Shown in pieces: positions 1-34,008 of a DNA stretch of 34,008 bases. The stretch comes from Alphaproteobacteria bacterium (GTDB lineage: Bacteria; Pseudomonadota; Alphaproteobacteria; UBA6615). Made by a program: the position numbers and the translations under genes. Location of the stretch: assembly GCA_028822385.1 (NCBI GenBank), contig JAPKDV010000010.1, positions 1 to 34,008 on the forward strand, written 5' to 3'. Each line of letters begins with the position of its first letter. Position 1 is the stretch's first letter. Below the pieces are notes generated by a model. The model searched no databases. It saw nothing but the letters and a program-made list of their open reading frames with translations, and was not told the origin of the DNA.

Positions 1-355
1 GTTTGGCAAGCCGCGTTTGTATGTTGCGGCGTACGGCCGTTATGGTGTGAATAGTCCAAAATGATTGGATAAATACAATCACTCCTTTGAAGCAGAATAT
101 TGCAGCAAGAAGAAGCGCCACGGACAAAAAGTTGAATTGTATACTGGCAGCCGACATCGCTGTTTTGATTGCCTGCGAAAAGACGTTATCGTTACCCTCT
201 CCCATTGTGATTTGGAGAAGCGGCATGAGCGACACTATCCCCACAACGTCAAGCAGCCCGCTTAAGAGAATTAGCGCAATAAGCGTAGGTAAGCGCCAAC
301 CCGCAAAGCGGTAAAAGACCTTTCCGTAGAAGACTAGTTCCCGAAATTGGTTCAT
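1..355 (-). CDS. ABC-type exporter, N-terminal membrane part (partial, runs off the left edge)
   Basis: This is the first 118 codons of a minus-strand gene that continues past base 1. The translation begins MNQFRELVFYGKVFYRFAGW and has two hydrophobic stretches, at about residues 22-49 (with LLDVVGIVSLMPLL) and 76-106. The short amphipathic start followed by a membrane segment with a Gly-Leu-Leu-Asp-Val-Val-Gly-Ile pattern is typical of the permease domain of fused ABC exporters (MsbA type) found in glycan loci, which flip a lipid-linked sugar or glycolipid at the inner membrane. The ATPase domain would lie outside the window, so the family call rests on the N-terminus alone. The start is the last of three ATG codons in an 8-bp tandem repeat, and only this ATG opens the frame. 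It lies 29 bases after the stop of the kinase-like gene, so it is probably cotranscribed with it. Confidence 0.7.
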   Translation of the reverse strand, partial: MNQFRELVFYGKVFYRFAGWRLPTLIALILLSGLLDVVGIVSLMPLLQITMGEGNDNVFSQAIKTAMSAASIQFNFLSVALLLAAIFCFKGVIVFIQSFWTIHTITAVRRNIQTRLAK

Positions 356-370
356 TGGTTCATTGGTTCA
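347..370 (-). repeat. Three tandem copies of an 8-bp unit over the ABC exporter start
   Basis: TTGGTTCA occurs three times head to tail on the plus strand, which is ATGAACCA on the coding strand. Each unit carries an ATG. The first two (first bases at 371 and 363) each open only a three-codon frame, ATG AAC CAA TGA, whose TGA overlaps the next ATG. The third (355) opens the exporter gene. No convincing Shine-Dalgarno sequence is visible upstream. Confidence 0.85.
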
Positions 371-384
371 TAAGTATGTTCATG

Positions 385-1005
385 TTAGCCCATTCGTTCG
401 ATCGTGTTTACGATGTCGCGTGCGATAGGATTGGGCGCACGGCCAGCAACGTGAATTTCCTGATATGGAATACTTAGTCGTTCCAGAAGATTTTTTAATT
501 CGAATTGATACTCCCTAATCTGCTTAATCGATAATTCATCCTTGCGAGCATGAATTCTTTCTGGAGTATCAATTAGGAGAAACGTCATCTTTGGCTTTCG
601 CATCAGCCGGCAGGCTGCTCTAACCGAATTGACTTGATGTATTGGACGGTTGTGTAGCCGGAGATCGACTAAACGATCGTATACGTAGCGGTCGCTTATC
701 GCTATCTGATTGGAGTGGGAGGCGCTCCTAATCTCAGCCGAGAGGTCATGGGCGTATCTTATTTCGTCAATGCCCGCTATTAGCCAGGCCCGCAAGGAGG
801 TTGGTAGAAAACGCCACAGTCGACGTTGCCAGCTAGCCCTCTCCTGATTGACGTTGTGGACAGATGTCCCGGCGTCTGCCTTTTTGGCGCGGTGGTGAAA
901 GGCTTTCGTGGGGTGCCCACGATCATTCATAATTTCATACACGAGCGCTGCAACTGTCGATTTGCCGACTCCGTGACTTCCGCAAATTACAAAAAAATGT
1001 GTCAA
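385..1005 (-). CDS. Thymidylate kinase-like P-loop protein
   Basis: A 206-residue cytoplasmic protein with a Walker A motif near the start (GSHGVGKST, residues 9-17). At about residue 104 it has DRYVYDRLVDL, which resembles the DRYxxS signature of thymidylate kinases but lacks the usual Ser/Ala-Tyr-Gln continuation. A later segment, FLLIDTPERIHARKD, fits the lid region of nucleotide or small-molecule kinases. The length is near that of dTMP kinases (about 210). Because it sits in a glycan locus beside another P-loop protein, a kinase acting on a sugar or glycan intermediate is possible, but this is inference and the substrate cannot be read from the sequence. The likely start codon is TTG at 1005: an in-frame TAG lies five codons upstream and no ATG is available before the Walker motif. 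Confidence 0.65.
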   Translation of the reverse strand: MTHFFVICGSHGVGKSTVAALVYEIMNDRGHPTKAFHHRAKKADAGTSVHNVNQERASWQRRLWRFLPTSLRAWLIAGIDEIRYAHDLSAEIRSASHSNQIAISDRYVYDRLVDLRLHNRPIHQVNSVRAACRLMRKPKMTFLLIDTPERIHARKDELSIKQIREYQFELKNLLERLSIPYQEIHVAGRAPNPIARDIVNTIERMG

Positions 1006-1021
1006 GTTTTCAAACGACTAT

Positions 1022-2035
1022 TCAGGACTGAGCGCGCAGGCGCAATCGGATCCCCGCTGCAGCATCTGCGACACGCTGGCGCGACCCATTCAAGCGACGC
1101 CTCACGATGGTTCCCGGATACAGTAGGAAGTCGCCCAGACCGCGTACTAGAACAGGTGCCCGGGGTGCAAGTGAAAGGAGGAGAGTTAGATCCCAGCGGC
1201 TAAATTTGCCCGCAACGGCGTTAGCGATGCCTTTTAGTTCCTCCTCGCTTAGCAGTTTGTGCATGACGCCATCAGGGCCTCTGAAGCCTTCGGTAGCGTG
1301 GTAACTGAATGGTAGCTTGAAATCGAAAGCCCCGCGGACGGCGTCTATGTCCATGTCGAATGTATAGGCCATCCGGGACAACTCAGATGGATCGCCACGT
1401 GTGAGCGCGTTGACCGAGAACACAACGACGTCTTTGGGATAACGGAGGCGATGTTGCTCTGTGACTTTGCGTGACAGGCACCATTGGAATAGCAAATTCT
1501 GAAGGCGCCGACGACGGTCCTTCGGGGTTTCCGGATAGGCGCGCCAGAACAGGGCTTCAGTAACGGCTTCCTCGGGGGAGCGTTGCATGACCACAAGCTT
1601 CACTCCGGGAACCAACTTACGATATGCGGTGTAGCGTAGTTCCGGTAGAAGATCGAAAACAGCCCACCCCTTCTTACCTTGGTTAACGGCGTACCGATCC
1701 AGCAGCCAGGCAAATAATCCTATGGGGTTGTCTATGGAATCGGGCAGATCTTCGGCGAGGGTGTCGGCGTCAATTTCGAGATGGTCGCGTGGCCGTTCCA
1801 CCCTCGTGCGCAAAGCATCCACGTAGCGCGGTCGGTTCATATACTCCGTGAGCAGGCGTAGTCGCTGGTAGCGAAAGAACGGAAACCGACGCTGTAGATA
1901 GACGTGGAAGACCCCTTCTAACGGGAAACCGGAGATCGTGCGGGAATGGGCTTGTAGCGAATTGGCGAGCGTCGTTTTTCCGGATCGACCGGCACCTCCA
2001 ATCAGCCATGCTTGTGTGTTGAAAGTGTCGTTCAT
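1022..2035 (-). CDS. P-loop NTPase or sulfotransferase-like protein of unknown function
   Basis: A 337-residue protein opening with a clear P-loop, GGAGRSGKTTLANSL (about residues 13-27). The mid-region has AVFDLLPELRYTAYRKL followed by VKLVVMQRSPEEAVTEALFWR (about 125-165), where a strand ending in an arginine resembles the 3'-phosphate-binding strand of sulfotransferases. The rest is rich in charged helices, and the C-terminus is very basic. I do not recognise a named family. It could be a kinase or a PAPS-dependent sulfotransferase with an atypical loop. The start ATG at 2035 lies two bases after the stop of the CMP-sugar synthetase gene, and its own stop is 16 bases before the kinase-like gene, so it belongs to the same transcript. 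Confidence 0.6.
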   Translation of the reverse strand: MNDTFNTQAWLIGGAGRSGKTTLANSLQAHSRTISGFPLEGVFHVYLQRRFPFFRYQRLRLLTEYMNRPRYVDALRTRVERPRDHLEIDADTLAEDLPDSIDNPIGLFAWLLDRYAVNQGKKGWAVFDLLPELRYTAYRKLVPGVKLVVMQRSPEEAVTEALFWRAYPETPKDRRRRLQNLLFQWCLSRKVTEQHRLRYPKDVVVFSVNALTRGDPSELSRMAYTFDMDIDAVRGAFDFKLPFSYHATEGFRGPDGVMHKLLSEEELKGIANAVAGKFSRWDLTLLLSLAPRAPVLVRGLGDFLLYPGTIVRRRLNGSRQRVADAAAGIRLRLRAQS

Positions 2036-2037
2036 GG

Positions 2038-2739
2038 TTAGGGGGTGGACGTACCTTGGGGTAGATAGGCCTGCATAAGGATTTCGCAGAACCGAAGGTC
2101 TTCGGGTTCATCAATTTGGAAACTTTTCCAGAACTCTTGACGCCAGATTCCTATCTTTCCGTCCATTCTATTCCCGGAATTACGTAGTACATTTGGGGTG
2201 AATATCCAAAAAGATCCGTTTTCTAGAAACTGCTCGCTCTTTTTCTGACGCCGTTCGCGCCGCCGGTAGTCGTAGGTGTAGCTGTCTAAGCTGCCATCGG
2301 GTTGTGGTCGCCAGATGTTGAAATCCGGAATAGACGTAGCGGAGAAGAGGGAATCAAGTTTCTCTGCTTCGAATAATTCTAGTGCCCCGTCGAAATCTGC
2401 GGCCGTTCGTATTGGTGAAGTACACTGAGGTGCCACCATGCGTGTTACCTTGACGCCTTTTCCCTCAAGGATGTCGAGTGCATGAAGCCAGCCAGATTCC
2501 GAAGACGCGGCGCTATCTGCGATGTTGACAGGCCGTTCAATGGCGGACGCACCATAGGTTTCTCCGACTGACAGAATTTGAGGGTCGTCAGAACTTACCC
2601 ACACGGAATCGATATGTGCAGCATCACGGGCGTGTTGGATGGTCCATGCTACGAGCGGTTTTCCGCAGAAATTCTTAAGATTTTTCCCGGGGATCCCCTC
2701 CGACCCGCCGCGGGCTAGAATGACGGCAACATTGCTCAT
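2038..2739 (-). CDS. Acylneuraminate cytidylyltransferase family protein (CMP-ulosonic acid synthetase 1)
   Basis: A 233-residue protein expected to activate a nonulosonic acid with CTP, giving CMP-sugar and pyrophosphate. It begins with the family's nucleotide-binding signature, ILARGGSEGIPGKNLKNFCG (residues 7-26), then KPLVAWTIQHARDA and DSVWVSSDDPQI. The QCTSPIRTAADFDGAL segment (about 104-119) corresponds to the sugar-binding part. The length is normal for NeuA-type enzymes without an extra C-terminal domain. A good Shine-Dalgarno (AAGG) lies eight bases before the ATG. It follows the short NeuB gene by 19 bases, and together they look like a synthase plus activator pair for a second ulosonic acid, separate from the pseudaminic set. 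The true substrate (sialic-, legionaminic- or Kdn-like) cannot be settled from the sequence. Confidence 0.85.
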   Translation of the reverse strand: MSNVAVILARGGSEGIPGKNLKNFCGKPLVAWTIQHARDAAHIDSVWVSSDDPQILSVGETYGASAIERPVNIADSAASSESGWLHALDILEGKGVKVTRMVAPQCTSPIRTAADFDGALELFEAEKLDSLFSATSIPDFNIWRPQPDGSLDSYTYDYRRRERRQKKSEQFLENGSFWIFTPNVLRNSGNRMDGKIGIWRQEFWKSFQIDEPEDLRFCEILMQAYLPQGTSTP

Positions 2740-2758
2740 TGTATGACCTTGTCGCCGA

Positions 2759-3610
2759 CTAGGACCTGACGTCCTGTCTTAGTTTTTCCCTGGCCTCTAG
2801 TTCGGATTTACCCAAGACCTTCTCGCCGCTACCCAAGGCGTCGGGAATGGCGCTGACAGCAGCGACAAGACTGCGTAGCGCCTTGGTTTCTATGGACGCG
2901 GCTTGATCGGAACCATACATTGTTCGGTCGAGGGTCACGTGACGTTCGATGGATGTGGCACCAAGTGCGACAGCTGCAACACAGACGGTCACCAGACTGG
3001 TTTCATGGCCGGAATAACCGACATTAACGCCATAGCGCTCGCGGAGCATCGGGATGCAGAGCAGGTTAGCGTCTTCGGCCTGCATGGGATAAGTCGAATT
3101 GCAGTGCATGAGCTCGATCGGGCAATTTGCCTTGGTAAAAATTTCTACCACTTCGTCAATTTCCTCCAGCTTGGACATGCCTGTGGAGATGAAGGTCTTC
3201 TTCCCATCCTTGGCGGTTTCGCGCAGCAAAGGGAGGTGCCCGAGCATCGGTGAAGCGACTTTGTGGAAGGGCGGGTTGTATTTGCGTAGAAAATCTAGGC
3301 TACCGGGATCCCAGCATGACGCTGTCCATTGAAGACCCTTATTGCGACAATAGCTGTCAATCTCTTCATACTCGGCTTCACCGAATTCTAAGCCTTCCTT
3401 TTGCGCACGCTGGGTATTGCCCCATGGACTTTCACGCAGAAAGATTAGGTATTCCTGAGTATAGACAGCGTATATGGTGCGTTTCTGGAATTTTACTGCG
3501 TCGAAGCCGGCGTCTGCAGCAGAGTCTATTATTTCTTTGGCGATCGCTATGTCGCCATTGTGATTGATGCCAATCTCGGCAATCAAAAACGGTTTTTGAT
3601 TTGGTACCAT
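2759..3610 (-). CDS. NeuB-family ulosonic acid synthase lacking the SAF domain
   Basis: A 283-residue TIM-barrel enzyme predicted to condense phosphoenolpyruvate with a six-carbon sugar to form a nine-carbon ulosonic acid. Visible motifs are FLIAEIGINHNGD (8-20), DAVKFQKRT (38-46), FISTGMSKLEEID (about 139-151), GYSGHETS and SIERHVTLDRTMYGSDQA (about 232-249), which carry the two metal-binding histidines of the family. Classical NeuB and PseI are about 335-350 residues because they end in an antifreeze-like (SAF) domain that caps the partner subunit's active site. This protein stops just after the barrel and so lacks it. The start ATG has a good Shine-Dalgarno (AAGGA, six bases away). It is paired with the CMP-transferase gene downstream. 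A substrate other than ManNAc, such as a mannose-derived one giving Kdn, is possible but unproven. Confidence 0.85.
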   Translation of the reverse strand: MVPNQKPFLIAEIGINHNGDIAIAKEIIDSAADAGFDAVKFQKRTIYAVYTQEYLIFLRESPWGNTQRAQKEGLEFGEAEYEEIDSYCRNKGLQWTASCWDPGSLDFLRKYNPPFHKVASPMLGHLPLLRETAKDGKKTFISTGMSKLEEIDEVVEIFTKANCPIELMHCNSTYPMQAEDANLLCIPMLRERYGVNVGYSGHETSLVTVCVAAVALGATSIERHVTLDRTMYGSDQAASIETKALRSLVAAVSAIPDALGSGEKVLGKSELEAREKLRQDVRS

Positions 3611-3631
3611 GATGGGTCCTTTTTGAATTGT

Positions 3632-4513
3632 TTAGCCTTGCATAGTCTTGGGGGCGTCATTGAGCAACAGCCCGCTCTTTGAGAGACGTGCGCGCAGGGC
3701 AGCGGAAAGATGCGGACTGTAGGTGGGTCGGTCGAGGAAAAAGGCGCGATGATTGCGCGAATGCCGATTGTCGATCCCGAAAGACAGATAAATCGCATAT
3801 TTTGGTTCGGGTCCGCGGATAACGCCACCGGCGTGCATCACGCGCTGATCGAAGATGATGCAATCTCCCGGCTTCGCACGTAGCACATGCCGCCGGGCGG
3901 TCAGGAAATGATGAGACAACAAGTTGTTGCGACCGCGTTGGCGCAGAAATCCCCGCAGCTTATTCCAGATGACATATTCGGCGCGTGCAAGCTTGGTTTC
4001 CCGGCGGTGGCTGCCGGGCAGTATGACGAGTGACGAATTACTCTCGTTATGATCGGACAGATAGATCGCAACACGAACGACCCGGTATGGCTGCTTGCCT
4101 TCTTCCCAGTCTGGGCCGACCCCAAAGTCGCGGCAGGCATTGTCGCGATGCCAACGCCCGCCGGGCAGGTTGATGTGCAAATCCGAATGTTGGGTGTAGC
4201 GGATATTATCGCCGATAAGGGCGCGAACCGTTGCGATCAGGCGTTCGTTGAAAATTAGAGGCCAGAACGCTTCAGTCGTCGTTACGCCGTCGGCCAGTGT
4301 GTGGGTGGTTCCGGCAATCTGGGCTGCCGCATCCGGCTCTGCGGGAAAGTCGAACACAGTGTTAATCTGGTTGCGCCAATAAGCGGATTCCTCTGCCGCG
4401 AACAGGGGGCGCATCAAGTGGTAGCCTTCAAGCTTGAAAGCGGCGTGCTCGTCCGGAGTAATTATACGTAATTCGGATCCGTTTTTGGTGTCGATAGAGT
4501 GTTTGCTGCTCAT
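3632..4513 (-). CDS. Phytanoyl-CoA dioxygenase (PhyH) family oxygenase 1
   Basis: A 293-residue protein of the Fe(II)/2-oxoglutarate PhyH family. The metal triad can be placed: GRWHRDNACRD (about 118-128) supplies the HxD pair, and FDQRVMHAGG (about 220-229) supplies the distal histidine. LVILPGSHRRET between them is the usual PhyH turn (PGSH). Family members hydroxylate or otherwise oxidise small molecules or lipid- or sugar-linked groups. In glycan loci the substrates are mostly unknown. The start ATG at 4513 overlaps the stop of a small 47-codon ORF (ATGA), which suggests coupled translation. It lies upstream of the short NeuB/NeuA pair, so it may act on that sugar or on its acyl substituent (inference). 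Confidence 0.8.
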   Translation of the reverse strand: MSSKHSIDTKNGSELRIITPDEHAAFKLEGYHLMRPLFAAEESAYWRNQINTVFDFPAEPDAAAQIAGTTHTLADGVTTTEAFWPLIFNERLIATVRALIGDNIRYTQHSDLHINLPGGRWHRDNACRDFGVGPDWEEGKQPYRVVRVAIYLSDHNESNSSLVILPGSHRRETKLARAEYVIWNKLRGFLRQRGRNNLLSHHFLTARRHVLRAKPGDCIIFDQRVMHAGGVIRGPEPKYAIYLSFGIDNRHSRNHRAFFLDRPTYSPHLSAALRARLSKSGLLLNDAPKTMQG

Positions 4514-4653
4514 ATTGCTGGCTCACCAATAGGCGCCTCTAACATTTCTCCGCGCTGTATTAAACGCCGTAGAAGTACACTAAGGCCGATTAAGAATAAA
4601 ATAAGGGCCTGCTGCCGGTTTATCGGCCAGAAATTTTGAAGGCTTATGATCAT
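4510..4653 (-). CDS. Small single-pass membrane protein (47 aa), hypothetical
   Basis: The space between the two PhyH genes contains an open frame starting ATG ATC ATA and ending in TGA that overlaps the ATG of the next gene. The product has a polar lead (NFWPINRQQ), one hydrophobic segment (ALILFLIGLSVLL, about residues 16-28), then RRLIQRG and an acidic tail ending in EPAI. This is the shape of a single-pass inner-membrane protein with positive residues just after the helix. The same frame is open back to the TAG of the upstream PhyH gene, so the 60 codons after that stop form an uninterrupted in-frame extension. No Shine-Dalgarno is seen before the ATG. The overlap and composition favour a real gene, but no family is recognised. 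Confidence 0.45.
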   Translation of the reverse strand: MIISLQNFWPINRQQALILFLIGLSVLLRRLIQRGEMLEAPIGEPAI

Positions 4654-4692
4654 GGGAAATAAAATTTGCGAGCGGAAGTGCTGGTAAAGCTC

Positions 4693-5547
4693 CTATGTGA
4701 GCCGGGCGATCCGGCGTTGTTCCGGCGTCAATCTTGCGACTACTTCAGGGTGTAAACTTGGCGCGGTGTTAAGCTGAGTTGAGACCGGGTTGGGGGCCCG
4801 GAAAGCATAGTTCCAAGTGTCGCGACGCGGACCAGTATTTCGGTTTGCACGATGTGCAAGGTTAGTATCAATCATGGCGAGCGATCCGGCCGGTCCGCTG
4901 CATCTCGCAATATTTTTAGCGAGCGGCGCCTTTTTGCTGTTTAGCCTCGATTGTGATACGTCGTAGTGGAACGTCTTATGGCTGCCTGGGACGAAGAGGG
5001 TACACTGTCCATTCGATGGCACGTCGGTCATAAACAGAAATACTCTTACCTGTTTGCGTTTGCCGTCGTGGTGCCATTGGTTGGAACCGCCGTCTTTTAA
5101 TTTTGCAGGTTCGTATCGAGTTCCACCGGCACCGTTTAGTACCACTGGTTTACCCCAGTAATATTGCACTAGGGCTAGGATGCTTGGTTCGAGCGCCAGT
5201 TCGCTAAATAGCGCAGATTCTTGTAAACGTCCGGTTGCGATATGAGCGCCCTGTTCGGCTTTGGCCTGAGCGTTAAATGGATTCGTTTCCACTAACCGTT
5301 GAAACTCGATTCGCATCTCTAGAAGCTGTTTGGGGTCGAAAAAATTGGGAATGACCACAGCGCCATCGGCACACATGTCCTCGGCGTATTTAATAAAATT
5401 TGGAAGCCCCGCTCCCGCGGCGATCTTGCTGCGATAAGATGTGTTGGGCCGTTCGTGAACCTGCTTATCGTATTCGGCGCGCATAAGGCTGTATGCGCGA
5501 CGAGCCAATGGCTGCAGTGGGGTAGGGATAATTTCTTTTAATTGCAT
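4693..5547 (-). CDS. Phytanoyl-CoA dioxygenase (PhyH) family oxygenase 2
   Basis: A 284-residue PhyH-type Fe(II)/2-oxoglutarate oxygenase, diverged from the other PhyH protein in this locus. NQWHHDGKRKQVRVFLFMTD (about 156-175) holds the HxD metal pair, TLFVPGSHKTF is the PGSH turn, and MIDTNLAHRANRN (about 228-240) carries the distal histidine. The region before it, about residues 60-80 (ADGAVVIPNFFDPKQLLEMR), is the typical start of the PhyH core. The role is probably oxidation of a glycan- or acyl-linked group, with the substrate unknown. The gene and the sulfatase-like gene before it are noticeably more AT-rich than most neighbours. It ends in a single TAG, after which the same frame stays open for 60 more codons. 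Confidence 0.8.
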   Translation of the reverse strand: MQLKEIIPTPLQPLARRAYSLMRAEYDKQVHERPNTSYRSKIAAGAGLPNFIKYAEDMCADGAVVIPNFFDPKQLLEMRIEFQRLVETNPFNAQAKAEQGAHIATGRLQESALFSELALEPSILALVQYYWGKPVVLNGAGGTRYEPAKLKDGGSNQWHHDGKRKQVRVFLFMTDVPSNGQCTLFVPGSHKTFHYDVSQSRLNSKKAPLAKNIARCSGPAGSLAMIDTNLAHRANRNTGPRRDTWNYAFRAPNPVSTQLNTAPSLHPEVVARLTPEQRRIARLT

Positions 5548-5563
5548 AATAAATCTTAGCTTC

Positions 5564-5591
5564 AGTTTATGTATTTATATTTAAAGCTCAA
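5564..5591 (-). promoter_or_regulatory. Possible internal sigma70-like promoter before PhyH gene 2
   Basis: The 69-base gap between the sulfatase-like gene and PhyH gene 2 is strongly AT-rich. On the minus strand TTGAGC (5586-5591) and TAAACT (5564-5569) are 16 bases apart, a weak match to -35 and -10 boxes, with the ATG at 5547. The match is only partial, so this is tentative. Confidence 0.2.
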
Positions 5592-5616
5592 ATAGGGGTC
5601 TGCCTAGGGGTATTCG

Positions 5617-7203
5617 TCACTCAGGGTGTACCTCAGTGACGCCACCCATTTTGCTCTTGGAGCGGACGAAATACCGTTCGTGTTTTAGCTTTGGTGCACG
5701 CCCATTGATGCAAGAGAATACTAGCGGAAATGTGTTAATGGGCGACAGAGTAGAGTGAAATGAGTTGCGGCAGGCTGCTGGCAAGAGCATAGCGTTTAAA
5801 TTCGCAAGGCGTCGGATGGGTTCGCTGCCCTCGGCAGCTGTTTCTGGGTCAAAAACTGGCTCTCCTGGTATACGAAACTTGAAGCCGTGGTCTGATTGAA
5901 GAATAATTATCGGATTACTTGTATCTTCTTCCACGATCTTCTGCACGGCCTTCTCCAATGACTGGTTTAAACAGTGCGTGTCGATCGCGAACTGCGTTGG
6001 CTCATAGTAACCCTCGCCCACGTCTACAGTTCCGGTTATTCCTTTTAGGCGTTGACAAGTATTAGTGAAGCGCGGGGGTGCGTGCGGCGAAAGTATGTGT
6101 GCGAATAGAAAAAACGGGGCAGGTTGCGGTGCGTTTAAAGCAACCAAAATGTCCTCAACAAAGATATGGTCATAGCTAAATGCATTAGCGCTCACTCGGC
6201 GCAACACCCGGAATAGGGGGGTTAATTTTAGTATACTCAGTTGCACCGCGTTTAGTGGAATGCCTCCACTTGGCCGCGCGCGAATGCATCGGTTTTCAAG
6301 TCCTCCGCACTGAGTTTTAGCTGAGCCCGCGTAGGGCGCGTGAATGTAGTGATAGCCGAGCGCCTTAAAGTTTCTTACAACTGGGTTAAAACCAGATAGC
6401 ACGCTAACTTGGTCATTTGGGTCCGGTAAACCACCGTCAGGAAGTTGTCGGTATGACGAAGTGAGTGTTGTAGTTAGTGATAAAGTTGTATTGTCATAGT
6501 TGGAAAAACTCTTGTGCCCTATATTAAAACCTTTGTCCTCGAGGAACGTGAGGAACGGCTCATTGTCGTAGTTAAAATAGCGCGCGAGAGAATCTTTTCG
6601 AACATAGCCATCCAGTAAGAACCAATATACATTTGGTCGATTTTTCGATGTCTGTTGAGCATTGGCAACCCTTTTAGTGAATACCTTAGGGTTGTTTGAT
6701 CCAGTTATTGTAGCTCCATCTGCCATGAGTTGAAGTGCTGGCCAAGCAATTAGGGTTACAGCAACTACGTTGGTCAACATAAAGGCCGCCGGCCTCTTTG
6801 ACAGAGGCCATACAATGAATCCGGTCGCCACAAATACAAATAGCCATGAAGCGAGCCAGATAGTACCCAATCGAATATCGGCAAGAATTAGTAGATTTGC
6901 TAGGCCTCCATAACTAAAAAATACAACGTTAAGAAATCCAATACTAATAGCAATCCGTCTAAGCGGCCTGCCGTTTATAAGCCTCGTGGCTAGCAAAGTA
7001 ATAATAATGGCGATTACAAGCATAGAGGCCCATGGGAAAAGGACGTCCACAAGGCGGAGAATTTGGTCTCGGTTGTTGGCAAGAAATGCGACGAACGGCC
7101 AGCTTACTAGCAGTATCAACGGTACCATGCTGACGATGGCGTCCCTTAAATGGTTACCCGGCCTGTGCCTGAATGACTGAATACCGTTTGTTGTTTTAGT
7201 CAT
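5617..7203 (-). CDS. Membrane-anchored sulfatase/alkaline phosphatase superfamily protein 1
   Basis: A 528-residue protein with about five membrane segments in the first 160 residues (around 24-42, 57-73, 84-100, 103-131, 143-160). A periplasmic domain of the sulfatase/LTA-synthase fold follows. NVYWFLLDGY (191-200) gives the first metal-binding aspartate, the Thr/Ser-rich NYDNTTLSLTTTL (around 237-249) is where the nucleophile should lie, and ILQSDHGF (around 440) is the second metal site. The architecture matches enzymes that move phosphoglycerol or phosphoethanolamine onto surface glycans, but a true sulfatase is not excluded. It has a paralogue at 25809-27296 with the same motifs, including FLFAHILSPH. 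It starts six bases after the sulfotransferase gene. Base composition is more AT-rich than the surroundings. Confidence 0.75.
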   Translation of the reverse strand: MTKTTNGIQSFRHRPGNHLRDAIVSMVPLILLVSWPFVAFLANNRDQILRLVDVLFPWASMLVIAIIITLLATRLINGRPLRRIAISIGFLNVVFFSYGGLANLLILADIRLGTIWLASWLFVFVATGFIVWPLSKRPAAFMLTNVVAVTLIAWPALQLMADGATITGSNNPKVFTKRVANAQQTSKNRPNVYWFLLDGYVRKDSLARYFNYDNEPFLTFLEDKGFNIGHKSFSNYDNTTLSLTTTLTSSYRQLPDGGLPDPNDQVSVLSGFNPVVRNFKALGYHYIHAPYAGSAKTQCGGLENRCIRARPSGGIPLNAVQLSILKLTPLFRVLRRVSANAFSYDHIFVEDILVALNAPQPAPFFLFAHILSPHAPPRFTNTCQRLKGITGTVDVGEGYYEPTQFAIDTHCLNQSLEKAVQKIVEEDTSNPIIILQSDHGFKFRIPGEPVFDPETAAEGSEPIRRLANLNAMLLPAACRNSFHSTLSPINTFPLVFSCINGRAPKLKHERYFVRSKSKMGGVTEVHPE

Positions 7204-7209
7204 GTGGAA

Positions 7210-8100
7210 TCACTTGGTTGTTTGGGCCGGATAGCCGTAGTCAGATAGCGTCCTGCCTAAAAGCGCTGATAATTTTTGATTCTCTTCAGCATAAACTTCA
7301 TCGAGCACCCCCTGATCGTCGTAGCGACGATATTTCAGAGACCTCCCAAATTTCTCTCGGTACTTGCGCCCAAAAAATTCTACTATCTCAACTAGGATGT
7401 GGTCATGTCCGGGTCTACGAAGTTCTGGAATAATGGCGTTCTTTTCATGGCGCATCCGCAGACGGTTGAGCAGCAGCATCATATCGATGGTCAGGTCATT
7501 CCGTTGTGGGTTTAAAGGCGGGAGTTTTGCGATTCGGCTTATTTCGTCATCAAGAAGACCATTGGGGGGCTCTCCGACAAAATCTCGTATACGGCAGAGG
7601 AGTGCGCAGGAATCATCGCGCAAGTCCTCGAATAGGTAGACAAGTACACGGTCACCAAATATTTTCAGAAGTGGCGCAAGAAAGTCATAATAGTGCCACT
7701 TGGATTCAACGGTTTTCAAAAGATAGGGGGTGAAACCAAGCCGTCCGCCATTGGCTACGTACTGACCATAGTGGGATGCCAGCATGGATTTCTGAGAACG
7801 GATTCCTATGACAATTCGGGCTTCGGGAAATTTTTCGTCAATCACCTCGGCGAGAGCAGGAAGTTCGGCGCCGAGGCTGCCGCTCTCGATTCGTTGGCGT
7901 AGAATCAAAGGACCGCCTGTCGAACCGAATCGTCTGAAAATATCATCGACGGATTGCTCATAAAGATTTACTTGGGCGCTAGAGTAACGCTCTACAAAAA
8001 GGTGCTGCCAGATCCATTTACTCGCGGTCTTATGATAGCCTAGATAGACAACCACATTTGATGTGTGGCCGGGTGCGCCAAGCGATGAAACGTTCTGCAT
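7210..8100 (-). CDS. Sulfotransferase family protein
   Basis: A 296-residue cytoplasmic protein predicted to transfer sulfate from PAPS to a sugar hydroxyl. The N-terminal VVYLGYHKTASKWIWQHLF (about 17-35) matches the 5'-phosphosulfate-binding loop of bacterial sulfotransferases (usual form HKTGT/S with a following hydrophobic helix). RIVIGIRSQKSMLASHYGQY (about 95-114) matches the 3'-phosphate-binding strand and helix with conserved Arg and Ser. DRVLVYLFEDLRDD (about 150-163) is the usual Tyr-Glu-Asp-Leu element. The gene ends six bases before the membrane sulfatase-like gene. A sulfate could therefore be part of the finished glycan, although the PAPS-making genes are not in this window. Confidence 0.75.
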   Translation of the reverse strand: MQNVSSLGAPGHTSNVVVYLGYHKTASKWIWQHLFVERYSSAQVNLYEQSVDDIFRRFGSTGGPLILRQRIESGSLGAELPALAEVIDEKFPEARIVIGIRSQKSMLASHYGQYVANGGRLGFTPYLLKTVESKWHYYDFLAPLLKIFGDRVLVYLFEDLRDDSCALLCRIRDFVGEPPNGLLDDEISRIAKLPPLNPQRNDLTIDMMLLLNRLRMRHEKNAIIPELRRPGHDHILVEIVEFFGRKYREKFGRSLKYRRYDDQGVLDEVYAEENQKLSALLGRTLSDYGYPAQTTK

Positions 8101-8155
8101 TATTATATCTGTCTGGTATCTTTTGGGGAGGTTGGGGTAACAGCGGTAGCCAATT

Positions 8156-9430
8156 TTACTGAATATTGTCGCCGTTTTTACGACCTAGGATCGATCTTTG
8201 TGCCTCGATATTGTTGATGATCGTTTCTAGATATGCCGGGGCTTTATGAAAGTGGCGATGGTAATTGAAATTTGCATGTAATGGATCTCGTTTTTGAATT
8301 CGCCGGAATGACAGCCGGTCCCAGAGGTCAAGTATTCGCATCGGCAGATGCCAGCCGCGCGGGCGCGGGCGGCTTCGAAGCATAGCCATGGTAGCATCGG
8401 TGGCGCGCGCGAGCGCAGATTCTGGTGCGTACCAATCGTGAAACTCGTCTAGATGCAGGTCGACCTCTATGTTGGTTCGTGGCGCTTCCGGAATGTTGGT
8501 GATCAACGTCATCACTTCGTCATAGGTTTTTGGGTTAAAGCTAACTAATTGCGACATGGCGGCGTGGGGGGTGAGCCTGCGTATTAGCTCGGCATTTCCC
8601 GTAAGTGGGTCCAGATTTATCGTTGGAATTCCTAGAACATAGGATTCGTAGAAACTTTGTGAGGAGGGAGCCACAATGACGCGCTGTCGTGCGGTCCAGG
8701 CGGCAAGGTCGACACTGTCGTCGATTTTGACCCTACCCTTGAATGGCGCCTCGGTGACGAAGTCGTATCCTTCAGGCGCCTCGAGTGGGTGGGGACGAAT
8801 TGAGATGTTCATGTCGGTTTCGACAATAATTCGATGGATGATAGTGATCATCGAGATAAAATTTTCTACCTGCCAGACTACGCCATCGCGTTTATGGGGA
8901 TATTGCAATGAAAAGATTGCAGGCACCGCATTATAGCGGTTTAGCGAATGGTAGCGGCCGACGAAGCCGACAGTCTTGCGCTCGCTTTTGAACAGGTCGG
9001 GATTGAATTTAGCTACGTCGAGGCGCGGATTACCGCAGACGACGAGTTTCGAATGGTCGGCTGCGGGCAGGGTTTGATGGAAGAATTCTTCCGTTTTGCG
9101 GCCCCAGAGCAATGCCAGATCTAGCCGGTTATACTCATCCGGAGATCCGCCTAGGTGCATTGCGTCACTACTTTCGAGAGCCTGGGCACCTTCGCCGGGC
9201 CAGAGCACGATAGCTGTCCCCGGCACCTGCTTCATCAAGCGTGTTATCTGGCCGACCGTGTTGATGACGACGGCATCCGGATTCCAGCGGCGCACCGTGC
9301 GCTGGAAGTCGCGGCTAGACGCTATGACTACGTCAGCACCCTGCTGCTTCAGGAGTTCAGCGAAGATCATGGCGGCGGCCGCGTCACGGCGCAGCGTGAA
9401 GGCTCGAATGACAATGCGGTATCGGGACAT
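8156..9430 (-). CDS. GT-B-like glycan transferase with RPHP and Ser-Ser motifs
   Basis: A 424-residue protein with two Rossmann-like halves. The N-terminal half has LKQQGADVVIASSRDF (27-42) and LWPGEGAQ (76-83). The C-terminal half has SIRPHPLEAPEGYDF (210-224, His214) and IVAPSSQSFYESYVLGIPTI (252-271, Ser256/Ser257). A basic His-Pro motif followed by a paired serine before a helix is characteristic of CDP-glycerol-type glycerophosphotransferases and of bacterial sialyl/polysialyltransferases. It is therefore a candidate transferase for a nucleotide-activated surface sugar, possibly the CMP-nonulosonic acid made here (inference). It begins eight bases after a gene with the same pair of motifs. 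No signal peptide is seen. Confidence 0.6.
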   Translation of the reverse strand: MSRYRIVIRAFTLRRDAAAAMIFAELLKQQGADVVIASSRDFQRTVRRWNPDAVVINTVGQITRLMKQVPGTAIVLWPGEGAQALESSDAMHLGGSPDEYNRLDLALLWGRKTEEFFHQTLPAADHSKLVVCGNPRLDVAKFNPDLFKSERKTVGFVGRYHSLNRYNAVPAIFSLQYPHKRDGVVWQVENFISMITIIHRIIVETDMNISIRPHPLEAPEGYDFVTEAPFKGRVKIDDSVDLAAWTARQRVIVAPSSQSFYESYVLGIPTINLDPLTGNAELIRRLTPHAAMSQLVSFNPKTYDEVMTLITNIPEAPRTNIEVDLHLDEFHDWYAPESALARATDATMAMLRSRPRPRGWHLPMRILDLWDRLSFRRIQKRDPLHANFNYHRHFHKAPAYLETIINNIEAQRSILGRKNGDNIQ

Positions 9431-9438
9431 GGAAAACC

Positions 9439-10476
9439 TTAGGTGCCGCTAGCCGCGGCTTGGGGGTCGAAATCGATCAGGCTAATGCTAGGTCGGTTGA
9501 GCGCTGCAGCCTCGACGAGCAACATGGAGGTGATGCCAACAACGGCATCGGCGGCCAAGATCGCTTCGGCGCTGGACCCATTCTGGCTAACTATGGTGCG
9601 AGGCATATAGTCCGATAGATAGGGGGCAAACTTGGTCGGTTCATCGCGCGGATGCGGACGAATCACGACCACTGTGTTCTTGTCGCAAGGCACTGTGTCA
9701 CCGAGTTTGTTCGCGCGGACCTGTTCTATCAGCTCAGCGAGCAGGCTCAACTCGTCGTGATCACGCGCTTTGCCGTGTTTGCGCATTTGTGTGATTGGCT
9801 CTGAGGCATAGAGGACGACCCTATTCTCTTTTGTCGCGCCCCATTCTTGGCGAAGTCCATCGATTTTGTCTCGATCAATGGCTCGAGCGAGATGACAAAA
9901 GCGTCGAAGGTGTAGATTGCCAATGACACGGATTGAGTCATCCGGCATGCCAGCGGCTGAAATTATGTGCCGGGAGTTTTCGTCGACGACACAAAGCAAA
10001 TTTGGGAAGATCTCTTCCCCGTTATAGTCTCTGAACCTCTCGTTGAGGTCCTGTTGCGCGTGTTTCAATCCAATGGTGGTGTCATCTGTGAGTGCTACGC
10101 TTCGTGCGCCACACGCGGTGGCCGCACGCCACAAAGCTTGGGGAGTGCGGTCGTCCCGGTCGGATAGGCCAGTCACAACAGTATCCACGCGGTGTTCTCG
10201 AAGCATTAAAAGAGGATTGGCAGACACCGCCTCTGCTAAATCGGAATTGTTTTGGATGCCGGCGGCTTCCAGTACTTGGCCTCCTGAATCACTCCCAGCA
10301 AAAATCGTCTGTGCGGGCGTGCGCCCGATAGCTAAGTCAGAGACTAACTGAGCAACACTCTCAGATAGTGTATTGAATTCCCGACCCGTCATATGGGTCC
10401 GAATCAGCTCGCCGAGCGCGACAATTTGATTTGCATTGCCGGGGTCGCGGGCAAAAAGAAGGAGGTTGCCTTTCAT
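9439..10476 (-). CDS. GT-B-like protein of glycan locus, possible nonulosonate transferase
   Basis: A 345-residue protein starting with a strand-loop of the Rossmann type (LLLFARDPGNANQIVALGEL, 5-24). The C-terminal half has VVVIRPHPRDEPTKFAPYL (269-287, His275) and VVGITSMLLVEAAALNRPSI (312-331). The same order, basic-HP then Ser/Thr-Ser before a helix, occurs in the neighbouring protein at 8156-9430. This motif pair is known from CMP-sugar and CDP-glycerol-dependent transferases of GT-B fold. The N-terminal half differs from the neighbour, so these are separate enzymes and not a recent duplication. It is cotranscribed with the DegT aminotransferase gene (nine-base gap). The family is not recognised with certainty, and an epimerase of GT-B fold is an alternative. 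Confidence 0.5.
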   Translation of the reverse strand: MKGNLLLFARDPGNANQIVALGELIRTHMTGREFNTLSESVAQLVSDLAIGRTPAQTIFAGSDSGGQVLEAAGIQNNSDLAEAVSANPLLMLREHRVDTVVTGLSDRDDRTPQALWRAATACGARSVALTDDTTIGLKHAQQDLNERFRDYNGEEIFPNLLCVVDENSRHIISAAGMPDDSIRVIGNLHLRRFCHLARAIDRDKIDGLRQEWGATKENRVVLYASEPITQMRKHGKARDHDELSLLAELIEQVRANKLGDTVPCDKNTVVVIRPHPRDEPTKFAPYLSDYMPRTIVSQNGSSAEAILAADAVVGITSMLLVEAAALNRPSISLIDFDPQAAASGT

Positions 10477-10485
10477 GTCAAACTA

Positions 10486-11727
10486 TCATGCGCGCGTATA
10501 GCGCTCGGCAAGTTCTATCCGATGTTCATAGATCTTGTGGAACGTAGTGGCGATCTGATCGATCAGAGTTTCAGATAGCTCGAACGCGCAAATTCCGAAG
10601 CCGATTTCCTCGTGTTCATGCATGCGTTCAGTGACCGGGCATTCATGTGGACCATGGCGCGACTTGCGTGCCTTAAAAATAGGCAATCGATAGAGTGGCG
10701 CCACATAGCCTCCGTCCAAGGGGACACCTTCTGCCGCCATTGCTCGAAGGAATACGCTGCGTGGTACTCCGACCGCGTCCGCGTCGTAGCGCAGCGGCCA
10801 AGCATAGAACGTGTGCCGGCAGCCCGTGCGCACCTGCGGCGGTGTAAGTCCGGGTAGGCCCGAAACTCCTGCCGAGAGACGATGCCCGAGTGCCTCGCGT
10901 TCATCGACAATCTCGGTGGCGCGTTCGAGTTGGGCCAGTCCAACAGCCGCAGACAATTCTGTCAGCCGGTAATTAAACCCGATCAGGTCCTGCGCCGTAG
11001 GGACATTATGGTGTTCGATCAGGTTTTCACCATGATTACGAATTAGCTTAAGTCGCAACGCGAGGTCGCCGTCGTTTGTGGTGCAGATTCCGCCTTCTCC
11101 GGTCTGGATATGCTTGTGTCGATTCAGGCTAAAGACGCCGATATGGCCGATGGTTCCGGTGAAGACGCCGTTTTCTGTGGCCAGCGGCGCTTGCGAATTG
11201 TCTTCAACGAGGTAAATGCCTCGCGCGTCGGCTAGAGCGCGCAACTCGGCGAGGCGTGCTGGATGTCCGAAAAGGTTAACCGCGATGATGGCCTTCGTGC
11301 GATTGGTTATTGCGTCGCGGACGCGCTCAACGTCAAGGCAGAATGACTCGGGTTCGATATCGACGAATACAGGGACACCGCCATAGACGAACGGTGCGAC
11401 AGCAGTTGCTGACATTGTATATGGGGGGACGATCACCTCGTCGCCCGGGCCGACGCCACAGGCGCCGAGTGCCGCAAATAGACCTGAGGTTGCCGAGTTA
11501 ACGGCGACCGCATGGCTAATGTGGAATGTGTCTGCCCAACGGGCTTCGAGTTCCTGAACTTTCGGGCCGCCATTAAACCCCGGCCCGGGTGCGCCAACGT
11601 AACCGGAGAGAATGCCGCTCTCGAGAGTTTCGAGGACGGCTTCTCGCTCTGTCGTACCAATTCGATTGTAAGTGGCGAACGGAACGCTGATCTCCGGTTT
11701 TCCACCAAACAATGCCAGGGTGCTCAC
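10486..11727 (-). CDS. DegT/DnrJ/EryC1/StrS-family aminotransferase
   Basis: A 413-residue PLP-dependent sugar aminotransferase. LVEDNSQAPLA (173-183) gives the PLP-ring aspartate (Asp176), and VFSLNRHKHIQTGEGG (198-213) gives the Schiff-base lysine, Lys205, before the conserved Gly-Glu-Gly-Gly. NLFGHPARL (151-159) replaces the more common HLxG motif. The length fits the family (370-420). The start is GTG, overlapping the TGA of the Gfo/Idh gene (GTGA). A Gfo/Idh dehydrogenase directly coupled to a DegT enzyme suggests oxidation of a sugar or cyclitol hydroxyl to a ketone and then transamination. It is distinct from the PseC aminotransferase at 23097-24335, so a second amino sugar is likely. 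Confidence 0.85.
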   Translation of the reverse strand: MSTLALFGGKPEISVPFATYNRIGTTEREAVLETLESGILSGYVGAPGPGFNGGPKVQELEARWADTFHISHAVAVNSATSGLFAALGACGVGPGDEVIVPPYTMSATAVAPFVYGGVPVFVDIEPESFCLDVERVRDAITNRTKAIIAVNLFGHPARLAELRALADARGIYLVEDNSQAPLATENGVFTGTIGHIGVFSLNRHKHIQTGEGGICTTNDGDLALRLKLIRNHGENLIEHHNVPTAQDLIGFNYRLTELSAAVGLAQLERATEIVDEREALGHRLSAGVSGLPGLTPPQVRTGCRHTFYAWPLRYDADAVGVPRSVFLRAMAAEGVPLDGGYVAPLYRLPIFKARKSRHGPHECPVTERMHEHEEIGFGICAFELSETLIDQIATTFHKIYEHRIELAERYTRA

Positions 11728-12719
11728 GGTGCGGCCTCGCTTTTGGTTGCGGTCTTGATAAGGGATTCGATTAGTCTTTCTGCCGCGAGTGCATTGGTTC
11801 CGTCGCTTGCCAGCGGTAAACCCTCGACGGACGTGCGATAGACATTGTCGATCATTGCTTCGAACGATCTACCCGCACCGTAGTCCTGCCAGGCCCCTTC
11901 CTCGAGGGTGCGCATGTGAGGCGCATAGCGGTAGCTCAATGTCTTGCGTCGGCGAACGCGTGTGGTCCAGTCCTCGAAGGTGATGGAGCCTGCCTCGGTC
12001 ATGAGTTGGACTTCTAGCAGTCCATAGTCCCGCCCGTCGCCACCAATCAAATGGACCGTAATATCGTCCCTCGCAATTAGCACTGCGTCGAGAGTCGGAT
12101 CGTCGGGGCTGTAATCGAAGCGCGGATTTCCAGCATAGCGGATCACCATTGGGCCGATTAGCATGTGCAGTAAATCGATGACATGACCGCCCGTGTTGCG
12201 GACTCCTCTGGTGTAACGGGCCAGGACCGAACGAATTTGGCCCCATTGCCCGTCGGCGAGTTCGGTGGCTATGTCCTCTACTGCGCGGTGCCAACGGCGG
12301 GTATAGGCTACCCCGAGCGGCTTCCCCGCTTTGGCATAGGCCGCCACGATGCGTTCAGATTCTGCCGTCTGCGTAGTCAGTGGCTTCTCGCAAAGTACCA
12401 ACCCGATATCTGCCTCCAGGAGTTGCCAGAGTAAATCTGCATGATGTTCGGAAGGAGCGCACACGCTGGCGACGTCGAACGTCTGCCCACTATCCAATGC
12501 CTGGGAGAGGGTTGCAAAGGCGTGCGAAGCATAGTCGTTGTCAACGAAGGCGGTGCGTCGGTTCGCATCAGGATCCACGCCCGCGGCGATACGAAATCCT
12601 GAATGCTTTTCGAATGCATCCGCATGGCTCAATGCTTCTTCGCCGAGGTTGGGAAGCCCTACTCCGCCGCCGATGTGGCCGCAGCCAATGATCAGAGTGG
12701 TCAGTGTCTTTTGCGTCAC
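11724..12719 (-). CDS. Gfo/Idh/MocA-family oxidoreductase
   Basis: A 331-residue NAD(P)-dependent dehydrogenase. The N-terminal dinucleotide fold is visible as LIIGCGHIGGG (9-19). CAPSEHHADLL (about 85-95) is the usual segment after the fourth strand, and LCEKPLTT (about 107-114) is the Glu-Lys-Pro motif that binds the nicotinamide and substrate. GGHVIDLLHMLIG (about 174-186) is the catalytic His-Asp-Leu-containing helix. It probably oxidises a nucleotide sugar or cyclitol to its keto form for the DegT enzyme encoded next. ATGA overlaps at its start (with pseF) and GTGA at its end show tight translational coupling. Confidence 0.85.
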   Translation of the reverse strand: MTQKTLTTLIIGCGHIGGGVGLPNLGEEALSHADAFEKHSGFRIAAGVDPDANRRTAFVDNDYASHAFATLSQALDSGQTFDVASVCAPSEHHADLLWQLLEADIGLVLCEKPLTTQTAESERIVAAYAKAGKPLGVAYTRRWHRAVEDIATELADGQWGQIRSVLARYTRGVRNTGGHVIDLLHMLIGPMVIRYAGNPRFDYSPDDPTLDAVLIARDDITVHLIGGDGRDYGLLEVQLMTEAGSITFEDWTTRVRRRKTLSYRYAPHMRTLEEGAWQDYGAGRSFEAMIDNVYRTSVEGLPLASDGTNALAAERLIESLIKTATKSEAAP

Positions 12720-13435
12720 GCTGTGCCCCTGTCTCGGGCGTATGCTTTTAGGCCGAGATAGAGCACTTCGGCCATCGCTAGATCTTCCGGCTCGTTGATG
12801 TCGGTCACCTTGTGGCGGTCGAGGATGTAGGGCGTATAAGTTTCATAGACTCGCACCGATTCGTCCTGCAAATGGGCGGCGGTAAAGACTGCAAACGCGC
12901 CCGCGTCAAAATACTGTGGCAAACAATCTTGTGAGTGGTTGAAGCGAAGATCAGGATGTGCGAAGCGCACGACCGCGTCGTCTCCGATTAGCAGGCCGCG
13001 CTCGACAGGTGCTGGGAAGCTTGCTATCGCAAGCACCGGATGTACGCCGCCGGCCTGGTTCATCGCTTGGTGGCCGTCTATCAAGTCCGAGGCCTCGAGC
13101 AGCGGCGCGGTTGCCATAATCATGCAGATCTCGTCGAATGTCTCGCCGCGCGCCTTATACTGTGCCACGACCCAGCGCAGTACGGCGGGGATGGAGGCGT
13201 GGTTTTGTGCCAGCGCCTTGTCGCGTAGAAATGCGACTGGGTGGCCCTCGTCGGCCGCAACGGATGCATAGTGGGTGCTTTCGGTCGATACGTGAATTTC
13301 GTTGTACATACCTGATTCGCGCGCGGCAGCCAGCGGATAGGTAAGCATGGGTCGACCGCAAAAACTCGTGATGTTCTTGTCGCGAATTCGCGAGCTACCG
13401 CTACGCGCTGGAATGATGGCGAGACGCCGGGTCAT
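12716..13435 (-). CDS. pseF: CMP-pseudaminic acid synthetase-like cytidylyltransferase (PseF type)
   Basis: A 239-residue acylneuraminate cytidylyltransferase. RLAIIPARSGSSRIRDKNIT (3-22) is the CTP-binding signature, FCGRPMLTYPLAAARES follows, and HVSTES and MIMATAPLLEASDLIDG match the substrate region. The PARSGSSRI and FCGRPM forms are typical of PseF. The product would be CMP-pseudaminic acid or a relative. A longer frame upstream (to 13480) exists, but the ATG at 13435 overlaps the TGA of the WbqC gene (ATGA) and sits right before the conserved strand, so I use it. Five other Pse-pathway genes lie in the window, and pseF is separated from pseI by about 5 kb of acyl-modification genes. 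The exact nonulosonic acid is inferred from those companions. Confidence 0.8.
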   Translation of the reverse strand: MTRRLAIIPARSGSSRIRDKNITSFCGRPMLTYPLAAARESGMYNEIHVSTESTHYASVAADEGHPVAFLRDKALAQNHASIPAVLRWVVAQYKARGETFDEICMIMATAPLLEASDLIDGHQAMNQAGGVHPVLAIASFPAPVERGLLIGDDAVVRFAHPDLRFNHSQDCLPQYFDAGAFAVFTAAHLQDESVRVYETYTPYILDRHKVTDINEPEDLAMAEVLYLGLKAYARDRGTA

Positions 13436-14130
13436 TGAATGCCCTGCCGAAGGATTTCGAGCCCTTTGTCGGGCCCACAATTAAACAGGAGGTCGACCGC
13501 ACTCATAAACGGTTGGAATGGGCCGTTTATTTGGTTGTGGATTGGGTGCTTGTAACCGTGATACCTGACGGAAATCCCGGCATCCCGGAAAGCATCACTC
13601 TGGTCTAGATAGTTGGCTGCGCCAGGCGGCGATAAGTATGTGTCCGCGCTTAGCATCTGTGAAATATTGCACAGCAGAATATCTTTCTGACCCGCAGCCG
13701 CGAGCGTTGATGCGCGTACGCAATCTGTGTCGATTACGTATTGGCGGAGTAGCCAGCCAACGACTGTGATGGTGATATTGGCCAGCGACACAGTTGGTGC
13801 GCGGAGTTGGTCGAACAACTCCGGGGCAAACTGCTCGTAGAATGGCGCCTTCGCATAGGCATTCTCAATGCTTCGGATGTGTCTGACGATGAAATTCTGA
13901 TCTGTGTCGACTTCGACTTCGTTGATGTGCTGATTGCGGCGCCCTTTGCTGCGCACAGGGATGGTCAACATTACTTCACCATTAGCGGATTTGATACGAT
14001 TTCGTTGTTGCCAGGACCGACGGTCGAATTGCACATTGTCGAGGAACACGAACTGGTCTACCCGATCTATCATTGCTAGATAGCCCATCCATGGAATATA
14101 GGTTGGCTGCATGATGGCGACCATTGTCAT
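13432..14130 (-). CDS. WbqC-family protein
   Basis: A 232-residue protein of the WbqC-like family, common in O-antigen and flagellin-glycan loci. The signature is visible at the N-terminus: VAIMQPTYIPWMGYLAMIDR (4-23), then FVFLDNVQFDRRSWQQRN (28-45), and LTIPVRSKGRRNQHINEV (about 54-71). The mid-part has AAGQKDILLCNISQML and the C-terminus PGAANYLDQSDAFRDAGI. The biochemical activity of this family is not something I can state firmly; association with unusual acylamino sugars is frequent. Its ATG overlaps the TGA of the beta-propeller gene, and its TGA overlaps the start of pseF. That places it at the step just before nonulosonic acid activation or modification. Confidence 0.8.
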   Translation of the reverse strand: MTMVAIMQPTYIPWMGYLAMIDRVDQFVFLDNVQFDRRSWQQRNRIKSANGEVMLTIPVRSKGRRNQHINEVEVDTDQNFIVRHIRSIENAYAKAPFYEQFAPELFDQLRAPTVSLANITITVVGWLLRQYVIDTDCVRASTLAAAGQKDILLCNISQMLSADTYLSPPGAANYLDQSDAFRDAGISVRYHGYKHPIHNQINGPFQPFMSAVDLLFNCGPDKGLEILRQGIQ

Positions 14131-15059
14131 AACCGAGACACCGCATAGCCGAGACCGTCGAAGCCGTAATTGTTGCCATTATAAAATAGGTAACGGTATC
14201 CCTCTGCGTTCACGATTGCTCCATACTCAATCATCTCGCTGTCCCATCCTTCTGGCGCTACGCTGAGCCCGGACCGGCTGTCGTCACGACGCCATTTAAC
14301 GCCATCATCGGATTCGGCATATCCGAAACGGTACGTATCACCTTTGTGTGAAAACCACATGTGCCAGCGGCCACCCTCTACAATTACGAAGGGGCGAGCT
14401 AGGGCGTTCTCTCTGGGGTTGGCAAAGTCTATTGCGACCCGTCCGTCGCGCTGCCAAAATTTTCCGTCAGCTGATGTCGCTGTCTTGATGAGATAGCGCG
14501 GATTATCCGGATCGTTCCACCCTGTGCCCGAGACGTAATACATCCGAAATCCATCTCCATCAGTGACCACAAAAGGCGCGGTGTTGATATAGGGATCCGT
14601 TATAGAACGCTCTAGAATGGGGGCCTCCGACCAGCGTGTGAAGCTGTCGCCGTCGTCCTCGCTTACCGCTAGGCCGCCATAGATGTTCATTCGTGTGGTA
14701 GAGCCTGGATTCCAGCCAATATAGAAAAGTAGGACCTCGTTGCCGACACGGATAGCACAGGATGGGGTAACGCCATTGTCGTCAAAGGTGCCCAGCTTAC
14801 CCGGTGTCAGAATAGGATTTTCCGAAATTCTAAGGACGGAGGCAGACCCAGAATCTAGAGCGATGTCGGCCCAGCCGATATGGGACTGGTTGTCGTCATT
14901 TCGTCCGGAGAAGAAAAGACGATGGGTGCCGTTGGCACGTAGGTAAGGGGTTGGCACCATTGCGTGTGTGCGCATCCACCAGCGTCTTGGGTCGGGTTGG
15001 ACGAGCAAGCCCTGACGTTTCCATTCAAATTTGGGCGTGGGCATGGGTGGGTGAAGCAA
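14127..15059 (-). CDS. Five-bladed beta-propeller glycosidase-like protein
   Basis: A 310-residue protein built of repeated blades resembling the GH43/GH32/DUF377 propeller fold. Recurrent strand motifs are THRLFFSGRNDDNQSHIGWA, EVLLFYIGWNPGS, GFRMYYVSGTGWND, RWHMWFSHKGD and YRYLFYNGNNYG, each an aromatic-rich strand followed by a Gly/Asn turn. DNGVTPSCAI and ITDPYINTAPFV could provide acidic residues. Such proteins appear in many LPS and nonulosonic-acid loci without secretion signals, and none is seen here, so this is probably a cytoplasmic enzyme on a sugar intermediate rather than an exported hydrolase. The listed start is TTG at 15059, one base after the preceding stop. ATG at 15044 (MPTPKFEW) is an equally good alternative. 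Its stop overlaps the WbqC start. Confidence 0.65.
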   Translation of the reverse strand: MLHPPMPTPKFEWKRQGLLVQPDPRRWWMRTHAMVPTPYLRANGTHRLFFSGRNDDNQSHIGWADIALDSGSASVLRISENPILTPGKLGTFDDNGVTPSCAIRVGNEVLLFYIGWNPGSTTRMNIYGGLAVSEDDGDSFTRWSEAPILERSITDPYINTAPFVVTDGDGFRMYYVSGTGWNDPDNPRYLIKTATSADGKFWQRDGRVAIDFANPRENALARPFVIVEGGRWHMWFSHKGDTYRFGYAESDDGVKWRRDDSRSGLSVAPEGWDSEMIEYGAIVNAEGYRYLFYNGNNYGFDGLGYAVSRL

Positions 15060-15060
15060 C

Positions 15061-15744
15061 TCAGTCTGCCGATTTAGCGGGTCGCACGAGAAAATCTTCT
15101 TGTCCCGGCTTAAGCTGTAGGGTCTTTGGTTCGGCGGCCATTAGAAGTTGGTGTGCCTTGGTGCTGCGTAGCACCGTCGTTCCGGCGCCGATCACTGAAC
15201 CCTCCGCGATTTCAATGTTCTCTCGGCATGCACTGTTGACGCCGAAGAAACAAGATTCATGGACGCGTACGCCACCTGAGATGACGGCGCCAGATGAAAT
15301 AAAGCAATGGTCGCCGATGGTGGCGTGATGGCCGATCACATTGTTGGACCAGATAATCACGTTGCTGCCGATCACCGCGTTAGGTTGGAAGATTGATTCA
15401 TTGATGAAAACATTCTCGCCATGGACGATTGGTGCCAGAGAACGTGCATGCGGTGACACGAAGCTTGCGAAACCGTAGCCCGCAGCCTTGGAGCGAAGAA
15501 AAGCACTACGGCGGTTTGCATTAGCCTTGCCGTAGCTAAGGGCAACGAACATCGACGCGTCGTCCGGTGGATATTGTTTAGTGATCTCTTCGAACGGCAC
15601 CCTAGGTCGTCCGTTGTGGGTGTCGCCTTCAATATAGTCGGCATCCGAAGTGTACGCGACCACGTCCCAATCTGACTGATGGGTGAAGTGCTCGGCGATT
15701 AGATCTCCCATTACGCCGGTCCCGAATATGATGAGTTTTGCCAT
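15061..15744 (-). CDS. NeuD/PglD-type sugar acyltransferase
   Basis: A 227-residue protein with the two-part NeuD/PglD architecture. The N-terminal Rossmann domain (KLIIFGTGVMGDLIAEHF, 3-20) is followed by a left-handed beta-helix of hexapeptide repeats, seen as NVFINESIFQPNAVIGSNV, IIWSNNVIGHHATIGDHCF and SGAVISGGVRVHESCFFGVN (about 112-172). The GHHATIGDHC segment supplies the histidine that serves as general base in the family. Known members transfer acetyl from acetyl-CoA to a 4-amino sugar or to sialic acid hydroxyls. Here the gene lies six bases after a KAS III-like gene that itself follows an acyl carrier protein gene, so a longer acyl group or an acyl-ACP donor is conceivable (inference). 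Confidence 0.8.
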   Translation of the reverse strand: MAKLIIFGTGVMGDLIAEHFTHQSDWDVVAYTSDADYIEGDTHNGRPRVPFEEITKQYPPDDASMFVALSYGKANANRRSAFLRSKAAGYGFASFVSPHARSLAPIVHGENVFINESIFQPNAVIGSNVIIWSNNVIGHHATIGDHCFISSGAVISGGVRVHESCFFGVNSACRENIEIAEGSVIGAGTTVLRSTKAHQLLMAAEPKTLQLKPGQEDFLVRPAKSAD

Positions 15745-15750
15745 TGCGGT

Positions 15751-16716
15751 TCAGGTTTTGACGATAGTGCCAGCCAGCGAATACCCCACGCCAAATCCCA
15801 TTAACAGGATGTTCATGCCGGGTTGAATTCTGCCAGCGCGGCGCTCGAGCTCGAATGCGATGGGGATCGTTGAGGATACGGTGTTACCAAAATTCTCGAG
15901 GTGGCGAACGACTTTCTCGTTCGGCAATTCGAGCAAGCGGGTCAGATTGTCGAGCACTAGATTGCTTGCCTGATGGAAGATGAACAGATCCACATCATCT
16001 ACGGTGATCAAGGCCTTATCTAGCAGCGCGCGGGTAAATTTTGGGACCTGCCCCATCGTGAAGTGTAAAACTTTGGCGCCGTTCATGTGCAGAGTAGGGG
16101 GAACTTTGTGGGTGTGCGGTGCACTACTTTTAACCAGCTCATTGGGCGCGAGCATCAGATTTTGTGCCCCGTTGCCGTCGGTGGAAAAAATAAAGGGACC
16201 TATCATGCCTGGCCCATCGCAGCTGATCAGGGTTGCGCTCGCGCCGTCTGAGAAGATTGGGCGGCATGCCCTGTCGTCCGGGGCAATATATTTACTGTAG
16301 GTCTCGGCGCAAATCACCAAGCAGTTGCCGATGGCGCCATTCGCGATGAGTGCGGCACCGACGGACAATCCGTACACAAAGCCTGAACAGCCCTGATTGA
16401 GATCGAAGGCGAGAGCTGTCTTGGGTATCCCGCAGGCGGCCTGCAGTGCGCATGCCGTGGCGGGTATTTGAGAATCTGGGGACTGGGTGACATAGATCAG
16501 GCCGGCGACTGTGTCGCGGTCGACGTTTTGTAGGAGTGCCTCCGTTGCGGCCTTGGCCATGGTGAAAGCAGTTTCACCCTCTCCCGTTAGGTGCCGCTGG
16601 CGTACGCCCGTTTTCTCTAAGATCTCGTTGACAAGCCAGTCAGCATTGTCCCGGGACAGTTCTTCGAGCCCTTCGGAGCGGCTACCGAGTACGAAATGTA
16701 TATCTAAAATATTCAC
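15751..16716 (-). CDS. 3-oxoacyl-ACP synthase III (KAS III/FabH) family protein
   Basis: A 321-residue thiolase-fold enzyme. The catalytic triad is complete: Cys110 in FDLNQGCSGFVYGL, His248 in FIFHQASNLVLDNL, and Asn278 in ENFGNTVSSTIP. The C-terminal GFGVGYSLAGTIV matches the Gly-rich closing strand. Classical FabH joins acetyl-CoA to malonyl-ACP. Relatives in special loci make short beta-keto acids or move acyl groups to other acceptors. It follows a dedicated acyl carrier protein gene by 30 bases and precedes a NeuD-type acyltransferase, so it probably builds or transfers the acyl substituent of the sugar rather than serving membrane lipid synthesis. The length is normal, and the N-terminus begins directly with the first core strand. 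Confidence 0.85.
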   Translation of the reverse strand: MNILDIHFVLGSRSEGLEELSRDNADWLVNEILEKTGVRQRHLTGEGETAFTMAKAATEALLQNVDRDTVAGLIYVTQSPDSQIPATACALQAACGIPKTALAFDLNQGCSGFVYGLSVGAALIANGAIGNCLVICAETYSKYIAPDDRACRPIFSDGASATLISCDGPGMIGPFIFSTDGNGAQNLMLAPNELVKSSAPHTHKVPPTLHMNGAKVLHFTMGQVPKFTRALLDKALITVDDVDLFIFHQASNLVLDNLTRLLELPNEKVVRHLENFGNTVSSTIPIAFELERRAGRIQPGMNILLMGFGVGYSLAGTIVKT

Positions 16717-16746
16717 TGTTTTTGCGCGGGTAAGTGTTGGGTACGG

Positions 16747-16986
16747 CTAGCTTAGCAGATCGTTCTTGACCAAGACTTCACAGATTTTTTTGACTGATGT
16801 AGCATCCATGAAGTCGTCGATTTCGGAAATCTTGCCGTTAGCTCGCTCGTCGAGTGCTGTAAGAATGTTGATGTGGGCAAGGGAATCCCAGTCTTGAGCT
16901 GTTTCCACTCCGGTCTCTGGGGTTACCTCTTCGGGATTAATATTCAGCACTTGGCCAATGATTTTATAGACTTCTTGTCGGGTCAT
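16747..16986 (-). CDS. Acyl carrier protein 1
   Basis: A 79-residue protein of the phosphopantetheine-binding family. DWDSLAHINIL (32-42) holds the attachment serine, Ser35, in the canonical Asp-Ser-Leu context. Helix I (EVYKIIGQVLNI) and the acidic loop EEVTPETGVE fit ACPs, and the last helix is SVKKICEVLVKN. The chosen ATG at 16986 has a strong Shine-Dalgarno (GAAGG) nine bases upstream inside the end of the methyltransferase gene. A longer frame reaching back to 17049 would overlap that gene and adds no conserved residues. It is encoded immediately before the KAS III-like enzyme, its likely partner, and differs clearly from the second ACP at 22834-23100. Confidence 0.85.
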   Translation of the reverse strand: MTRQEVYKIIGQVLNINPEEVTPETGVETAQDWDSLAHINILTALDERANGKISEIDDFMDATSVKKICEVLVKNDLLS

Positions 16987-16990
16987 TTGT

Positions 16991-17716
16991 TTAGCCTTCT
17001 TTCGGTTTGCTACATACGTAGAACTCGGTTTGGCACATGACCATCCCAAATTTTCGGGAGAAGTTGATCAGGCCGGCGTCTTTCAACTCATCCAGCCGCT
17101 CAAGGTGCGACGTCATCTCCTCGGGTAAGCGCCAATCCTGACTCGATGCCCTTTCGACTGACCCAAAAATAGTGCGTGCTGTCTTCAAAATACGATCCAC
17201 ACGGGACAGGGAGATTACCGGAACATATAGAGAGCCCCCGGTCGCTAGGTGTTTGGGGGCGGCCTTGATTACGGCACAGGTCAGCGCCGTACCGTCGTCG
17301 CCAGATGCGCAAGGTATTGTTTCACCAAACCACGGTGACAATTTTGCTACTTCCTCTGCGATGCCTGATACGTCGTCGACAATTGTGTCGAACTTCATCC
17401 CGTCCCAAGGTTCGAACATGCTACCCGCCCGAGCGTCACAGTCAATATTGTGAGCGGCGCAGTTTTCCTGCGTTAATGCGACAGCAATATTTGATAGATC
17501 GGATGCGAACAAGGGGTTGTTTACGAAACCGAGTTTGGCAAGTGCTATGCCGACCACCCCGCAGCCACAACCGAGATCGAGTACCCGTCCTGGAGCCGGA
17601 TCTTGCTTACGCACCGCCGCGACGCAGAGCGTGCTAGTATGGGTCGGTACAAAAACACCTGGCGCCGTTGCCAAATCGAGGGCGGTACCCTCATTAAGTT
17701 CGAACGTATAACTCAC
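16991..17716 (-). CDS. Class I SAM-dependent methyltransferase (small-domain, RsmC/PrmC-like fold)
   Basis: A 241-residue protein. GRVLDLGCGCGVVGIALAKL (about 43-62) is motif I for SAM binding, and LFASDLSNIAVALTQENCAA is motif II with the acidic ribose-binding residue. Where PrmC/RsmC enzymes have the NPPY motif this protein has VDDVSGIAEEV, so a glutamine or guanine N-methyltransferase role is unlikely and a small-molecule or acyl-ACP substrate fits better (inference). I place the start at GTG 17716, with AGGTGA just upstream, 17 bases after the oxygenase stop. The longer frame to 17818 would overlap that gene by 85 bases. The next gene is acyl carrier protein 1, four bases on. Confidence 0.7.
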   Translation of the reverse strand: MSYTFELNEGTALDLATAPGVFVPTHTSTLCVAAVRKQDPAPGRVLDLGCGCGVVGIALAKLGFVNNPLFASDLSNIAVALTQENCAAHNIDCDARAGSMFEPWDGMKFDTIVDDVSGIAEEVAKLSPWFGETIPCASGDDGTALTCAVIKAAPKHLATGGSLYVPVISLSRVDRILKTARTIFGSVERASSQDWRLPEEMTSHLERLDELKDAGLINFSRKFGMVMCQTEFYVCSKPKEG

Positions 17717-17733
17717 GTGATCACCTGTTAGAA

Positions 17734-18456
17734 CTAGTAATAGGGTAGAACCATCGTCCAGCGCCCGGCTTGGTGTGTCCAGTCGAGCTGTTCGTTGGCG
17801 TCGATGGGAGTGATCCAATGCGGAAGATCATATCGGAAGAGGATTATGTCCCCCATATCATGGGTGTCTTCGAAGCTGTAGTCAGTGTTGTCGACCCTAA
17901 AAATGGTGCCACCATTGTTGAAGTCGCGGCCCTTTTCCGAAAGCCCCACAATTAGTCCAACGCGTTGCGGCTCAAGAGGGTGAACATGTTTGCCGAAGAA
18001 ACCGCCACCACTCGGATATTGAATCACTTGCGGTCGCATTAATCGACCCGCCGGGTCGGGCTCGAAACCGGCGTTGGTTTTGGCGACCGCATTTTGCAGG
18101 TCGCGCATGGCGGTGAAAACCGGGCGAATCAGCGTATCCATCTCTGCGTCAATCGCACCGGGACATAGTTGAAAATTGTGCGAGTGAAACGTGTGCGGCG
18201 TCTGCGATTTTACGGGGCGTTCGTCGATCCTATGAGAACTAGTTTCCGCTTCGCGCTGGGGCGCGGTTGTCTGTCCCCAGGCGAAGACTCCGTCGAGAAT
18301 TCCGCGCAGAAGGTCTGCTGGAAATGCACCTTTCAGAAGTGCGAGCCCGTCGCGCACGACGAGGTCTCCGATCTCTTGCGCGGGGACGGCTGTGCTGATT
18401 GAGGCTCCGTCATATGAGGCGTCGATGATCGTAATTCCAGGCACGATCTCACTCAT
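17734..18456 (-). CDS. Fe(II)/2-oxoglutarate oxygenase-like protein
   Basis: A 240-residue protein predicted to have a double-stranded beta-helix. GGGFFGKHVHPLEPQRVGLI (160-179) aligns with the metal-binding strand of 2-oxoglutarate oxygenases. His167 and His169 are the candidate ligands, but the usual HxD aspartate is not obvious. NGGTIFRV follows, DMGDIILFRYDLPHWITPI (200-218) gives the distal histidine, His213, and QAGRWTMVLPYY may bind the co-substrate carboxylate. The departure from HxD means it could use a different ligand set or be inactive as an oxygenase. The start ATG at 18456 overlaps the TGA of the small upstream gene (ATGA), and a longer frame to 18528 is rejected. Position before a methyltransferase and an ACP suggests tailoring of an acyl or sugar unit. 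Confidence 0.55.
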   Translation of the reverse strand: MSEIVPGITIIDASYDGASISTAVPAQEIGDLVVRDGLALLKGAFPADLLRGILDGVFAWGQTTAPQREAETSSHRIDERPVKSQTPHTFHSHNFQLCPGAIDAEMDTLIRPVFTAMRDLQNAVAKTNAGFEPDPAGRLMRPQVIQYPSGGGFFGKHVHPLEPQRVGLIVGLSEKGRDFNNGGTIFRVDNTDYSFEDTHDMGDIILFRYDLPHWITPIDANEQLDWTHQAGRWTMVLPYY

Positions 18457-18692
18457 AGTGGATATCCATGCGCGCACAGATCGAGGGTATGGACTTCGGT
18501 AAATCGAGCCGCTATGTCGGGGGCGCAATAGTCAAAATCCTCATCGGGTGCCAGACCATTGATCAATAGGGTCTCTTCTGGACGAGCAAAGAGCCGGCTG
18601 ACATTTGCGATTGCCGGCATATTAGAGAACACCTGCACCTGATAGTGTCGTTGAGACTGTCTCGGAAAAGCTGATATGGATGATTCCATCAT
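18453..18692 (-). CDS. Hypothetical 79-aa protein
   Basis: A short protein with no recognised domain, no membrane segment and no signal peptide. It begins MMESSISAFPRQSQRHYQVQ, has a mixed strand-helix middle (VFSNMPAIANVSRLFARPEE) and ends in CAHGYPL with two cysteines in the last third. Both ends overlap neighbours by ATGA: its start with the stop of pseI and its stop with the start of the oxygenase-like gene. That double coupling is the main reason to treat it as real. It may be an accessory subunit for one of its neighbours, but nothing in the sequence says which. Confidence 0.55.
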   Translation of the reverse strand: MMESSISAFPRQSQRHYQVQVFSNMPAIANVSRLFARPEETLLINGLAPDEDFDYCAPDIAARFTEVHTLDLCAHGYPL

Positions 18693-19708
18693 GGACGAAG
18701 ATTGTCCCAGGTCAGCGGAGTACCCGCCGCGATGGCGTGCGTAGCGTGCATGCCGGTAGCGGCGTCGAGATGGCGCGCGCGAAGTCCTATTGCGGGGCGT
18801 TGGATCTTAATATCCTCTGCCGTCAGAACAGTCCCGTCTGATATGTCGCGTGCCGCGTAAAGTCCGTTACGTCGACCATGTTCGCGTTCGGACGGCAGCA
18901 TTTCTTTCTGCGCAGTGCCTAGTGCCTCATAAACATCCTTGGCGTCTGCGATGAGTTGTTTGAGTTCATTGGGTTCCAGAGCATAGAAATGATCCGGACC
19001 CTTGGCCTCGCGACTATGGGTGAAGTGCTTTTCTATCACGTGCGCGCCGCGCGCGACCGCTGCCAGCGTGATATGGGTGCCAAGCGAATGGTCGGAGAAG
19101 CCAACCGGCGCATCAAACACGTCACGAAATAAATCCATCACGCGAAGGTTCACATGCTCAACCGGGAGCGGGTACATCGCTCCGCACTGCAGAAGGGCAA
19201 CTTGCCTATTTCCTCTCGCCAAGCACCGTGCAACTGCTTCCTGAACGTCAACTAGGTCGCACATGCCTGTAGAGAGGAACAGGGGCTTTCCTGTCGCTGC
19301 GATCTGGTCGAGTAGTGGTAAGTTAGTCGTTTCCGACGATGCAATTTTGTGAACTGCAACGTCGATCGATTCTAGAACTGCAAGAGATTGGGTGTCGAAA
19401 GCTGAAGCCATGAATGTCAGATTTCGAGCGGCCGCATGCTCGGCGAGTTTCGGAACCCAGTCCGGGTTGAGTTCGACGGCCTTGAATGCGGCATGTATTG
19501 CCCCCCTGTCAGGGTATAGCGCATCCGCGCGGAAAAGCTGGAACTTCACGGCGTCAGCGCCGGCTTCGGCCGCGATGTCGATCAGGCGCCGTCCCGTGTC
19601 TAGGTCTTGATCGAAATTAGACCCAGCCTCGGCTATAAAGTAGGGACGTTCGGTGGCACCAATCTGTGCCGGCCCGACGGCGAACGTGGGTTGCAGTTTT
19701 TCAGTCAT
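18689..19708 (-). CDS. pseI: Pseudaminic acid synthase-like NeuB-family enzyme (PseI type)
   Basis: A 339-residue full-length nonulosonic acid synthase that condenses phosphoenolpyruvate with a 6-deoxy diacetamido-hexose. The barrel has YFIAEAGSNFDQDLDTG (23-39), AGADAVKFQLFRADALY, FLSTGMCDLVDVQEAV, GFSDHSLGTH and IEKHFTHSREAKGPDHFYAL, which includes the two metal histidines. The final 60 residues (RRNGLYAARDISDGTVLTAE onward, ending LTWDNLRP) form the SAF/antifreeze-like domain missing from the second synthase at 2759-3610. Most members have Asn-His-Asn-Gln where this one has Asn-Phe-Asp-Gln, a small departure near the active site. It directly follows pseG and overlaps it by eight bases. Confidence 0.88.
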   Translation of the reverse strand: MTEKLQPTFAVGPAQIGATERPYFIAEAGSNFDQDLDTGRRLIDIAAEAGADAVKFQLFRADALYPDRGAIHAAFKAVELNPDWVPKLAEHAAARNLTFMASAFDTQSLAVLESIDVAVHKIASSETTNLPLLDQIAATGKPLFLSTGMCDLVDVQEAVARCLARGNRQVALLQCGAMYPLPVEHVNLRVMDLFRDVFDAPVGFSDHSLGTHITLAAVARGAHVIEKHFTHSREAKGPDHFYALEPNELKQLIADAKDVYEALGTAQKEMLPSEREHGRRNGLYAARDISDGTVLTAEDIKIQRPAIGLRARHLDAATGMHATHAIAAGTPLTWDNLRP

Positions 19709-20771
19709 CTAGTAACTCCAGCAATCGTTGTGATCCCTTGCCGTCGACTAAAGCCCGTCCTGCCGAAGACATGGCCTGCTGCCGTTTTGGGTTGGTCAAC
19801 AGGATTTTGACCTGAATGGCTAGGCCGTCCGGCGTCAAACCATTCTTTAGGCCCGCGTCTAAACAGGTTCCTAACTTCGCAAAAGGTCGGTTTGCGTGAT
19901 GATGATGGTCGTCGATTGAAACTAGAATGCACGGTGTGCCCGCATGCGCTAATTCATATTTTGTTAGTCCGCTCGCCGACAATGCGAGATCGGCTCTAAG
20001 TATTTCGTCAGCGAGGTTCTCGGGGGCCCTAATAAGGGTCGTGTTGTGCGCGAGCTCTCTGGCACGATTTTCTATCTCTGATTTGAGCGCATCTGGAAAT
20101 CCGGGGCCGATAACGATGCGTAATGCTAGCGGGGCATCGATCTGTGCCAAGGCTGCGAGAAAAAGAAGGGTCAGGCCGGTTGGATCGCTGCCGCCGGCAG
20201 TCACCAGAACGCGACGGGACGAGTCGTTCTTGGATTTGACACCCGACGACGGTGGGCGGAAGGCCTGATTGACGACAAAGTATTCCGCGCCGCGCGCTTC
20301 TTTGTCCGGCCCGGGGAGCACGTTCTGATGCTCGGCGCCAATATAGGGAATAGCGAGTATGTCGACGGCTAGGCCGTGCCGCGCGGCGAGGCAGTTGTGT
20401 CCGATTGAATCGATGACGAGAGTACGGGTTCCGGCATCGTGCACCTGTTTTAGCATTCTTGCCACTTCGCTCGCCGTTCCGGCAGTCGTTGCATGGGAAA
20501 AATCGAAGATGGCTCGGGTTGCGCCGCGCAAAGTCGCTGACGCGTCAAAACGCTGGGGGGTGTCGAGTTGGCGAGCGTCATGGCCGGCTTTGCTGATCTT
20601 GTCGAGCACATCGAAATCAGAGATACCAAGCACGATCTCTGGCATGCCGCCGCGCGCCTGAATAGCGTCTGCCAGGCTGATGCACCGGTTCACGTGACCG
20701 AAGCCCAGGTCTCCTCCCCCGTCGGTGCGCAGAATGTAGCTGCTTGCCAGAGTATCAATCCTCCGCGCCAT
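19701..20771 (-). CDS. pseG: PseG-like UDP-sugar hydrolase
   Basis: A 356-residue GT-B-fold protein expected to cleave UDP from the UDP-diacetamido-trideoxy-altrose intermediate. ILRTDGGGDLGFGHVNRCIS (13-32) is the PseG signature, with the catalytic histidine at position 26. The C-terminal half has VLVTAGGSDPTGLTLLFLAA, LIRAPENLADEILRADLALS and SASGLTKYELAHAGTPCI, matching the nucleotide-binding half. The start at ATG 20771 overlaps the end of the acyl ligase gene by 17 bases; the frame is open far upstream but without conserved sequence. A GGAGG a few codons inside this ATG precedes a CTG, so a slightly shorter form is possible. It sits between the acyl ligase and pseI in the expected pathway order. 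Confidence 0.85.
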   Translation of the reverse strand: MARRIDTLASSYILRTDGGGDLGFGHVNRCISLADAIQARGGMPEIVLGISDFDVLDKISKAGHDARQLDTPQRFDASATLRGATRAIFDFSHATTAGTASEVARMLKQVHDAGTRTLVIDSIGHNCLAARHGLAVDILAIPYIGAEHQNVLPGPDKEARGAEYFVVNQAFRPPSSGVKSKNDSSRRVLVTAGGSDPTGLTLLFLAALAQIDAPLALRIVIGPGFPDALKSEIENRARELAHNTTLIRAPENLADEILRADLALSASGLTKYELAHAGTPCILVSIDDHHHHANRPFAKLGTCLDAGLKNGLTPDGLAIQVKILLTNPKRQQAMSSAGRALVDGKGSQRLLELLDD

Positions 20772-22206
20772 CGAGACAGTAAGCCGCGACCACGTCACGG
20801 TTGATTTTCCCGCGATCGGTCTTTGGCACTTCTTTGACGATAAACCAGTGGACTGGGATCTTCTCGCGTGACAGACGTTCAGCGCACCAACGACGGATCT
20901 GGCGTTCGTCAAACTTCGCTCCGGCCTGGAGGGCGAGTGCCACTCCCACGGTTTCGCCCTCGGTTGCGTGAGGAACTGCAAAGGTACAGGCTTCAGATAC
21001 AATCTCGTGGCGTTCTAGGAGTAGGTCCACATCCTCTGGGTGGACCTTCAATCCACCCCGGTTAATTAGGTAACGTTCGCGCCCCGTGAGATAGGCCATG
21101 CCTTCGGCATCGATTCGGCCGATATCTCCAGTGTGGAACCATCCATCGCGCAAGACCTCATCGGTCTTTTCCGGCAATTGATAATAGCATTTCATCAGGC
21201 TGGGCGATTGGACTATCAGTTCGCCTTCGCCCTCAGCCGCGATGTTTCCTTCGGCGTTACGCACTGCAATGTTGCCACCCCACATCGTGCCTATCAACCC
21301 ATCCGCGGCATCCCGTTCCGAAAGCGCCACCCCGGCTAGCCAGTTCGCGGTCTCGGTTATTCCATACATGTTAAAGACTTGGTCCGTTTGTGCCCATTCG
21401 CCGATGGCGGTCCACAGATCGGCCGACAGCGGCGCTGATCCCACATGTACGCGCCGGAGCGTATCATCGGTGGGGGGCTTAGCTTCGTTAGTCACACGTT
21501 TCCATAAGGCGGGAACCGAACTCATGAAGCTAATCTTGTGCTCATCAATGATCGAGCCAAGATTGGCCGGAACATCAAGATTGCTAGCTGGTGCGAGGAA
21601 GAGATCCTGACCGTCGAGCAATGCTGTGAGGCAGTTCCCGATTAGACCGTGACCAAAATGTGTGGGCAGCACGCACAATGTTCGCATACGGTGGCCGCGG
21701 GGAATATACGCTTGGTTAAGAGCCACCCGCGCCAGCAGTGAACGGAAAGTATGAACTACACCCTTCGGTGTACCTGTTGTCCCCGAGGTAAATAAAATTA
21801 GTGCGTCGTCGTCAAGATGTCCGCTTCCAAGTATGCGTTCGCTGGATATGGGCGCTATTGATTCGGAGGAAATCGCCAGCGCACCCAGCGTCTCGGGGAT
21901 GCGGTCGCAGTTGCGATCTATAATTGCGGCTGGTTTCACAAAATCCGCAATCGTTTGGAGTTCGGAAGCTGTGGTGTTCGGGTTAAGTCCGACAGCGCAT
22001 GCCCCAACCTGCCAGATGGCGAACAGGTCGGCGAAAAACCGACCGTCACCCCCATGCCAAGTTATGACGCGGCTACCTGGCCTGATGCCAAGGCGGGTGA
22101 GTTCCGCTGCCAAGCCGTTAGTTTGTGCTCGAATCTGTGCGGCGGACCAGGTTTCGCCGCTGCGCCAGTCGGTAACTGCACCCAGTTTGTCGAGGAACAA
22201 GCGCAT
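20755..22206 (-). CDS. AMP-dependent acyl ligase (acyl-CoA or acyl-ACP synthetase family)
   Basis: A 483-residue ANL-superfamily enzyme that would activate a carboxylic acid as acyl-AMP and pass it to CoA or a carrier protein. ILFTSGTTGTPKGVVHTF (137-154) is the P-loop-like A3 motif, and VFNMYGITETANW is the A5 motif. GWFHTGDIGRIDAEGMAYLT and GRERYLINRGGLKVHPEDVD are the A7/A8 hinge, and PKTDRGKINRD carries the catalytic lysine, Lys467. No carrier or condensation domain is fused. The N-terminus is shorter than in most acyl-CoA ligases (about 500-560). It lies between the PseH-like gene (one-base overlap) and pseG, with a free ACP gene just upstream. The likely job is supplying an acyl group for the sugar; the acid is unknown. 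Confidence 0.85.
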   Translation of the reverse strand: MRLFLDKLGAVTDWRSGETWSAAQIRAQTNGLAAELTRLGIRPGSRVITWHGGDGRFFADLFAIWQVGACAVGLNPNTTASELQTIADFVKPAAIIDRNCDRIPETLGALAISSESIAPISSERILGSGHLDDDALILFTSGTTGTPKGVVHTFRSLLARVALNQAYIPRGHRMRTLCVLPTHFGHGLIGNCLTALLDGQDLFLAPASNLDVPANLGSIIDEHKISFMSSVPALWKRVTNEAKPPTDDTLRRVHVGSAPLSADLWTAIGEWAQTDQVFNMYGITETANWLAGVALSERDAADGLIGTMWGGNIAVRNAEGNIAAEGEGELIVQSPSLMKCYYQLPEKTDEVLRDGWFHTGDIGRIDAEGMAYLTGRERYLINRGGLKVHPEDVDLLLERHEIVSEACTFAVPHATEGETVGVALALQAGAKFDERQIRRWCAERLSREKIPVHWFIVKEVPKTDRGKINRDVVAAYCLDGAED

Positions 22207-22847
22207 CAGCTGGGCTCAGCATTGGAGGACTGCGACGCAATGTCCGGTACCCAAGCAATAGTTTCGCGAAGCTCTGGATGAGCGTCGTAGAATTCGCTGG
22301 GGAAGACGCCAAAGCGTAATATGTCTACTCGCTTGCCTTGGAAGATTGCCTGACTACGAAATTTGGCTTCGAGTTGAGCTCCGAGGCTTGTTGATTTAAA
22401 GGTCGAAGCTCGGTGCGGTGCGATGTTGCCCATCACGAACTTGGTTAGGCCAAGAGCTTGAAACCCGAAATGGATCGCCTGCGAATCTGCGTCAGCGATA
22501 ATGCCGCGGCCCCAATATGCGCGCTCGCCAATAAGATTGGATAGATCGGCTATCCCCGCTTCAGCATCGATTATGTGCAGCAGCACATTGCCAATATGGA
22601 TGTTTTTATCGTTGGTGAAGATACCCAAGAGCAGACGATCAGTGGACGCGTTGGCGCTGTCGAGGTAGGCGAACAGATCTTTCTTAACAAAACTGAGATT
22701 GTGCCGTGAAGTAAATTCGTTGATCTCTGGGTCGTTTAGCCATTTTAGGTAACGTGGACCGATATCCTCGGGAGAAAGCGGCCGCAGCCAGACTTTGGCG
22801 CCGCGTATTCGCAGTGCCGCCCCTCCACACGTTTCAAGTAGCGTCAT
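22206..22847 (-). CDS. pseH: GNAT N-acyltransferase, PseH-like
   Basis: A 213-residue acyl-CoA-dependent N-acyltransferase. VWLRPLSPEDIGPRYLKWLN opens the family fold, HIGNVLLHIIDAEAGIADLS and NLIGERAYWGRGIIADADSQ (about 100-140) form the central sheet and the pyrophosphate-binding Gly-Arg-Gly loop, and FGFQALGLTKFVMGNIAPHR follows. PseH acetylates the 4-amino group made by PseC, and its place right after pseC and an ACP gene agrees with this. The C-terminal extension past the core (VFPSEFYDAHPELRE) is common in this subgroup. The ATG at 22847 is preferred over TTG at 22853. It overlaps the end of the ACP gene by about 14 bases. Whether the donor is acetyl-CoA or an acyl-ACP is open. Confidence 0.75.
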   Translation of the reverse strand: MTLLETCGGAALRIRGAKVWLRPLSPEDIGPRYLKWLNDPEINEFTSRHNLSFVKKDLFAYLDSANASTDRLLLGIFTNDKNIHIGNVLLHIIDAEAGIADLSNLIGERAYWGRGIIADADSQAIHFGFQALGLTKFVMGNIAPHRASTFKSTSLGAQLEAKFRSQAIFQGKRVDILRFGVFPSEFYDAHPELRETIAWVPDIASQSSNAEPS

Positions 22848-23100
22848 TGCCAACTCGCAGTCGCTCGACCATTACACACATGGCATCCACAGTGCGGAAA
22901 TTATCTGGCCTGATGTCCTCGTCGGGAATATTTAGATCGAAATTGCCTTCAATGAACGTGATTAATTCCAAGATACTGTAGGAATCGACTATCTCGTTGC
23001 GCACAAGTTCGGTATCGCTCTCAATCGGTACGACGGGGCGGTAGTTCGAATTGATGAACGCAATCAAGGTTGCGTTGTTGCCCGGGCAACAACTATTCAT
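22834..23100 (-). CDS. Acyl carrier protein 2
   Basis: An 88-residue phosphopantetheine-carrier-like protein. IVDSYSILELITFIEGNFDL (37-56) matches the start of helix II, with Ser40 in an Asp-Ser-Tyr context instead of the usual Asp-Ser-Leu. IPDEDIRPDNFRTVDAMCVM corresponds to the loop and last helix. Helix I (NATLIAFINSNY) is preceded by a short Cys-containing lead (MNSCCPG). The start at ATG 23100 overlaps the TGA of pseC (ATGA); a frame extending back to 23259 is a shadow of pseC. Lying between pseC and the PseH-like gene, upstream of a stand-alone acyl ligase, it is the likely acceptor of the acyl group activated by that ligase. Confidence 0.75.
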   Translation of the reverse strand: MNSCCPGNNATLIAFINSNYRPVVPIESDTELVRNEIVDSYSILELITFIEGNFDLNIPDEDIRPDNFRTVDAMCVMVERLRVGNDAT

Positions 23101-24335
23101 TGTGCAGTTCCTAGAATATCCGCAATCGCGTCGACGACACGATCGACATCGCTTTCTTCCATCTTTGGAAAGAGAGGCAGAGAGAGGCAGCGTGAGTAGT
23201 AGGCGGCCACTCCGGGAAGATTTGGTTTGCCGTAACGCTCGGTGTAATAAGGCTGCCATGGCACCGGTGTATAATGGACTTGGGTTCCGATCCCTCGGTC
23301 ACGCAACGCTCTCATGAATGCACCGCGCTCGATCCCCAGTGCCTCGAAATCGATCAGCGTAACATAGAGATGCCACGCCGGCCGACATTGAGCGGTGCGC
23401 GCAAGCCCGCGCACTGTCGGCGCAAATGCGGCGAGCCGCTGATCGTAGTGTTCGGCCAGTTTGCGCCGTTGCTCGACGAATCGGTCCAGCTTCCCCAGCT
23501 GGCTCAGTCCCAGCGCACAGTGTATCCCGCTGGCACGGTAATTGAGCCCTGGTTCATGCATTTCGTAGTACCAAGGTTGTGGGAGGCCTGATGCGTCGAA
23601 GGCGAGATCGTTGCGCTTATACTTTGTGGGATCGCGGGTCATGCCGTGATTGCGTAATTCGCGCAAGCGCGAGGCTAGTCGGTCGTCGTTAGTTGTAATT
23701 GCACCACCTTCGCCCATGGCAATAGTTTTGACTGGGTGGAACGAGAATGTTGCCATGTCACCATGGGCGCATGCGCCGATAGCATGGGACTTGCCGTCTG
23801 CGCTATAGCTCGTACCTAGCGCGTGGCAGGCATCCTCGATAATCGTCAAACCATGTTTATCAGCGAAGACGCTGTAATCTTCCATCGCGTCGCATTGTCC
23901 TGCAAAATGCACAGGCAGGACTGCCCGCACCCGACTATCGCCGGCTAGGCTTAGCGCTGACGCTGCATGCTCAGCGCTCATCAGTCCGCTTTCTGGGTCG
24001 ACATCTGCGAATAGGACTTTTGCACCACAAATCTGTGCCGCGTTCGCTGATGCGAGGAACGTGTTTGCTGGCACAATGACGGCATCACCTGGGCCGATGT
24101 CTGCGGCCATCACAGCCAAATGTAGGGCAGCAGTTCCGCTGCTGCATGCCACGGCATGGCGCGCGCCAACGCGTGCGGCAAAGGCTGCCTCGAATTGCTC
24201 GACGACTGGACCCTGCGTAAGCCAATCGCTGCGCAACACCTTGACCACGGCCTCAATGTCATCTTCCTCGATGAGCTGGCGGCCATAGGGTAGAGGGTCG
24301 TTGTTGGTGGGGTTTTTGCTGATCTGATTTTCCAT
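23097..24335 (-). CDS. pseC: PseC-like UDP-4-keto-sugar aminotransferase
   Basis: A 412-residue DegT/DnrJ-type aminotransferase. LPYGRQLIEEDDIEAVVKVL (15-34) and SDWLTQGPVVEQFE (36-49) are the usual PseC opening, and ACSSGTAALHLAVMA binds PLP phosphate. IIEDACHALG (165-174) gives Asp168 and TFSFHPVKTIAMGEGG (196-211) gives Lys203, the Schiff-base lysine. The family aminates the 4-keto product of PseB using glutamate. A clear Shine-Dalgarno (GGAG) lies nine bases before the ATG, inside a possible hairpin. It is the first structural gene after the NusG-like gene. Its partner pseB is not next to it but about 5 kb away beyond a plus-strand operon. Confidence 0.87.
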   Translation of the reverse strand: MENQISKNPTNNDPLPYGRQLIEEDDIEAVVKVLRSDWLTQGPVVEQFEAAFAARVGARHAVACSSGTAALHLAVMAADIGPGDAVIVPANTFLASANAAQICGAKVLFADVDPESGLMSAEHAASALSLAGDSRVRAVLPVHFAGQCDAMEDYSVFADKHGLTIIEDACHALGTSYSADGKSHAIGACAHGDMATFSFHPVKTIAMGEGGAITTNDDRLASRLRELRNHGMTRDPTKYKRNDLAFDASGLPQPWYYEMHEPGLNYRASGIHCALGLSQLGKLDRFVEQRRKLAEHYDQRLAAFAPTVRGLARTAQCRPAWHLYVTLIDFEALGIERGAFMRALRDRGIGTQVHYTPVPWQPYYTERYGKPNLPGVAAYYSRCLSLPLFPKMEESDVDRVVDAIADILGTAQ

Positions 24336-24344
24336 GCTACCGCA

Positions 24345-24370
24345 CTCCGGGTGAACGGGTGCTCACCGGA
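24345..24370 (-). promoter_or_regulatory. Possible hairpin overlapping the pseC ribosome-binding site
   Basis: In the 63-base gap between the NusG-like gene and pseC, CTCCGGGTGA and TCACCGGAA face each other across an eight-base loop, pairing with one bulge. On the coding strand the 3' arm includes the GGAG ribosome-binding site of pseC. There is no T-run, so it is not a classical terminator. It could affect pseC translation or be a pause or recruitment element for the NusG-like protein; no consensus exists here to test that by eye. Confidence 0.3.
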
Positions 24371-24398
24371 ATGGGATGCGCTTGAGTTGGGCGACCCG

Positions 24399-24902
24399 TC
24401 AGTCGTAGGTGCTGACGAGTTCTCCTGGTATTTTCACTCGAACCTGCCGCCCGAGCAAGTCGAGCAACAGGACGACCCTGTCGGAATCGTCCATGGTGGC
24501 GAACTGGCCGATTTTGTTAATCAGTGCGCCCGACAAAATCTGTAGCCGGTCGCCCGGCCGGAATTTTTTCTCGCGCTCAAGGTCGACTAGGCCCTCCGCG
24601 TTTTCTCGTGTCGATATTTCCTCCACGACCCCTTCCGGCAAAGGCATCGGCATTTCGTTCGTCCCGACCATATGCGATACGCCGACCGTCGAATAGATGG
24701 CGCGCCAGCGTTCGCGCTCGAGATCGAGGCGCACAAATAGGTAGCGCGGAAATAGTGGGCGTCGTACATGAGTGAGCTTCCGAGCGTGTCGCCGCCGGCG
24801 CAGATATTGGGGCAGATAGGTCCGAAAGTCTTGGCGCAAGAGGTTTGCGAGCGCGGTTTGCTCGCCGTTTGGCCGAGTGTGGACGACGTACCAGTGATCC
24901 AT
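24399..24902 (-). CDS. NusG/RfaH-like specialised transcription antiterminator
   Basis: A 167-residue NusG-family protein. The NGN domain is seen as WYVVHTRPNGEQTALANLLR (4-23), FRTYLPQYLRRR (26-37) and RRPLFPRYLFVRLDLERERW (47-66), with YSTVGVSHMVGTN behind it. The KOW-type C-terminal domain starts at KFRPGDRLQILSGALINKIG (112-131). The size and the PLFPRYLFV motif fit RfaH- and UpxY-type paralogues, not housekeeping NusG, which would sit with secE. Such proteins ride on RNA polymerase and suppress pausing and termination over long polysaccharide operons. It directly follows the regulator gene (TGA then ATG, no gap) and precedes more than 24 kb of same-strand genes, its likely target. Confidence 0.88.
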   Translation of the reverse strand: MDHWYVVHTRPNGEQTALANLLRQDFRTYLPQYLRRRRHARKLTHVRRPLFPRYLFVRLDLERERWRAIYSTVGVSHMVGTNEMPMPLPEGVVEEISTRENAEGLVDLEREKKFRPGDRLQILSGALINKIGQFATMDDSDRVVLLLDLLGRQVRVKIPGELVSTYD

Positions 24903-25520
24903 TCAGCTCCCCCGTTTTGGCGGGACGATGCGCAGTAAGGGCAACGGCAGGACACGCTCATTTGCGAAGGTGTTGATTAACTGCTCGTAGGTTGCCTGTG
25001 GCGAAACCACGTCGGTCACCACTACGGCATCAATGCCGCTCAGCATGTCTAAATCACCGATTACGCGCCGCCCTGCAAACTCGGCATAGATGTCGTCGAA
25101 CCCGATGATATTCTCGACCTTGATGGGAAAATCTCGCGCCGAGAGTAGGGCTATCTCGCACAACTCGCCGGGGCCTGCGAGTGCGACGCGGGTCCAGCCG
25201 CGCAGCGCGCAGCGCTCGAAGCTATCCGAGCACTGAGCTTTGGCGTCGCGGAAAAAGGAGAGCGAATCAGATAGATATTCGGCCGTCAGCCGAGCCTTTT
25301 CGGCGAATCCCTTTGGCGTAAGATAGTAGGCGTAGCGACGCGCTGGTGCGCGGCGGACCTTGACATGGCCCTTGTTGATGCACCGGCGCAGATAGGCATT
25401 CGCCAATCCAAGGGCTATTCCCAGCTCGTCAGCCAGATTGCGCTGGGTAACGTTGCTGCTCTCATGCACGGCGTTCAGGACGCCCAGCGTTACGATTGGG
25501 GCTTGATGTTTACGGTCCAT
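24903..25520 (-). CDS. Winged-helix regulator with a C-terminal Rossmann-like domain
   Basis: A 205-residue protein. Residues 10-70 form a winged helix-turn-helix: TLGVLNAVHESSNVTQRNLA, then DELGIALGLANAYLRRCINK as the recognition helix, and the wing VKVRRAPARRYAYYLTPKGF. Residues 108-200 look like a Rossmann or CoA-binding-like domain: TRVALAGPGELCEIALLSA, VENIIGFDDIYAEFAGRRVI, DAVVVTDVVSPQATYEQLI. It is longer than the small MarR-type regulators usually found before polysaccharide operons because of this second domain, which might sense a nucleotide, NAD(H) or a pathway intermediate (inference). Inverted repeats lie 21-56 bases upstream of its start, suggesting it controls its own operon. 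It is translated just before the NusG-like protein. Confidence 0.75.
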   Translation of the reverse strand: MDRKHQAPIVTLGVLNAVHESSNVTQRNLADELGIALGLANAYLRRCINKGHVKVRRAPARRYAYYLTPKGFAEKARLTAEYLSDSLSFFRDAKAQCSDSFERCALRGWTRVALAGPGELCEIALLSARDFPIKVENIIGFDDIYAEFAGRRVIGDLDMLSGIDAVVVTDVVSPQATYEQLINTFANERVLPLPLLRIVPPKRGS

Positions 25521-25540
25521 CAGATTGTTCGGCCGCTCTA

Positions 25541-25579
25541 TTGTTCACTTCTTGAACAAATACTTGTTCACTCCGTGAA
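25541..25579. promoter_or_regulatory. Paired inverted repeats, candidate operator of the winged-helix regulator
   Basis: TTGTTCACTTCTTGAACAA (25541-25559) is a perfect 7-bp inverted repeat with a 5-bp spacer. Twenty-three bases further, TTGTTCA (25564-25570) recurs with a partial mate TGAA after the same 5-bp spacing. The inner arms TGAACAA and TTGTTCA also pair across ATAC. The 23-bp period puts two dimer sites roughly on the same face of the helix. The array is 21 to 59 bases upstream of the regulator's ATG and overlaps a candidate promoter, as expected for autoregulation; it could also affect the divergent plus-strand operon. Confidence 0.6.
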
Positions 25580-25585
25580 AGTCAA
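25557..25585 (-). promoter_or_regulatory. Candidate promoter of the regulator/NusG/pse operon
   Basis: On the minus strand TTGACT (25580-25585) and TATTTG (25557-25562) are separated by 17 bases, a good -35 box with a weak -10 box. Transcription would start about 30 bases before the regulator's ATG. The spacer contains one of the TTGTTCA repeats, so a bound regulator would block polymerase. Confidence 0.4.
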
Positions 25586-25808
25586 TTGAGGAAACCCATG
25601 ATGGTTAAGGGGTTTTTACGCGCCCAAAAAATAAGGTTATTGTATAGATGTGTAATTCAGGCCATGCATACTAGTGAGCCAGACGGTGAGGCCCTCTTAG
25701 GGAGTTCAGAGGCGTTGAGGGTGTCAATTAGTCGCGTAGGGCGCGGTCTACGGTGCGCATAGAAAGGCCCTCACTTGGGCAAGTAGACAAGGTCTAAAGA
25801 GGTAACGA

Positions 25809-27296
25809 ATGCAAGCGAGAATCCCATTAGCAACGATGTCTTTGTTGGCGCTTTGGCCGTTCACAAGCTTTTTGAATAATAATCAGGATGACGTCCTGAT
25901 TTATGGCGGTGCTGTTTCGCTCTATGGTTTAATTTTTCTCGCCGGAGTTTTATTGGCAGCAGTTTTGGCCATTTCTTTTCTTGGTCGAGCAAGGGCCTCT
26001 GCTGTGGCTCATGTGTTGGGCGTTGGAAGCGTTCTGCTGTTCAGTTATCTACCTCTCTCCTCGCTTTTATCCGTACTTGGGATTTCTTTGGGCTCGATCC
26101 GTATAGCGATTTGGATGGTAATCTCACTCTTCATTCTAATTCTGGTTTGGCGCGCATCGCGGTTCAGGCAGACTTCGCAGGTATTAGCGATGGTGGCGTT
26201 GGTGATTATGGTGGTGCCGCTACTGGGTCTTGCGAACTTCTTTTTGAGGGGAAGCACGGGCATTGCATCCGAGACCGAGATGAGTGTAGCCGAGCCGCAT
26301 CTGCAGCCAAATGTGTACTGGTTTGTTTTCGATGCCTATTCACGTTCAGATGTGCTTGAGGATTATTTCGGGTACGACAACTCAGGTTTCCTTGATGCGC
26401 TAGGGGAACGATCCTTCGAAGTTGCAAAAGGGTCACTGGCGAACTACGCCAGTACCAAGCTGTCGATAAGCACGACCGCGACGATGGAGTATTTTATTCC
26501 GGTCGACGCCCCGCTACATCCGTCTATGTGGACCGCCCGTCTTCAGGGTTTTAACCCTGTTGTTAAGCGCTTCCGCAGCTTGGGGTATGATTATATTCAT
26601 GCCGAGCCGGGGGGGAATAATCTCAAAACTCGGTGTGGTGGAGTTGAGGATATCTGCGTCAAGTCTACACCTTTGGGTGTGATCTCGATTAGCGAAGCCG
26701 AGGTTGGCTTGCTGCAACTTACGCCAGCCTTTCCCGTCATCCGCCGTCTCTTCCCCAGCCTCCTGAGTTTCGACTTCACAAACGTTGGGGATGTTACTGC
26801 GCGTCTGGATTTTGGATCCCAGAAGCCGTTTTTCCTTTTTGCACATATCCTCTCTCCTCACCCACCGCAGCGGTTTGACGCTAAGTGCAGCCTGCTCGCG
26901 CGGGTCGAATTTGATCTCTCTGGCGAGGATTATTCGAAACTGGCCGAGGACTATTTGAATGATCTGCGGTGTCTGAATGGGCATATACTGGAAGCGGTCG
27001 ATTTGATTTTAGCGAATGACCAGAGCGACCCCATTATCGTTTTGCAATCCGACCACGGTTTCCGCGGGAAGGGGCTTCGTCCCGTACGCTCGACCGTTCG
27101 CGTCGCACCTGAATTGATTAGCTATGCCAATCTGCATGCTATGCGGTTACCCGAATCATGTAACAATGGGAAGATTGATGACTTTAGTCTTGTCAACACG
27201 TTCCGCATTGTTCTCCCCTGTGTTGATGGTAAATCGCGCGAATTGTTACCGACTAGGAAATTTCGAAAAAAAAATGGTGCACTTCATGCGTTTTAA
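25809..27296 (+). CDS. Membrane-anchored sulfatase/alkaline phosphatase superfamily protein 2
   Basis: A 495-residue paralogue of the minus-strand protein at 5617-7203. About five membrane segments occupy the first 145 residues. Then NVYWFVFDAYSRSDVLEDYF (from about 163) gives the first metal aspartate, SLANYASTKLSISTTATM is the likely nucleophile region, FLFAHILSPHPPQRF is shared with the paralogue, and IVLQSDHGFRGKG (about 415) is the second metal site. The first has DGY where this has DAY. The probable function is transfer of a phospho-alcohol group, or sulfate removal, on a periplasmic glycan. AAGAGGT lies eight bases before the ATG, a good ribosome-binding site. It opens a three-gene plus-strand operon and overlaps the next gene. 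Confidence 0.75.
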   Translation: MQARIPLATMSLLALWPFTSFLNNNQDDVLIYGGAVSLYGLIFLAGVLLAAVLAISFLGRARASAVAHVLGVGSVLLFSYLPLSSLLSVLGISLGSIRIAIWMVISLFILILVWRASRFRQTSQVLAMVALVIMVVPLLGLANFFLRGSTGIASETEMSVAEPHLQPNVYWFVFDAYSRSDVLEDYFGYDNSGFLDALGERSFEVAKGSLANYASTKLSISTTATMEYFIPVDAPLHPSMWTARLQGFNPVVKRFRSLGYDYIHAEPGGNNLKTRCGGVEDICVKSTPLGVISISEAEVGLLQLTPAFPVIRRLFPSLLSFDFTNVGDVTARLDFGSQKPFFLFAHILSPHPPQRFDAKCSLLARVEFDLSGEDYSKLAEDYLNDLRCLNGHILEAVDLILANDQSDPIIVLQSDHGFRGKGLRPVRSTVRVAPELISYANLHAMRLPESCNNGKIDDFSLVNTFRIVLPCVDGKSRELLPTRKFRKKNGALHAF

Positions 27297-27588
27297 TCTG
27301 ATGCTAGTCAAAAGTAGTAAGATCGGAATATCCCGGTGGTTTTTCGTGGGCCGAATCCCGTTGCGGGTTTTCATAGCGACCTGTGGATTGGTGGCCGTCA
27401 ATACTCCGGCTTACGCCTATATTGATCCGGGTACTGGCGGCATGTTGCTGCAACTCTTGCTTGGCGGTGCGGCCGGTGCGCTGGTGATCGGCAAGCTCTA
27501 CTGGCTGCGGATCAAGGAAGGGTTTCAAAGCATTTTTGGTGGGCGCACAAAACCCGAGGATCCGAGCGATAGCGATACAGGAAACTGA
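27274..27588 (+). CDS. Small membrane protein with YIDPGTGG motif
   Basis: About 104 residues. A hydrophobic segment, VFIATCGLVAVNTPAYA (about residues 30-46), looks like a signal sequence ending in Ala-Tyr-Ala. YIDPGTGGMLLQLLLGGAAG follows, continuing into a second membrane segment and a charged tail (KEGFQSIFGGRTKPEDP). The Tyr-Ile-Asp-Pro-Gly-Thr-Gly motif is a hallmark of small membrane proteins often encoded beside membrane sulfatase-like transferases, and here it directly follows one, overlapping its last 23 bases. ATG codons at 27274, 27286 and 27301 are all possible starts, none with a clear Shine-Dalgarno; the far upstream ATG at 27124 is inside the sulfatase gene and is not credible. 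Probably a partner of the transferase. Confidence 0.65.
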   Translation: MVHFMRFNLMLVKSSKIGISRWFFVGRIPLRVFIATCGLVAVNTPAYAYIDPGTGGMLLQLLLGGAAGALVIGKLYWLRIKEGFQSIFGGRTKPEDPSDSDTGN

Positions 27589-27611
27589 CTTCACAGAACA
27601 ACGGGCGCACG

Positions 27612-29006
27612 GTGGAACTTAAATTTGACCCAGGATCTTTCAAGGATCCAGATGGGCGTATCTTCGAATATCAGGGAAATATCTATCGAACACTATCGTC
27701 GAGTGCGGGAGCGCGAATGCGCACGCTGGAAGCGGATGGTAGCCTTTCCTCGTTCATCGAACCGGGACTCTTAATCGAGAGCGAGCTGGTTCGTGCGGCT
27801 GACGCTGGGTTGGCGGATGCGGGCCTCGGTGAAACGGTAATGCGACATGTGCGCATCCCAGTTATGACATATCCGTCGGAATGGTCTTTCGACATGCTGC
27901 GCGATGCTGCATTGGTGACCCTAGATTTGCTGCAGAAATGTCTTGAACGTGACCTAACACTCAAGGATGCGACCGCCTTCAACGTTGCGTTTCATGACGG
28001 GCGGATGCAGTTCTTCGATACGCTCTCGATTGATGATTATGTGGGGGGCGCGCCTTGGGATGGTTATGCGCAGTTCTGCCGGGAATTCTTGTTCCCGTTG
28101 ATGTTTACCAGTTATCGTGGGATCGAATTTCAACCTTGGCTGCGCGGCAGTCTCTCGGGTATCCCCGTTCGCACATTCGCGCGTCTACTCAGTCTGCGTG
28201 AAAAGTTTCGTGGCCCGGTCTTGAAGCACGTTGTGCTGCAAGCAAAACTCGATCGCAGCTTTGCTGATACCGATACGGAGATGCGTTCGTCGTTCAAGAC
28301 GATGAAGTTCTCGAAACCTATGATCGTTGCCAACGTGGTGGGGCTATCAAAAACCCTACGCAAGCTCAGCTATGAAGCGGGTGATTCGGTCTGGGGTGAT
28401 TACGCGGCCAACCATTCTTATAGCGCCGAAGATGAGACAACCAAACGTCAATTCGTGGATCAGGCGGTTGATTATCTTTCCCCGTCGACGGTTGTAGACC
28501 TTGGTGGCAATATTGGTGACTACAGCTTTCTCGTGGCCCCGAAGGTCGACCGGGTCTTGTGTGTGGATATCGACCCGGCCTGCATTAACACACTGTATCG
28601 ACGTATTCGCGATGGTGGCCCGACCAACGTGGTTCCAATTGTCGGAGACCTGCTGAATCCTACCCCTGCTTTGGGCTGGAATCTGACCGAACGGCGTGAC
28701 TTGTTCGAGCGCATCAGGTCAGAGAGTTTCTTCGCGCTGGCTCTGGTGCATCATCTGGCGATAAGCGGGAATGTGCCTTTGCCACGTGTGGTCGAAACAC
28801 TGCATCGCATCGCGCCGGCTGGTGTTGTCGAGTGGGTAGACAAGCAGGATGCGATGGTCCAGCGGATGTTGCGCAATCGTACGGATGTTTTTGAGGATTA
28901 CACTTGGGATGCGTTCCGCACCGAGCTCGAGCGTCGGTTCAACATTGTAAAAACTGTTGAGACACACAATGGCGCCCGCCGCCTCTGCATGCTGGAGCCG
29001 CGATAA
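27612..29006 (+). CDS. Two-domain SAM-dependent methyltransferase (NoeA-like)
   Basis: A 464-residue protein. The C-terminal half has a class I methyltransferase core: STVVDLGGNIGDYSFLVAP (about 293-311, motif I) and RVLCVDIDPACINTLYRRIR (motif II). The N-terminal half has segments recalling a protein-kinase-like fold: LTLKDATAFNVAFHDGRMQF (around 117-136) resembles the catalytic-loop Lys-Asp-x-x-x-x-Asn pattern, followed by FFDTLSIDDY in the position of the metal-binding aspartate. This organisation is known from NoeA-type nodulation proteins and relatives in glycan loci, where the target is unknown. The start is GTG at 27612, 23 bases after the small membrane protein gene. It ends nine bases from pseB on the other strand. 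Confidence 0.65.
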   Translation: MELKFDPGSFKDPDGRIFEYQGNIYRTLSSSAGARMRTLEADGSLSSFIEPGLLIESELVRAADAGLADAGLGETVMRHVRIPVMTYPSEWSFDMLRDAALVTLDLLQKCLERDLTLKDATAFNVAFHDGRMQFFDTLSIDDYVGGAPWDGYAQFCREFLFPLMFTSYRGIEFQPWLRGSLSGIPVRTFARLLSLREKFRGPVLKHVVLQAKLDRSFADTDTEMRSSFKTMKFSKPMIVANVVGLSKTLRKLSYEAGDSVWGDYAANHSYSAEDETTKRQFVDQAVDYLSPSTVVDLGGNIGDYSFLVAPKVDRVLCVDIDPACINTLYRRIRDGGPTNVVPIVGDLLNPTPALGWNLTERRDLFERIRSESFFALALVHHLAISGNVPLPRVVETLHRIAPAGVVEWVDKQDAMVQRMLRNRTDVFEDYTWDAFRTELERRFNIVKTVETHNGARRLCMLEPR

Positions 29007-29015
29007 ACGACTGTG

Positions 29016-30029
29016 TTAGATTTGGTCGAGAAGCTTGACCAGTCCGTCCCTGTCGAGCCATTCCTCGTTCGTGTTACTCGCATAGTGAAAATCAGAAGGC
29101 GCGACGACGGCGCCTTCTGCTTCGTGCGAGGCCTGAACACTGGGGTCCTGTGCGGGGCAGATGACGTAGCGCCCGTCGCGCTCCACGACCGCGGCTGTGT
29201 CGTCCTCTGATATTAATAACTCGTGTAGCTTCTCACCGGGGCGAATGCCGACGACCTGACGCGGGATGCCTGGTGCGAGGGCTTCCATCATGTCGACGAC
29301 AGTCATACTGGGAACCTTCGGAACGAAGATTTCCCCACCCTTCATTAATTTTGCACTGGAAAGGACAAAATTAATTCCTTGGTCCAGTGTTATCCAGAAA
29401 CGGGTCATCCGATCATCAGTCAGGGGGATGCTATCACATCCCTCTTCCACAAGTCGTCGGATTAGGGGCACGATACTCCCGCGCGACCCAAGCACATTCC
29501 CGTAGCGCACAACGCTGAACCGGGTTGCTGAATCACCGGCGAGGGTGTTGGCAGCGATGAAGAGTTTATCCGACGCTAGCTTACTTGCTCCGTAGATGTT
29601 GATTGGGTTGACCGCTTTGTCCGTCGACAGGGCAATAACTTTTTCGACGCCAACATCAATCGCGGCGCTGATAACATTTTCGGCGCCGTAAACATTTGTT
29701 CGGATGCATTCGAATGGATTGTATTCGGCGGCTGGCACATGTTTAAGGGCCGCTGCGTGGATTACACAGTCAACGCCTCGCATAGCCATGCGGAGTCGAT
29801 CGACGTCGCGAACATCACCTAGAAAGTAGCGCAATTCTTCGCGATCCGCGAAGGCCGCCGACTGCTGCATGTCGTATTGCTTGTGTTCGTCGCGCGATAG
29901 GATGATCAGCTTGCGCAACTTGTAGCGCTTGAGCAGCGTTTCGGAAAACTGGCGGCCAAAGGAGCCGGTACCGCCTGTTATCAGGACGGTTTTTCCGTTG
30001 AAATCAATCGTGCTGTTTGTATTGGACAT
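29016..30029 (-). CDS. pseB: PseB-like UDP-GlcNAc 4,6-dehydratase (inverting)
   Basis: A 337-residue short-chain dehydrogenase-type enzyme that starts pseudaminic acid synthesis by 4,6-dehydration and C5 inversion of UDP-GlcNAc. KTVLITGGTGSFGRQFSETL (13-32) is the NADP-binding loop, and LSRDEHKQYDMQQ, FLGDVRDVDRL and HAAALKHVPAAEYNPFECIR are PseB/CapD signatures. STDKAVNPINIYGASKLASDK holds the Lys and Tyr-x-x-x-Lys catalytic residues, with Asp/Lys replacing the usual Ser-Tyr-Lys threonine pattern as in this family. A Shine-Dalgarno (AAGGA) precedes the ATG. It is set apart from the other pse genes by a convergent plus-strand operon. The 144 bases upstream contain no convincing promoter or further gene. 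Confidence 0.88.
   Translation of the reverse strand: MSNTNSTIDFNGKTVLITGGTGSFGRQFSETLLKRYKLRKLIILSRDEHKQYDMQQSAAFADREELRYFLGDVRDVDRLRMAMRGVDCVIHAAALKHVPAAEYNPFECIRTNVYGAENVISAAIDVGVEKVIALSTDKAVNPINIYGASKLASDKLFIAANTLAGDSATRFSVVRYGNVLGSRGSIVPLIRRLVEEGCDSIPLTDDRMTRFWITLDQGINFVLSSAKLMKGGEIFVPKVPSMTVVDMMEALAPGIPRQVVGIRPGEKLHELLISEDDTAAVVERDGRYVICPAQDPSVQASHEAEGAVVAPSDFHYASNTNEEWLDRDGLVKLLDQI
29093..29119. other. Perfect 10-bp inverted repeat inside the 3' end of pseB
   Basis: CAGAAGGCGC and GCGCCTTCTG flank a seven-base loop. The repeat lies within pseB codons for EGAVVAPSD and about 87 bases beyond the stop of the convergent plus-strand methyltransferase gene. It is not followed by a T-run on the plus strand and only by ATTTTC on the minus strand, so it is not a textbook terminator, but it is the strongest hairpin near this convergent junction. 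Confidence 0.55.
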
Positions 30030-30173
30030 GACTTCCTTTGAACTCAGGGTTTAGCAAACTGGCAGAGGTGGCCATTTTGGTTGCATAACCCGCCCCCGAA
30101 TACGCAAAGCGATGCGGTCTGTCACCGTTTATTTTAGACTCTGGGGCGCATCTCGGGATGTACACGACGTGCT

Positions 30174-30911
30174 TCAAGACCTGCGCTCGATAACGCTGAG
30201 GATGCGAAACGCCATCAGCGGTCCCAGAATGGGAATTAGTATCCGTTCCAGTCCTAGAACGAGCGGGACCATCGCAGCTGGAATCATAGTCCAGGGACGG
30301 AAGCCGCCGGTCATCGGATAGGCCAGCAGACTGGTCAGTTGGTTCTCATATATACGAAGGCCCGGAAATCGTGCCTCAAACTGGTCACGTTGGTGGTGCA
30401 TCATCAATGTCGGAACGGCTTGATTGGAATCAAATGGATCGCGATTTGGATCAGGCTCTCCGACCGCAAAAATATTGGCCTTCATGTCGACAGGTTCGGG
30501 ATGCAGGTGGGTGTAAAACAGATTACTGACCGGTGTGATGGCGGGCTCTGAGAATATGATGCGTCCTCCCGGGCGTAGAACGCGAGCGGCCTCATCGAGG
30601 AACTGAACTGGAAACTCGATATGGTGCAGCACGTCGAACAGCACGATGTTAGAAATCACTCCATCGGCAAATGGTAGCCGCGAGGCGTCGGCAACTGCAT
30701 CTAGCCACGGCGCGGCAACGATATCGGTTGAGATCGTGTCCGGAGCGTAATCTTTAAAATTTCCCGACCCACCGCCGACCTCAAGGATCACACCCGGTAC
30801 GCAGCGCGCAGCAATTCTCTGATAGAGGTCGGTGTATACGGCCCGCAGTGAGGGTTTGCGACTCCACGCGTCACGCGCATCGTGCGATCTGTTGGCTTCC
30901 GCGATAGTCAT
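30174..30911 (-). CDS. Class I SAM-dependent methyltransferase (type 11)
   Basis: A 245-residue enzyme. GVILEVGGGSGNFKDYAPD (39-57) is motif I, DAVADASRLPFADGVISNIV and FDVLHHIEFPVQFLDEAARV are motifs II-III, and RVLRPGGRIIFSEP is the conserved strand after motif III. The C-terminal part has a hydrophobic stretch (PWTMIPAAMVPLVLGLERIL) that may associate with the membrane, as in methyltransferases acting on lipid-linked intermediates. It begins four bases after the stop of the methyltransferase/glycosyltransferase fusion. The substrate is unknown; a sugar or lipid carrier intermediate is likely from context. Confidence 0.75.
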   Translation of the reverse strand: MTIAEANRSHDARDAWSRKPSLRAVYTDLYQRIAARCVPGVILEVGGGSGNFKDYAPDTISTDIVAAPWLDAVADASRLPFADGVISNIVLFDVLHHIEFPVQFLDEAARVLRPGGRIIFSEPAITPVSNLFYTHLHPEPVDMKANIFAVGEPDPNRDPFDSNQAVPTLMMHHQRDQFEARFPGLRIYENQLTSLLAYPMTGGFRPWTMIPAAMVPLVLGLERILIPILGPLMAFRILSVIERRS

Positions 30912-30915
30912 GAGG

Positions 30916-32361
30916 TCAGATTGCCTTTAGTTTTATAAAGGCAAAGATGGTCATCCGTATTAGCATCATCCCGTGACGGAATCGCGAAATCTGAGTTGAG
31001 CCATATTCGCGGGCGCGGTAGCGGACGGGGATTTCTTGGACCTTCATGTTGAGTCTCGCCGCCCCGAGGATCAGATCGAAATCACCGAACGGATCGAATT
31101 CGCCGAAATAAGCTCGGTTCTCAGCAATTTTTCGATAGTGGTCGGCAGTCAGAACTTTGGTGCCGCACAAAGTGTCCGTAAACCGCTGGTTGAGTAGCCA
31201 GGTGAAGGTTAGGGAGAATAGATTATTCGCTACAAGGTTCAGGAAGCGCATTGCCTCACTGTCCATCGGGTAGACCAGACGGGTACCGTTGATAAAGTCG
31301 CCACGTCGTCCGACAAGGGCGTCATAGAATTTTGGTAAGTCTTCCGGCGGGGCTGTGAGGTCGGCATCCTGAATCATCAGGATGTCGCCGCGCGCGGCAT
31401 CAAAGCCCGCACGTACTGCGTCTCCTTTGCCAGTTCCTGACTGTTTGAGAGCCTTTATGTCGAGGTCTGGCCGCATTTTAATGACCCGCTCAATCTCCTC
31501 CCAAGTGCCGTCTGAGCTACCGCCCTCGATAAACAGAAACTCGATGTCGTCACAGAATGCAGGAACCCGGTCCACGGCGGGCTGCACATTTCCTTTTTCG
31601 TTTCGGCAGGGAATGACCACTGTCGCTGACGGGTTGTCCATCGGCGCGATCCGGCTAGACCGTGCCACGAGATAGGACCGAACGCAGAGCTTGCGAATGA
31701 AAGGCAGCGGCGCGATAAAGCGGTTGATCAGTCGCCCGATTCCAAACAGACGCTGGGGAACAAGCTGTCGCCATTCGCGCATGATAATGTCGAACTCTGC
31801 GAGATCAAGGAGTTCGGCGATATCGTTCGAAGACAACCAGTTCTGCGGTGGTGTTGGACGCTTAAGGCCCAGGGATTCTGCCATTTTTAGGAACGGCCCC
31901 CAGTACTGGGAATGATAAGCAATGACGATCCGCGATTCGTCATGGCACAGCGCGTGGAGCTGCGCCAGCGTAGACTGGATATCTTCGAGTTCACCGATTG
32001 TGTCCGAAAGTACGATGAGATCGAAGGGGCCTTCGATCGCGGATATAGTCGCTGGGTCCTCGACATCCCCAACGTGGAAGCCCAGTTCAGGATGACGCGC
32101 GCGCGCGGCCTCAACGGTCTGCTCGCTGAAGTCGATTCCAACGCCGCGTTTTGGCGAGAGTGAGGCTAATAGATCGCCATTGCCGCAGCCTAGATCAAGA
32201 ATGGCCTCACTGTTCCCGGTCGCGAGAAAGCTGGTGTAACGCTCATCTTCCTGATGGAAGTAGTCGTTGCGACTGCGCCACTTCTCGAAACTCGGCGCGA
32301 CGCGGTCCGACAATTTACGAATTTTGTTCTTTCGCTCACTAAATTTCAATGTACTACTCAT
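30916..32361 (-). CDS. Methyltransferase-glycosyltransferase family 2 fusion protein
   Basis: A 481-residue protein with two domains. Residues about 40-150 are a class I methyltransferase: AILDLGCGNGDLLASLSPKR (motif I), VGIDFSEQTVEAARARHPE (motif II), DLIVLSDTIGELEDIQSTL. Residues about 240-440 are a GT-A glycosyltransferase of family 2: ATVVIPCRNEKGNVQPAVDR opens the nucleotide-sugar fold, FLFIEGGSSDGTWEEIE follows, and DILMIQDADLTAPPEDLP contains the DxD-like metal site. RFTDTLCGTKVL, typical of polyprenyl-phosphate sugar transferases, comes late, with a hydrophobic helix (LVANNLFSLTFTWLL) before it. The GT half most resembles dolichyl/undecaprenyl-phosphate hexose synthases. The two halves could act on the same lipid-linked sugar (inference). 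Confidence 0.8.
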   Translation of the reverse strand: MSSTLKFSERKNKIRKLSDRVAPSFEKWRSRNDYFHQEDERYTSFLATGNSEAILDLGCGNGDLLASLSPKRGVGIDFSEQTVEAARARHPELGFHVGDVEDPATISAIEGPFDLIVLSDTIGELEDIQSTLAQLHALCHDESRIVIAYHSQYWGPFLKMAESLGLKRPTPPQNWLSSNDIAELLDLAEFDIIMREWRQLVPQRLFGIGRLINRFIAPLPFIRKLCVRSYLVARSSRIAPMDNPSATVVIPCRNEKGNVQPAVDRVPAFCDDIEFLFIEGGSSDGTWEEIERVIKMRPDLDIKALKQSGTGKGDAVRAGFDAARGDILMIQDADLTAPPEDLPKFYDALVGRRGDFINGTRLVYPMDSEAMRFLNLVANNLFSLTFTWLLNQRFTDTLCGTKVLTADHYRKIAENRAYFGEFDPFGDFDLILGAARLNMKVQEIPVRYRAREYGSTQISRFRHGMMLIRMTIFAFIKLKAI

Positions 32362-32394
32362 CAGGTTTCCCGGGTTCGGTATTGTCAGATGCAG

Positions 32395-33525
32395 TTAGCA
32401 GGTGTCATGTCGTTCGTCGACCACGATTGATTTTGTCAGATTTACGGTCCCGCTCTTGAGAACAGGGCAGTGTAGGCCGACGACAGACGGACTGGCTTTT
32501 CCGCGGCGCACGACCCAGTGGTTGCCCAAGCCATTGAACGCAAACGGAACACCCTTTTTCATGTTCGGATGGAAAGCATAGGCCAGCGTCTCGAACAGCC
32601 GGGCAAGGGCCATGCGCCCGGGTAGATTTGGCGTCCGATCCGAAAGATCGCTGGTGTTGACCAGCGGCTGGGCGATGGCGTTAAATTCTGCGCTGTCGAG
32701 CAGACCGTGGTTGCGTCCGAAATCAGCAAGTTCGAGCGCATAGTTTATGTAACGCCAGCCAATGGTGAGACTGATCAGTTTGAGCAGCTTGGTCCGCATG
32801 ACGCTTTGTTCTGCTGTTTCGGACCACAGGGCGTCGAAATTACGCAGATATAGTGCATCCCCGCTGCGTACCTTGTCCTTGCGCCCGCCAATAACTCGGA
32901 CATCGGAACGGTTGGTTTGCAGATCGAACAGGATGAAGCCCAGATCGGTTAGCAGGCGGTCGATGTCTGCAAAGGACACGCCGCCGGATTGTTGGGTCCA
33001 GAATGCGATCTCAACCTGTACGCCAAGAATATGCTCGGCGAGCATCTCTGCGCCGCCTTTCAGGATAATGTCCTCAGTCCCTTCGGTGTCGAGTTTGATG
33101 AAGTCTGCCGGGGGCACACTGAGCTGCTCGGGCACCATATCAAGGATCATGGCTTCCACGGTGACCGCTGTGCTTTCGCCGCCGATATAATCGATAGGAC
33201 GGAGTGAGGAGCGGGTGCGATCCAGCCCCTCACCTGAGAAAAATGTGATCGGGCCAGTCTGATCGGCCAGCGCCAAATTGTGTAGGGTCACATGTGCCGG
33301 CAGGCCGGCATCCATGATCAGGCGGTAGCTTTCGGGGTGGGGTTCGAAACCGATGACCGGCGCCCAGGACTTCGGGCCATCGGGATAGGGCGTGAACACA
33401 CCGCCTGCGGCACCGACGTCGTAAACCGTCACCGGTGATGTTGCAAAGGTCTCATAAAACTGAGGCGCAAGGCGTGAATCGAGATCGGCAATAATCTGTC
33501 GCCGAAGTGTAGAGAAGATACCCAT
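32395..33525 (-). CDS. FkbM-family methyltransferase
   Basis: A 376-residue protein with the FkbM methyltransferase pattern. VTVYDVGAAGGVFTPYPDGP (33-52) is motif I, VIGFEPHPESYRLIMDAGLP (57-76) is motif II with the acidic residue, HNLALADQTGPITFF follows, and DFIKLDTEGTEDIILKGGAE is the highly conserved FkbM segment. IGVQVEIAFW-type residues (LGVQVEIAFW) complete the core. The C-terminal 150 residues are an extension without recognised motifs. FkbM enzymes O-methylate sugars or polyketides. The ATG overlaps the stop of the preceding glycosyltransferase gene by one base (TGATG). Confidence 0.82.
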   Translation of the reverse strand: MGIFSTLRRQIIADLDSRLAPQFYETFATSPVTVYDVGAAGGVFTPYPDGPKSWAPVIGFEPHPESYRLIMDAGLPAHVTLHNLALADQTGPITFFSGEGLDRTRSSLRPIDYIGGESTAVTVEAMILDMVPEQLSVPPADFIKLDTEGTEDIILKGGAEMLAEHILGVQVEIAFWTQQSGGVSFADIDRLLTDLGFILFDLQTNRSDVRVIGGRKDKVRSGDALYLRNFDALWSETAEQSVMRTKLLKLISLTIGWRYINYALELADFGRNHGLLDSAEFNAIAQPLVNTSDLSDRTPNLPGRMALARLFETLAYAFHPNMKKGVPFAFNGLGNHWVVRRGKASPSVVGLHCPVLKSGTVNLTKSIVVDERHDTC

Positions 33526-34008
33526 CAGTTTTTCGCCGTCGCCAGTTGTTCCAACAATTTGATCTCCGCGTTGATTCGTTCATCCCAGCTTGGAATGAAC
33601 GTTGATGCCCGCGTGAAAATCTCTTCTGCCCGTTGGCGTCGTTCACCAGGATTTGAATCCAGATAAATCAATGCATCACGAAGGCCATCAACGTCGTCAG
33701 AGCCCCTAATGCGCCAGATCGTGTCCGGAGGCATGAGTTCGTCCGTATCCTCGTCAATTCCCCGGATGCCGGGCGCCGCAGGTATGATCATGCACACGCC
33801 GGTCCTCATTGCTTCCAGGTTGGCGTTTGTCAAGTTGCACATCTGGTTAAGCGAGACATAGACATCGCATTTATGCTGCAGATCGAGCACCTGTTTATGG
33901 GGCACCTGACCCAGAAAATGTACGCGATCCGAGTGCTCAGTTTTGCTTAATGCTTCGCGCATCGGGGCTTCGAAAGGTCCGCTTCCGGCCACGAAGGCCC
34001 GGAAGCGG
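33525..34008 (-). CDS. Glycosyltransferase family 4, C-terminal part (partial, runs off the right edge)
   Basis: The frame is open from its stop at 33525 to the window's end (161 codons). It contains FVAGSGPFEAPMREAL, HFLGQVPHKQVLDLQHKCDV and the later NANLEAMRTGVCMIIPAAPG, which are the C-terminal nucleotide-sugar-binding elements of GT-B family 4 glycosyltransferases. The Glu of NLEAM replaces the usual second Glu of the E-x7-E motif, with Asn/Leu before it. The N-terminal half and true start lie outside the window. It ends with PSWDERINAEIKLLEQL and overlaps the FkbM gene by one base, so the two are cotranscribed. Confidence 0.8.
   Translation of the reverse strand, partial: RFRAFVAGSGPFEAPMREALSKTEHSDRVHFLGQVPHKQVLDLQHKCDVYVSLNQMCNLTNANLEAMRTGVCMIIPAAPGIRGIDEDTDELMPPDTIWRIRGSDDVDGLRDALIYLDSNPGERRQRAEEIFTRASTFIPSWDERINAEIKLLEQLATAKN

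Follow-up and report, generated by a model that had tools for sequence, protein, structure and literature searches.

The canonical PseBCHGIF pathway of Campylobacter and Helicobacter leads to CMP-Pse5Ac7Ac, and PseH of H. pylori binds acetyl-CoA (PMC4363471). The pseudaminic acid of Shigella boydii type 7 carries a 3-hydroxybutanoyl group at N-7, and its variable 7-N-acyl group is ascribed to the acyltransferase Psb5; in contrast to the 34,008-nucleotide stretch of alphaproteobacterial DNA analysed here (contig JAPKDV010000010.1, hereafter the window), no dedicated carrier or ligase is described in the available part of that report (PMC3628348). In Pseudomonas syringae, the modified-viosamine island comprises vioA, vioB, vioS, vioR and acp, and a dedicated carrier supplying the N-acyl group of the amino sugar was proposed from mass spectrometry of mutants (PMC3927599). 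As in the reading of the window proposed below, a pathway carrier there delivers a non-acetyl group (3-hydroxybutyryl) to a 4-amino-6-deoxy sugar; the acyl group, however, comes from a KAS III enzyme and a reductase instead of an AMP ligase, and the sugar is dTDP-viosamine (PMC3927599).

Group II flagella glycosylation islands of Aeromonas encode an acyl carrier protein (orf1) and an AMP-dependent synthetase (orf3) immediately 3' of pseH; A. piscicola AH-3 bears a 376-Da pseudaminic derivative, and the authors suggested a liposugar as the putative product of these islands (PMC7874193). Unlike the window, the islands also hold a 3-oxoacyl-ACP reductase, luxE and luxC, and the likeness of orf3 to the window ligase is one of annotation (PMC7874193). 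The carrier and AMP-synthetase of Yersinia ruckeri O1 were set aside as a parallel, as their locus tags are distant from the legionaminic cluster (PMC5552943). Carriers or AMP-synthetases near amino-sugar genes have thus already been published for Aeromonas and Pseudomonas. Pairs of a stand-alone adenylating enzyme and a free carrier include PigI/PigG, DltA/DltC and AsbC/AsbD. Cj1307/Cj1308 of Campylobacter jejuni, a candidate precedent, were set aside, as we found no confirmation in the literature searched.

Organisation of the pse locus

Six overlapping genes occupy positions 24335-18689 on the minus strand of the window. The gene pseC (23097..24335), encoding the 4-aminotransferase that would make the acceptor amine, joins the gene of an 88-aa free carrier protein (ACP2, 22834..23100) in an ATGA overlap. 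The ACP2 frame shares 14 nt with that of a 213-aa GNAT N-acyltransferase (22206..22847), which meets the gene of a 483-aa acyl-AMP ligase (20755..22206) in TGATG with 1 nt shared. The ligase frame shares 17 nt with a gene for a pseG-like UDP-sugar hydrolase (19701..20771), which overlaps by 8 nt with that of a pseI-like nonulosonate synthase with NeuB and SAF domains (18689..19708; PF03102/PF08666). On the same strand lie pseB, encoding the inverting UDP-GlcNAc 4,6-dehydratase (29016..30029), and a pseF-like CMP-nonulosonate synthetase gene (12716..13480). The gene order and motifs given in a preliminary description of this DNA were confirmed: the coordinates hold, the overlaps are present, and the catalytic signatures of carrier and ligase are intact. 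Further acyl chemistry is encoded elsewhere in the window by ACP1, a KAS III and a NeuD-like transferase.

With the canonical pathway the window shares the PseB and PseC models, the order of steps and a GNAT between PseC and PseG; it differs in the added carrier and ligase, in a GNAT that is not PseH by model and in its late enzymes. PseB (485.5 bits, curated cut-off 407.75, TIGR03589) and PseC (484.9 bits, cut-off 423.5, TIGR03588) score above their cut-offs, whereas PseG (106.2 against 153.55 bits, TIGR03590), PseI (263.2 against 340.25 bits, TIGR03586) and PseF (184.3 against 205.7 bits, TIGR03584) fall below their equivalog cut-offs and are classed as related enzymes. These three may have drifted from the diacetyl-specific families and would convert an N-acyl intermediate to the CMP-sugar. 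The pattern counts in favour of acylation from the carrier, but the drift of PseG and PseI is not specific to loci with the ligase, because two ligase-free clusters, G017 and G018, also score below the cut-offs (PseG in both, PseI in G017).

Carrier protein, acyltransferase and ligase

The phosphopantetheine site of ACP2 is Ser40 in the motif VDSYS. Neither PF00550 nor any other model matched ACP2 in a Pfam profile search; it matched stand-alone carriers of the PigG/PltL type among PDB sequences (E about 2e-6) and AmcB/AsbD-type carrier models of NCBIfam, and its homologue in the related genome G006 passes PF00550. With a serine in a DS motif and a carrier fold recognised by profile, ACP2 fits a phosphopantetheine carrier protein and is, as judged by these matches, of the kind that stand-alone adenylating enzymes load. 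It resembles the carriers PigG, AsbD and AmcB, whereas the partner enzymes differ from the PigI/PigG-type pairs: the transferase is a GNAT, and the ligase is nearest to oxalyl-, malonyl- and feruloyl-CoA ligases.

The ligase is a class I adenylate-forming enzyme that matches PF00501 (E 5.6e-57) and PF13193 and contains all core motifs, A3 (TSGTTGTPKG), A5 (YGITE), A7 (TGD), A8 (GRERYLINRGGLKVHP) and A10 with the catalytic lysine (PKTDRGK). The CoA ligases closest to it among solved structures, as found by fold match, produce CoA esters. Identity to 16 family members is 36-64% (36-54% outside the close relatives), and in an alignment of the 17 ligases the pocket segments THFGHGLIGN, SSVPxxWK, GSAPLS and ITETxNWxxG are near-invariant. 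This conservation suggests that the substrate is one acid, or acids much alike, throughout the family.

PF13302 recognises the GNAT (E 2.3e-13), and the enzyme's predicted structure (AlphaFold, pLDDT 93) was assigned a RimL/SpeG-type fold. The loop for the pyrophosphate of CoA/pantetheine is retained (R109-AYWGRG-115), and Ser152 takes the general-acid position. The enzyme had earlier been described as PseH-like; a GNAT indeed stands between pseC and pseG, but the PseH label is loose, since the PseH model TIGR03585 gave no match even at E<=10. As a positive control, the same model recovered the GNAT of the Rm41 rkp-3 region with 151.6 bits (cut-off 93.1). No second GNAT of this family was found in the host genome.

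Occurrence in other genomes

In three relatives (G004, G006 and G021) PseC, the ligase and PseG are adjacent, with ligase identities of 63-65%; in G021 the contig ends after the ligase, so that PseC-ligase is seen. The ACP and GNAT genes of G006 adjoin each other about 10 kb from the ligase, and this arrangement is complete in G006 and partly visible, owing to contig ends, in G004 and G021. Searching genome contigs with the ligase alignment yielded no loci beyond the same three relatives, a search of genome contigs with the GNAT yielded no related loci, and tblastn of the ligase against plasmids recovered distant acyl ligases only (<=31%).

Of the 385 alphaproteobacterial genomes surveyed, 14 have a member of the ligase family. 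In 11 of the 14, ligase, a related GNAT and a carrier of about 80 aa stand side by side, mostly outside pse operons and in unrelated families; a search of the phylum added one trio (G440). NeuB is absent from 9 of the 14 genomes and from G440, and among the 385 genomes the presence of the ligase shows no association with that of PseC (5/14 versus 106/371; Fisher p=0.56). Among 13 trios, pairwise distances correlate between ligase and GNAT (r=0.58) and between GNAT and carrier (r=0.76; Mantel p=0.0002 for both), less so between ligase and carrier (r=0.36, p=0.05), although these correlations may in part mirror kinship of the host organisms. These loci share with the window the ligase family, a related GNAT and an adjacent free carrier; they differ in the usual order (ligase-GNAT-ACP, as against ACP-GNAT-ligase) and in the carrier, which is of WDSL type, whereas ACP2 is VDSYS and of PigG/AsbD type. 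Judged by this distribution, the trio is a portable module; this speaks for the joint working of its members and supports the earlier proposal that they constitute one unit of acyl activation and transfer. No published description of such a module was found in the literature searched.

In a tree of the GNATs, the window enzyme clusters with those of G006, G021, G017 and G018 (100/100 support), in a clade beside that of the cassette GNATs, not inside it; both kinds lie together on one side of a branch with 93/95 support, and monophyly of the carrier-linked window-type GNATs gave AU p=0.25. The sister clusters G017 and G018 hold a GNAT of the window clade between pseC and pseG and have neither carrier nor ligase; the clade is therefore probably able to work from CoA as well. 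In G302, a pse cluster with ligase, GNAT and carrier also contains a PseG-GNAT fusion. The rkp-3 regions of Rm41 and NGR234 have a GNAT, while carrier and ligase models found no match there; a special acyl group in these rhizobia, if any, would thus not need them. The candidates rkpN and rkpO were ruled out as carrier and ligase genes, as RkpN is the counterpart of PseF and RkpO that of PseG (PMC7591256).

Proposed route of N-acylation

We consider it somewhat more probable than its negation that the product of the operon is a sugar of pseudaminic type and that a dedicated carrier protein supplies the acyl group of its 4-amine, which becomes N-7 once the sugar is complete. The ligase would use ATP to adenylate one particular carboxylic acid and load it on ACP2 through the pantetheine arm of Ser40; the GNAT would then dock acyl-ACP2 and transfer the acyl group to the UDP-4-amino-4,6-dideoxy-AltNAc produced by PseB and PseC. 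This route is favoured by the contiguity of the trio and its distance correlations, the overlapping co-directional genes, the near-invariant ligase pocket, the recurrence of PseC-ligase(-PseG) with ACP-GNAT nearby in relatives, and the published precedent of a dedicated carrier for the N-acyl group of modified viosamine (PMC3927599). The PseC product had already been named as acceptor in the preliminary description; gene order, translational overlap and the genome's lack of a second related GNAT speak for this putative acceptor. The sugar of this uncultured alphaproteobacterium thus probably bears a non-acetyl acyl group, and nothing in the sequence points to a particular one.

Against this simple scheme stand the GNATs of G017 and G018, the PseG-GNAT fusion of G302 and the CoA loop of the window enzyme, as well as the absence of NeuB from most ligase genomes, the lacking association with PseC, the CoA esters made by solved ligase relatives and the rkp-3 regions. 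Several of these observations would suit a CoA ligase whose unusual acyl-CoA is used by the GNAT on the PseC product, ACP2 being accessory or serving another step: the nearest solved ligases are feruloyl, oxalyl and malonyl CoA ligases, the R/QxxGxG loop is retained, and sister clusters without a carrier have a GNAT of this clade. We nevertheless regard this as unlikely, given that nearly all trios include a carrier beside ligase and GNAT, that ACP and GNAT remain neighbours in G006 with the ligase 10 kb off, and that carriers of the ACP2 type are loaded by stand-alone adenylating enzymes.

The GNAT could instead be an ordinary acetyl-CoA-dependent PseH, with ACP2 and the ligase acylating another amine or a hydroxyl in the glycan. 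The clusters G017 and G018, which hold the GNAT but neither ACP2 nor ligase, would agree with this, as would G302, where the trio lies beside a PseG-GNAT fusion, and the presence of ACP1, KAS III and the NeuD-like transferase in the window. It is, however, improbable in view of the PseH model left unmatched by the GNAT, the interleaving of ACP2, GNAT and ligase in a single overlapping run and the recurrence of a homologous trio without PseC. A purely accidental neighbourhood, or an insertion in decay, with no joint function, as the absence of ACP2 and ligase from sister clusters might indicate, is very hard to maintain: motifs are intact, starts and stops overlap, and PseC-ligase-PseG order is kept at about 64% ligase identity. 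With PseC-ligase(-PseG) recurring in relatives and the trio contiguous in 11 of 14 genomes, the ACP2-GNAT-ligase neighbourhood is, on comparative grounds, more than chance.

Significance

N-acyl differences among pseudaminic acids alter surface recognition, and few of the genes that decide the acyl group are known. If ligase and carrier are dedicated to the operon, the acyl group would become predictable from genes, and a small set of three proteins would be available for testing. Since the same set occurs in genomes without a nonulosonic acid synthase, its substrate here would give a recurrent module a function. More tentatively, a portable N-acylation cassette of ligase, own carrier and GNAT might circulate in Alphaproteobacteria, set beside amine-producing pathways and here built into a pseudaminic operon as a carrier-fed route to a non-acetyl N-7 acyl group. 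If so, the near-constant ligase pocket would imply a single acid shared by all its loci.

Acyl genes between pseC and pseG

The window carries a surface-glycan locus and comes from a draft genome of 2.43 Mb (90% complete, 233 contigs); the named relatives closest to it are MAGs of Alphaproteobacteria. The order pseC (24335-23097), ACP2 (23100-22834), GNAT (22847-22206), ligase (22206-20755) and pseG (20771-19701), claimed in the preliminary description with overlapping ends, was borne out; pseI (19708-18689) follows, likewise overlapping, and all six genes lie on the minus strand. PseB and PseC scored above the curated equivalog cut-offs; PseG, PseI and PseF were related but sub-threshold matches to their models. 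Motif alignment revealed every class I adenylate-forming core motif in the ligase, whose fold resembles feruloyl-, oxalyl- and malonyl-CoA ligases, and ACP2 is similar to carriers served by stand-alone adenylating enzymes, above all PigG. Immediately upstream of pseC (24399-25520), an RfaH-like antiterminator and an EPS regulator of the MarR type are encoded, which likely control the long operon.

The structure model of the GNAT was confident (pLDDT 93) and revealed a RimL/SpeG-type fold. Its designation as PseH-like is loose: the PseH model recovers the GNAT from rkp-3 of Sinorhizobium meliloti Rm41 above its cut-off but leaves the window protein unmatched, even at E ≤ 10. Tyr138 is the proposed general acid of Helicobacter pylori PseH, and Ser occupies that position in MccE and RimL (PMC4363471). 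The window GNAT looks catalytic, because motif alignment places Ser152 there.

Most likely, the ligase would form an acyl-adenylate and load the acyl group onto Ser40 of ACP2, from which the GNAT would pass it to the PseC product, UDP-4-amino-4,6-dideoxy-AltNAc. Locus anatomy, motifs and the conservation of the ligase-GNAT-carrier unit were observed directly; from these we infer each chemical step and an acyl group other than acetyl. The ligase pocket is near-invariant across the family in sequence comparison, which suggests one acid common to all members.

A second acyl module (13432-18465) comprises ACP1 (16986-16747), a KAS III (16716-15751) whose Cys-His-Asn residues appear intact, a NeuD-like acetyltransferase, a methyltransferase, WbqC and a gene without family match (18465-17734); it is kept at 73-83% identity in G017, a relative without ACP2 and ligase. 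A second nonulosonate synthase lacking a SAF domain (2759-3610) and the adjoining second CMP-sugar synthetase (2038-2739) are both about 88-90% identical in the relative G006 and thus, despite the different locus interior, seem to belong to its constant portion.

Close relatives and alternative readings

The G006 locus (L010, L051, L052) has conserved flanks (PseB side 86-94% identical, NeuB2/CMP side 75-90%) and an exchanged interior, which includes a formyltransferase adjoining a carrier-GNAT pair. In this genome PseC, ligase (63% identical to that of the window) and PseG are adjacent, and the carrier (33%) and GNAT (51%) lie about 10 kb upstream. PseC-ligase-PseG also occurs in G004, and G021 has PseC-ligase up to a contig end and the GNAT on a different contig; contig ends hide some neighbours in both drafts. 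The G017 cluster corresponds to that of the window in nearly every gene (75% for PseI, 73-83% for later genes), yet between PseC and PseG it has the GNAT alone, with neither ACP2 nor ligase, and G018 likewise lacks these two. An aspartate-aminotransferase-like gene takes the ligase's place between GNAT and pseG in G018 (L012, 5415-6689).

The GNATs of the window, G006, G021, G017 and G018 form one clade (support 100/100); comparison with G017 and G018 therefore indicates that carrier and ligase were gained or lost as a pair while a same-clade GNAT was retained. This fits a switch of acyl donor and equally warns that the GNAT clade may function carrier-free. The ligase might produce acyl-CoA for the GNAT, which we consider unlikely. 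It is likewise improbable that ACP2 and ligase acylate another target while the GNAT uses acetyl-CoA; the best single argument for this, applying to G302, is a pse cluster with both the trio and a PseG-GNAT fusion (PseG with a C-terminal GNAT domain; L077, 3524-5032).

Parts of the proposed route have published counterparts. A dedicated carrier is assigned to the pathway towards an N-acylated 4-amino sugar, the modified viosamine of Pseudomonas syringae (PMC3927599). In Aeromonas group II islands a carrier and an AMP-synthetase, both of predicted function, adjoin pseH, and one strain has a 376-Da pseudaminic derivative (PMC7874193). Carriers and fatty-acid CoA ligases are reported from enterobacterial flagellin glycosylation islands (PMC4875605), and a study on Shigella boydii type 7 describes 7-N-3-hydroxybutanoyl pseudaminic acid and attributes its acyl group to the acyltransferase Psb5 (PMC3628348). 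The general kind is thus already known. A literature search covering few subscription journals found no description of carrier, GNAT and ligase genes that overlap in series from pseC to pseG, or of a portable ligase-GNAT-carrier module.

The module across Alphaproteobacteria

A profile search over 385 alphaproteobacterial genomes detected the ligase family in 14. In 11 of these, the ligase gene is contiguous with genes for a related GNAT and a carrier; in G342 and G288 it is accompanied by a carrier. A phylum-wide search added one trio (G440). The carrier of G288 is fused to a methylisocitrate-lyase/PEP-mutase-type domain with a KQCGH motif, adjoining the ligase (L083, 10737-11885); in G342 the two are separate neighbours (L089, 9928-10999), and the family of the domain was assigned from this G342 homologue. 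This pairing may be a clue to the origin of the acid. ATP-grasp genes lie directly upstream of the module in genus g51 (L085, 7874-9058; L088, 7470-8633), whose genomes lack NeuB.

The GNATs of the cassettes fall into a single supported clade next to that of the window type. Cassette carriers have the motif WDSL, whereas ACP2 of the window has VDSYS and the G006 carrier VIDSF. Among 13 trios, GNAT and carrier distances correlated strongly (r=0.76, Mantel p=0.0002), probably driven largely by the split between two carrier types, and ligase and GNAT distances moderately (r=0.58, Mantel p=0.0002); shared ancestry contributes to both. NeuB was not found in 9 of the 14 ligase genomes or in G440, and PseC was no commoner with the ligase (5/14 versus 106/371 other genomes, p=0.56). 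The trio is therefore an independent unit rather than a standard part of pseudaminic acid synthesis.
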